Shown: positions 1 through 41,113 of the stretch, one piece after another | Position numbering within the stretch: the first letter of the stretch is position 1 | Layout: each line of letters begins with the position of its first letter | Assembly (NCBI RefSeq): GCF_000711875.1 | Contig: NZ_JONM01000029.1 | Span: 1 to 41,113, forward strand | Source: Andreprevotia chitinilytica DSM 18519 | GTDB lineage: Bacteria > Pseudomonadota > Gammaproteobacteria > Burkholderiales > Chitinibacteraceae | Length of the DNA stretch: 41,113 nucleotides | Direction of reading: 5' to 3' | Notes under the pieces: model-generated | The model's database searches: none | Told to the model about the DNA's origin: nothing | What the model saw: only the letters and a program-made list of their open reading frames with translations | Program-made: the position numbers and the translations under genes

Positions 1-120
1 GCCCGCGATGCCGGCCTTGGTGTTGTCGATGACTTTGGTCTTGCGTTTGCCGGCTGCTACGTCAACGAGCAGGCAGCAGTCGAGTTTGGCTTTGGAAACG
101 TCGATACCGAGAAAGTGCAT
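1..120 (-). CDS. IS110-family transposase, N-terminal fragment (runs off window)
   Basis: Reading leftward from ATG at 120, the first 40 residues begin MHFLGIDVSKAKLDCCLLVD and continue with KRKTKVIDNTKAGIAG. GIDVSK followed by a conserved KLD is the start of the RuvC-like DEDD domain of IS110-family transposases, and the first catalytic Asp is residue 7. Known of the family: these enzymes work with a structured bridge RNA, encoded in a non-coding end of the element, to choose donor and target sites. The rest of the gene and the other end of the element lie left of the window, so intactness cannot be judged. Partial only because of the window edge. Confidence 0.85.
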   Translation of the reverse strand, partial: MHFLGIDVSKAKLDCCLLVDVAAGKRKTKVIDNTKAGIAG

Positions 121-334
121 GATGAGAAAAGATCGAGAAGATGAAGAAAGTGCCACGTCGCCCACTTGCCTTGTGCATACAGGGTCGCGCCCTTGGCTAC
201 CGTTCAGTGTCTAATTGGCGAGGAAGGTGAGGCAGCGGGCTTGATCTACGTCGCAAGGTCCAGGCCTTCAGGGTGGGTCCAAGCTGCCGCTGCCTCGTGT
301 GATGGGAGCTAACCATCACGGGAAGCAAGATACA
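121..334 (-). other. non-coding end of the IS110 element, candidate bridge-RNA region
   Basis: About 200 bases upstream of the transposase start carry no convincing gene; the short ORFs here lack ribosome sites and family resemblance. IS110-group elements keep a long non-coding stretch before the transposase that encodes the bridge RNA, and this stretch has the right position and length. I did not fold it, so the RNA itself is inference. The exact element boundary was not located; it probably lies at or near the REP-like hairpins that begin at 335. Confidence 0.35.
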
Positions 335-416
335 AGGATGGGTCGAGCGTAGCGATACCCATCGGCCACACGTACGAAAGCAGCATGGGTATCGCTTTGT
401 GCTCAACCCACATCCT
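335..416. repeat. pair of REP-like hairpins in inverted orientation
   Basis: Positions 335-363 contain arms GATGGGT and ACCCATC around a GAGCG/AGCGAT centre. Positions 384-416 contain the same motif in the opposite orientation (CATGGGTATCGCT ... CAACCCACATCCT). Each copy folds on itself and the two copies are inverted relative to each other. The motif resembles the GGATGGGT(T)GAGCG..GCGATACCCATC repeats scattered between genes in many proteobacteria. Several IS110/IS1111 elements are known to insert at such REP sequences, so the repeat may be the target of the neighbouring element. Confidence 0.5.
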
Positions 417-439
417 ATGAGCGCTGTTTCAACGTCCCC

Positions 440-2359
440 TCACCCCGGCCATTTCGCCGCCGGCCCTGTATACCCCGTCACCCCCAATCCGTTGAGCGTG
501 ACCCATTCCGCTTCGGTTTGCACCCGCTCGGCGATCACTTGCAGGCCGTGGCCGCTGGCGATGCCGGCGATGGCTTTCACGAGGTCCTGGTTGCCCTTGT
601 TCTGGTCGATGTCCTGGATGAAGCTGCCGTCGATTTTCAGGTAGTCGAGCTGCAGTTCGTACAGCTGCGGCAGGCTGCCGAAGTAGCGGCCGAAGTGTTC
701 GATGCCGAGTTTGCAGCCGAACGGGTGGACGCGCAGGGTGAAGGCGGCCAGCGTTTCCAGTTGGTCGCGGAAGCCGAATTCGTTGACTTCGAGCCACAGC
801 CGGCTGGCGTTGGCGCGGTTCTTTTCCAGCAGGGCGAGCAGGCCGCTGACGAAGACGGCATCGCCGAGCGAGCCGGGCGAGAGGTTGACGGCGAGGGCGT
901 GCTCGGTCTTGGTGAGCGCCTCGAAGGCGAGCCGGACGGCGGCCAGATCCACCTGGCCGGCGAGGTTGAAGCGGCTCACGTAGGGCATGAATGCCCCGGC
1001 GGTGAGGAGTTCGTTGCTGTCCGGCCGGCGCAGGCGCAGTACCACTTCGTGGTGCAGGAGTTGCTGCTTGGCATCCAGCGCCGGGAAGCTCGCGAGTTCG
1101 AAGCGATTGTTGGCGAGGCTGTCGCGCAGCAGTTGCTGCCAGTCTTGCGCCGGCATGCTTTGCACGCTGTCGCCGCCGAGGATGCCGACGCCGTTCTCGT
1201 TGCTGCCTTCTGCTTGTGCCAGTGCGCTGTCGCAGCGCGAGAGCAGGGCGCCGATCTTGTCGCCTTTCTGGTAGCTGGCGATACCCAGCGCGGCGAAGTC
1301 GTTGGTGTCGACATGGCCGCTTTGGCGCAAATCGGCCAGGCGGCCCTGTAGGGCTTGGCCCACTGCCGGGGCGTCCGCCAGTGTCTTGTTGGGCATCAGC
1401 AGCGCGTAGTCCGGCCCGTTCATGCGGGCGGCCAGCCAATCGGTTTCGTGGCTGGCCATGGTGGTGAGGTGGCCGGCGATCATTTGCAGCAGCCGGTCGG
1501 TGCCTTCGCGCCCGAGTCGCTGGTTGATGCCGCCGAGGTCTTTAAGCCGCAGCAGCAGCAGCAGGCCGTTGGGCGCGGCTTCTTCTTCCTCCAGCGCCTG
1601 GGCCAGCCGGCCCATGAAGAAGCCGCGGTTGGGCAGCTGGGTGAGCGCATCGCGGCTGGCTTCGCTGCGCAGGGCGTCGATGCGGGCAGATTGCTCGGCG
1701 AACATGGTCTTCACGCGGTCGACCATGGTGTTCATTGCGCGTACCACGGGTTTGAGTTCGAGGATGCGCGGCTCGGGCAGGGTGAAGAATCGCCGCTCCG
1801 AGATGGCTTCGGCCTGACTGACCATCTGCATCATCGGCCGCTTGATCCAGCCCAGCACCAGTTGCAGCAACAGTCCGCCCGTTATGCCGCCGGCCACGAT
1901 CCAGGCGGCGAGCGCGAGCGCGTTGTGCCACAGCGATTGATAGGCGAACTTGGAGTGGGCAATCACTGACACGCTGCCGGCCTGTTTCCAGCCATCGGTG
2001 ACCAGCGCGTGGCCGGTGGCGATTTCGATCGGGAAGGCGCGCATGAACCAGCCCGGTACGTTCTCCGGCGCTTGGGTGTTTTCACGGTCGACGACGGTTT
2101 TGCCGTGCACATCGGCATAGCGCACCAGCGCGAAGTGGCCGGTATCGAACAGCGCGGAGACTTCCAGCTCGACCACGGCGCGGTCCTTGGTCTGCTGCGA
2201 CATCGAGAGCGCGAGCGAGGCGGCGTTGTCGTTGCTTTGCGTGTAGAGCTGCTGTTCCAGATAGTGGCGCGCGGTGTACATGCTGATGAGGAAACAGCCG
2301 AGGAAAGCCAGCAAGGTGGCGATCACGGTCATCAACCAGAGTTGGCGGAAGAGTGACAT
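440..2359 (-). CDS. lapD: LapD-type inner-membrane c-di-GMP receptor (degenerate GGDEF/EAL)
   Basis: The protein has 639 residues with an N-terminal membrane helix (about 8-28), a periplasmic LapD/MoxY-type sensor domain to about 145, a second helix (about 145-170), a HAMP segment, a GGDEF domain and an EAL domain. Both output domains are degenerate. GGDEF reads GPDYA, EAL reads EVV, the usual DDFGTG reads EHFGRY, and EGVE reads ERVQ. It should therefore bind c-di-GMP without making or cleaving it. Trp124 in GWKQAG matches the conserved Trp by which LapD holds LapG in the periplasm. The start is supported by GGAGAGGAAA upstream. It lies 52 bases downstream of lapG on the same strand, so the two are probably co-transcribed. 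LapD sequesters LapG when c-di-GMP is high and so keeps the adhesin on the cell surface. Confidence 0.9.
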   Translation of the reverse strand: MSLFRQLWLMTVIATLLAFLGCFLISMYTARHYLEQQLYTQSNDNAASLALSMSQQTKDRAVVELEVSALFDTGHFALVRYADVHGKTVVDRENTQAPENVPGWFMRAFPIEIATGHALVTDGWKQAGSVSVIAHSKFAYQSLWHNALALAAWIVAGGITGGLLLQLVLGWIKRPMMQMVSQAEAISERRFFTLPEPRILELKPVVRAMNTMVDRVKTMFAEQSARIDALRSEASRDALTQLPNRGFFMGRLAQALEEEEAAPNGLLLLLRLKDLGGINQRLGREGTDRLLQMIAGHLTTMASHETDWLAARMNGPDYALLMPNKTLADAPAVGQALQGRLADLRQSGHVDTNDFAALGIASYQKGDKIGALLSRCDSALAQAEGSNENGVGILGGDSVQSMPAQDWQQLLRDSLANNRFELASFPALDAKQQLLHHEVVLRLRRPDSNELLTAGAFMPYVSRFNLAGQVDLAAVRLAFEALTKTEHALAVNLSPGSLGDAVFVSGLLALLEKNRANASRLWLEVNEFGFRDQLETLAAFTLRVHPFGCKLGIEHFGRYFGSLPQLYELQLDYLKIDGSFIQDIDQNKGNQDLVKAIAGIASGHGLQVIAERVQTEAEWVTLNGLGVTGYTGPAAKWPG

Positions 2360-2411
2360 TGGTTTTCCTCTCCTTCATGTGCCCCGATCCGTGCACGGAT
2401 CAGGACACGGG

Positions 2412-3086
2412 TCAGAACTTGAAGCCCTCGGCGCGTGCGCGCTCCAGCAGGTCTTTCCAGCGTGAGAGCCGGTCGATCGAGGCGGTGGCCTGGTTGGTGC
2501 CGGTATAGACACCAGCGGTGTTGAAGCTGAATACCGGCAGCAGATCGGGCCGGCGCGATGCGGGGCGGATTTCGGTCAGCAGGTTGTCCAGCACCAGCGG
2601 TTCGGCATCCGGCGTCGGGTAATAGGCCAGCACCATATGCGCTTGCGTGACATTGCTATCCGCGCCGCCCAGCTTGGCCCGCACATAAGTCAGCCGCATT
2701 TTTTCCTCGGGCACGCCCATTTCCTTGAGCGTGAAGAACTTGATCAGGGTGAAGCCTTTGCAATCGGCCGCATTCTTGCCCAGCGTTTCCATCGGTGTCG
2801 CCCAGTAATCATCCTTGCCCCAGACCGCCAGGTTGGTATCGAAGGTGATGCGGCGATTGATGTATTCGTTGACGCGCTTGAGCTTGTCGGCTTCTGCCCA
2901 CGTTTTGCCCGCCGCCACCAGCGTTTGCCATCCTTGCAGGGCTTGGGCGCTGCCCGCGCCGAAGCGCTGGGTAATCGTCTGCAGCAGTTTGTCCTGATCA
3001 ACCTCGGACCTGACCGGCCATGCCAGCGCTGCCAGCAACAGGGCTGCCAGTGCGTATGCGCTTGCCGGAGAAGATCTGAACGTCAT
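2412..3086 (-). CDS. lapG: LapG-type periplasmic cysteine protease (DUF920)
   Basis: With the start at 3086 the product has 224 residues and an N-terminal signal sequence ending near WPVRS. The transglutaminase-like triad is visible: Cys109 in AADCKGF, His150 in TQAHMVL and Asp167 in VLDNL. The pattern WATPMETLG...MGVPEEKMRLTYV is typical of LapG, which cleaves the N-terminal double-alanine site of giant Lap-type adhesins when LapD releases it. It precedes lapD in one operon and diverges from lapE. One oddity: family members I know read DCEDF at the active site with the Glu helping to bind Ca2+; here it is DCKGF. An upstream start at 3125 is possible but would put extra residues before the signal peptide. 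Confidence 0.88.
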   Translation of the reverse strand: MTFRSSPASAYALAALLLAALAWPVRSEVDQDKLLQTITQRFGAGSAQALQGWQTLVAAGKTWAEADKLKRVNEYINRRITFDTNLAVWGKDDYWATPMETLGKNAADCKGFTLIKFFTLKEMGVPEEKMRLTYVRAKLGGADSNVTQAHMVLAYYPTPDAEPLVLDNLLTEIRPASRRPDLLPVFSFNTAGVYTGTNQATASIDRLSRWKDLLERARAEGFKF

Positions 3087-3210
3087 CGGTATGCGTTCCG
3101 GATTTGCAAAAGCCGGACGTAACAAGGCCGCTCCACGCCGTCAGCCAACGGGAGTGACACTCGTCGGGTGGACCGGCGATTTGAAGGTTTCTTTCCAGCA
3201 TAAGACTGCT

Positions 3211-3296
3211 TAAACGGTATGCAGATGACATCACTGACCATTCGTCAGATCGAGGAGGAAGCAATGACCCATATCCATCTAACTGCATACCGTTTA
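3211..3296. repeat. 14-bp perfect inverted repeat bracketing the lapE ribosome site and start codon
   Basis: TAAACGGTATGCAG at 3211-3224 is the exact reverse complement of CTGCATACCGTTTA at 3283-3296. The 58-base loop holds the GAGGAGGAA ribosome site and the ATG (3264) of lapE, so the stem could form on the mRNA across the translation start. Function is inference. Confidence 0.6.
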
Positions 3297-4820
3297 CCAA
3301 CATGCTTTACCACGCGGCATGTCGTGCAGGCCGTGCTGCTGGCGTTGTGCGGTGCGGCGGTTGCAGGGAGTGCTCAGGCGTTGACGCTGAACGAGGCGGT
3401 CGGGCAGGCGGTGACGCATCAGCCGGATACGCGTTCGCGGATGTATGACTATCTGGCAGCGGGTCATGAGGAGGCGGCCGCCAAGGCCCGTTACTTGCCC
3501 CGTGTCGATCTGCAGGGGGCGGTGGGGCATGAATGGCAGCGCTCACCCATTACCGATCCGGTGAGCTTCAATCACCCCAGCGTGGGTATCCAGCTGCGCG
3601 AAACCGTGTTTGACGGTTTCTTCCGCGAAGGCGAAATCCGCCGCCTGGGCTACGCCCGTCAGACCCGGTTGTACGAGGCGCTGGCTGTCAGTGATCAGAC
3701 CGCCAGTGACGCGGCCAAGGCGTATTACGACGTGCTGCGTTACCGCAAGCTGGTGAGTCTGGCGCAGGATAACTACGCCACGCACAAGGAAATCCACGAC
3801 CAGATCCAGGAGCGGGTGAAGGCCGGCGTGGGCCGGCGCGTGGATCTGGAACAAGCGGCCGGTCGTCTGGCCTTGGCGGAGTCGAACTGGTTGATCGAGG
3901 TCTCGAATGCGGATGATGTGTCGGCACGTTACGCCCGCATCATCGGCAGCGAACCGGTGCCGGACATGCTGGAGCCGGAGAACCTTGAGGCATCCATGCC
4001 CAAGCCGGATGACTTGCTGGCGAATGCGATCAAGAACAATCCGTCATTCCTGGCGGCGATTGCGAATATCCGCTCGGCGCGGGCCAAGATCGAAACGCAG
4101 AAAGCCAACAATTATCCGGTGATCGAATTCCAGGCCAGCAAAGCCATCGACGACAACCGCAATGGCATCAATGGCCGCTATCACGATGCGATCGTGCAAC
4201 TGACGCTGAACTGGAATCTCTACAACGGCGGCGCTGATCTGGCGCGGACCCGGCAAAGCGGCGAGGAATACAACAAGGCGCTCGAACAGCGCGATGTGGT
4301 GTGCCGCGACGTGCGCCAGACCACGCAGATCGCCTTCAACGACGTGAACCGGTTGCGCGAGCAGTACAAATACATGGATCAGCATCAACTCTCGACCGAG
4401 AAAGCACGCGATGCTTATCGCAAGCAGTTCGATATCGGCCAGCGCACCTTGCTCGATGTGCTCGACAGCGAAAACGAGTTGTTCGATGCCAAGCGCACGC
4501 TGGTCAATGCCGACTACGACCAGCGCATCGCCGTGGTGCGCTTGCTGGCGCAGACGCACACCCTGTTGCCGACCTTGAAGCTCAATTCACTGGTAGATGG
4601 CGAGCAGCCGGAGCAGCTGAAAGACGTGAAGATGGAGGATGAGCAGATCGGCTGTTCCACCGCGCTGCCGGCCGCCGGCAAGCTCGACCGCGAAGCCGCC
4701 ATGATCGGCCGCGCACCGGTAGCGCCGTTGCCGGCCAAGGTGGAAGAGCCTGCGCCTGCGGTGAAGGCCGCGCCGGCGCCAGCCAAGCCGATGCGGAAGA
4801 AAAGCCAAAGCGGGTGGTGA
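3264..4820 (+). CDS. lapE: TolC-family outer-membrane channel, LapE-like
   Basis: The start at 3264 follows a strong GAGGAGGAA site. The 518-residue product has a signal sequence ending near AGSAQA, then LTLNEAVGQAVTHQPDT, the classic opening of TolC-type efflux/secretion channels. Two alpha-helical repeats follow, with VKAGVGRRVDLEQAAGRL and FDIGQRTLLDVLDSENELF at equivalent positions. The last ~50 residues are an Ala/Pro/Lys-rich tail (PAKVEEPAPAVKAAPAPAKP) beyond the usual TolC fold. Known of the family: LapE is the outer-membrane part of the type I exporter (with LapB and LapC) that retains and secretes the Lap adhesin. Divergence from lapG-lapD supports this specific role rather than a drug-efflux TolC. 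LapB, LapC and the adhesin are not in the window. Confidence 0.85.
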   Translation: MTHIHLTAYRLPTCFTTRHVVQAVLLALCGAAVAGSAQALTLNEAVGQAVTHQPDTRSRMYDYLAAGHEEAAAKARYLPRVDLQGAVGHEWQRSPITDPVSFNHPSVGIQLRETVFDGFFREGEIRRLGYARQTRLYEALAVSDQTASDAAKAYYDVLRYRKLVSLAQDNYATHKEIHDQIQERVKAGVGRRVDLEQAAGRLALAESNWLIEVSNADDVSARYARIIGSEPVPDMLEPENLEASMPKPDDLLANAIKNNPSFLAAIANIRSARAKIETQKANNYPVIEFQASKAIDDNRNGINGRYHDAIVQLTLNWNLYNGGADLARTRQSGEEYNKALEQRDVVCRDVRQTTQIAFNDVNRLREQYKYMDQHQLSTEKARDAYRKQFDIGQRTLLDVLDSENELFDAKRTLVNADYDQRIAVVRLLAQTHTLLPTLKLNSLVDGEQPEQLKDVKMEDEQIGCSTALPAAGKLDREAAMIGRAPVAPLPAKVEEPAPAVKAAPAPAKPMRKKSQSGW

Positions 4821-4834
4821 TGGCGGTAACGTTA

Positions 4835-4856
4835 TTCCCCCTTCAAAAAGGGGGAA
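4835..4856. terminator. 9-bp hairpin between convergent genes
   Basis: TTCCCCCTT-CAAA-AAGGGGGAA forms a perfect 9-bp stem just after lapE and before the end of the convergent phosphatase gene. There is no T-tract on either strand, so termination is likely but not certain. Confidence 0.4.
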
Positions 4857-4910
4857 GTAACACCTTGAAGCGCTTCGAATACGCGGTTTTGCAAGATCGT
4901 AAACAGACTC

Positions 4911-5708
4911 TTACCGGTTCTGCTCCACCCAATGAAACCAGGGCTCGAACAGCGCTTCATTGCGTGCGGCGACTGCCGAGCGTGCCCAGATGGTATCGCC
5001 CCAGTAATCCCGGCCATGCAGGGTGCCCAGTGCGCAGCCGGCTTCCTGAGCGATGAGCGCGCCGGCGGCGTAGTCCCACAGCCGCTGCGCGCCGTGCAGC
5101 ATCAGATCAAAGCGGCCGGCGGCGAGGTAGCACCAGTCGATGGTGGATGCGCCGTAATTGCGCAGGCTGCCAAATGGCGCAACACAGACCACGCGGGTTG
5201 GCAGGCGGCCACCGAGGTATTTGGGTTCGACGACGGCAACGGTATCGGCCAACGCGGCAGGGGCTTCGCCGTGGCCGATCTTTTCGCCATTCAGCCATGC
5301 GCCTTCCCCGGCCGCCGCAGCGAACATTTCGTCCAGCACCGGCAAATAGACCGCGCCCAATACCGAGCGGCCCTGGCGCATCAATGCGACCGAAACGGCG
5401 AAATACGGCAGGCCGTGCACGAAATTGGTGGTGCCATCGATGGGGTCGACCACCCATAGGCCATCCGGATTGGCATCCCACAACGCTTGTTGTTCGGCCA
5501 CGGTCATTTCCTCGCCCAGCACCGGGTAGGGCGCGATTTGCGGTAGTTGCGCGGCGAGGGCGGCTTGGGAGGCCAGATCGGCTTCGGTGAACAGGCTGCC
5601 GTCGAGTTTCTTGCCAGCCGTCACGCGCTTGAAACGGGGCATGACTTCCTCACGGGCGATGGCGCGGGTAAGGGCTTGCAGGCGGGTGAGGGTATCGAGA
5701 TTGGACAT
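4911..5708 (-). CDS. inositol monophosphatase family protein (SuhB/CysQ-like)
   Basis: The 265-residue product carries the three metal-binding signatures of the lithium-sensitive phosphatase family: GEE (Glu66-Glu67), DPIDGTTNF at 88-96 and WDYAAGALIAQEAG at 211-224. These residues bind two or three Mg2+ ions and hydrolyse a phosphomonoester such as inositol-1-phosphate, PAP or histidinol phosphate. The family cannot be subdivided safely from motifs alone, so no gene symbol is given. The length is normal and no signal peptide is seen, so it is cytoplasmic. It is a single gene, convergent with lapE; the start at 5708 is the first ATG. Confidence 0.88.
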   Translation of the reverse strand: MSNLDTLTRLQALTRAIAREEVMPRFKRVTAGKKLDGSLFTEADLASQAALAAQLPQIAPYPVLGEEMTVAEQQALWDANPDGLWVVDPIDGTTNFVHGLPYFAVSVALMRQGRSVLGAVYLPVLDEMFAAAAGEGAWLNGEKIGHGEAPAALADTVAVVEPKYLGGRLPTRVVCVAPFGSLRNYGASTIDWCYLAAGRFDLMLHGAQRLWDYAAGALIAQEAGCALGTLHGRDYWGDTIWARSAVAARNEALFEPWFHWVEQNR

Positions 5709-6012
5709 GGCGGCAAGGCTGGACAGGGCAGCAGCTGGTAAGCAATACGGATGATTCTATCGTGCGATGGCTTGGCCGTTGCGGCTAAAACGATTGTTTT
5801 TTAAGCTCAAATTCATACGGGCGAAATCCAACGGCATTCCTAGGGAAATCCCCCGTTATGTGTAACTGAAAACTCCACACTACAATCAACTCACTTTGTG
5901 CCATTGACAAAGTTTGGTGCAGCGTTCGCACCAAGCTTGAAGCAAGCGACCCGGGAGATGGGCAAGAGTGGTCTGGCACATGGCGTCGATAACCGAATAA
6001 CGAGGTTCCGGA
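5709..6012. other. intergenic stretch with divergent promoters expected
   Basis: About 300 bases separate the phosphatase and esterase starts. TACAAT at 5881-5886 would make a reasonable -10 for the esterase but has no good -35. TTGACA at 5903-5908 has no good -10. I see no gene or structured RNA here. Confidence 0.4.
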
Positions 6013-7068
6013 ATGAAGAATCAAGTCTGGCAAAAGTGGGTCGCGGTCAGTGCATTGAGCGTGTTGCTGGCTGCTTGTGGTGGTGGCGGTGGATCAGATA
6101 CACCCGCGCCGATATCGAGTAAGGCATCGATCAGCAGCGTGGTCTCGTTCGGGGATAGCCTGAGCGACGCAGGCACCTATGTGGCGGCCAAGGCGGCGGG
6201 CGGTGGCAAGTTCACCACCAATCCCGGCAAAGTGTGGGTTGAAAATGTAGCTGCCTACTATGGCATTACGATTGTGCCGGCTGAGACCAGTGGTTTCGGC
6301 GTGCCAACCACCACCAACCCGAACGGTTATGCCTATGGCCAGGGTGGTTCGCGGGTCAGTGATCCGAACGGGATCAATCATGCAGGCGGCGCGACCACGC
6401 TGCCAATCACGTCACAAATGGCCAACTACCTGACCAACCACACCGCATTCAATGCCAAGCAGCTGGTGTTGATTCAGGGCGGGCCGAACGACATCTTCAC
6501 GCATTTGGCGATTCTGGGTGCTGGCGGTGAAACGCAGAATGCCGCGCAAACTGCCATCATCACTGCCGCAACCCAGTTGGTTGGCGTCGTACAGACGGCG
6601 GCCACCAAGGGGGCACAATACATCGTGGTTGCTGGCGTACCCGATATGGGCTCCGCGCCACTATTTGCTGGTAATCCAACTGGGGCGGCCGGTGCAACCA
6701 GTCTCTCGCTGGTGTTCAATACCGCTCTGCAAACGGGGTTGGGTCAGCTGAAAGCTGCGCTGCCTAGCACGATCAAGATCATCTATATCGATGCCTTCAC
6801 CTACATTGATTACGTGGCGGCACACAGCGCAGACCCGGCATTTGGCTTCAAGCATTCGCTTGATGCCGTGGCATGCGATGCAGCCAAGATCAATGCGATC
6901 GCACCGACTGCTGGCGGCAGCTCGCTGTTCTGCTCGGCCAATACCTTGACCGAAGCGGGCGCGGATCAGACGTATATGTTCGCCGACGGCATCCACCCGA
7001 CGACCAGGCTGCATAGCCTGATATCGGACTACGTGATTGGCCGGGTCGAGGCGGCGTTCAATCCGTAG
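6013..7068 (+). CDS. GDSL/SGNH-family lipoprotein esterase
   Basis: The 351-residue product starts with a lipoprotein signal: a hydrophobic helix, then LLAAC with lipidated Cys22, then a Gly/Ser linker. The SGNH hydrolase blocks follow in order: block I VVSFGDSLSDAG with nucleophile Ser49, block II GQGGSR with the oxyanion Gly, block III QGGPND with Asn159, and block V FADGIHPTT with Asp325 and His328. It should hydrolyse acyl or aryl esters while anchored to a membrane, probably the outer membrane. The overall pattern resembles outer-membrane GDSL lipases but lacks the C-terminal autotransporter barrel (total length only 351). It is a single gene ended by a strong terminator. Confidence 0.88.
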   Translation: MKNQVWQKWVAVSALSVLLAACGGGGGSDTPAPISSKASISSVVSFGDSLSDAGTYVAAKAAGGGKFTTNPGKVWVENVAAYYGITIVPAETSGFGVPTTTNPNGYAYGQGGSRVSDPNGINHAGGATTLPITSQMANYLTNHTAFNAKQLVLIQGGPNDIFTHLAILGAGGETQNAAQTAIITAATQLVGVVQTAATKGAQYIVVAGVPDMGSAPLFAGNPTGAAGATSLSLVFNTALQTGLGQLKAALPSTIKIIYIDAFTYIDYVAAHSADPAFGFKHSLDAVACDAAKINAIAPTAGGSSLFCSANTLTEAGADQTYMFADGIHPTTRLHSLISDYVIGRVEAAFNP

Positions 7069-7145
7069 CAACGTTGAGCCCATTGGGCTCCAGTCGGGAT
7101 TTCCGCTGGAGCCTGATTGGAACAAGTCATCGCAGTAAACAAAAT

Positions 7146-7170
7146 AGCCACCCCAAGGGGTGGCTGTTTT
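7146..7170. terminator. terminator between convergent esterase and phosphoketolase genes
   Basis: AGCCACCCC-AA-GGGGTGGCT is a 9-bp perfect stem followed by GTTTT on the plus strand and preceded by AAAAT, so it can act in both directions. A smaller hairpin, GAGCCC-ATT-GGGCTC, lies at 7076-7090. Confidence 0.75.
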
Positions 7171-7212
7171 GCTTTGGTGGCGGCGGGTTAGCCGCCAACC
7201 AAGCTGGCTAAA

Positions 7213-9612
7213 TCAATACGGCCAGCTCCAGTTCTTCACTTCCGGCATGTCATCGCCATACTCATTGATGTAGTGCTTGTGCTCAATGAGTTTGTCCTCG
7301 AACTTCTGGCGCACGTGGGCACCGATCTTCTTGAGGTGCGGCACGCGGTCGATGACGTCGATGGCGAGGTTGTAGCGGTCCACCTGATTCATCACCACCA
7401 TGTCGAACGGCGTGGAGGTGGTGCCGTTCTCGATGTAGCCGCGCACGTGCAGGTTGTCGTGACCGTTGCGGCGGTAGGTGAGGCGGTGGATCAACCACGG
7501 GTAGCCGTGGAAGGCGAACACGATCGGTTTGTCGGTGGTGAACACGGCATCGAATTCGTGATCGTCCAGCCCGTGCGGGTGTTCGCTCTTCGATTGCAGC
7601 GTCATCAGATCGATCACGTTGACGAAGCGGATCTTGATATCCGGGAAGTGCTGGCGGATCAGATCGGTCGCGGCCAGTGCTTCCATCGTCGGCACGTCGC
7701 CGGCGCAGGCGATGACCACATCCGGCTCGCCACCTTCATCGTTACTCGCCCAATCCCAGATGCCCAAGCCCTTGGTGCAATGCTTGATGGCCTGATCCAT
7801 GGTCAGGTATTGCAGCGCAGGCTGTTTGCCGGCCACGACGACGTTGACGTAATGACGGCTGCGCAGGCAGTGGTCGGTGACCGACAGCAGCGTGTTGGCA
7901 TCAGGCGGCAAGTAGACGCGGATCACCTCGGCCTTCTTGTTCACCACGTGATCGAGGAAGCCGGGATCCTGGTGCGAGAAGCCGTTGTGATCCTGCCGCC
8001 AGACGTGGCTGGTGAGCAGGTAGTTGAGCGACGGAATCTGGCGACGCCACGGGATGTCCTTGGTCGTCTTCAGCCACTTGGCATGCTGGTTGAACATCGA
8101 ATCGATGACGTGGATGAAGGCTTCATAGCAGCTGAAGAAGCCGTGGCGGCCCGTCAGCAGGTAGCCTTCCAGCCAGCCTTGGCAGGTGTGCTCGGAGAGG
8201 ATTTCCATCACGCGGCCGTTCTGCGAGAGGTGGTCGTTCTCTTTGTCTTCCGGCAGGTAATCCGCCTGCCACTGCTTGCCGGATTCATCGAACACGTCGG
8301 CCCAGCGGTTGGATGCGGTTTCATCCGGCCCGAAGATGCGGAAGTTCTGGGCGCTGTCGTTTTCCTTCATCACGTCGCGCAGCAGCTTGCCCATCACGCG
8401 GGTGGCCTCGGCGACGACGGTGCCGGGCTTGTCGAGCTTGACCGCGTATTTGCGGAAGTCCGGCATCTTCAGATCGCGGCTTACCAAACCATGCACGAGC
8501 GGGTTGGCGCTCATGCGCAGCGCGCCAGCCGGGGCGAGTGCGGCCAGCTCTGGCTTGAGTGCGCCGTCCTCGGTGAACAATTCCTTGGGCTTGTAGCTCT
8601 TCAGCCATTTTTCCAGCGCGGCGATGTGGTCTGGCGTCATGTCCGAGAACGGCACCTGATGGCTGCGCCAGTAGCCTTCGACCTTCTTGCCGTCGATTTC
8701 CTTCGGCCCGGTCCAGCCTTTGGGCGAGCGCAAGATGATCATCGGCCAATGCGGACGGGTGATCGGCTTGCCGGCCTTCTCTTCCTTTGCCGCCTTGGCG
8801 CGCAGGTCGCGGATTTCGTCGAGCACGGTATCGAGGGTACTGGCGAAGGCTTGGTGCATCGTCGCGTAGTCATCGACATCCGCGCCGGTTTCGACGTAAT
8901 GCACCTTGTGGCCATAGCCCTCGAACAGCTTGGTCAGCTCGTCCTTCGGCAGGCGGGACAGCACGGTCGGGTTGGCGATCTTGTAGCCATTCAGATGCAG
9001 GATCGGCAGCACGCTGCCGTCGTGCACCGGATTGATGAATTTGTTGGAGTGCCAGCTGGTCGCCAGCGGGCCGGTTTCCGCCTCGCCATCGCCCACCACG
9101 GCCACGACGACCTGATTTGGGTGATCGAAAGCCGCGCCATAGGCATGCGACAGCGAATAGCCCAGCTCACCGCCTTCATGCATCGAGCCCGGTGTTTCCG
9201 GCGCTACGTGCGAGGGAATGCCGCCGGGGAAGGAAAACTGCTTGAACAGCTTTTGGAGGCCGTCTGCGGTCTGATCGATGTTCGGGTAGGTCTCGGTATA
9301 GGTGCCTTCCAGCCAGCTGTTCGCCACCAGACCCGGGCCGCCGTGGCCAGGGCCGGTGATGTAGATCATCGGCTGCTGGCGTTCCTTGATGGCGCGGTTG
9401 AGGTGCACATAGATGAAATTCAGGCCCGGCGTGGTGCCCCAGTGGCCCAGCAGGCGCGGCTTCACGTGTTCGCGTTTGAGCGCTTTCTTGAGCAGGGGGT
9501 TGTCCAGCAGGTAAATCTGGCCGACGGAAAGGTAATTCGCGGCGCGCCAGTAGGCGTGCATCTTGTTGAGCAGATCTTTGGAGAGCGGTTGGGATGCTTT
9601 GGATTGAGCCAT
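7213..9612 (-). CDS. xfp: xylulose-5-phosphate/fructose-6-phosphate phosphoketolase
   Basis: At 799 residues this is full length for the family. Near the N-terminus are [15 protein letters not shown] and [21 protein letters not shown]. The thiamine-diphosphate motif [17 protein letters not shown] lies at 174-190. [28 protein letters not shown] and the C-terminal [17 protein letters not shown]-type region are also typical. The enzyme splits xylulose-5-P (and often fructose-6-P) with phosphate into acetyl-phosphate plus glyceraldehyde-3-P or erythrose-4-P, in the cytoplasm with TPP and Mg2+. It is a single gene with no ackA or pta beside it. An inverted repeat 80-103 bases upstream may be an operator. 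Whether it prefers one substrate cannot be read from sequence. Confidence 0.93.
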
Positions 9613-9691
9613 GTTTCACCTCTGTCAGGATGCGATTCGATGGAAGCTCGGTAGAGCTGGTGCTGCTTTGGTCTTCAGTATGTGACAACGA

Positions 9692-9715
9692 ATTTGCGCA
9701 AGTGCTGACGCAAAT
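9692..9715. promoter_or_regulatory. inverted repeat upstream of xfp, possible operator
   Basis: ATTTGCG, 10 bases, then CGCAAAT forms a 24-bp dyad located 80-103 bases before the xfp start. Spacing of about two helical turns suits a dimeric regulator. The regulator is unknown. Confidence 0.35.
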
Positions 9716-9837
9716 CAAGGCCAGTCTGATCGGTTACTGATGTGTGAATATTTTCTGCGCACCAGAATCTGGCAGCCTGATGCAAGCTTTGAAAAAAAAC
9801 AAGTCGGTACATATGTGTTTTTGATAAAGCATCGGGA

Positions 9838-9867
9838 AAGAAAAAACCGCCAGAGGGCCGGCGGTTT
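9838..9867 (-). terminator. rho-independent terminator of the antiporter gene
   Basis: On the minus strand AAACCGCC and GGCGGTTT pair as an 8-bp stem and run directly into a T-tract (plus-strand A-run 9841-9846). It lies just downstream of the antiporter stop codon. Confidence 0.8.
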
Positions 9868-9891
9868 CGTTGGGACCAAGCTGCAGGCGGG

Positions 9892-11286
9892 TTAGAAGAA
9901 CACCAGCGTCACCAAAACAAACAGCGGGATCAGGATTACTCCTGACCACGCCATATAGCCAAAGAAGCTCGGCATTTGCACGCCGCGTTGCTCGGCAATC
10001 GCCTTGACCATGAAGTTGGGCGCGTTGCCGATATACGTGTTCGCACCCATGAACACCGCGCCCATCGAGATTGCCAGCAGGGTCGAGGCCAGCGGCCCCA
10101 TCATGTGCACCGGATCGCCGTGGGCAAGGTTGAAGAACACGAGGTAGGTCGGTGCGTTATCGAGGAAGCTGGAGAGTATCCCCGTGGTCCAGAAATACAT
10201 GATGTCCATCGGCCGGCCATCCGGGTGGCTGACGCTTTTGACCAACGCGGCCAGCTGTCCGGCCTCCCCGGCGCGCAGGATGGCAATGGCCGGCGCGATG
10301 GTGATGAAAATGCCGGCGAACAGCTTGGCGACTTCCAGGATCGGTTCCCAGTTGAATTCGTTGCCGGCACGCACCTGCTTGGGCGTGATCAACAAGGAGA
10401 CGATGCCGATGCCCAGCAGCAATACATCGCGCGCCACGCTTTCCAGGCCCACGTGCGTACCCCAGATGTCGAAGGTGATGCCGGGTTTCCACAGGCCGGA
10501 CAGCAACACCGCGCCGACGATGCCGCCAATCAGCCAGAAATTGCGCTTGCCGGTGAGCTTGAGCGGCACGTCGTATTGAGGCTCCGGGCGGGGCGGCAGG
10601 TCTTCGTGGCGGAAGAAGTAACTGTCGATCACGTAGAACAGGACCAACAGCACTGCGCTGCAGAACAGCACCGATGGCAGCATGTGTTTCAGCGTCCAGA
10701 AGAAATCGACGCCCTTCAGAAAGCCAAGGAACAGCGGCGGATCGCCCAGCGGGGTCAGACCGCCGCCGATATTGGCGACGAGGAAGATAAAGAACACCAC
10801 CACGTGCACGTTATGGCTGCGGTGTTCATTGGCCTTCAGCAATGGCCGGATCAACAGCATCGCCGCACCGGTGGTGCCCATGATCGATGCCAGCAGCGTT
10901 CCAAGCGCCAGCAGACCGGTATTCAGCTTGGCCGAGCCGTGTAGCGTACCTGTCAGCAGAATGCCGCCGCTGGCTGTATAGAGCGCAAACAACAGCAGGA
11001 TGAAGGGAATGTACTCAGCCAGCAGCGCATGTACGACGACTTGCCCCGCCAGCGCCGGCCCGAAAGTCGCGCCAAGCGGAAGCAGGAACACCACCGTCCA
11101 CGCGGCGATGACCTTGCCGTAGTGGCTATGCCAGACGTTCGGCGCCACGAGCGGAAACACGGCGATGGAGAGCAGAATGCCGGCAAACGGCAGCGCCCAG
11201 GCCAAGCTGAGCTGAGCGCCATCAAAGTCTGCTGCCTGTGCCAATGCTGGCAGCAGCAACAAGAGAAGTGGGAGGAATTTCTTCAT
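9892..11286 (-). CDS. NhaD-like sodium:proton antiporter (ion transporter superfamily)
   Basis: The start at 11286 is preceded by GAGG and gives 464 residues, opening with a cleavable-looking signal MKKFLPLLLLLLPALAQA. About 12 hydrophobic segments follow. Conserved stretches include GTTGAAMLLIRPLLKAN, FFIFLVANIGGGLTPLGDPPLFLGF, FLDNAPTYLVFFN and GANTYIGNAPNFMVKAIAE. Paired glycine/asparagine-rich re-entrant loops of this kind mark the IT superfamily, and the NIGG-TPLGDPPLF signature fits the NhaD/UPF sodium:proton antiporter branch. It is an inner-membrane protein likely involved in Na+ or pH homeostasis. Its substrate cannot be confirmed from sequence; a dicarboxylate role is a less likely alternative. 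Confidence 0.8.
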   Translation of the reverse strand: MKKFLPLLLLLLPALAQAADFDGAQLSLAWALPFAGILLSIAVFPLVAPNVWHSHYGKVIAAWTVVFLLPLGATFGPALAGQVVVHALLAEYIPFILLLFALYTASGGILLTGTLHGSAKLNTGLLALGTLLASIMGTTGAAMLLIRPLLKANEHRSHNVHVVVFFIFLVANIGGGLTPLGDPPLFLGFLKGVDFFWTLKHMLPSVLFCSAVLLVLFYVIDSYFFRHEDLPPRPEPQYDVPLKLTGKRNFWLIGGIVGAVLLSGLWKPGITFDIWGTHVGLESVARDVLLLGIGIVSLLITPKQVRAGNEFNWEPILEVAKLFAGIFITIAPAIAILRAGEAGQLAALVKSVSHPDGRPMDIMYFWTTGILSSFLDNAPTYLVFFNLAHGDPVHMMGPLASTLLAISMGAVFMGANTYIGNAPNFMVKAIAEQRGVQMPSFFGYMAWSGVILIPLFVLVTLVFF

Positions 11287-11334
11287 CGGACCTCGCGGTG
11301 AGCGACGCAATCACGCCGCAGGAGAAGAGGGGAG

Positions 11335-11724
11335 TTACTGCGCGTGTTTCTGGATGAACTCGATCTTGTAGCCATCCGGGTCTTCTACAAACGCGATGAC
11401 TGTCGAGCCATGCTTCATCGGCCCCGGTTCACGCGTCACACGACCGCCCTTGGCGCGGACTGCTTCACAGGTGGCGTAGATATTGTCGGTCTCGATCGCG
11501 ATATGGCCGTAACCACTGCCGAGATCGTAGTGATCGGTATCCCAGTTGTGGGTGAGTTCGATCACCGCTGTACTGCTCTCTTCGCCGTAACCCACAAAAG
11601 CCAAGGTAAAGCGGCCCTCTGGATAATCGTGCCGGCGCAGCAGTTTCATGCCCAGAACTTCGGTGTAGAAAGCGATCGCGCGGTCGAGATGGCCGACGCG
11701 CAACATGGTGTGCAAGATGCGCAT
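11335..11724 (-). CDS. gloA: glyoxalase I (lactoylglutathione lyase), Ni-type
   Basis: The start at 11724 (preceded by AAGGAG) gives 129 residues, the usual length; a longer reading back to 11829 has no ribosome site. The four metal ligands fall where they do in the E. coli enzyme: His5 (ILHTM), Glu56 (AVIELTHN), His74 (GYGHIAIE) and Glu122 (YKIEFIQ). The zinc-type insertions of the human enzyme are lacking, which suggests the Ni/Co-activated class. It isomerises the methylglyoxal-glutathione hemithioacetal to S-lactoylglutathione. The antiporter gene follows on the same strand 48 bases downstream, so they may share a transcript. Confidence 0.93.
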
Positions 11725-11835
11725 GGAACGTGCTCCTTTGTGGGGTGTGGGCAGTTTACCCAGCTGTCGCCGACTTGACAGTGACATGTTGCCGATTGGC
11801 AAGCCAATTTCTTGTACATTTTCGCGCAAATGGTG

Positions 11836-11865
11836 TTGACAGCCTCGCAGGCTAGGCCCTAATAT
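11836..11865 (+). promoter_or_regulatory. sigma-70 promoter of the tRNA-Lys pair
   Basis: A perfect TTGACA at 11836-11841 and TAATAT at 11860-11865 are separated by 18 bases. A GC-rich stretch (GCGCCC) lies between the -10 and the tRNA at 11879, the usual arrangement of stringently controlled stable-RNA promoters. Confidence 0.75.
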
Positions 11866-11878
11866 TGCGCCCTCTCTT

Positions 11879-11954
11879 GGGTCGTTAGCTCAGTTGGTAG
11901 AGCAGCGGACTCTTAATCCGTAGGTCGAGTGTTCGAGCCACTCACGACCCACCA
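11879..11954 (+). tRNA. tRNA-Lys, anticodon CTT
   Basis: Acceptor stem GGGTCGT/ACGACCC, D-arm GCTCAGTTGGTAGAGC and anticodon loop CTCTTAA (anticodon CTT, codon AAG) are all present. The T-stem GAGTG/CACTC is fully paired around TTCGAGC, and CCA is encoded. Every stem pairs, so it looks functional. Confidence 0.95.
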
Positions 11955-11987
11955 AGATTGCTTAAGCTGATGTGCAAACGACAGCTT

Positions 11988-12063
11988 GGGTCGTTAGCTC
12001 AGTTGGTAGAGCAGCGGACTTTTAATCCGTTGGTCGCAGGTTCGAGTCCCGCACGACCCACCA
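11988..12063 (+). tRNA. tRNA-Lys, anticodon TTT (phage attachment gene)
   Basis: It shares the acceptor stem and D-arm with the upstream copy. The anticodon loop is CTTTTAA (anticodon TTT, codon AAA) and CCA is encoded. The T-stem reads GCAGG/CCCGC, which leaves an A-C mismatch at the middle pair; the family norm is GCAGG/CCTGC. The integrase gene begins 73 bases beyond it, so the 3' half was probably rebuilt by phage integration. Confidence 0.95.
12041..12063 (+). other. probable attL core in the tRNA-Lys 3' end
   Basis: Tyrosine-integrase phages commonly recombine within the T-loop to 3' end of a tRNA, regenerating it. The integrase gene lies immediately downstream with its 3' end facing the tRNA. 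The core is placed by this rule; a matching attR copy must lie right of 41113. Confidence 0.5.
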
Positions 12064-12071
12064 GTAAAATC

Positions 12072-12105
12072 AAGGGCTTAGCTGATGCTAGGCCCTTTTG
12101 CTTTT
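12072..12105 (+). terminator. terminator after the tRNA-Lys pair
   Basis: AAGGGCTTAGC-TGAT-GCTAGGCCCTT forms an 11-bp stem with one wobble and is followed by a T-rich tract (TTTTGCTTTT). Confidence 0.75.
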
Positions 12106-12110
12106 CTGCG

Positions 12111-12142
12111 TTTTAGACAGAATTCTAGACAGTTGTCTAAAA
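12111..12142. promoter_or_regulatory. cluster of TAGACA motifs, candidate integrase arm sites
   Basis: TAGACAG occurs at 12114-12120 and again at 12126-12132, 12 bases apart. An inverted TGTCTA lies at 12134-12139. The outer arms TTTTAGACA and TGTCTAAAA also form a 9-bp dyad. Its position between the attachment core and the integrase gene suits arm-type binding sites. The element overlaps the integrase stop codon, so a terminator role is an alternative. Confidence 0.35.
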
Positions 12143-13207
12143 TCCAGAGCAGTTTACGTCCACTTTGTTCGGCTCCACCGTCCCTCGCCAGCGGCTTTTC
12201 ACGTAAATTTCGGTTGTCTTGACCGACTCGTGACCGCACAGCACTTGGATCACTTCCAGCGGAATTCCCGAAAGCCACATATCCGTTGCGCCTTTGCCTT
12301 TCAGGTCGTAAAAGCCGAAGTTTGTTACTTTGGATTTCTTGAGATATCGGGTCAGCATTGAGCAAAGTCCGCTGTATGTATAAGGCTCGCCTTTGCCGGT
12401 GTGAATCAGCGTCATCTGATGACGGCTCGGTGTGGCCGTTACCCCAAGCTCAACGAGAATTTCATCAATCTCCGCTGTGATCGCAATGTCGATAGTCGCG
12501 CCGGTCTTTCCTTGTTTGGTGCGGATGATTCGGCGGCGCGAACCGTCTGGCTCGACCTTGGTAATCAGGTTGGCTGCTGTCCAGATGATGATGTCCTCGG
12601 GGCGCTGCAGTGTGCGGTAAATGAGCGCCATGAGGCACTGCACTTGGCGCACCGCAACGGCACGTACTGCGTGATATTCAGCGTGTTCAACGTAGCGCTC
12701 ACGCTTGGTTTCCTTGTTGCGGCGGACGCCTTTGCACGGGTTGCCGTTAATTCCCCCTTCGCCTTTCCGAATCATCCAGGAGAAGCATGCCGACAAGCAG
12801 GCCTTCTCGCGGTTGCCGCGTACCGGCCGATCCAGCTCGACGCACATATCTAAATAAGCGCCGATGTGTTTGGCTTCGACGGCGGCGGGTAGCATGCGCC
12901 CGAAATATGCCTTGAGCGGTTCGATGTCGCGCTTGTAATCCTCGTAGGTCCGTGGCGCCATGCCGCCTTTTTCGCGTGGGAGCAGCGTGCGCTGTGCGCA
13001 GTGCACTACGAAGGCATCGAGGAAGTAGGTCATCGTGCCGAACGTGTTGTCGGGATCGTTGTAGAGCTGCGCCTTCCGTTTGGCTTCGCGGACATCGGTG
13101 CCCAGCCGCTCCCATTTCCCCGAGCGGTGGACGTAGTAGAACGCGCTGTGTTTTGCATAGACATTCAGGGGCAACCCAAGTGGGTTGTCATTTCGTTTTC
13201 GGGCCAT
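12137..13207 (-). CDS. int: phage tyrosine integrase
   Basis: The 356-residue product has an N-terminal arm-binding region, a core-binding domain with a SAM-like fold (about 60-165) and a tyrosine-recombinase catalytic domain. Catalytic positions visible are Arg202 (TLQRPEDIIIW), Lys231 (RTKQGKTG), box II at 300-303 reading YDLK, His326 (LCGHESV) and nucleophile Tyr335 (TTEIY). Canonical box II is HxLR, so both the His and the second Arg are replaced, the latter by Lys. It sits last in the leftward early operon, 3 bases after the DUF4224 gene, and its 3' end faces the tRNA-Lys attachment site. It should catalyse integration and excision, though the box II change leaves activity open. Confidence 0.9.
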   Translation of the reverse strand: MARKRNDNPLGLPLNVYAKHSAFYYVHRSGKWERLGTDVREAKRKAQLYNDPDNTFGTMTYFLDAFVVHCAQRTLLPREKGGMAPRTYEDYKRDIEPLKAYFGRMLPAAVEAKHIGAYLDMCVELDRPVRGNREKACLSACFSWMIRKGEGGINGNPCKGVRRNKETKRERYVEHAEYHAVRAVAVRQVQCLMALIYRTLQRPEDIIIWTAANLITKVEPDGSRRRIIRTKQGKTGATIDIAITAEIDEILVELGVTATPSRHQMTLIHTGKGEPYTYSGLCSMLTRYLKKSKVTNFGFYDLKGKGATDMWLSGIPLEVIQVLCGHESVKTTEIYVKSRWRGTVEPNKVDVNCSGF

Positions 13208-13210
13208 CGG

Positions 13211-13477
13211 TTATTTGTGCTTCGAGAAAATGGCGCGCAGGGCTGCGCTGTCCGGTTCGCTGTCGGCGCTTCCATGCGTGGGATCGTTCGCGGCTTGCCG
13301 GCCGGACATGACCGCCTCGAAGTTCTGGCGGGAAATCAGCGGCATGCCATTCGGTTTGCGGCGCGTCTCGAAGCCCGAGCGTTGAAACCAGCGCGTGATC
13401 GCGGCGGGCTGCTGCAGCGGGGCGGCGATTTCCCGCAATTCGACGTCGGATAGAAACGGCAGGGCGTGAGCGTTCAT
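13211..13477 (-). CDS. DUF4224-family protein, putative excisionase-like regulator
   Basis: The 88-residue protein begins MNAHALPFLSDVELREIAAP. It contains the pattern FLS-x-EL-x-x-(I/L)-x-x-P, then QPAAITRWFQRSGFETRRKPNGMPLISR. This matches the DUF4224 domain of phages, a short helix-turn-helix-like fold usually encoded next to integrases. The start at 13477 has GGAGG about 9 bases upstream and lies just inside the end of the methyltransferase gene. The stop is 3 bases before the integrase start, so the two are translated together. A directionality-factor role is inferred from position only. Confidence 0.72.
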   Translation of the reverse strand: MNAHALPFLSDVELREIAAPLQQPAAITRWFQRSGFETRRKPNGMPLISRQNFEAVMSGRQAANDPTHGSADSEPDSAALRAIFSKHK

Positions 13478-13478
13478 C

Positions 13479-14633
13479 TCAGGCTGCCTCCAGCTCAATA
13501 CCGAGCGGCGCGGCGCATAAGCTCGACAGATGCGACTGCAGCCTGCAGCGCCACAACGCCATTTCCGATCTGGCGGAGCTGGTGATTGCGGGATTCGTCC
13601 ACCAGACAGGCCATCCCATTAACCAGCATCCGAATGCCGGGTTCAGTCGCGGGCGCAAGGTGCGGGTGGTCGGCGACAAGTCCCGACCATCGGTCGTCGA
13701 GCGGACCGGGTGCGAACAAATCGAATTCACCGTCTGCACGAGCGTTTGGCCGGTCATGCGGTCCGTTTGGCGACCGCCACTGCTTGCGTCGCTCGCTGCT
13801 GGTGTTGGCCATTGCGCGATCAGGTGCTCCGCCTGCCAATCCAGCATATCCAGGCGGCTCTTCCCATCCTTCCTCGTTACTGCATTGCCGCCACCTTTCC
13901 AGCAACGTGATGTGGGGCTGGCCCACATCGATGTCGGCTGCGCCACCTTTTCTGCCGGTTGCCACAAGGCCGCATCGCGGTTCAGATTTGTTCGTTGCGT
14001 GCTGGCCAAGTCGGCGCCCGGGCGGCGGCCGTCGTGGGCTGTTGGCGTGGCCCAGGTCGCGCCATGCGAGGCAGAACCATCGCGCCCGACCGTGCGCAGC
14101 ACCAACGTCGGCCGCTGCCAGAGTGATCCATTCCGCACGCCACCCGCGGTCGGCCAACTCCCCCAAGACGCGGGAGGCCGCCCTTTCGGTGAGTTCCTCG
14201 GCTTCGTCCAGAGTGGAGGCTCCGGCAGAAGCGATGCCTGCGACGTTCTCCAGAAAGAGCCACTGCGCACCGCAAGCGTCGGCGATGTCGAGCACGTTGA
14301 AGAAGAGCCCGCTGCGTACGCCATCGAGGCCAGCACGTAGGCCGGCGATGCTGAGGTCTTGGCACGGAAAGCCGGCGACGATGAAATCCACGCGTCCACG
14401 CCAGCGTCGGCCGTTGAAGGTGACAAGGTCAGACCAGACAGGCGCCGGATCGAGCGCTCCCGCTTCCATAAGCGCGACAAGTTGCGCGGCTGCAGGGGCT
14501 TCCCGCTCCACGTAGCAAACGGTGCGGTAGTCGAGGCCAAGAAATGCGAGTCCGGCACGCAGTCCTTCGCCGAGCATGCCGACGCCGGCGCAGAGTTCGA
14601 TGCCGAAGAATTCGGGATGTAGAGCCAGGCCAT
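13479..14633 (-). CDS. overlapping same-strand ORF inside the methyltransferase gene (possible dual coding)
   Basis: The frame runs 384 codons from ATG at 14633, four bases after the methyltransferase GTG, and could use the same GGGAG site. Its product contains stretches I recognise from annotated phage proteins. These are MAWLYIPNS at the start, RRLSGLTLSPSTADAGVDAWISS, FWRTSQASL, WATPTAHDG, WPTPAASDASSGG and LNPAFGCWLMGWPVWWTNP. No domain of known function is visible. Opposite-strand frames of 309 and 252 codons are also open here, so openness alone is weak evidence in this GC-rich DNA. The family may be real or may be a conserved shadow of methyltransferases. Confidence 0.42.
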   Translation of the reverse strand: MAWLYIPNSSASNSAPASACSAKDCVPDSHFLASTTAPFATWSGKPLQPRNLSRLWKRERSIRRLSGLTLSPSTADAGVDAWISSSPAFRAKTSASPAYVLASMAYAAGSSSTCSTSPTLAVRSGSFWRTSQASLLPEPPLWTKPRNSPKGRPPASWGSWPTAGGVRNGSLWQRPTLVLRTVGRDGSASHGATWATPTAHDGRRPGADLASTQRTNLNRDAALWQPAEKVAQPTSMWASPTSRCWKGGGNAVTRKDGKSRLDMLDWQAEHLIAQWPTPAASDASSGGRQTDRMTGQTLVQTVNSICSHPVRSTTDGRDLSPTTRTLRPRLNPAFGCWLMGWPVWWTNPAITSSARSEMALWRCRLQSHLSSLCAAPLGIELEAA

Positions 14634-14637
14634 TCAC
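13495..14637 (-). CDS. C5-cytosine DNA methyltransferase
   Basis: With GTG at 14637 as start the product has 380 residues. Motifs are in canonical order: I FFGIELCAGVGMLGEGL (about 10-26), IV GFPCQDLS with the catalytic Cys at about 92, VI ENVAG (130-134), VIII GAAHGRARWF (179-188) and X QIGNGVVALQAA (from 356). The variable target-recognition region lies between. GTG is preferred because it overlaps the previous stop as GTGA and follows GGGAG; the longer TTG start at 14673 lacks a ribosome site. No restriction enzyme is adjacent, so it is probably an orphan phage methyltransferase protecting against host restriction. The target site cannot be read. A second same-strand frame is open across nearly the whole gene. 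Confidence 0.88.
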   Translation of the reverse strand: MNGLALHPEFFGIELCAGVGMLGEGLRAGLAFLGLDYRTVCYVEREAPAAAQLVALMEAGALDPAPVWSDLVTFNGRRWRGRVDFIVAGFPCQDLSIAGLRAGLDGVRSGLFFNVLDIADACGAQWLFLENVAGIASAGASTLDEAEELTERAASRVLGELADRGWRAEWITLAAADVGAAHGRARWFCLAWRDLGHANSPRRPPPGRRLGQHATNKSEPRCGLVATGRKGGAADIDVGQPHITLLERWRQCSNEEGWEEPPGYAGLAGGAPDRAMANTSSERRKQWRSPNGPHDRPNARADGEFDLFAPGPLDDRWSGLVADHPHLAPATEPGIRMLVNGMACLVDESRNHQLRQIGNGVVALQAAVASVELMRRAARY

Positions 14638-14936
14638 AGTGACTCCCGCAGCGTGTGGCGAGGCCGTTGCCAAACTTCGTCATTTGCCGCGCGGTCTTTG
14701 CGGCGATCTTCGAGTTCGTGGCGTGCTTGCCGGCGACGTGCAAGGCGCGGGGCATTGGCGATCATCAGGGCCATGTCTTGCGCCCGTAGGTCGCGCTCGC
14801 GGGTGACATCGAGCACGGCGGCCGACGGGAACAGCGGCATCGTGATGCGGGCTACTTGGCCGTTGATGCCGGTTTGGCCAGATTGCGGCCGTAGGGAGTC
14901 AAAAGACTGCCCGGAATGGGTCAGCATCAAGCTCAT
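14634..14936 (-). CDS. small phage protein of unknown function
   Basis: The 100-residue product starts MSLMLTHSGQSFDSLRPQSGQ and ends in a long charged helix rich in Arg, Asp and Glu (ARLARRRQARHELEDRRKDRA). No family is recognised. It sits in the leftward early operon. Its stop overlaps the methyltransferase start as GTGA, a sign of translational coupling. The ribosome site is weak (GAGAA), and 14 bases separate it from the upstream gene. Confidence 0.55.
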   Translation of the reverse strand: MSLMLTHSGQSFDSLRPQSGQTGINGQVARITMPLFPSAAVLDVTRERDLRAQDMALMIANAPRLARRRQARHELEDRRKDRAANDEVWQRPRHTLRESL

Positions 14937-14950
14937 GATTTTCTCGGTAG

Positions 14951-15208
14951 TTAGACGGTGACGTGCCAGCAGGCGAACTGCCAGGCTTTGGGTCGGTGTG
15001 CGGTGTTGAATTGGCCGAGTCGGCGGCGCTCGCCGGTTTCGGTTTGCCATGCGTAGTTGGTGATGTTCGGGCGTGGCTCGCTGGTGTAGGCGTGCACCGT
15101 GCCATCCCGATCAACCGCAACGCAGGTCACGACTTCGTCTTGCAGCTTTGCCGGGAAATAGAACGGCTGGCGGTTGATGCGAATGCAGTGCGGTACGAAC
15201 GGGGTCAT
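14951..15208 (-). CDS. small phage protein of unknown function
   Basis: The 85-residue product begins MTPFVPHCIRINRQPFYFPAKLQDEVVTCVAVDRDGTVHAY. It reads as a compact beta-rich domain with no recognised family. The start at 15208 overlaps the stop of the upstream membrane-protein gene as ATGA, so the pair is translationally coupled. A longer reading from 15535 is rejected because it runs over that upstream gene in another frame. Confidence 0.6.
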   Translation of the reverse strand: MTPFVPHCIRINRQPFYFPAKLQDEVVTCVAVDRDGTVHAYTSEPRPNITNYAWQTETGERRRLGQFNTAHRPKAWQFACWHVTV

Positions 15209-15387
15209 TTCGCGCACCAGCGTTCGAGCCAGCCTTCCACGGCGATATACAGGCCAAGGGCGAGCGCATCGCCGAAACCCGAAACAACCAGCCGGGTGGG
15301 TTCCGGTAGGGCAAGCGCAGTGGTGCCGACTGCAATCGCGAGCACGATGCACAGTAGGGCGACGAGGGCTTTCAGGGCTTCGATCAT
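15205..15387 (-). CDS. small membrane protein of unknown function
   Basis: The 60-residue product has a strong hydrophobic segment (ALVALLCIVLAIAVGTTALAL, about residues 7-27) and a second moderately hydrophobic one (VVSGFGDALALGLYIAVEGWL), then a charged end (ERWCAK). It starts at 15387, overlapping the previous stop as ATGA, and ends overlapping the next start. Size and topology resemble small phage membrane proteins such as holin-like or exclusion proteins. Its place in the early-left operon argues against a lysis role, and its function is unknown. Confidence 0.55.
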   Translation of the reverse strand: MIEALKALVALLCIVLAIAVGTTALALPEPTRLVVSGFGDALALGLYIAVEGWLERWCAK

Positions 15388-15572
15388 GCCGCCCGCCTTT
15401 CGGCAGATTCGCCGGGGCCGGACGATTCAACAATCCGGCGTGCCTGATAGCGAACCCCGCGACGATCCATGCTGTGGATCGTGTAGCCGCGCTCAAGAAA
15501 GGGGCGCACCAGATCCTCGAACAAGCCTTCGCCAACGCTGATCACATCCACGATTTCAATGCGCTTGTTCAT
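15384..15572 (-). CDS. small phage protein of unknown function
   Basis: The 62-residue product begins MNKRIEIVDVISVGEGLFEDLVRPFLERGYTIHSMDRRGVRY. It is a small alpha/beta protein without a recognised family. An alternative ATG two codons upstream (15578) is equally possible. It overlaps the end of the gene before it by 17 bases and the start of the gene after it by four (ATGA), in keeping with a tightly packed early operon. Confidence 0.5.
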   Translation of the reverse strand: MNKRIEIVDVISVGEGLFEDLVRPFLERGYTIHSMDRRGVRYQARRIVESSGPGESAERRAA

Positions 15573-16002
15573 CGTCATACCCCGCTGCAAGCGCAACTGT
15601 TGATCGAACGTGAACCGAGAAATACACCTTGGGTTCTCGCGCTGTTGCGCTGTACAGGCCAGCGTGTTGATTGCCGCATTTGTGGAACATGAGCCCGTGC
15701 GCGGCCAGGGTGGTTTCGATCTGGGAGACGTCTTCTTGCGCGTTCAGAGCGACATGCAGTTGCACTTGGCCGACGTATTCGCAGACGCGTGCTGTGGCCT
15801 CCCAGCCTTTCGCCGCGATCTCGTCGGCAATGTGCTCGACCACATCGAGCAAGGGCCGTTGTGCTTCGATTTCATCGATCAGTGCGGCGAAGCGTTGCGC
15901 TGCTTGCACAGCCGCCGCCGCGATCTTGTCGCGCTTGGGCGTGGTGAGGGAAAGACCAGCCGGGCGGCTGGTTCCCATTCCTTGGTGTGCCGGCTTAGAC
16001 AT
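15556..16002 (-). CDS. phage protein of unknown function
   Basis: The 148-residue product has a helical N-terminal half (KRDKIAAAAVQAAQRFAALIDEIEAQRPLLDVVEHIADEIA, given here only as a region, about 24-64). The second half carries VCEYVGQVQLHVALNAQED and VYFSVHVRSTVAL. No known family is recognised. Its start overlaps the stop of the upstream gene by 8 bases. It belongs to the leftward early operon under the 16410-16439 promoter, and a role in host takeover or defence is only guessed from position. Confidence 0.6.
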   Translation of the reverse strand: MSKPAHQGMGTSRPAGLSLTTPKRDKIAAAAVQAAQRFAALIDEIEAQRPLLDVVEHIADEIAAKGWEATARVCEYVGQVQLHVALNAQEDVSQIETTLAAHGLMFHKCGNQHAGLYSATAREPKVYFSVHVRSTVALAAGYDDEQAH

Positions 16003-16378
16003 GGGCCGGCTCTTCGAGGTAGTTGGTGTAGATCAGGAAGGCGATGGCATCACGGCCGACCAGGTAGAAGGACGGCAGGATGCGACCTTCGTACTCCATC
16101 GCGTCGGTGAATTTGAAATCCCAGCCTTGGGCGCCGAGTGTCAGGCACGCATCGGTGAACTGCTTTTCTGTGCCGCCTGCGTGAATCTTGCAGCAGCAAT
16201 GCGATGGGTAGGTATCAACTGCCAACCGGGCGATCAAGCCCATCTCCTGTAGGCGGGCGGCAAAATGCTCGGCCGCAACGATTTCGGCTTTGCTGGCGTC
16301 TATCGCTGCTAGCGTGTCTTCGTATTCCTTCTTTGCATCCAGCTTCGCCAGTTCGAAGCCACTTCTCTTGCTGACCAT
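15995..16378 (-). CDS. phage protein of unknown function, first gene of the leftward operon
   Basis: Starting at the ATG at 16378 (GGAG six bases upstream) the product has 127 residues. It opens with a coiled-coil-like helix (ELAKLDAKKEYEDTLAAID), then carries HCCCKIHAGGTEKQF with three adjacent Cys, and ends in ILPSFYLVGRDAIAFLIYTNYLE. No family is recognised. Alternative starts are ATG at 16381 and TTG at 16402. It is the first gene after the leftward promoter, a position in which phages often place host-interaction genes. Confidence 0.55.
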   Translation of the reverse strand: MVSKRSGFELAKLDAKKEYEDTLAAIDASKAEIVAAEHFAARLQEMGLIARLAVDTYPSHCCCKIHAGGTEKQFTDACLTLGAQGWDFKFTDAMEYEGRILPSFYLVGRDAIAFLIYTNYLEEPAHV

Positions 16379-16409
16379 CATCTGCTCCGCTTCATCAAAC
16401 AATGCAGCA

Positions 16410-16439
16410 ACTATACGAAAACGGATTGAATTAAGTCAA
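16410..16439 (-). promoter_or_regulatory. early leftward promoter (pL-like)
   Basis: On the minus strand TTGACT (16439-16434), 18 bases, then TATAGT (16415-16410) is close to consensus. It drives the operon ending in the integrase. The candidate operator 16439-16452 abuts the -35. Confidence 0.75.
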
Positions 16440-16452
16440 TGCGTATTTGCAT
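16439..16452. promoter_or_regulatory. repressor operator, leftward (OL-like)
   Basis: ATGCG-TATT-TGCAT matches the 14-bp dyad seen three times between cI and cro and overlaps the edge of the leftward promoter. Confidence 0.5.
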
Positions 16453-16468
16453 AATAAAGTGGAGGGAC

Positions 16469-16492
16469 GAAAAAAAGCCCGCCGAAGCGGGC
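16469..16492 (-). terminator. rho-independent terminator of cI
   Basis: On the minus strand GCCCGC-TTCG-GCGGGC is followed by at least six T. It ends cI transcription before the pL region. Confidence 0.85.
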
Positions 16493-16509
16493 CATTGATC
16501 AGTTATGGC

Positions 16510-17184
16510 TCAGAACATGCTGCCGCCTCTCCAGACAACGCGCCCAATGATTTCCAGCTCAATGCCAGGTGGGACAGTGATGGTGGGGTATCGAGACTTG
16601 TCGGGGTTGTCGCTGTGTAACGCGACCGTTCCAAACTGACGTTGCAGGCGCTTGATAACGGTTTCGCCATCTTTGATGAGCGCATAAATCTGCCCATCAA
16701 CAGGCTTCGCGCGGCGCGTATCTAGAAGGACGACATCTCCATCGTTGATGTTGCTACTCATGCTGTCGCCGTGCGCGTAAATGACACATGCTTGCCCTTC
16801 ATCGACGCCCAGGCGTTGCAGCCAAGTGCGTTTGAAGGCCAAGCCCCCTGTCACTTCTACATGATCGTTTAGGTAACCATCCCCGCAAGCTCCACGGGTG
16901 CTGTACTGGGGGATTAGCGCGTATTCGGCGGATGTGGGAGTGCGCGGACCGATTCCGGGGTCGCTTGTGCTATCGCTGTTTTCGGATGGGCCGGCGAGTA
17001 ATTCGTTCATCGTGATGCCCAACGCAATTGCCAGTTTTACAAGCGTCGCGCTTCTTGGTGATCCCGTTTCCCCGCTCAACATCCGTTGAATGGTTGGCTG
17101 GGGTACGCCGGCCTTTGTTCCAAGGGCATTTTGGGATAGCTGTCGGCGCTGCATCCATGCAGCCAAACTGTCTTTGAGTTCCAT
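16510..17184 (-). CDS. cI: CI-type repressor with LexA-like autopeptidase domain
   Basis: The 224-residue product has an N-terminal helix-turn-helix (QLSQNALGTKAGVPQPTIQRML, about 15-36) and a C-terminal S24 peptidase domain. The cleavage site is probably Cys100-Gly101 (RGACGDGY), as in UmuD. Nucleophile Ser141 lies in HGDSMSSNINDGD and the general base is Lys178 in ETVIKRL. This implies RecA-stimulated self-cleavage and SOS induction. The start at 17184 has no ribosome site, and a CATAAT -10 (17196-17191) sits directly before it, so the message is probably leaderless like lambda cI from pRM. It is divergent from the cro-like gene across three operator-like dyads. Confidence 0.88.
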   Translation of the reverse strand: MELKDSLAAWMQRRQLSQNALGTKAGVPQPTIQRMLSGETGSPRSATLVKLAIALGITMNELLAGPSENSDSTSDPGIGPRTPTSAEYALIPQYSTRGACGDGYLNDHVEVTGGLAFKRTWLQRLGVDEGQACVIYAHGDSMSSNINDGDVVLLDTRRAKPVDGQIYALIKDGETVIKRLQRQFGTVALHSDNPDKSRYPTITVPPGIELEIIGRVVWRGGSMF

Positions 17185-17193
17185 AGCGCAATT

Positions 17194-17255
17194 ATGCGTA
17201 AGCGTATCGCCTTGAGATAATACGATTTCTGATTGATTGTTATGCGAATGCACAT
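17194..17255. promoter_or_regulatory. three operator-like dyads between cI and cro (OR-like)
   Basis: 14-bp dyads of form ATRCG-N4-CRYAT occur at 17194-17207 (ATGCG-TAAG-CGTAT), 17220-17233 (ATACG-ATTT-CTGAT, weakest) and 17242-17255 (ATGCG-AATG-CACAT). Starts are 26 and 22 bases apart. TTGAGA at 17212-17217 may be the -35 of the rightward promoter. Confidence 0.5.
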
Positions 17256-17268
17256 TAGCATGCGCGGC

Positions 17269-17499
17269 ATGGACACTCTTTCAGTTAGGCAAAAGCTGGT
17301 GCTGCTCATTCAGGCGGGGTTAAGCGAAACCGTTATCGCCGCTAAGACCCGCATTCCCCAGCCAACGATCAACCGCATCAAGAACGGCCAAGAACCGCGT
17401 GAGCGCTACGTTCGCGCTATCGACACCTTCTTTTCTGCGAATGACCCCCGTGCTGGTTTGCCTAGCGACGGGGATTCAGCTTCCTCGTCCGCCACCTGA
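17269..17499 (+). CDS. Cro-like regulator
   Basis: The 76-residue product MDTLSVRQKLVLLIQAGLSETVIAAKT... carries a helix-turn-helix (LSETVIAAKTRIPQPTINRI). Its recognition helix resembles that of CI (VPQPTIQRML against IPQPTINRIK), as expected when Cro and CI bind the same operators. Several in-frame ATGs (17242, 17248, 17260) precede the chosen one and none has a clear ribosome site, so the start is uncertain. The gene is the first rightward early gene and its stop lies inside a strong terminator. Confidence 0.75.
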   Translation: MDTLSVRQKLVLLIQAGLSETVIAAKTRIPQPTINRIKNGQEPRERYVRAIDTFFSANDPRAGLPSDGDSASSSAT

Positions 17500-17547
17500 T
17501 CGGCCCGGTGGCGGTTTTTCTCCGGGTGCTGCTTGCCCGGCTTTTTT
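17489..17547 (+). terminator. tandem terminators after cro (tR-like)
   Basis: CCGCCACC/GGTGGCGG (8-bp stem, 17489-17514) followed by TTTTT overlaps the cro stop. It is followed at 17522-17547 by CCGGGT/GCCCGG and a six-T tract. Rightward genes beyond would need read-through or antitermination. Confidence 0.8.
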
Positions 17548-17628
17548 ATGCCTGCTGTCTCTCGGCTGTTCGCATAGTAGGTGCGGGCGAGTCGGGGTGC
17601 AGCGTTTGATTTGGTCGAGGACATACGT

Positions 17629-18075
17629 ATGGCGATGCCACTTCTGGACGCAATCTATAAAACGGCGCACGAGCATTCTGGCGGTGTGGAGGCCTTGGCG
17701 GCACGCATGGGGGTGAATGCCCAGGTGCTCCGCAACAAGGTGAATCCGAACGCCGCCAGCCATCACCTGACCGCCCGCGAGGCGGACTTGATGATGGCCC
17801 TGACCGGTGACTTCGGCGTGCTCCACGCGCTGGCCGCGAACCACGGCTTCGTCTGCGTCAAGGCGCCGGACGACGTCAGCGCGGGCGATCTGGCGGTGTT
17901 GGACATCATCACGTTGATCTGGGCGCGTACCGGTGACGTAGGGCGTGCGGTCTACGAAACGCTCGCCGATGGCCGTGTCGAAAAGCACGAACTGAGCAAT
18001 GTGCGGCAGCTGGCGTACACGCTGCAGCAAGGGCTGATCGAAATGCTTGGTCGGCTCGAAAGCATGGCGGACTGA
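17629..18075 (+). CDS. phage regulatory protein CII (CP76-type)
   Basis: The 148-residue product starts MAMPLLDAIYKTAHEHSGG at 17629 after GAGG. VEALAARMGVNAQVLRNKVNPNAASHHLTAREADLMMALTGD (about 20-61) is a helix-turn-helix typical of the phage CII/CP76 family (PF06892). The C-terminal half is helical and probably oligomerises (ELSNVRQLAYTLQQGLIEMLGRL). Members activate transcription for lysogeny or regulate early genes. It is the first gene after the tandem terminators and is followed by the small basic protein four bases later. Confidence 0.8.
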   Translation: MAMPLLDAIYKTAHEHSGGVEALAARMGVNAQVLRNKVNPNAASHHLTAREADLMMALTGDFGVLHALAANHGFVCVKAPDDVSAGDLAVLDIITLIWARTGDVGRAVYETLADGRVEKHELSNVRQLAYTLQQGLIEMLGRLESMAD

Positions 18076-18078
18076 CAC

Positions 18079-18288
18079 ATGGCCGAGCGTGCATACAAAG
18101 ACCCGGTATTCGACGAGGTGGCGCGGCGCGAAGAGGCCGAGCGGCGTAGGGCCGAGCGCATGGCCAAACAGGCGGCGAACGATGCCGAGCGGCGCAGCAG
18201 TCCCGATTACCGGCTGCGACGGCGGCGGCGCATTTTGGGGCTGGTGGCGATTGCAAAGCGGGGTAGCGATGATCGTTCTGGACGATGA
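18079..18288 (+). CDS. small Arg/Glu-rich phage protein
   Basis: The 69-residue product (MAERAYKDPVFDEVARREEAERRRAERMAKQAAND...) is highly charged and probably one long helix ending in RRRRRILG. No family is recognised. It starts three bases after the CII-like stop and overlaps the replication gene start by 20 bases. Packing supports it as real, although charge-rich shadows are common in this DNA. Confidence 0.5.
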   Translation: MAERAYKDPVFDEVARREEAERRRAERMAKQAANDAERRSSPDYRLRRRRRILGLVAIAKRGSDDRSGR

Positions 18289-19132
18289 CGAAATGACCGC
18301 CGTGTTCCAGGGCGGCCCGCTGGCGATTGCGGTGTACCTGCTGCTGCGCCGCTGGATGGATTACGCGACCGGCACGGTAGGTGTTGAGCGCTCGGTGGCG
18401 GTGGCGAAGCTGTGCGACCACCTCGGTCACGACATCCCGCGTGGGAAGGGTTTCGAGCACAAGAAACCATCGGTGCAGAACGTGCGCACGGCCCTGGAAT
18501 GGCTGAAGAAAAACAACGTGATCCAGCAGGTGGCCAGTGGGGAGCGCGTCGTTTTTTTCCTGCGTTTGGCGATGACACGTTCAGTGCGTCCAAAACAAAC
18601 CCAACACGAACTCAACAAGAACCTAACAAGCCCTTCCCAACAAGCACAAAGCAAGGCGTGGCAAGGGTTTGGCGGGGATTCCCCACAAGCGGATTCATTT
18701 GTTGGCAATACCCATTCCCAACAAGCATCAACGTATCAAGAAACATCTGCACTCTCTGGCGCGCACATGCGCGAGAGCGTCATCCCCGAAGATTTCAGTC
18801 CCAGCGACTTGAACCAGCATGAAGCCAAACGACTGGGGCTGGATGGTGAGCTGGAAGCCTCGGCGTTCGTCGCCTTTTACCAATCCAACGGCGTGACCCG
18901 TGCCAATTGGCAAGCAGCGTTCAAGAAGTGGCTGCTGGATGCGCACCGCTACCGCACGATGCACGAAACCGGCGTGATGAACGCCAATGAAATCCGCGCC
19001 CTGGAAGAGCAAGACGCCTATGAGGGCGGCGATGCGTTCTGGGCGCCCCTCAACTTTGGAACTGTCGGCAAGGATGGGCAAATCAATGGACCGGCTGCAC
19101 TGCACTCTGGAACTCAAAACAGCCAGCAATGA
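18269..19132 (+). CDS. replication initiator fused in frame to a portal-protein C-terminus (deletion chimera)
   Basis: From ATG 18269 the product has 287 residues. Residues about 1-100 (MIVLDDDEMTAVFQGG...LKKNNVIQQV) read as a winged-helix O-type replication domain. Residues about 100-170 are a Gln/Ser-rich linker encoded by iterons. Residues about 172-226 (FSPSDLNQHEAKRLGL...WQAAFKKWLLDA) match the DnaT-type ssDNA-binding domain that usually ends such proteins. The sequence then continues TGVMNANEIRALEEQDAYEGGDAFWAPLNF, which matches the C-terminus of HK97-type portal proteins (NEIR-x-x-E ... GGD-x-x-x-xPLN). The prohead protease overlaps the end, as it normally overlaps the portal. Portal N-terminus, terminase and helicase genes are absent, so a deletion with in-frame junction near 18930-18970 is inferred. 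The start 18047 is rejected. Confidence 0.78.
   Translation: MIVLDDDEMTAVFQGGPLAIAVYLLLRRWMDYATGTVGVERSVAVAKLCDHLGHDIPRGKGFEHKKPSVQNVRTALEWLKKNNVIQQVASGERVVFFLRLAMTRSVRPKQTQHELNKNLTSPSQQAQSKAWQGFGGDSPQADSFVGNTHSQQASTYQETSALSGAHMRESVIPEDFSPSDLNQHEAKRLGLDGELEASAFVAFYQSNGVTRANWQAAFKKWLLDAHRYRTMHETGVMNANEIRALEEQDAYEGGDAFWAPLNFGTVGKDGQINGPAALHSGTQNSQQ
18601..18726 (+). repeat. iterons in the replication gene, candidate phage origin
   Basis: The motif C-Y-AACAAG recurs at 18612, 18623, 18637 and 18718. A degenerate copy is at 18601 and an inverted copy at 18698-18706. The first three spacings are 11, 11 and 14 bases, close to one helical turn. Lambdoid phages place iterons for their initiator inside gene O in the same way. 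Confidence 0.55.
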
Positions 19133-19751
19133 CGGCGGCGCGATGACGTTTGCCGGTTACGGCAGCGTCTTCGGCAATGTCGATCTCGGCGGCGATGTGG
19201 TCGTGCCGGGCGCGTTCGCCAAGGCGATCGAGTCTGCCACCGACAACGGCATCTGGCCGTCGATGCTGATGCAACACGGCTTCGATGCTGGCGGCGATAC
19301 GCCTGTCGGCATCTACACCGCCATGAAGGAAGACGCGGTCGGCTTGTGGCTGGAAGGCAAGCTCGCGCCCACCCCGCGCGGGCAGGAAGCCTACCAGCTG
19401 ATGAAGATGGAACCCCGGCCCGCGATCAGCGGGCTTTCTATTGGCTACCTCCCCAAAAGCTGGGAGCACCAGGACAAGGACGGCAAGCGGATACGGCTGT
19501 TGAAGTCGGTGGATTTGCTCGAAGTGTCGCTGGTGACCTTCCCGATGAACACGCAGGCCCGCGTCACCCACGTCAAATCCGACCTCACCATTCGCGCCGC
19601 CGAACGCGCCCTGCGGGATGCAGGGTTTTCGGCGAAGGAAGCCAAGTCGATCCTGGCGCATGGCTTCCACACCCTCCCTCCGCGAGATGCCGAGGAGACG
19701 GGCGAACTTCTCGCGCAGCTCAAGCGCAACATCCATACCCTCACACACTGA
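19086..19751 (+). CDS. HK97-family prohead protease (U35)
   Basis: The start at 19086 gives 221 residues beginning MDRLHCTLELKTASNDGGAMTFAGYGSVFGNVDLGGDVVVPGAF. FAGYGSVFGNVD-x-GGDVV-PGAF is the family signature. His in LMQHGFD and Ser in PRPAISGLSIGY are the likely catalytic pair of this herpesvirus-assemblin-like fold. It trims the capsid delta domain and scaffold during head maturation. It overlaps the chimeric gene before it by 47 bases in another frame, the arrangement normal for portal-protease pairs. The gene itself looks intact. Confidence 0.92.
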   Translation: MDRLHCTLELKTASNDGGAMTFAGYGSVFGNVDLGGDVVVPGAFAKAIESATDNGIWPSMLMQHGFDAGGDTPVGIYTAMKEDAVGLWLEGKLAPTPRGQEAYQLMKMEPRPAISGLSIGYLPKSWEHQDKDGKRIRLLKSVDLLEVSLVTFPMNTQARVTHVKSDLTIRAAERALRDAGFSAKEAKSILAHGFHTLPPRDAEETGELLAQLKRNIHTLTH

Positions 19752-19766
19752 CCCCCGGAGCATGCA

Positions 19767-20957
19767 ATGGACCTGAGCGAAATCAAAACCCTGATCGAAG
19801 GCCAAGGCCAGGCCTTCGAAGAATTCAAAAAAACCAATGACCAGCGCATTGCCGCGCTGGCCAAGGGCGACGCCGTGGCCGAGCTGGAAGCCAAGCTCGC
19901 CAAGATCAACGACGCCCTCACCACCAACCAAAAAACCATCGAAGAAGTGGCCAAGAAAGCCAACCGCCCGGCCACCGGCAGCGATACCGATCCGCTCGCC
20001 GCCGAACACAAGAATGCGTTCATCAGCTGGGCACGCACCGGCGAGCAGGAAGCCGAACTCAAGGGCATTCAGCGCAAGGCATTCCAGTCCGGCATCGATG
20101 CGCAGGGCGGCTTCTTCCTGCCGACCGAAGTCGAAGCCGGCATCGACCGGCTGGTGCGCAAATCCGGCTCCATCGCCGCGCTGGCGACCACGGTCACCGG
20201 CTCCGCACCCGAATACAAACGCTTCGTGAAGGTCGGCGGCTCCAAAGCCCGCTGGGTGGGTGAAACCGACAAGCGCCAGAAAACCGGCAACGGCAGCTAC
20301 GAAGAACTGGCGTTCGCACCGGGCAAGATGATGGCCGAGCCGATGATCTTCCGCGACGTGCTCGACGACGCCAGCATCGACCTGGCCGCCGAGCTGCAGC
20401 TCGAAATCGTCGAAGCCTTCGAAGATGCCGAAAGCGAATCCTTCATCACCGGCGACGGCATCAAGAAACCCAAGGGCATCCTGTCCTACGACATGGTGGA
20501 CAACAAAAACGTCGCCTGGGGCAAGCTCGGCTACATCACCAACGGCGGCGCGGCACTGAGCAACCCCGACAAGTTCATCGACGTGATCCATGCGCTGCCG
20601 CGTGCCTTCCGCAACAGCGCGAACTGGCTGATGAACGACCTGACCACCGCCGAAGTGCGCAAGCTCAAGGATGCCGAAGGGAATTACCTGTGGGTGCCAG
20701 GCTTGCAAGCCGGCGCCACCGGCACGCTGCTCGGCTACGGCATCACCAACGACGATTACATGCCGGACATTGCCGCCAATGCCTTCCCGATTGCCTTCGG
20801 TGACTTCGGCCGAAGCTATCTGATCTACCGCCGCAAGGGCATCGCCGTCATGCGCGAGTACGACAGCGACTACGACGCCTACACCTTCCCGACCACGGCC
20901 CGTGTCGGTGGCGGCATCCGCAACTTCCAGGCGCTCAAGTTCCTGAAAATGGGCTGA
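19767..20957 (+). CDS. HK97-fold major capsid protein
   Basis: The 396-residue product has an N-terminal coiled-coil delta (scaffold) domain, about residues 1-75 (FEEFKKTNDQRIAALAKGD...). The capsid fold begins near NAFISWARTGEQEAELKG. QGGFFLPTEVEAGI, WVGETDKRQKTG, FRDVLDDASIDLAAELQLEIVEAFEDAE and FITGDGIKKPKGIL are hallmarks of the phage_capsid family. The prohead protease should remove the delta domain. It lies 15 bases after the protease, with GGAG before the ATG. It is intact and of normal length, which contrasts with the missing portal and terminase. Confidence 0.95.
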   Translation: MDLSEIKTLIEGQGQAFEEFKKTNDQRIAALAKGDAVAELEAKLAKINDALTTNQKTIEEVAKKANRPATGSDTDPLAAEHKNAFISWARTGEQEAELKGIQRKAFQSGIDAQGGFFLPTEVEAGIDRLVRKSGSIAALATTVTGSAPEYKRFVKVGGSKARWVGETDKRQKTGNGSYEELAFAPGKMMAEPMIFRDVLDDASIDLAAELQLEIVEAFEDAESESFITGDGIKKPKGILSYDMVDNKNVAWGKLGYITNGGAALSNPDKFIDVIHALPRAFRNSANWLMNDLTTAEVRKLKDAEGNYLWVPGLQAGATGTLLGYGITNDDYMPDIAANAFPIAFGDFGRSYLIYRRKGIAVMREYDSDYDAYTFPTTARVGGGIRNFQALKFLKMG

Positions 20958-20981
20958 TCCGCCCCGCTTTCCCAACACCCA

Positions 20982-21004
20982 GACGCCCCGCCTGCCGGGG
21001 CGTC
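20982..21004 (+). terminator. hairpin after the capsid gene
   Basis: GACGCCCC-GCCTGCC-GGGGCGTC is a perfect 8-bp stem without a T-tract. It more likely sets message stability or partial termination after the highly expressed capsid gene than full termination. Confidence 0.5.
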
Positions 21005-21021
21005 GTCACGTGGAGATTCCC

Positions 21022-21426
21022 ATGCGGGACACCCTCAGTAAACTGCGTTTCATTCCGGCGCTGGCACTGGCCAACAGCGTGGCCGACAACACCCCCGTCA
21101 CTAGCCTCTGGATCGACCGGCAAGGCTTCGAATCGGTCGGTTTCGTGATCCAGACCGGCACGCTGGTCGATGCCGATGCGACCTTCACGGTGCAGATCCA
21201 GCACGCCGATCTGGCCGACCAATCCGATGCTGGCCTGGCCGGCGAATTCGACACGGTGGGCTCGGCCAGCTTCAAGTTCGACGACGACAACACCACCAAG
21301 AAGATCGGCTACATCGGCAACAAGCGCTATGCGCGCTTCATCGTCACACCGGCCAACAACACAGGGGCAGCGCCGTTCACCGCCCTGGCAGTACTCAGCT
21401 ACGCCGCGCGCCGGCCGGTCGCATAA
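21022..21426 (+). CDS. unknown head protein, possible decoration protein
   Basis: The start at 21022 follows GGAG and gives 134 residues (MRDTLSKLRFIPALALANSVADNTPVTSLWIDRQGFESVGFVIQ...). The protein is beta-rich, with SFKFDDDNTTKKIGYIGNKRYARFIVTP. Proteins of this style are found between capsid and connector genes in many siphophages, and a capsid-decoration role has been suggested for some. I do not assign a firm function. Hairpins lie on both sides of it. Confidence 0.7.
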   Translation: MRDTLSKLRFIPALALANSVADNTPVTSLWIDRQGFESVGFVIQTGTLVDADATFTVQIQHADLADQSDAGLAGEFDTVGSASFKFDDDNTTKKIGYIGNKRYARFIVTPANNTGAAPFTALAVLSYAARRPVA

Positions 21427-21444
21427 CCAACCAAACCCAACCCT

Positions 21445-21467
21445 ACAGCCCGCTCGGCGGGCTGTTT
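21445..21467 (+). terminator. terminator-like hairpin in the head operon
   Basis: ACAGCCCGC-TCG-GCGGGCTGT is a perfect 9-bp stem ending in TTT. The T-tract is short, so termination is likely partial. Confidence 0.55.
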
Positions 21468-21516
21468 CCCCGATGCCGTTGCCGCAGCGGTATCCGGCAA
21501 ACACAGGAATTCCCTC

Positions 21517-22065
21517 ATGCTCGAATGCGTGACCCCGCCCAATGAGGCGCTGCTGACGCTGGCCGAAGCGCGCCTGCAATGCCGGATCGATGACGACGAC
21601 ACTGTGCAAGACAGCCTGCTGCAGATCCTGATCGCTGCTGCCCTGACGCAAGCCGAAGCGATCACCGACCGGCCGTTGTTACCGCAGACGTGGCGCCACA
21701 GCGCCGAGGTCTTCCCGGCCGGCGACATTCGCCTCAAGCCCGACGTGACAGCGGTCGCCAGCGTGCGTTACACCGACGCGGCCGGCATCACGCAAACCCT
21801 GCCGAGCACCGCCTACCGAATCGTCGAACGCCGTTTCCTGCGCCCCGCCAACAGCTGGCCGGACGGAACGCAACCCACCGTCGAATTCGACTGCGGCTGC
21901 TTCACCGCCGCCACCTTGTCGCCGGCCCTGAAAGCCTGGGCGCAGGTGTTCGTCGCCACGCTATTCGCCAACCGCGAAGCGATCAACCCCGGCGTGCTGA
22001 CCGAACTGCCACGCACCTACGTCGATGGCTTGCTGGATTACCTGCGTCTGGGCGAGGTGGGCTGA
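21517..22065 (+). CDS. head-tail connector (HK97 gp6 / phiE125 gp8-like)
   Basis: The 182-residue product opens with ECVTPPNEALLTLAEARLQCRIDDDDTVQDSLLQILIAAALTQAEAITDRPLLPQTW. The pattern LTLAEA+-x-x-x-R-x-D-x-x-x-xD..L..LI.AA...AE..T.R.L is typical of the phage gp6-like connector family. It should form a ring beneath the portal as part of the head-tail joint. The ribosome site is AGGAA, and the stop overlaps the next start as TGATG. The second half (SVRYTDAAGITQTLPSTAYRI) is the usual beta domain of the phiE125 gp8 subgroup. Confidence 0.85.
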   Translation: MLECVTPPNEALLTLAEARLQCRIDDDDTVQDSLLQILIAAALTQAEAITDRPLLPQTWRHSAEVFPAGDIRLKPDVTAVASVRYTDAAGITQTLPSTAYRIVERRFLRPANSWPDGTQPTVEFDCGCFTAATLSPALKAWAQVFVATLFANREAINPGVLTELPRTYVDGLLDYLRLGEVG

Positions 22066-22394
22066 TGCGGGCTGGCAAGCTGAACAAGCGCATCACCCTG
22101 CAGCGGCGCAGTGCCGGCAAAGACGAATACGGCGCACCGCTCAACCGCTGGGAATCCCTTCCCCCCATCTGGGCCGATATCCGCTTCACCAGCGGCAAAG
22201 AAGCCATTACGGCCGGCGCAGAAGCCAGCACGGCCGCCGCCAGTATCCGCATCCGCTATCGCACCGGTATCACCGCCGCCATGCGGGTGGTACACGGCAC
22301 GATGATCCTCAACATCAAGGCCGTGCTGCCCGATCTGGCGCGCAAGGAATACATCGACTTGGTGTGCGAAACCGACCCGAAGGCCACCTTATGA
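22065..22394 (+). CDS. head-tail adaptor / head-closure protein (SPP1 gp16-like)
   Basis: The 109-residue product MRAGKLNKRITLQRRSAGKDEYGAPLNRWE... contains the head-closure family pattern (G-x-L-x-xRI-x-x-x--x-D-x-G-x-x-x-x-W), then WADIRFTSGKEAI and RTGITAAMRVVHG. It is a small beta-barrel that closes the head channel and contacts the tail. Overlaps with both neighbours (TGATG and ATGA) show translational coupling in the connector cluster. Confidence 0.87.
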   Translation: MRAGKLNKRITLQRRSAGKDEYGAPLNRWESLPPIWADIRFTSGKEAITAGAEASTAAASIRIRYRTGITAAMRVVHGTMILNIKAVLPDLARKEYIDLVCETDPKATL

Positions 22395-22846
22395 GCAAGA
22401 TCCACGGCCTCGCCGAACTGACTGCCAAGCTCAACAGCTTGAGCGACAAAGCCGGCAAAAAAGCCGTCCAGAAAGCGCTCGGCGCAGGCGCCAAACCCAT
22501 CGTGAAGGAAATCCGCCGCCGCGTACCCAAAGACACCGGTTTCCTGAGAAAGCAGATCAACGCCCGCAAATCGCGCAGCAAGCTGCTGGTGCAGATCGGC
22601 GTGCGCCTGGCGCTGAAACCCGTGCGCGGCGACAAAGGCGCATACCGCATCCACCAGCGCGCCAAGATCAGCCCGGCTGGCCGGCTGCAGAACGCCAATG
22701 CCTTCTATTGGTATTACCTGGAATTTGGCACCAGCAAGATGGCGGCGCAGCCGTTCATGCAGCCCGGTTTCGATGCCAAGAAAGACGATGCGCTCGACGC
22801 CATTGTCGACAGCCTGCGCCGTGACGTGAATGAGGCTATCCGATGA
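22391..22846 (+). CDS. HK97 gp10-like tail-joining protein
   Basis: The 151-residue product MSKIHGLAELTAKLNSLSDKAGKKAVQKALGAGAKPIVKEIRRRVPKDTGFLRKQI... matches the gp10 family: GL-x-EL-x-x-x-L near the start, VPKDTGFLR in the middle and YWYYLEFGTSKMAAQPFMQPGFD near the end. It is part of the neck or tail completion complex in HK97-like phages. The start overlaps the previous stop as ATGA, and its own stop overlaps the next start. Confidence 0.9.
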   Translation: MSKIHGLAELTAKLNSLSDKAGKKAVQKALGAGAKPIVKEIRRRVPKDTGFLRKQINARKSRSKLLVQIGVRLALKPVRGDKGAYRIHQRAKISPAGRLQNANAFYWYYLEFGTSKMAAQPFMQPGFDAKKDDALDAIVDSLRRDVNEAIR

Positions 22847-23178
22847 ATCGGCTGACGGAATTGGTGACGATGCTGCAGGCGGTGGTCGGGGAGCATGTTT
22901 ACCCGGAGGTCGCGCCGGAAGGGACGCCCACGCCGTATGCGACGTGGCAGGTGATTTCAGAAATTCCCGAGAATCGGCTAGCGGGTGGGGCGAGTGCGTG
23001 GACGTTTCGGATTCAGGTCAATATCTGGGCGGGTGAATATGCCCAGGCGCGTAGTTTGATAGATGAATTCATAGGGGCACTACCACCAGCCTGGATGATT
23101 GAGTTCCGTAGTGCGTCGCCGGCTGGAGACGCTACATTGTATGGACAGCTGGTGGCAGTAGCTGCCTTGGATATTTAA
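22843..23178 (+). CDS. DUF3168 tail-terminator-like protein (HK97 gp11-like)
   Basis: The 111-residue product (MNRLTELVTMLQAVVGEHVYPEVAPEGTPTPYATWQVIS...) has the DUF3168 pattern: L-x-x-L-x-x-x-x-x-x-VYP-x-x-APEGTP-PYA-x-WQ-x-x-x, then FRIQVNIWA. Members cap the tail tube. The last ~25 codons shift to AT-richer usage (region from about 23065) and run straight into an AT-rich cargo island, so the C-terminus may have been altered by that insertion. Confidence 0.82.
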   Translation: MNRLTELVTMLQAVVGEHVYPEVAPEGTPTPYATWQVISEIPENRLAGGASAWTFRIQVNIWAGEYAQARSLIDEFIGALPPAWMIEFRSASPAGDATLYGQLVAVAALDI

Positions 23179-23263
23179 AAAAATCATGTCAAAGATGCGC
23201 TCTTAATCGTGTGCTGCTAGCTCTTCTACTAATATGCCGGAGTGATGTATTGGAGGTGCGACT

Positions 23264-24064
23264 ATGTTTGTATTCGAATTAACTATCCCCGGTACGTGGC
23301 TAGATTCTGAAGATCAGGACTGGAAGCATAAGATTGAGAATCTGATAAGGCATCTGGAATCTCAGTTCATTGAAGCTAACGTAGCCCTCAATCTGTTTAA
23401 TCAAGCACAAACTGATATTCAAGATTCGATTCCCTTGCATCTAGTCGCTGAAAGTTGGCAGCGCGATCAAGATCGCCGCGCGGAAATTCGGCGTGATGTT
23501 GAGCGCGAGATGGAAGGCCCGGTGCTAGCTGAGAATTGGCACAAAATCTCCTTTGAAACAGAAATAAGATTCAAGCGTGAGCAATGGATGAATGGCCAAG
23601 TGCCTCGGCGCTTCACGCATGTAGAGCCCTTCATTTTTGCGCGAGCGTTTCTCTATGCGCTTGATGCATTCGACAAATTCCTTGGTGTTTTAGCGAAGGA
23701 AAATGGAGTGCCAGCTGAAATTGCCACATTTCATCAGCAGGTGTCCGACGCATTTCCTGATCTACGCGGTGTACGGAATAGCGCCCAGCATCTTGAAGAT
23801 CGTGCGCGCGGACTGGGCGCGGGGAGAAACCCCAAGCCGATGGAGCTTCAACCTATACAGAACGCTGCAATTTACGCTCCTCAAGGCGGTGTGCTGGCGC
23901 TTAACAACCTTAATGGGTCGCGCTATGGGTCGACGACTGCAGATGGTCATTATGGAGAAGTTGATGTTTCTCCTGAGTCGCTAGCCCATTTGCAGCGTAT
24001 TTTTGAGGGAGCGTTGAATAGTTTCAAATGGTGTGGCCCACAAAGGCACATACCGGATGTGTGA
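23264..24064 (+). CDS. cargo gene of unknown function with a HEPN-type RNxxxH motif
   Basis: The 266-residue product is AT-rich compared with its neighbours and not part of the conserved morphogenetic set. GGAGGTG precedes the ATG. Residues 117-180 are helical (FTHVEPFIFARAFLYALDAFDKFLGVL...) and lead to VRNSAQHLEDR, where Arg171-Asn172...His176 is an exact R-[N/D/H]-x3-H motif. In HEPN-domain RNases this motif lies at the end of a helical bundle and forms the active site. The gene has its own terminator and sits between the tail-terminator and tail-tube genes, a common place for 'morons' expressed from the lysogen. HEPN assignment rests on one motif plus helical context; no family match was run. 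Confidence 0.7.
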   Translation: MFVFELTIPGTWLDSEDQDWKHKIENLIRHLESQFIEANVALNLFNQAQTDIQDSIPLHLVAESWQRDQDRRAEIRRDVEREMEGPVLAENWHKISFETEIRFKREQWMNGQVPRRFTHVEPFIFARAFLYALDAFDKFLGVLAKENGVPAEIATFHQQVSDAFPDLRGVRNSAQHLEDRARGLGAGRNPKPMELQPIQNAAIYAPQGGVLALNNLNGSRYGSTTADGHYGEVDVSPESLAHLQRIFEGALNSFKWCGPQRHIPDV

Positions 24065-24096
24065 ATTAAATATCTAACAACTTCATGTATTTATTC

Positions 24097-24120
24097 AAAC
24101 CCGCAATCGCGGGTTTTTTA
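24097..24120 (+). terminator. terminator of the first cargo island
   Basis: AAACCCGC-AATC-GCGGGTTT is a perfect 8-bp stem running into TTTTA. It stands between the cargo gene and the tail-tube gene. Confidence 0.8.
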
Positions 24121-24136
24121 TTTATAGGAGCAATCA

Positions 24137-24775
24137 ATGGCTTCCAAAGCAGTCAGCGCCCAGGGCGCCAAAATCAAGGTTTCCACCGGCAGCGGTGGTC
24201 CCAAGCCGATCACCGGGATCAGCAAGGGCAATCCGTGCGTGATCACCTCGAACGGCCACGGCTTCAAGCCGGGTAACGTGGTGGCGCTGGCCGCTATCGT
24301 CGGCATGGTCGAGTTGAACGGTAAAACCCCGGCCGTGCAGTACGTGACGGCGAATACCTACTCGCTGGCCGGGGTGGATTCGTCCGGTTTCGGCGACTAC
24401 ACCAACGGCGGCGCAGCAACGCCGGTGGCGTTTTCGGAGGTGGGCGAAGTGACTGACTTCGACGGGTTCGACGGGCAAGCCTCCGAAGAAGACGTGTCGA
24501 CGCTGGCCAGCGAAGCGGTCGAGAAGCGGCTCGGCCTGGTTGATTACGGTGGTTTGTCGCTCAGCCTCAAGTTCGTCAAATCCGACGTCGGCCAGGCCGC
24601 ATTGCGGTCTGCGCAAGTCACACGCGAGGTGCTCGATTTCATGATCGAGCTGAGTAATGGCGATGTCGCATCGTTCTCCGCGCTAGTGAAGCAGTTCTCC
24701 ATCGGTGGCGCGGTGAACAAGGTGCTGACCGGCAAGGTCCAGCTCACCATCAGCGGCCCGGTTGTCTGGGCTTAA
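24137..24775 (+). CDS. major tail tube protein with inserted FCCH-like domain
   Basis: The 212-residue product keeps a tail-tube frame: MASKAVSAQGAKIKVSTG at the start, then FSEVGEVTDFDGFDGQASEEDVSTLASEAVEKRLGLVDYG, and a C-terminus ending GKVQLTISGPVVWA. Between about 24 and 95 is an extra module (ITGISKGNPCVITSNGHGFKPG ... VGMVELNGKTPAVQYVTANTYSLAGVDSSGFGDYTNGG). It matches the FCCH-like repeat that phages carry in tail and fibre proteins (HGF-x-x-G, GM-x-x-LNG, DS-x-x-(Y/F)-x-x-Y). Such modules sit on the tube surface and may bind cells. AGGAG precedes the ATG. Confidence 0.85.
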   Translation: MASKAVSAQGAKIKVSTGSGGPKPITGISKGNPCVITSNGHGFKPGNVVALAAIVGMVELNGKTPAVQYVTANTYSLAGVDSSGFGDYTNGGAATPVAFSEVGEVTDFDGFDGQASEEDVSTLASEAVEKRLGLVDYGGLSLSLKFVKSDVGQAALRSAQVTREVLDFMIELSNGDVASFSALVKQFSIGGAVNKVLTGKVQLTISGPVVWA

Positions 24776-24784
24776 GGAGTGGAT

Positions 24785-25183
24785 ATGTCCAAGCTCAACC
24801 GCGAAAGCATTCTCGCCGCCCAGGATTGCGTCACCGAAACCGTACCGGTGCCGGAGTGGGGCGGTGACATCACCGTCACCGAAATGACCGGTGAGCAGTC
24901 CAGCCGCTTCTGGGATGAAGCCTTCACCAACGAAGGCGGCAAGCTGATCCGTAAAGGCACGTCGGCCGAATTCGCCGCCGCGCTGATCGTCGCCACCACG
25001 CAGGATGACGACGGCCTGCCGTTGTTCCTGCCCAGCGATATCCCGGCCCTGGTGCGCAAGTCCGACCGCGCGCTGAATCGCGTTTCCGATGTCGCCCTGC
25101 GGCTGAACAAGATGGGCCGTTACGCGAACGACACCGTAAAAAACTCCGCCGCGCCAGCGCCAGACGGTTCGCTTACCGCCTAG
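24785..25183 (+). CDS. tail assembly chaperone, unshifted form (gpG-like)
   Basis: The 132-residue product (MSKLNRESILAAQDCVTETVPVPEWGGDITVTEMTGEQSSRFWDEAF...) is the usual short tail chaperone following the tail-tube gene. AAGGAG lies five bases before the ATG. A slippery heptamer near its end yields a second, longer product. The chaperone coats the tape measure during tail assembly and leaves the finished tail. Confidence 0.87.
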   Translation: MSKLNRESILAAQDCVTETVPVPEWGGDITVTEMTGEQSSRFWDEAFTNEGGKLIRKGTSAEFAAALIVATTQDDDGLPLFLPSDIPALVRKSDRALNRVSDVALRLNKMGRYANDTVKNSAAPAPDGSLTA

Positions 25184-25512
25184 CGCTGGCGCTCGGTCGC
25201 CACGATGTCGATGGGCTGCTCGGCGAGCTGACCGCCAGCCAGTTCGCCGAGTGGCAAGCCTATTTCGCCATCGAACCGTGGGACGAAGAACGCGCCGATC
25301 TGCGCGCGGGCATCGTCGCCAGCACCCTCGCCAACTGCCACCGCGCGGAAGGCATCGACCCCTTCACCCCGCTCGACTTCATGCCGCTGGCCGAGCGCGA
25401 TCAGCCCGAATCTGAAGCCATTGACCCGAATCAAGCGATCCGGGCGCTGATCGATCAAGCCGCCCTTAAAGGAATCCAACCCAATGGCCAGTCTGGCGAA
25501 ACTCACGGTTGA
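24785..25512 (+). CDS. tail assembly chaperone, -1 frameshift form (gpGT-like, DUF4035)
   Basis: Ribosomes slipping back one base at A AAA AAC (25138-25144) continue LRRASARRFAYRLALALGRHDVDGLLGELTASQFAEWQAYFAIEP... to a stop at 25510-25512, giving about 242 residues. The shifted part matches the DUF4035 extension found in many lambdoid phages (RLALALG-x-x-DVD-x-LL ... EW-x-AYF-x-(I/L)EP). It has no start codon or ribosome site of its own, so frameshifting is the only plausible route. The end overlaps the tape-measure start by 29 bases. Confidence 0.85.
25138..25144 (+). promoter_or_regulatory. programmed -1 frameshift site A AAA AAC
   Basis: The heptamer sits in frame as GTA AAA AAC, the canonical X XXY YYZ form. 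The -1 frame is open for 122 further codons, while the zero frame stops at 25181-25183. Confidence 0.85.
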
Positions 25513-28297
25513 TCTCGAAGCCAATATCGCCCGCTTCGAACAAGGGCTGAACCGGGCCGAATCGCTGGCCCGCAAGCAGTCCGAAGCCATCACCCAGCAG
25601 CTCGGCAAAGTGGAAAGCACTGCCAGCCTGGCCGGCAAAGGGCTGATCGCGCTGGGCTCCATCCAGCTGGCTGATCACGTGGTCGATTGGGCGGCTGGCT
25701 CGGTGCATGCCTTGATCGATGTACAGCGCCAGTTCGAGCGCACCGACTCGGCCCTGCGCTTTGCCAACGGTGGTGATCTGAAGGGTGTGGCCACCGACCT
25801 AGCGTGGGTGCGCGAGCTGTCCAAAGAGCTGGGGCTGGAAGTCAGCAGCACCGCCCAAGCCTTTGCGCTGTTCTCCGGCGCCACCCGCGAGACGGTGCTG
25901 GAAGGGCAGAACACCAAGGACGTGTTCCGGGCGATCAGCACCGCATCGACCGCAATGGGCCTGAGTCTGGATGACACCAAGGGCGCGCTGCTGGCACTGA
26001 CGCAGATGGTGGCCAAGGGGACGGTGCAGGCCGAGGAATTCCGCGGCCAGTTGGCGGAACGCTTGCCGATTGCCACCAAGGCGGCAGCCGATGCGCTGGG
26101 TGTCACCACCGCCGAATTCACCCGCATGCTGAACAACGGCCAGGTGATCGCTTCCGACTTCCTGCCCAAGTTCGCCGCCGCCCTGCAGCGTGCCACGCAG
26201 GACACGGCGCAATACGGCAATCAGACCACCAAGGCGGTCAACGAAGTCAGCAGCGCCTGGACCGCAGCAAAAACCGAGATTGCCCAGACCGGCGCCAGCG
26301 ACTTCATCAACGGCCAACTGCGCATCCTGTCGGATGGCTTCGAGGATGTCGCGCGCTCGATCCACAAGGCACGCGACGAGGGCGGCGGCTTCTGGTCGCA
26401 GATGGCCGCTGGGGCGGGTGGCGCATTGCGCTTCCTCAACCCGAGCAATGCCTTCAGCTACCAGGCGCAAGATCCGCAGGCGCAATACAAGGCGCTGTCC
26501 GAGCGGCGGGCCGCACTGAGTCAGACGGCGGGCGCGGATGGCACCGGCAACACGCAGGAGATGATCCGCCAGATCGATCAGCAACTGGCCAAACTGAAAT
26601 CCTCGACGCCGGCCCTACGCTCCTTCGAGCCGACCACGCTTGGCGCCACGCAGTATGCCGAGCAGCAGCAACAGCACGCCCGCATCCTCAAGCAAGCCCG
26701 CGAGCGCGCCACCGACTACCTCAAGACCAGCAAGTATCAGACCCAAGCCGAAAAAGACGCGGCGGCACTGGATGCGCTGGACAAGGAATTCAAGGGCGCG
26801 ACGGCCGAGCTGAAGCCGGGCGATGCCGCCTATGACAAGGCGAGCCAGACCTACCAGACGCGCCGGGCGGAACTGCTCAAGACCCAAGCCAAGCACGACG
26901 CCCCGAAGAACGATCCGCTGCAGAACGCCTATTTGTCGCAAACGCTGCAGCTGTCGAAGGACATCGCCACCAGCCGCACCCATGTCGCCAATCTGGAAAA
27001 GGGCATCGCCGAGAGCGACGGCCGCCACACTGCTGCGCTGGAAGAATGGCTCAAGTACGACCGGGAAGGGCAGAAGCTTGGTGACACCAAAAAGGCCACC
27101 TTGGCGGCACTGGCCCGCGATGCCGATGCAATGGCGCGCAAGGAACGTGAAGCCGTGCAGTACTACGGCTTCATGCACGATTCGGCGCAGGCGCTGGGCA
27201 AGGTGCTGCGCGAGAACGCCAGTATCGCCCTGCATGGTCAGGCCAATCCGTACACCAGCGCGCAGGATCTGGAAGACCAGTTCGCACCGGGCGGCAAATA
27301 TGCCGATGTGCAAGACCCCGCGCGTCAAACGGCGATGCGGGCGGCAGCGGCGGCAATGGATCAGGCCGCCATGCAGCGCACCGTCGCCCAGGCTGGCTAC
27401 GACGATGGCAAGGCGCTGGAATCAGTCCGGCGCCAGATCGATCTGATCGGCCAATCCGCGCGCGAGCAGGAACGGCTGAATGCGCAGTACCAGATTCAGG
27501 ACGAATACGAGAAACGCGCGGTCGGCCTATCGGGTGAGCAGCTGCAAGCCCTGCAGGCGCAGACCGAGGAATACCAGACGCGGCTGCTGGATGCCATCGA
27601 GGCCCGCAACCAGAAGGAACGCGACTGGCAGACCGGCGCACAAGACGGCTTGCAGACCTACCTGGACAACGCCAGCAACATGGCGTCGCAAACCCGGTCG
27701 CTGGTTACGGATGGCATGCAGGGCTTCGAGAACGCGTTTACCAACGCTGCCGAGAGCGGCAAGTTGTCCTTCCATGATCTGACCCGCTCGATCCTGCTCG
27801 ATCTGGCCAAGATCGCCGAACGCCGCGCCATCGTCGGCCTGATGAATTACGCCATCGGCGCATTTACCGGGGACTCGGGCGCAGTCGGCACCGGTGGGAT
27901 TTCCGAAAGCTACAGCAACGACATGACCCGGTCAGTGATTCCGGGCCGCGCCTACGGTGGGCCGACCGAGGCGAACGGCCTCTATCAAGTGGTGGAAAAA
28001 GGCGAACCGGAAATGCTGCGCGTCGGTCGCGAGAGCTACTTGATGATGGGCTCACGCGGCGGTCAGGTCACCCCGTTGCGCAGTGGCGATGTGGGCGGGA
28101 GTGGTGGCGGTTCGCCCGTCATCAACCTGAATACGCAGATCGTGCTGTCGGATAGCGGCGCGCAAAGCAGCACCAGCGGCGACCAGAACGCCGCCCCGCG
28201 CCAACTGGCGGAGATGGTCAATCAGCAGATCACGCAGCAGCTGCAGCGGGAAAGCCGCCAAGGCGGTCTGCTCTGGAAAATGCGAGTGGGCGCATGA
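25484..28297 (+). CDS. tail tape measure protein
   Basis: At 937 residues this sets a tail of typical siphophage length. The N-terminus (MASLAKLTVDLEANIARFEQGLNRAES) and the region about 85-230 (TDSALRFANGGDLKG...LSKELGLEVSSTAQAFALFSGA ... MVAKGTVQAEEFRGQLAERLPIATKAAADALGVTTAEFTRML) are the tape-measure domain. A long coiled-coil middle follows (about 380-720). The lambda-type C-terminus has LSFHDLTRSILLDLAKIAERRAIVG, then a Gly-rich end with YQVVEKGEPEMLRVG. No lytic transglycosylase domain is seen. The start overlaps gpGT. Confidence 0.93.
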   Translation: MASLAKLTVDLEANIARFEQGLNRAESLARKQSEAITQQLGKVESTASLAGKGLIALGSIQLADHVVDWAAGSVHALIDVQRQFERTDSALRFANGGDLKGVATDLAWVRELSKELGLEVSSTAQAFALFSGATRETVLEGQNTKDVFRAISTASTAMGLSLDDTKGALLALTQMVAKGTVQAEEFRGQLAERLPIATKAAADALGVTTAEFTRMLNNGQVIASDFLPKFAAALQRATQDTAQYGNQTTKAVNEVSSAWTAAKTEIAQTGASDFINGQLRILSDGFEDVARSIHKARDEGGGFWSQMAAGAGGALRFLNPSNAFSYQAQDPQAQYKALSERRAALSQTAGADGTGNTQEMIRQIDQQLAKLKSSTPALRSFEPTTLGATQYAEQQQQHARILKQARERATDYLKTSKYQTQAEKDAAALDALDKEFKGATAELKPGDAAYDKASQTYQTRRAELLKTQAKHDAPKNDPLQNAYLSQTLQLSKDIATSRTHVANLEKGIAESDGRHTAALEEWLKYDREGQKLGDTKKATLAALARDADAMARKEREAVQYYGFMHDSAQALGKVLRENASIALHGQANPYTSAQDLEDQFAPGGKYADVQDPARQTAMRAAAAAMDQAAMQRTVAQAGYDDGKALESVRRQIDLIGQSAREQERLNAQYQIQDEYEKRAVGLSGEQLQALQAQTEEYQTRLLDAIEARNQKERDWQTGAQDGLQTYLDNASNMASQTRSLVTDGMQGFENAFTNAAESGKLSFHDLTRSILLDLAKIAERRAIVGLMNYAIGAFTGDSGAVGTGGISESYSNDMTRSVIPGRAYGGPTEANGLYQVVEKGEPEMLRVGRESYLMMGSRGGQVTPLRSGDVGGSGGGSPVINLNTQIVLSDSGAQSSTSGDQNAAPRQLAEMVNQQITQQLQRESRQGGLLWKMRVGA

Positions 28298-28641
28298 CGA
28301 CCGAACCAATCGAAACCTTCACCTGGTCGCCGCGCCTCGGGCCGAGCGGGCAAATCAAGCTGCGCGTGAAATCGGCCCGCTTCGGCGATGGCTACCAACA
28401 GGACGTCGGCGACGGCCTGAACAACATCGAGCAGTCCTGGCCGCTGGCGTTTACCGGTGATGAATCCTATGTCCGGCCGATCAAGGCGTTTCTCGAACGG
28501 CATCAAGGCTACAAGGCATTCAACTGGACGCCGCCGCTCGGCACGCCCGGCCGCTACAAGGTCGTTGAATTCAACCTCACCCCAGGCAGCGGCGGGCTGT
28601 ACACCGTCACCGCCACTTTGACCCAGAGCTTTGCACCATGA
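28294..28641 (+). CDS. minor tail protein (lambda gpM-like)
   Basis: The 115-residue product contains FTWSPRLGPSGQIKLRVKSARFGDGYQQDVGDGLN, the conserved opening of the phage minor tail protein family, and FLERHQGYKAFNWTPP. It is a tail-tip component joining the tube to the hub. The start overlaps the tape-measure stop as ATGA and the end overlaps the next start. Confidence 0.9.
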   Translation: MTTEPIETFTWSPRLGPSGQIKLRVKSARFGDGYQQDVGDGLNNIEQSWPLAFTGDESYVRPIKAFLERHQGYKAFNWTPPLGTPGRYKVVEFNLTPGSGGLYTVTATLTQSFAP

Positions 28642-29339
28642 CCATCACTGCCGACATGCAACTGCTGCAGCCGGGCGCCGAAGTGTTCCTGTACCAACTG
28701 GATGCAACCGCCATCGGCGGCGATCTGCTGCGCTTCCACGGCCACCTGCAGGCCGGGCCGATCTGGTGGCAAGGCCAGCAGTACGACCCGTGGCCGATCG
28801 AGGCGGAAGGGTTCGCCCGCACCAGCGAAGGCAAGCAACCCGCACCGACGCTGTCGGTCGGCAACGTCTCCGGCACGATTTCGGCGATGGTCATCTATCT
28901 GGATGACCTGGTCGGCGCCAGGCTCATCCGGCATCGCACGCTGACCAAGTTTCTGGATGCGGCCAACTTCCCCGACGGCAACCCGACTGCCAACCCGAAC
29001 GAAGAATTCCCGCCTGAGCTGTGGTTCATTGACCAGAAAACCGCCGAGACCTCGGCAGTGGTTACCTTCGAGCTGGCCAGCGCGGTGGATTTCAACGGCC
29101 AGCAGATTCCGGCTCGCCCCATCATTGCCAACGTGTGCTGGTGGCTGAGTCGCGGCGGTTATCGCGGCCCGTACTGCGGTTACACCGGCACCGCCTATTT
29201 CGACCGGGACGACCAGCCAGTGGTCGACCCGTCGCGGGATCGGTGTGGCGGCCGGCTGACCTCGTGCAAGTGCCGCCACGGCGAGCACGCCGAACTACCG
29301 TTCGGCTCGTTCCCTGCGGCTGATTTAATTCGGAGTTGA
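28638..29339 (+). CDS. minor tail protein (lambda gpL-like, probable Fe-S protein)
   Basis: The 233-residue product follows the gpL pattern: VFLYQLDATAIGGDLLRFHG, then SVGNVSGTISAMV, and ends FGSFPAADLI. Cysteines at 167, 180, 203, 210 and 212 cluster in the C-terminal part (CWWLSRGGYRGPYCGYTG ... DRCGG ... TSCKC). Lambda gpL is known to hold a [4Fe-4S] cluster through such cysteines, and conservation here suggests the same. It forms part of the tail tip with J. Confidence 0.88.
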   Translation: MTITADMQLLQPGAEVFLYQLDATAIGGDLLRFHGHLQAGPIWWQGQQYDPWPIEAEGFARTSEGKQPAPTLSVGNVSGTISAMVIYLDDLVGARLIRHRTLTKFLDAANFPDGNPTANPNEEFPPELWFIDQKTAETSAVVTFELASAVDFNGQQIPARPIIANVCWWLSRGGYRGPYCGYTGTAYFDRDDQPVVDPSRDRCGGRLTSCKCRHGEHAELPFGSFPAADLIRS

Positions 29340-29340
29340 G

Positions 29341-30114
29341 ATGCAAACCAAGACCGAAAGCGCCATCCGACATCACGCGATGGCGGAATACCCGCGCGAG
29401 TGCTGCGGCCTGGTGATCATCGAGCGCGGGCGCGAACGCTACGTGCCGTGTACCAACGAGGCAGCGAGTAGCGAGCACTTCCGGTTGCCGGCGAGTGAAT
29501 ACGCCGATGCGGAAACCCGAGGCGAAATCATCGCCGTGGTGCACTCGCACCCGGATATGCCAGCCCGGCCGAGCGAAGCCGACAAGGTCGCCTGCGAAGC
29601 TTCCGGCCTGCCCTGGATCATCGTTCGGGTGGATGGCCCGGAGCCGGTCACCCAAGAAATCGTCACTATCGAACCCTGCGGCTACCAGGCGCCGCTGGTG
29701 GGTCGCAGCTTCGCGCATGGCGTGCTCGATTGTTACACCCTGATTCGGGATTGGTATCAGCGCGAGCGGCATATCACGCTGCTCGACTTCGAGCGCGAGG
29801 ATGAATGGTGGAACAAGGGCCAAGACCTCTACATGCAACACTTCGCCGAGGCGGGTTTTACCCGGTTGCCAGACACCGCGCCGTTACAGGTGGGCGACGT
29901 GATCCTGATGCAGATTCGCGCCGATGCCACCAATCACGGCGCGGTCTATATCGGTGATGGGCTGATGCTGCATCACCTGTATGGGCGGCTGTCGACGCGG
30001 GATGTGTATGGGGGGTATTGGCGGGAGGTGACGCGGATGTTGTTGCGACGCCTATCGTCGTCAGGCACATGTGCGCTCACCGTGATCGACGAAGAGCAAC
30101 TCTACCGATCCTGA
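29341..30114 (+). CDS. tail tip protein K-like, Mov34/JAB plus NlpC/P60 domains
   Basis: The 257-residue product has an N-terminal JAB/MPN-like domain: EYPRECCGLVII with the acidic residue, then VVHSHPDMPARPSEAD giving the HxH-x7-S-x2-D metal site. The C-terminal domain is NlpC/P60: FAHGVLDCYTLIRDWYQ with the catalytic Cys, and TNHGAVYIGDGLMLHHLYG with the His. Such proteins cut peptidoglycan during tail-tip assembly or DNA entry. The last ~20 residues (RRLSSSGTCALTVIDEEQLYRS) do not look like the normal end of the family and fall at the edge of the cargo island, so the C-terminus has probably been replaced. Confidence 0.9.
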   Translation: MQTKTESAIRHHAMAEYPRECCGLVIIERGRERYVPCTNEAASSEHFRLPASEYADAETRGEIIAVVHSHPDMPARPSEADKVACEASGLPWIIVRVDGPEPVTQEIVTIEPCGYQAPLVGRSFAHGVLDCYTLIRDWYQRERHITLLDFEREDEWWNKGQDLYMQHFAEAGFTRLPDTAPLQVGDVILMQIRADATNHGAVYIGDGLMLHHLYGRLSTRDVYGGYWREVTRMLLRRLSSSGTCALTVIDEEQLYRS

Positions 30115-30128
30115 CATGATGATTGGTG

Positions 30129-30156
30129 TTGCCTCGATTTTTCTGGCTAGTACTAT
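30129..30156 (+). promoter_or_regulatory. possible promoter for the lipoprotein cargo gene
   Basis: TTGCCT at 30129-30134, 16 bases, then TACTAT at 30151-30156 lies 74 bases before the lipoprotein start in AT-rich DNA. A moron expressed in the lysogen would need such a promoter. Confidence 0.35.
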
Positions 30157-30229
30157 TTTGTAGATTTTCTGCAATAAAACTCTAAGCTGACGATTGTTTA
30201 ACAAGTTATGGTCAGTCTTGGAGAGAGAA

Positions 30230-31042
30230 ATGAAATCATATTCGTGCATAGCATTTGGCGTTGTTGTTTTGTATCTATTGAATGGATGTGCCGTGGTGCC
30301 CCCAAAGGAAGCCGCCCAAAATGTTCCCAAGCTTAATACTGTCAACCCCCTTCAAGCCGGCTTTTCCAACGTAGTCGACGTTGGATTCTTAAGTGAAAAA
30401 TCTCCTTTCTCTTGCAATGGAGATATTACGTACATTCCGCTCCCCGCAATTGATGTTCCGAATTACAGTAAAAATACGTTAGTCAACGGAGTGCCTACGC
30501 AGAGTCCTGATAGCTGGCCTGACAAGACTGACGACGTTAACAACTTGCTTCCTAATATTGCAATGCAAGTTGTGATGGGGGATGCAAATGCTGCGGTGTC
30601 TGTCGATTCAATAGCAGGTGTAAAAGCATCCCATAAACATATATTGATTGATTTTACAAAATATCGTACCGAACCAATTAAGGACGGTAACGATAATACC
30701 CTGGCATATAGCAGAATTGGTGCTGGTTTGCGCGTGGATATCAAGTTCGATACTGTTGATGCCAATATCGGAAGTGGCCTATTTGCTCTGGCCGCAAGTG
30801 CAAAGGCTGGAAAAACATTGGGTACAGTTAGCGCCGAAATTATAGGGATGAATTCAAATGATGCAACGGTGTCAATGCCATTTACCTTGGATCTTTCCGA
30901 TGCATCCATTCAGAAAGTGATTGAGGCTATGGCTATCGTAAGGACAAAGTTGACGGATGAAAAAACAAAGCTGAAGCCTCAATATATTGCGAGACTAAGT
31001 TGTACACAGCCTGCGGCTCAAGTGGCCCAAAAAGCTAACTAG
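30230..31042 (+). CDS. cargo lipoprotein of unknown function
   Basis: The 270-residue product starts at 30230 after GGAGAG. A lipoprotein signal, MKSYSCIAFGVVVLYLLNGC, is followed by AVVPP, with the lipidated Cys at 20. The mature part shows no known domain. It is beta-rich (DIKFDTVDANIGSGLFAL, VSAEIIGMNSNDATVSMPFTLDL) and carries two further Cys. Base usage is clearly more AT-rich than in the tail genes around it. Phage-encoded lipoproteins in this position often block superinfection at the cell envelope, and that role is a guess here. It has a candidate promoter and a strong terminator. Confidence 0.75.
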   Translation: MKSYSCIAFGVVVLYLLNGCAVVPPKEAAQNVPKLNTVNPLQAGFSNVVDVGFLSEKSPFSCNGDITYIPLPAIDVPNYSKNTLVNGVPTQSPDSWPDKTDDVNNLLPNIAMQVVMGDANAAVSVDSIAGVKASHKHILIDFTKYRTEPIKDGNDNTLAYSRIGAGLRVDIKFDTVDANIGSGLFALAASAKAGKTLGTVSAEIIGMNSNDATVSMPFTLDLSDASIQKVIEAMAIVRTKLTDEKTKLKPQYIARLSCTQPAAQVAQKAN

Positions 31043-31220
31043 AATCGCAACTCCAAGCGTGATCATTAAGCAAGAAATACAGAATGCTAAATAAATCATC
31101 CGGGGAAGATGCTAAACGTACGAGCCTGACTCGCAAGTAATATAAAGCCACACTATTGGCGGCAAACTTGCTATTAAGTTGCTTCCGCTCTAAGCTTGGC
31201 AGCATTACTTCTGTACCTAC
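31043..31220 (+). other. AT-rich non-coding stretch after the lipoprotein gene
   Basis: About 180 bases hold no supportable gene and no obvious structured element before the terminator at 31221. Confidence 0.5.
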
Positions 31221-31247
31221 AGCCCCGCTTCGTGCGGGGTTTTTTTA
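31221..31247 (+). terminator. terminator of the lipoprotein gene (copy 1 of a repeated element)
   Basis: AGCCCCGC-TTCGT-GCGGGGT runs into a T-tract of at least seven. The T-tract and following ACGCCCATCGATTC are repeated before gene I at 32454-32474. Confidence 0.85.
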
Positions 31248-31262
31248 CGCCCATCGATTCCC

Positions 31263-31340
31263 ATGACCCACTTACTCTGCACCGTCCGCTTGTACGGACA
31301 ACTCAGCGGCTGTTGCTGGGCCTGCGCTGTTGAAGTGTAA
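31263..31340 (+). pseudogene. truncated duplicate of the start of tail gene I
   Basis: The reading MTHLLCTVRLYGQLSGCCWACAVEV ends after 25 codons. Its first 14 residues match MTHTLRTVRLYGQL of the intact gene I at 32476, and the similarity includes the preceding terminator T-tract and ACGCCCATCGATTC. It is a relic left when the cargo segment was inserted or duplicated, and is unlikely to have a function. Confidence 0.8.
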
Positions 31341-31351
31341 TTGTCTGGGGG

Positions 31352-32173
31352 TTATGTGGACTCGGTAGTAAAGATTTCTTTGGCATATTGATGCCCATCA
31401 GGATTGATGCTTTCAAGTGATAAAAGTGCAGTTTGTGAAAGAATTATGCGGCTAAGGTACTGGTTAAGTAATTGCAGCATCCACTCCAAATACATTTTCT
31501 CTGCATCATTCTCCGTTCCACGTCCACGCTCATTGGACTGTGAGTAGGTTGCCAAGGGAGTGCCGTGAGACTGATTGGACAGCAGCCTATATATGAACTT
31601 GAAATGGCCTCCGATTAGAGAAAATTGTGTGGCAATTTCATCATCGGTCATGTGCATGTCGGCGTTGCCATTTCTTACTTTGTCTGCCTGTTTCTTTTGT
31701 AACGTGGCAAATATTGGTGACGTAGTTATTGCTAGTTTTGCCCGAGGAAGATTTTTTTCGAAGCTATCTAAATTCTCTTGATTTTCTTTAAATTCTTTAT
31801 AAAGCCGATACTTCTCGGAGTTCATGTGAAAGTAGTACAGATTCAAGCGAAATGTACTTTCCGCGTCACTTATGTTGAGCTGGCTTAGATAAAGATGGCG
31901 ATGACAGGTTTCAATAAGTGTCCGGGTTAAAGTGGCGACGGATGGGAAATCCCAAAGGCGGGTTTTGTTAATTTTGTTCTCTGGAAGAATTGCATTGATT
32001 GTCATGGCGCTGAGAGTTAGTCGTGTATAAATTTTAGTGCTTTCAATTCCTAAATTGGTTGTATGAATTCCGCCGGAAGCATCGGAGAAACTGATGGCAA
32101 TGAGAACGAGTTGTTCGAATATACGAAGTTCTTTGAAATAGCCTGAATCTACCTGGGGAGTGTCCGAATTCAT
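31352..32173 (-). CDS. antisense cargo gene of unknown function, DUF5677-like
   Basis: The start at 32173 is favoured by AAGGTG seven bases upstream and gives 273 residues. The protein is helical and AT-rich in coding, and is transcribed against the late operon, so it must have its own promoter. SVATLTRTLIETCHRHLYL near residue 80 and FIYRLLSNQSHGTPLATYS near 193-211 resemble the DUF5677-type pattern (R-x-x-x-E..., Y-x-x-LS-x-x-x-H-x-x-P). Arg196-x6-His203 would also fit the looser R-x4-6-H form of HEPN domains, though without the usual polar second residue. No firm function is assigned; phage defence or toxin-type roles are possible. Confidence 0.72.
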   Translation of the reverse strand: MNSDTPQVDSGYFKELRIFEQLVLIAISFSDASGGIHTTNLGIESTKIYTRLTLSAMTINAILPENKINKTRLWDFPSVATLTRTLIETCHRHLYLSQLNISDAESTFRLNLYYFHMNSEKYRLYKEFKENQENLDSFEKNLPRAKLAITTSPIFATLQKKQADKVRNGNADMHMTDDEIATQFSLIGGHFKFIYRLLSNQSHGTPLATYSQSNERGRGTENDAEKMYLEWMLQLLNQYLSRIILSQTALLSLESINPDGHQYAKEIFTTEST

Positions 32174-32436
32174 GTAAATGCACCTTGTAGCTGGTCGGAT
32201 GATGTACTTTGTCTGCAACGAAAATACTTCGAGTGAAGGTTAAGTTGTTTTAATTGCAGTGGCGATTTTGTTGAATGCTAGCCCATTTTATTCCAGGTAT
32301 ATCAATTTTGAGAGCAGCTTGATAAGTGGCGTCTGAATACTAAGGTTGCAGTCAATGCAGATATCAGTAGAGGTTGTTCCTTACCACCACTCGTGAATCT
32401 CAGCGCCATGTTCAACAATATGGTTACGTTATCCAC
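32174..32436. other. AT-rich non-coding stretch upstream of the antisense gene
   Basis: About 260 bases contain no supportable gene. The promoter of the antisense gene must lie here, but I see no clear -35/-10 pair. Confidence 0.4.
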
Positions 32437-32460
32437 AAACCCGCCCCGGCGGGTTTTTTT
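32437..32460 (+). terminator. terminator directly before tail gene I (copy 2)
   Basis: AAACCCGCC-CC-GGCGGGTTT with a T-tract of at least seven ends 16 bases before the gene I start, so late transcription must read through it or restart. Confidence 0.85.
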
Positions 32461-32475
32461 ACGCCCATCGATTCT

Positions 32476-33066
32476 ATGACCCACACCCTCCGCACCGTCC
32501 GCCTGTACGGGCAACTTGGCGCGCGCTTCGGGCGCGTGCATCGCTTGGCCGTGGCTTCTGCCGCCGAAGCCGTTCGCGCCCTGGGCAAGCTCTTGCCCGG
32601 CTTCGAGGCCGAGCTGATGGGCAGCCGCGACCGGGGCGTCGTGTATTCGGTGTTCCTCGGTCGCGACAACCTCAACGCGGATCGGCTGCGTGAGCCGGCC
32701 GGTGAGGCCGACATCCGCATCGCGCCGGTGCTGGCCGGTTCCAAACGCGGCGGCCTGCTGCAGACCGTGGCCGGGGTGGTGCTGATCGTGGTTGGCGCCA
32801 TCGCCACGGCCTGGGGTTACGGCGTGATCGGCCAGCCGCTGATGAACATGGGCATCGCGATGGCCATCGGTGGCGTGGTGCAGATGCTGGTGCCGCAGCA
32901 GCAAGGGCTCTCGACCAAGGACGGGCCGAACAACGGTGCGTCGTACAACTTCAACGGGCCGGTCAACACCACCGCCCAGGGCAACCCGGTGCCGGTGCTG
33001 TACGGCGAAATGATCGTCGGCAGCGCGGTGATTTCCGGGGGCATTTACGCCGAGGACCAGCTCTGA
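32476..33066 (+). CDS. tail assembly protein I (lambda gpI-like)
   Basis: The start at 32476 gives 196 residues (MTHTLRTVRLYGQLGARFGRVHRLAVASAAEAVRALGKLLPGFEAELMGS...). TVRLYG-L-x-x-FGR-x-H-LAV-x-x-x-EAVRAL is the lambda gpI signature. A hydrophobic hairpin follows (LLQTVAGVVLIVVGAIATAWGYGVIGQ...GIAMAIGGVVQML, about 95-140), then a C-terminal peptide ending GNPVPVLYGEMIVGSAVISGGIYAEDQ. It is needed to build the tail tip and is not found in the finished particle. No clear ribosome site precedes it, perhaps because the island replaced upstream DNA. Its stop overlaps the J start. Confidence 0.88.
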   Translation: MTHTLRTVRLYGQLGARFGRVHRLAVASAAEAVRALGKLLPGFEAELMGSRDRGVVYSVFLGRDNLNADRLREPAGEADIRIAPVLAGSKRGGLLQTVAGVVLIVVGAIATAWGYGVIGQPLMNMGIAMAIGGVVQMLVPQQQGLSTKDGPNNGASYNFNGPVNTTAQGNPVPVLYGEMIVGSAVISGGIYAEDQL

Positions 33067-36000
33067 TGGGCGCACGTGACTTGATTGGTTTTGGTGGCGG
33101 CAAGAGCGGCGATGGGGGCCATACGCCGGTCGAGGCCAACGACAACCTGCACAGCATCGCTTATGCGCGGGTGCTCGATCTGGTGTCCGAAGGCGACATT
33201 GTTGGCCCGGTCAACGGCCTGCGCAGTGTGCTGCTCGATGGCACGCCGCTGCAGAACGCCGATGGTTCGTTCAACTTTACCGGCGTGTCGGTCGACTTCC
33301 GCGCCGGTACGCAGGATCAGGGCTACATCCCCGGCTTCCCGGCCGTCGAGAATGAATCGGCGGTGGGGGTCGAACTCAAGAGCGATCAGCCGTGGGTGCG
33401 TGCCATCAATAATCTGGCGCTGTCGGCGGTGCGCATCCGCCTGTCCTTCCCCGCACTCTCGAAGGCCAATACCGACAACGGCGATATCGGTGGCTATCGG
33501 ATCGAGTACGCCATCGACCTGGCCACCGATGGCGGCACGTTTAAAACCGTGCTGAGCGAGGCGGTCGATGGCAAGACCACCAGCAAGTACGAACGCAGCC
33601 GGCGCATCGAGCTGCCGCGTGCCCAAGTCGGTTGGACCCTTCGCGTGCGCCGCATCACGCCGAATGCGCACAGCAGCTTGGTGGCCGATACCTCGATCAT
33701 CGAATCGATGACCGAGCTGGTCGACGCCAAGCTGCGTTACCCGATGAGCGCGCTGATGGCGGTGCGGGTCGATGCGCGCCAGTTCCAGAGCGTGCCGACC
33801 CGCTCGTATCACCTGCGCGGCCGCATCATTCGCGTGCCCTCGAACTACAACCCGGATCAGCGCAGCTATGCCGGCGTGTGGGATGGCACCTTCAAGCTGG
33901 CGTATTCCAATAATCCGGCCTGGGTTTACTACGACCTGTTGCTCAACGAGCGCTACGGCCTGGGCGACCGCATCGACGCCAGCCAGGTCGACAAGTGGTC
34001 GCTGTACCAGATCGCCCAGTATTGCGATGTGCCGGTATCGGATGGCCGGGGCGGTCTGGAACCGCGCTTTACCTGCAATGTGTATTTGCAGGTGGCCGCC
34101 GATGCGGCCAAGGTGCTGCAGGATCTGGCCAGCGTATTCCGCGGCATTTCGTTCTGGGCCGCCAGCAGCGTGTTCGTGTCGGCCGATATGCCGACCGACC
34201 CGGTCTACACCTACACCAACGCCAACGTGATCGATGGCGAGTTTGGCTATCCCGGCAGCGGCCGGCGTACCCGCTACACGGTGGCGCTGGTGAGCTGGAA
34301 CGATCCGGCCGACCAGTTCCGGCAGAAGGTCGAGTACGTCGACGACGAAGCCGGCCTCGCCCGTTATGGCGTGCAGAAGGTCGACATCAGCGCCTTCGGC
34401 TGCACCTCGCAAGCGCAGGCTCGGCGGGTGGGCAAATGGGCGTTGCTGTCGTCGCAGCTGGCGGGCGGGATTGCGTTTGCGGTCGGGCTGGATGGCGCCA
34501 TCGCCATGCCGGGCCAGATCATCCGCATCGCGGATGCCCACCGCGCCGGCCGGCGCATCGGCGGCCGGATCAAATCCGCAGCCGGGCGCGTGGTGACCTT
34601 GGACAAGGCGCCGCAGATTGCCATTGGCGACCGGCTGGTGTGCACCTTGCCCAGCGGCACCGCTGAAACCCGTACCGTCTCAGCGATCAATGGTGACGCC
34701 ATCACCGTGGGCAGCGCGTGGAGCACGCTGCCGCAGGCGCAGTCGGTGTGGGCGGTCGACAGCGACACGCTGGCCGCGCCGACCTATCGCGTGGTGTCGG
34801 TCACCGAAGGCGACGGGCTGACCTTCAAGATTTCTGCCGTCCAGCACGAGCCGGGTTTGTTCGATGCCGTCGACAACGGCGCGCGGCTGGAAACACGGCC
34901 GATCACGGTCATTCCGCCGTCCGTGCAACCGCCGCCGAGCAATGTCGTGATCACCGCCTATTCGGTGATCGAGCAGGGCATCGCCAAGACCAACGCGCAT
35001 ATCGCCTGGAACGCCGCCGACAAGGCCACCAGCTACGAGGTGCGCTGGCGGCGGGATAACGGCGAATGGATGAACGCCGGCACCACCGCTTCGCTCGGCG
35101 TCGATCTGCCGGGGGTGTATGCCGGCACCTACGTCGCCCAGGTGCGGGCACGCAATGCGCTGGGGGTGTTTTCCCAAGTGGCGCTGAGCGCGCCGACCAC
35201 GCTGCAAGGCAAGACCACGCCGCCACCCGTCGTCACCAGCCTGACCACCGCACCCCAAGTATTCGCCATCGGCCTGCATTGGTCGTTCCCGACCGGGCCG
35301 CTCGATGTCGAACGCACCGAACTCTGGTACGGCCAGACAGCCAATCGGGCCGATGCGATCAAGCTCGGCGACTTCGCGTACCCGCAGAACACGCACACGC
35401 TGCTGGGCGCACCGCTGGGTAAAACGGTCTGGTTCTGGGCGCGGCTGGTCGACAAGAGCGGCAACGTCGGGGACTGGTATCCGACCGGCAACGGCATCCC
35501 CGGTGCAGCATCGAGCAACCCGGATGAGATTGTCGCGGTCATGGGCAAGATCGGCCCGGAGCGGCTGACGCCCGCGCTGCTGAACCAGCTCGATGCCAGC
35601 GACCGGCTGGATGGCTTGCGCGACGAAATGACCCAGCTCGCCGAAGCGCAACGCGATGCCATTCTGGATGCCGAGCACACCGGGGGCACGGCCCGTTCCG
35701 CGCAGTCCGGCGTGGCGGTGGCGCTGCAGCAGATCAGCCAGCAAGCGGATGAGCTGCACGCCGAAGCCAAAGCGCGCTTGCTGCTGCAAGCCTTGCTCCA
35801 TGACGTGCAGGCTGGCCTGCTGGTCGAACAATCGGTGCAAGCCGATGACATCGAGGCCATCAGCACCAGCCTCACCACGCTGATCAGCCATGTGGCGGCC
35901 AACGATGCAGCGATCATTCAGGAAGCCACCACCCGTACCACGCACGAGTCGGCGCAGGCGTCGACCCTGCAGCAGGTGCAGACCAAGGTGGGCGACCTGT

Positions 36001-36887
36001 CGGCCAGCATCACCCAGCTGGCGCAAAGCCTGGACGGGCTGGATGCAACCTACATCCTCAAGGTCACCGCCAACGGCAAGATCGCCGGTATGAAGCTGCA
36101 GGCCAACCAGCAGGGCGCGGCCATCGACTTTTTGTGCGATGCCTTCCGCATCAGCCTGCCGGATGGATCGAGCAGTACGGCGGTCTTTGTGGTGACCTCG
36201 GTCAACGGCCAGCCGGCCGTGGGCATCAATGGTGGCCTGATCGTCACCGGCTCCATCGCGGCCGATGCCTTGAGCGTGCAACGGCTGTCTGCCATCTCGG
36301 CCAACATCGGCATCGTCACGGCCGGTCTGCTGCGCAACAGCGCCAATACCAGCTTCATCAATCTGGATGCCGTGAAGGGTGCGCCGTTCCTGTCGGCCGG
36401 TAATGGCAACGTGGTGCTGTATGAAGACGGCCGGGCCTACTTCAACAACGTGGTGATCAGCCGGCCGATGCAGGTGGCATCGGGCACGTGGAATGGCTCG
36501 CTGGTGGCGTGGGCCTGGCACAGCGCGCAGAACCAGGGCGATACCAGCTATGCCCTAACCGGGCCGTATTCGATGCTGATCGACACCGGTTATGAAGACC
36601 CGGACGCCATGTATGGCCTGCCGCCGAATTTCTCGCTGGTGGCCGCCGCCGTGGCCAACAAGGGCACGCATTCCCCGGCGCTCGATCTGCAGTACCGCAT
36701 CGCCATTTCGCCGACGCTGGTGTACGCGCCGCTGCTCTACACCACCACCGGTGTGCAGGGGAATGCCTCCGGCCGCGTCTACATCAATGTCGCGGTGCAG
36801 GTGCTGAACATCACCGGGGCGACGCCCGCGCAAATCACCAACATCGTCGTCAACACCATCAACTGGAAGCTCTACAAGGTCACCTAG
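33066..36887 (+). CDS. tail tip / host-specificity protein J
   Basis: The 1273-residue product opens MGARDLIGFGGGKSGDGGHTPVEANDNLHSIAYARVLDLVSEGDIVGPVNG, the standard start of lambda gpJ homologues. Hub domains to about 600 include YRIEYAIDLATDGG, YDLLLNERYGLGDRI and VSWNDPADQFRQKVEYV. They are followed by one or two fibronectin type III-like repeats (about 620-810), a helical/coiled-coil section (about 830-1000) and a receptor-binding C-terminus. It contacts the host receptor and defines host range. The last ~150 residues (from about PMQVASGTWNGSL) are likely the variable binding tip. Length is typical. Confidence 0.92.
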   Translation: MGARDLIGFGGGKSGDGGHTPVEANDNLHSIAYARVLDLVSEGDIVGPVNGLRSVLLDGTPLQNADGSFNFTGVSVDFRAGTQDQGYIPGFPAVENESAVGVELKSDQPWVRAINNLALSAVRIRLSFPALSKANTDNGDIGGYRIEYAIDLATDGGTFKTVLSEAVDGKTTSKYERSRRIELPRAQVGWTLRVRRITPNAHSSLVADTSIIESMTELVDAKLRYPMSALMAVRVDARQFQSVPTRSYHLRGRIIRVPSNYNPDQRSYAGVWDGTFKLAYSNNPAWVYYDLLLNERYGLGDRIDASQVDKWSLYQIAQYCDVPVSDGRGGLEPRFTCNVYLQVAADAAKVLQDLASVFRGISFWAASSVFVSADMPTDPVYTYTNANVIDGEFGYPGSGRRTRYTVALVSWNDPADQFRQKVEYVDDEAGLARYGVQKVDISAFGCTSQAQARRVGKWALLSSQLAGGIAFAVGLDGAIAMPGQIIRIADAHRAGRRIGGRIKSAAGRVVTLDKAPQIAIGDRLVCTLPSGTAETRTVSAINGDAITVGSAWSTLPQAQSVWAVDSDTLAAPTYRVVSVTEGDGLTFKISAVQHEPGLFDAVDNGARLETRPITVIPPSVQPPPSNVVITAYSVIEQGIAKTNAHIAWNAADKATSYEVRWRRDNGEWMNAGTTASLGVDLPGVYAGTYVAQVRARNALGVFSQVALSAPTTLQGKTTPPPVVTSLTTAPQVFAIGLHWSFPTGPLDVERTELWYGQTANRADAIKLGDFAYPQNTHTLLGAPLGKTVWFWARLVDKSGNVGDWYPTGNGIPGAASSNPDEIVAVMGKIGPERLTPALLNQLDASDRLDGLRDEMTQLAEAQRDAILDAEHTGGTARSAQSGVAVALQQISQQADELHAEAKARLLLQALLHDVQAGLLVEQSVQADDIEAISTSLTTLISHVAANDAAIIQEATTRTTHESAQASTLQQVQTKVGDLSASITQLAQSLDGLDATYILKVTANGKIAGMKLQANQQGAAIDFLCDAFRISLPDGSSSTAVFVVTSVNGQPAVGINGGLIVTGSIAADALSVQRLSAISANIGIVTAGLLRNSANTSFINLDAVKGAPFLSAGNGNVVLYEDGRAYFNNVVISRPMQVASGTWNGSLVAWAWHSAQNQGDTSYALTGPYSMLIDTGYEDPDAMYGLPPNFSLVAAAVANKGTHSPALDLQYRIAISPTLVYAPLLYTTTGVQGNASGRVYINVAVQVLNITGATPAQITNIVVNTINWKLYKVT

Positions 36888-36902
36888 GAGGCACCGCCCA
36901 GC

Positions 36903-37112
36903 ATGGAACTCCCCCGCATTCCGCTCTATGTCTTCGACCCGGCCACGGGTGCGCTGATTTCGCAAATTCTCGTTAAGGAAAACGACGCCATCAGCCCGAC
37001 ACGCGGCGACGTTACGCCGCTGGCACCGCCACCCGAGACGGTCGAGCAGCAGGCGTTTTTTAAGCAAGGGGCGTGGGTATTGCAGCCCCGCCCAACCGGG
37101 GCAAACGGATGA
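36903..37112 (+). CDS. small tail-associated protein of unknown function
   Basis: The 69-residue product (MELPRIPLYVFDPATGALISQILVKENDAISPTRGDVTPLAPPPETVEQQAFFKQGAWVLQP) follows an AGGAGG ribosome site 16 bases after J. Its style (FDP-x-TG-x-x-x, then LAPP and G-x-WVLQP) resembles small proteins encoded beside tail fibres, possibly fibre chaperones or fibre-attachment proteins. Its stop overlaps the next start as ATGA. Confidence 0.7.
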   Translation: MELPRIPLYVFDPATGALISQILVKENDAISPTRGDVTPLAPPPETVEQQAFFKQGAWVLQPRPTGANG

Positions 37113-38092
37113 GCTACGCAGCGTGGTATCGCGTCGGCACCGTCTCGGTCGAGGCCGGTAACGTGTTCGTCACCGGCAGCGGCACGTTCTGGTCCGATCA
37201 GCTCAAGGCTGGTGATATTTTCATGCTCGGCAACGTGCTGGGCGAGATCCAGTCCGTGACCGATGATGAACACCTGGCACTGGTCGAACCGTGGGAAGGT
37301 CTGACACGCAGCAACGCGACCTACAAGGTGATTCGCAACTTTGATGCGACCCCGGTTGGTTTCTTTACCGCCCGGCTGGCGGCGTTCTTCGGGCGCTTCC
37401 AGACCGCGCTGGCGCAGATCCTGGCCGTGTTCACCAGCACCGCGCCCACGGTGTCCGTGACGGACATCGCCGACCGGTTGGTGGCCGTGCCGACCTGGCG
37501 TTCGCTGGCTGATGCCGCCGCGAACGGCACCGGTACGGTTGGCCCGCCCGGTGCAACCGGTCAGCCTGGTCCAAAGGGCGACACCGGGCCACGGGGTTTT
37601 CCGGGGCTGCCGGGTATGCCGGGCGTCAACGGCCTGAACGGTAAAAGCGCCTTCGAGCTGGCGCAGCTGCACGGTTTTACCGGCAGCGAAGCGCAATGGC
37701 TGGATTCGCTCAAAGGCAGCGGCGGCGGTGGCGGCGCAGCATTGGCGTGGACCAACCTGACCGGCTTCCCGGTGCTGGCGGCCGGCGAGTTTGCCGAGCG
37801 GCCCCTGGCCGGTGGGGCGTGGGATAAGGACGCGATTCTCATTGCGGCCGTCTCGATGGCGCCGAGCGCACCGACCGACCGCTACCGCATCGAGATCATC
37901 CAGCACGTGCTCGATGCCGACACGGTGATCTATGCCACCGCGCCGCTGGATGGCCCGTTTATCGATGCCGCACCGGTCACCTTGTTGCGTGCACCGACCA
38001 GCACCTTGCGGCTACGCCTCACCGCCGTTACGGCCATGAATACCGGTGGCAGCAACTATGCCGCCATCAAGTTCCTCGCAACCGGAGTGTAA
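37109..38092 (+). CDS. tail fibre protein with collagen-like segment
   Basis: The 327-residue product starts MSYAAWYRVGTVSVEAGNVFVTGSGTFW, a common phage fibre opening (W-x-x-GTVSV-x-x-G-x-x-V-TGSGT-W). About eleven Gly-X-Y triplets follow (GPPGATGQPGPKGDTGPRG..., about residues 149-181), then FELAQLHGFTGSEAQWLDSLKG, which resembles the short bacterial adapter after phage collagen segments. The globular C-terminus (about 205-327) is beta-rich. Gly-X-Y repeats imply a trimer. It lies between the small tail protein and the large depolymerase-like gene, whose ATG directly follows its stop. Confidence 0.85.
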   Translation: MSYAAWYRVGTVSVEAGNVFVTGSGTFWSDQLKAGDIFMLGNVLGEIQSVTDDEHLALVEPWEGLTRSNATYKVIRNFDATPVGFFTARLAAFFGRFQTALAQILAVFTSTAPTVSVTDIADRLVAVPTWRSLADAAANGTGTVGPPGATGQPGPKGDTGPRGFPGLPGMPGVNGLNGKSAFELAQLHGFTGSEAQWLDSLKGSGGGGGAALAWTNLTGFPVLAAGEFAERPLAGGAWDKDAILIAAVSMAPSAPTDRYRIEIIQHVLDADTVIYATAPLDGPFIDAAPVTLLRAPTSTLRLRLTAVTAMNTGGSNYAAIKFLATGV

Positions 38093-40984
38093 ATGCGTCC
38101 CCCGTTCCCCTCGCTTGGCGACTATCTGCAGCTCTACCCAGCCACGCCAAGGATCGGCCTCGATCCCTTCAACCTGCGCGACACCTACTACCCGCGTAGC
38201 GCCTTCACCTTGGCCGACACGTTCACCAATCCGTACACCGGCACCGTGCGTAATGGCGCGTGGTCGGTCGATGCCGGCGACCTCACCTTGCCCGACAGCG
38301 CCAAGGAACCGCGTGCGTATTGCACGCAGGGTATGGCGTCGCTGACCTTTGCCGGCACGTCCTGCATCCTGCGTGTGCAACTGAACAGCAGCTGGGGCAC
38401 CGGCAAAATCCGCATCGACGGCAAAGTGCCGAGCACGCTCGGCTTGGTGGCCGCCCTCGATGTGGTCGATTGCAACGCCGACAGCTACACCGGCATCGAT
38501 GGCACGCAGTACGTCGACGTCGTGGTCGCCGATGGTCTGGCGGCCGGCAATCACACCCTGGAGATCGTCGTCGATAACGCGGCGAACAAGTGGTTTTGCA
38601 TTGCGGCGGTGAAGTCGCGTAGCTTCTACACGCTGCAGCCTTATGCCTTTAGTGGCTGGCATGCCGGCATCGATACCCGCCTGAACGATGGCGCGCTGAC
38701 CTTGCATAACAACGGCGGCAAGACGATCAAGAACGTCGCCGTCACCGTGCCGGCACAGCTCAAGCAGCAGAACGGCACCGCTTTCGCCAATCCGCTGCCG
38801 GTGGGCGACCTCGCGCCCGGCGCCAAGTACGTGCTGCACTACGCGATCGATGCCAGCGCCGAAGCCGATAGCGCGACCTATACCGTGGGGCTGCAGGGCT
38901 ATTACGACGACCCGGCCGGCACGGCCACCTTCACCAGTGACGTGCTGCTCGGCGTGGCCAATGCCGCGCTGACCTTTAGCAGCGGCTGGACCAAAGACAC
39001 CGCGACACCGGGCAATGTAATGCGTGCATTCAGCGGTGGCACCGGCAAGACCGTGACGTTTCAGACCGACGCCACCAGCTTCGTCGTTACGCTGCAGAAG
39101 GAATACGGCTGGGGTAGGGCGTCGGTGCTGGTTGGCACCACCAGCTACGCCACCTTGACCAGTGCCGATGCGGTTGGCGGCGGTTTTCTCACTGATGTGA
39201 CCGTCACCGGCCTGCCGGCCGGCAGCAAGACCATCACACTGAAGACGCTCGACGGGGCCGCGAAACCGTTCGTCTTCACGCAGGTGAAGTTCAGCAAGTC
39301 GGCCACGTTCAGCCTGGTGACTGAACAGATCCCGCTGCACTACACCTTCCAGCACATCCCGCCGTTCGCTCCAGCCAATCCGCGCCTGCAGGCCGGGCAG
39401 ATCGCGTGGGATGTACAGAGCGGTGCGCAGCAAGACCTCGCCATTCCACGCAGCAATGCCGGCCTCACCGCGACGCAGGTGTACACCCGCTTCCCGACCT
39501 ATGCCGTCTATTACGGTGCTGGCCAACTCGACATCCTGAGCCAGTATGATCTGGTGGTGATCGAACCCAAGGCCATGACGCGCCAGCAGGTGGCGCAACT
39601 GCAGGCCAAGGGCGTGATCGTGCTGGGCTACATCAGCTTCGGCGAAGAAGACGGCATCAAGACCGACCCGTTCGACGACCAGTCGCCGCAAGGCCCGTGG
39701 TTCGACGATGCGGGCGGTCCCGGTGGCTACGCCAGCTATTACAACAAGGGCGGCAATGGCTTCGGCGAGGCCAGTGAATGCGGCCACGACCAGCAGCGCG
39801 TCGAGGGCCGCAAAGCCTGCGCGGTGGGCAACGCCAAATACTTTACGGGCACCGGTCGCTGCAGCTGCGCGTGCACCCTCGACAGCCGCGACGGTTACGC
39901 CAAACAATCGACCGGGGGAGTTTGCGGCGGCGGTTATACCTCGGCCAACAATTGGCACCGCGATGCGATGACCGCGTGCGCCAACACCGCTTGCCCGAAG
40001 TACGCCCCGGTGAATCAGAAGTGCAGTCAGTACACGCCGGGCGAGGTGCGCTGGGGGCAGGATTTCAGCATGGCCACGCCCAGCTACCCGGATCAGAACG
40101 GCATCTGGGGCTCGTCCTTTATCAACCCGCTCGCACCGCGCTGGCAGCAAAAAATCAGCCAATCACTGTTTCCGATGGTGTTCGATCCACCGGCACCGCA
40201 CACCGAGACGATCACGCTGCAAAGCCACGCTACGGCGGGCGGTGACACCAAACTGGTGTTCCGGGTGACGCATTGGCCGATTGATGATGGCGAACCGCTG
40301 ACCATCACCAACGTGGCCGGCACGTACACCTACCAGCGCAATGTCGATTACAGCTACGACAAGGACGTCGGCACCTTTACGGTGGATGCGAACGCGGGTG
40401 TCGATGCCGGCCAGACCGCTCCGGTCGTAGGAACGCCACTGGTGATCCACTACAGCCGCAAGGGGCTGCAGTGCGATGGCGTGTTCATGGATACGGTCGA
40501 CACCGTCGATGTGTACCCGAGTAACCCCTTCCAGACCGCGTTCGCGACGATGATCAACGCCCTGAAGGCGGAGCGGCCGACCAAGCTGTTCTGCTCAAAC
40601 CGGGGGTTTACGATCCTCGACCGGATCATCGGCAGCTGCGCCTTTGTAATGTTCGAGAGCTTCCTCGTCGACTACAACTGGTCGACCGGGACGTATTCGA
40701 AGATCACGGATGCCGACAGTGTGGCCTTCAATAACGGCATCAAGCAGCAGCTCAAAAACCTAAGACGAAAGCACACCTTCGACGTGCTGGCGCTCAACTA
40801 CTGCGACAACGGCCCGGCCGGTGACGAGTTACGCCAGTACATCGCCGAGCAATGCGCGCAAGAGGGTTATATGAGCTGGTCGACCACCATCCTGCTCAAC
40901 GATCCGCTCCCCAACAACCCGCTACAGATGAACCCCTACGGCATGATCCGGGGCAACGGCTGGCGACTTCTAAAGCAGGTATGA
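38093..40984 (+). CDS. large tail fibre / putative depolymerase with GH114-like domain
   Basis: The 963-residue product begins with structural beta domains (about 1-430), including two stretches that look like carbohydrate-binding or fibre modules. From about 465 the sequence reads YAVYYGAGQLDILSQYDLVVIEP, then QLQAKGVIVLGYISFGEED (about 500-518), FINPLAPRW, CDGVFMDTVDTVD (about 793-805) and SNRGFTILDRI ... VMFESFL (about 834-858). This order matches the TIM-barrel of endo-alpha-1,4-polygalactosaminidases (GH114/TM1410-like), with Glu517/Asp798-type acids as candidate catalytic residues. Residues about 562-650 are an insertion with nine Cys. It would cleave galactosamine-containing polysaccharide to reach the cell; activity is inferred. 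Confidence 0.75.
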   Translation: MRPPFPSLGDYLQLYPATPRIGLDPFNLRDTYYPRSAFTLADTFTNPYTGTVRNGAWSVDAGDLTLPDSAKEPRAYCTQGMASLTFAGTSCILRVQLNSSWGTGKIRIDGKVPSTLGLVAALDVVDCNADSYTGIDGTQYVDVVVADGLAAGNHTLEIVVDNAANKWFCIAAVKSRSFYTLQPYAFSGWHAGIDTRLNDGALTLHNNGGKTIKNVAVTVPAQLKQQNGTAFANPLPVGDLAPGAKYVLHYAIDASAEADSATYTVGLQGYYDDPAGTATFTSDVLLGVANAALTFSSGWTKDTATPGNVMRAFSGGTGKTVTFQTDATSFVVTLQKEYGWGRASVLVGTTSYATLTSADAVGGGFLTDVTVTGLPAGSKTITLKTLDGAAKPFVFTQVKFSKSATFSLVTEQIPLHYTFQHIPPFAPANPRLQAGQIAWDVQSGAQQDLAIPRSNAGLTATQVYTRFPTYAVYYGAGQLDILSQYDLVVIEPKAMTRQQVAQLQAKGVIVLGYISFGEEDGIKTDPFDDQSPQGPWFDDAGGPGGYASYYNKGGNGFGEASECGHDQQRVEGRKACAVGNAKYFTGTGRCSCACTLDSRDGYAKQSTGGVCGGGYTSANNWHRDAMTACANTACPKYAPVNQKCSQYTPGEVRWGQDFSMATPSYPDQNGIWGSSFINPLAPRWQQKISQSLFPMVFDPPAPHTETITLQSHATAGGDTKLVFRVTHWPIDDGEPLTITNVAGTYTYQRNVDYSYDKDVGTFTVDANAGVDAGQTAPVVGTPLVIHYSRKGLQCDGVFMDTVDTVDVYPSNPFQTAFATMINALKAERPTKLFCSNRGFTILDRIIGSCAFVMFESFLVDYNWSTGTYSKITDADSVAFNNGIKQQLKNLRRKHTFDVLALNYCDNGPAGDELRQYIAEQCAQEGYMSWSTTILLNDPLPNNPLQMNPYGMIRGNGWRLLKQV

Positions 40985-40985
40985 C

Positions 40986-41113
40986 ATGACGAACGAAGCG
41001 AATCCATTCCTGACCGACATCCCGATGGTGGCGCAGGTGCGCGCACTGCGGAATGTGGCCGGGGTGCTGGTCGAGACACCGGTCGGGGATTGCCAACGGG
41101 TGTGGTTCCGCAT
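40986..41113 (+). CDS. unknown phage protein, N-terminal part (runs off window)
   Basis: ATG at 40986 directly follows the fibre stop. The 42 visible residues (MTNEANPFLTDIPMVAQVRALRNVAGVLVETPVGDCQRVW) do not match a family I recognise. Its place suggests another tail or fibre accessory gene. Confidence 0.6.
   Translation, partial: MTNEANPFLTDIPMVAQVRALRNVAGVLVETPVGDCQRVWFR

What the first reader, a model, noticed from the sequence alone, without database searches (positions are those of the whole stretch)
18269..19132. In-frame chimera of a replication initiator and the portal C-terminus marks a large internal prophage deletion
Seen: one open frame passes from a DnaT-type domain (…WQAAFKKWLLDA) into a portal-like end (NEIRALEEQ…GGDAFWAPLNF) and then overlaps the prohead protease. 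Known: in lambda/HK97-type phages the helicase or loader, terminase small and large subunits and the portal lie between these points. Inference: several kilobases were lost with a junction near 18930-18970, so the phage cannot package itself. Intact capsid and tail genes could mean domestication (tailocin-like use, or packaging by a helper) or simple decay.
Basis: partly seen in the sequence, partly recalled or inferred. Interest (0 to 1): 0.88.

Follow-up and report, generated by a model that had tools for sequence, protein, structure and literature searches.

The report
Defective prophage with fused-gene deletion scar
A virus genome lying dormant in a bacterium lost about six kilobases, leaving a scar gene made of the front of one gene and the tail of another; without the lost DNA-packaging genes it probably cannot make infectious particles, and two other phage elements of the same bacterium carry similar scars.

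Summary
The 287-codon frame 18269-19132 joins a phage replication initiator (residues 1-227) to the last 60 residues of an HK97-type portal. DNA identity with an intact 413-residue portal elsewhere in the same genome begins at base 18949. Four relatives of the same bacterial family keep initiator, P-like protein, HNH, TerS, TerL and portal in the expected order; measured in two of them, about 6.2-6.6 kb is missing here. Five terminase families found no intact large terminase in the genome (six short contigs, 10.7 kb, have unreadable ends).

New here: the sister prophage (contig C34, head genes about 94% identical in DNA) has its own in-frame scar, TerS fused to the last ~80 residues of TerL. 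A Mu-like element (contig C16) joins a MuB-like front to the end of a tail protein. All three junctions are in frame (1/27 by chance, only suggestive).

Misassembly is unlikely: the junction lies hundreds of bases from any long repeat shared with the sister prophage. No reads were available. The head and tail genes checked are intact, so induction would plausibly give empty heads, free tails and lysis (inference). Preferential loss of terminase and portal is known. Ordinary decay, with an unusual cluster of scars.

The parts
18269..19132 (+). Chimeric open reading frame, 287 aa: initiator N-part fused in frame to portal C-tail
18269..18948 (+). Replication initiator (O/DnaT-like) part, residues 1-227, including nearly all of the conserved C-terminal domain
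   Evidence: phrog_1408; alignment with 7 homologues
18949..19129 (+). Portal C-terminal tail (60 codons from Y228); 58 of 60 residues identical to the end of the C34 portal
18930..18970 (+). Deletion junction; DNA identity with the intact portal begins at 18949
19086..19751 (+). Prohead protease (Peptidase_S78), start inside the fusion's end
19767..20957 (+). Major capsid protein, intact, 396 aa
21517..22065 (+). Head-tail adaptor
22391..23178 (+). Neck/tail-completion protein and tail terminator
24137..30114 (+). Major tail protein, assembly chaperone, tape measure, three minor tail proteins; each frame open
33066..36887 (+). Central tail fibre J, 1273 aa
38093..40984 (+). Large tail-end protein (weak GH114 match, below cut-off); a relative of its C-terminus forms the third chimera on contig C16
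17581..18075 (+). CII-like regulator (Phage_CP76); lies in a stretch 98% identical in DNA to C34
16510..17253 (-). CI-like repressor (HTH plus Peptidase S24)
12137..13207 (-). Integrase, beside tRNA-Lys 11988-12063

Best explanation
This is a defective, lambda/HK97-type siphovirus prophage that suffered one internal deletion. A break-and-join event between the 3' part of the replication initiator gene and the 3' end of the portal gene removed about 6 kb: the initiator's end, the P-like gene, HNH nuclease, both terminase subunits and some 350 codons of portal. The join happened to be, or was kept, in frame and left a scar gene. Shown: anatomy, junction, what is missing compared with relatives, open frames of the head and tail genes checked. 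Inferred: it cannot package DNA because it has no motor, no portal and probably no packaging site; if induced it would make portal-less heads, free tails and, with the lysis genes found beyond the window's end, lyse the cell; late genes would now be read from the early operon. The same genome carries two more scars of this kind, so its prophages appear to be decaying, possibly under selection against productive lysis.
For: Chimera shown by split homology and by DNA identity starting at 18949. Gene order initiator, P-like, HNH, TerS, TerL, portal in 4 of 4 same-family relatives that I fetched with wide flanks (L075-L078) and HNH to portal in phage KS9. Initiator-to-portal-end spacing, from the coordinates: about 6.2 kb in G026 and 6.6 kb in G006, not measured in the other two. 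No intact TerL found by PF03354, phrog_9, phrog_2, PF03237, PF05876. Second scar: TerS and TerL residues 476-557 of 558 (KS9 numbering) in one frame on C34; of 22 other loci 20 keep a near full-length TerL upstream of portal (TerS seen in 19 of them), one has it in pieces, one holds only the TerS side. Third scar: MuB-like residues 1-127 plus the last 216 residues of the tail-end protein on C16. Fifteen head, tail and tail-end frames of the window are open; between the sister prophages dN/dS is 0.015 for capsid and 0.037 for tape measure. Lysozyme and Rz lie on C2, whose first 95 bases equal the window's last 95. [quoted passage not shown] HK97 forms prohead-like shells without portal that cannot package DNA (PMC3185693, passage).
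Against: No reads were examined. The ancestral right flank of this initiator gene is not known, so the length of any microhomology is not known. Six short contigs (10.7 kb in all) read as N at both ends, so a terminase fragment there cannot be excluded. PF03354 was searched at E 0.001 only. Purifying selection on head and tail genes may date from before the deletion. Some portal alignments run on left of the junction to residue 149: 22 of 29 phage records at 30% identity, E about 1e-3, and the C34 portal against the window's record. A shuffle test finds no real signal there: the initiator part scores 36 against the portal, reached by 301 of 1000 shuffles; for the hand-picked sub-stretch 149-227 against portal 286-353 it is 26 of 1000. 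No Ku end-joining protein was found, so no particular joining pathway is supported.
Confidence: 0.86

Rival explanations
1. Misassembly: the genome holds an intact prophage and the assembler joined the initiator gene to the portal gene by mistake.
For: Draft assembly of 61 contigs with two very similar prophages (94% in the head region, 12 differences in 6060 bases in the tail region) and at least one scaffold gap (10 N in C2); six short contigs read as N at both ends.
Against: No 31-mer starting at 18900-18948 recurs in the ten other own-genome stretches compared; the nearest exact shares of 95 bases or more with C34 lie at 17773-18164 and 19368-19498. Five of 23 exact overlaps between readable contig ends are exactly 95 bases, the commonest length (66 pairs of all-N ends dropped before this count), as expected of a word-graph assembly with words of about that size, in which every word of a contig must occur in reads (inference). 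The missing terminase was not found on another contig.
Confidence: 0.08
2. Domestication: the host benefits from DNA-free particles (tailocin-like tails, empty heads, or lysis with release of something), and selection keeps head, tail and lysis genes while packaging genes were removed.
For: Both sister prophages lost most of TerL by different events; the window keeps its head and tail genes, and C34 keeps them as far as its contig reaches; junctions are in frame in 3 of 3 cases; dN/dS 0 to 0.14 on seven head or tail genes (protease and the neck gene not computed).
Against: Known tailocins drop the head genes (recalled), which are kept here. Low dN/dS need not postdate the deletions. Three in-frame junctions have a 1/27 chance probability, 1/9 if the first, which was selected for its open frame, is set aside. 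No strain comparison was possible: one genome per species is held.
Confidence: 0.15
3. Satellite-like element packaged by a helper phage.
For: Terminase of one prophage most likely packaged another defective one (Sp4 by Sp14 in E. coli O157, PMC2669165, passage).
Against: No intact TerL found in the genome; the HNH-TerS region, where a cos site is expected (recalled), is lost from the window's prophage, and portal is lost too.
Confidence: 0.03
4. A functional fusion protein: initiator with a new C-terminal tail that does something new.
For: The frame is open; the initiator's conserved domain is almost complete (DnaT profile 16-58 of 69 here, to 60-62 of 69 in 2 of 4 relatives).
Against: Found in one genome only; its usual partner, the P-like gene, was not found in the window's record L019, which covers window 12137-30954; the tail is a 60-residue end of a portal without its core.
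Confidence: 0.02

Closest known systems
Burkholderia phage KS9 (Stanholtvirus, NC_013055)
   Same: Same order HNH, TerS, TerL, portal, protease, capsid, head-tail genes; TerL C-terminus 63% identical to the C34 scar
   Different: KS9 has these as separate annotated genes; the window lacks everything from the initiator's end to the portal's last 60 codons; KS9's replication genes are arranged differently (DnaB-like helicase, then O-like)
Defective lambdoid prophages, e.g. the Sakai prophage pool of E. coli O157 (PMC2669165, passages seen)
   Same: Several related prophages in one genome with different packaging or morphogenesis defects
   Different: There all lambdoid prophages but one (Sp4) encode intact terminase; here both siphovirus prophages lack it and the scars are in-frame fusions
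Incomplete prophages as a class (PMC7744054, passages seen)
   Same: Preferential loss of terminase and portal
   Different: That study counts genes; the passages seen do not describe in-frame fusion scars

Membership tests
HK97-type siphovirus prophage | Integrase and repressor module | tested here: met
HK97-type siphovirus prophage | Capsid with adjoining prohead protease | tested here: met
HK97-type siphovirus prophage | Portal protein | tested here: not met
   Only the last 60 codons remain, of 413 in the C34 portal
HK97-type siphovirus prophage | Large and small terminase subunits | tested here: not met
   No TerL match on this contig; no TerS, TerL or HNH match in the record L019, which covers window 12137-30954
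HK97-type siphovirus prophage | Siphovirus tail set (tape measure, major tail, J) | tested here: met
   a tail-tip I gene between K and J was not looked for
HK97-type siphovirus prophage | Lysis genes | tested here: inconclusive
   Lysozyme and Rz lie on C2, joined to the window only by a 95-base overlap; C40 has a 90% similar stretch
Tailocin (F-type) | Tail module without head genes | tested here: not met
   Capsid, protease and connector genes are present; the definition is recalled
Phage satellite (PICI-like) | Own packaging-redirecting gene (TerS-like) or packaging site, and a helper (recalled) | tested here: inconclusive
   No TerS match in L019 and no intact TerL found in the genome; packaging site not looked for
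Active temperate phage | Produces infectious particles | not testable with these tools
   needs induction

The most novel reading that the evidence does not exclude
The three in-frame fusions in one genome are not coincidence: selection (or a host process) removes the packaging step from each resident prophage while preserving an open, translated operon into the late genes, so that the host keeps inducible, DNA-free particle production, in the window's case under early-promoter control.
Probability: 0.1. Interest if true: 0.65.

Novelty: new member of a known kind. Interest (0 to 1): 0.32.

Why it matters
It is a clean example of how a prophage loses its packaging step in one event while keeping heads and tails, and three such scars in one genome give a small natural test of whether prophage decay is random or is steered against productive lysis. 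It also shows that a plausible full-length ORF in a phage can be a deletion scar, which an annotation pipeline could well name as an initiator.

Tried and rejected
Helper packaging from a second resident phage: the sister prophage has an intact portal but its terminase is itself a scar, and five terminase families found no intact copy. Known fused architecture in active phages: not found. Portal homology reaching left of the junction: not above shuffles. A shared sequence motif at the three junctions, as for site-specific recombination: the junction codons were printed one under the other and no common core was seen by eye; no statistical test was made. End joining by Ku: no Ku found. Attachment-site repeat to delimit the element's right end: no exact match of 13 bases or more between window 11979-12150 and C40 or the first 6 kb of C2, both strands. 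Promoter and terminator scan of 16900-21600: no sigma-70-like hit; 11 terminator-like hits against 5.2 expected, three on the + strand, one of them at 17522-17540 before the CII-like gene, none between 17541 and 19416. Loss of an initiator gene from C34 by a further deletion: C27 and C34 diverge over some tens of bases near window 18205, so a module swap fits as well; not claimed. Anti-phage models on four cargo proteins: no match. Relatives by capsid in 84,980 species genomes: 4 of 32 pattern-matching stretches, all 34-37% identical, too far to date the event. Papers for in-frame prophage fusions: two searches; no listed paper holds the words 'in-frame fusion'; no claim is made beyond those searches. 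A search for the IMG genome number gave no paper.

Full report
What was checked. The frame at 18269-19132 is real and open for 287 codons. Its two halves belong to different families. Residues 1-227 match a phage replication-initiator family (phrog_1408, E 9.9e-7) and two better-scoring families of unknown function (phrog_13103 E 4.6e-11, phrog_23635 E 1.7e-7); the Pfam DnaT match is below cut-off (17.7 of 25 bits). The last 60 residues are the end of a portal: searching the window's own genome found residues 224-287 at 92% identity at the end of an intact 413-residue frame on contig C34, which is a full portal (E 2.8e-102). Aligning the DNA of the two contigs gives no match between 18206 and 18948 and 94% identity from 18949 to 23057. 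Against the C34 portal the last 60 residues outscore all of 1000 shuffles, while residues 1-227 are reached by 301 of 1000.

What is missing. In four same-family genomes (handles G006, G018, G021, G026; loci L076, L078, L075, L077) the order is initiator, P-like protein, HNH nuclease, TerS, TerL of 585-646 codons, portal, then capsid; the 646 counts from a far upstream start codon. The annotated phage KS9 has the same order from HNH on, with TerS 167, TerL 558 and portal 429 residues. From the coordinates, the distance between the two points joined here is about 6.2 kb in G026 and 6.6 kb in G006; I did not measure it in the other two. So one event of about 6 kb explains the frame. Of 100 genomes searched, 12 including the own one had a match to the fusion; of the 13 rows outside the own genome, 12 match the initiator side and 1 the portal side. 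Of 50,697 phage records 29 matched, none over 80% of the length; of the 25 listed, 22 (Moraxella phages) match the portal side and 3 the initiator side. Of 8 viral-contig stretches that matched a pattern, 1 was a relative, the window's own record.

Is a packaging set elsewhere? The Pfam portal model rings once in the genome, on C34. Five terminase families give no intact copy: PF03354 none at E 0.001, phrog_9 only a C-terminal piece on C34, phrog_2 two weak hits at E 0.02-0.03, PF03237 one at E 0.7 below cut-off, PF05876 one at E 0.1 below cut-off. Six of the 61 contigs, 10.7 kb in all, read as N at both ends; I take it that they could not be searched.

The sister prophage carries its own scar. 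The frame just before the C34 portal (P0002, 207 aa) matches TerS at residues 42-100 (phrog_83, E 1.4e-4) and the end of the TerL nuclease at residues 131-196 (PF20441 positions 222-285 of 286, E 3.3e-11). Against KS9 it aligns with TerS 4-79 and TerL 476-557. Of 22 other viral loci brought in by this protein, 20 have a near full-length TerL upstream of portal (TerS seen in 19 of the 20; L227 starts too late), one (L234) has TerL in pieces, and one (L240) shows only the TerS side. About 1.6 kb is gone by comparison with L219 and L220.

A third scar. The window's end is 83% identical to a stretch of C16 (which scored 40 of 189 candidate places). There a 343-residue frame follows a Mu-type transposase frame (Mu-transpos_C, E 4.1e-17). 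It joins the first 127 residues of an AAA ATPase (AAA_22, E 2.3e-9; 'MuB-like' is my label from its position after the transposase; 58% identical to a 257-residue frame in G070) to the last 216 residues of the tail-end protein encoded at window 38093-40984 (87%). Whether this arose by deletion in one phage or by recombination between two is not known. All three junctions keep the frame. By chance that is 1 in 27, or 1 in 9 leaving out the first, which was picked because its frame is open. I met the other two while comparing prophages, not by a systematic search, so this is a hint, not a result. Five integrase-family hits were found in the genome; of these I examined only the one in the window, so other prophages may exist.

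Could it be an assembly error? The contigs come from a draft. Exact shares of 95 bases or more between C27 and C34 nearest the junction are at 17773-18164 and 19368-19498; no 31-mer starting at 18900-18948 recurs in the ten other stretches of this genome that I compared. Of 23 exact overlaps of 20-400 bases between readable contig ends, five are exactly 95 bases, the commonest length (66 pairs of all-N ends were dropped first). This suggests a word-graph assembler with words of about that length; in such an assembly the junction words must come from reads (inference). I judge misassembly at 8%.

State of the rest. Fifteen head, tail and tail-end frames of the window are open from start to stop, and most match head, neck or tail families; 21010-21426 matches only a family of unknown function, and 37073-38092 was not scanned. 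The stretch 30115-33065 between the K-like and J genes holds cargo-like genes; a tail-tip I gene was not looked for. Between the sister prophages dN/dS is 0.015 for capsid, 0.037 for tape measure, 0.057-0.136 for four other genes of the head and tail block, 0 for one minor tail gene, 0.063 for CII, and 0.18 for the portal tail, the last on only five changes; protease and the neck gene were not computed. This shows purifying selection since the two diverged but not since the deletions. The last 95 bases of the window equal the start of C2, where a phage lysozyme and an Rz protein follow; C40, which matches window 35054-41113 with 12 differences, has a stretch 90% identical to C2's first 1448 bases.

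How it would work. Without TerL, TerS and portal no DNA can be packaged. HK97-like shells form without portal but are a dead end (PMC3185693, passage; also PMC12749128, passages). The element keeps integrase, repressor, CII and most of the initiator; its P-like partner was not found in the stretch scanned (L019). If induced, I expect early transcription to run straight into protease, capsid and tail genes, since a consensus scan shows no + strand terminator-like site between 17541 and 19416, though there is one at 17522-17540. That would give empty heads, free tails and lysis. These steps are inferred.

Comparison with what is known. Preferential loss of terminase and portal is known for incomplete prophages (PMC7744054, passages), and pools of related defective prophages are known (PMC2669165, passages). 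The window is therefore a new case of a known kind. What seems less usual is that each of the three phage elements I examined in this genome shows an in-frame fusion scar that takes out packaging or late genes.

Noticed in passing
L004:233-856 (contig C34): Second in-frame scar: TerS fused to the last ~80 residues of TerL in the sister prophage.
   Followed up: yes
L090:6857-7888 (contig C16): Third in-frame scar: MuB-like N-part fused to the C-terminus of a tail-end protein, after a 702-residue Mu-type transposase frame; resembles a natural mini-Mu.
   Followed up: partly
window 35228-35292: In 6060 bp shared with contig C40 all 12 differences fall in this 65-bp patch of the J gene; looks like a small conversion tract.
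   Followed up: no
window 23264-24064 and L004:6201-7208: The same slot between tail genes holds unrelated cargo genes in the two sister prophages (phrog_5322 of unknown function here; no Pfam, PHROG or PADLOC match in C34).
   Followed up: partly
window 30194-32218: A gene that looks lipoprotein-like by eye (no Pfam match) and a DUF5677 gene on the other strand sit between tail genes K and J; likely cargo.
   Followed up: partly
L234 (IMGVR_UViG_2643221752_000001) 3079-4026: Three successive matches to the TerL C-terminus and TerL in several pieces; possible tandem duplication or broken terminase in another prophage.
   Followed up: no
L075:10628-11467 and L076:9855-10679: TerS of these relatives has two TerS-like segments in one ~275-residue frame, unlike the 167-residue TerS of KS9.
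   Followed up: no
L003:12411-13013: A TetR-family regulator gene on the opposite strand lies between HNH and TerS in the C34 prophage.
   Followed up: no
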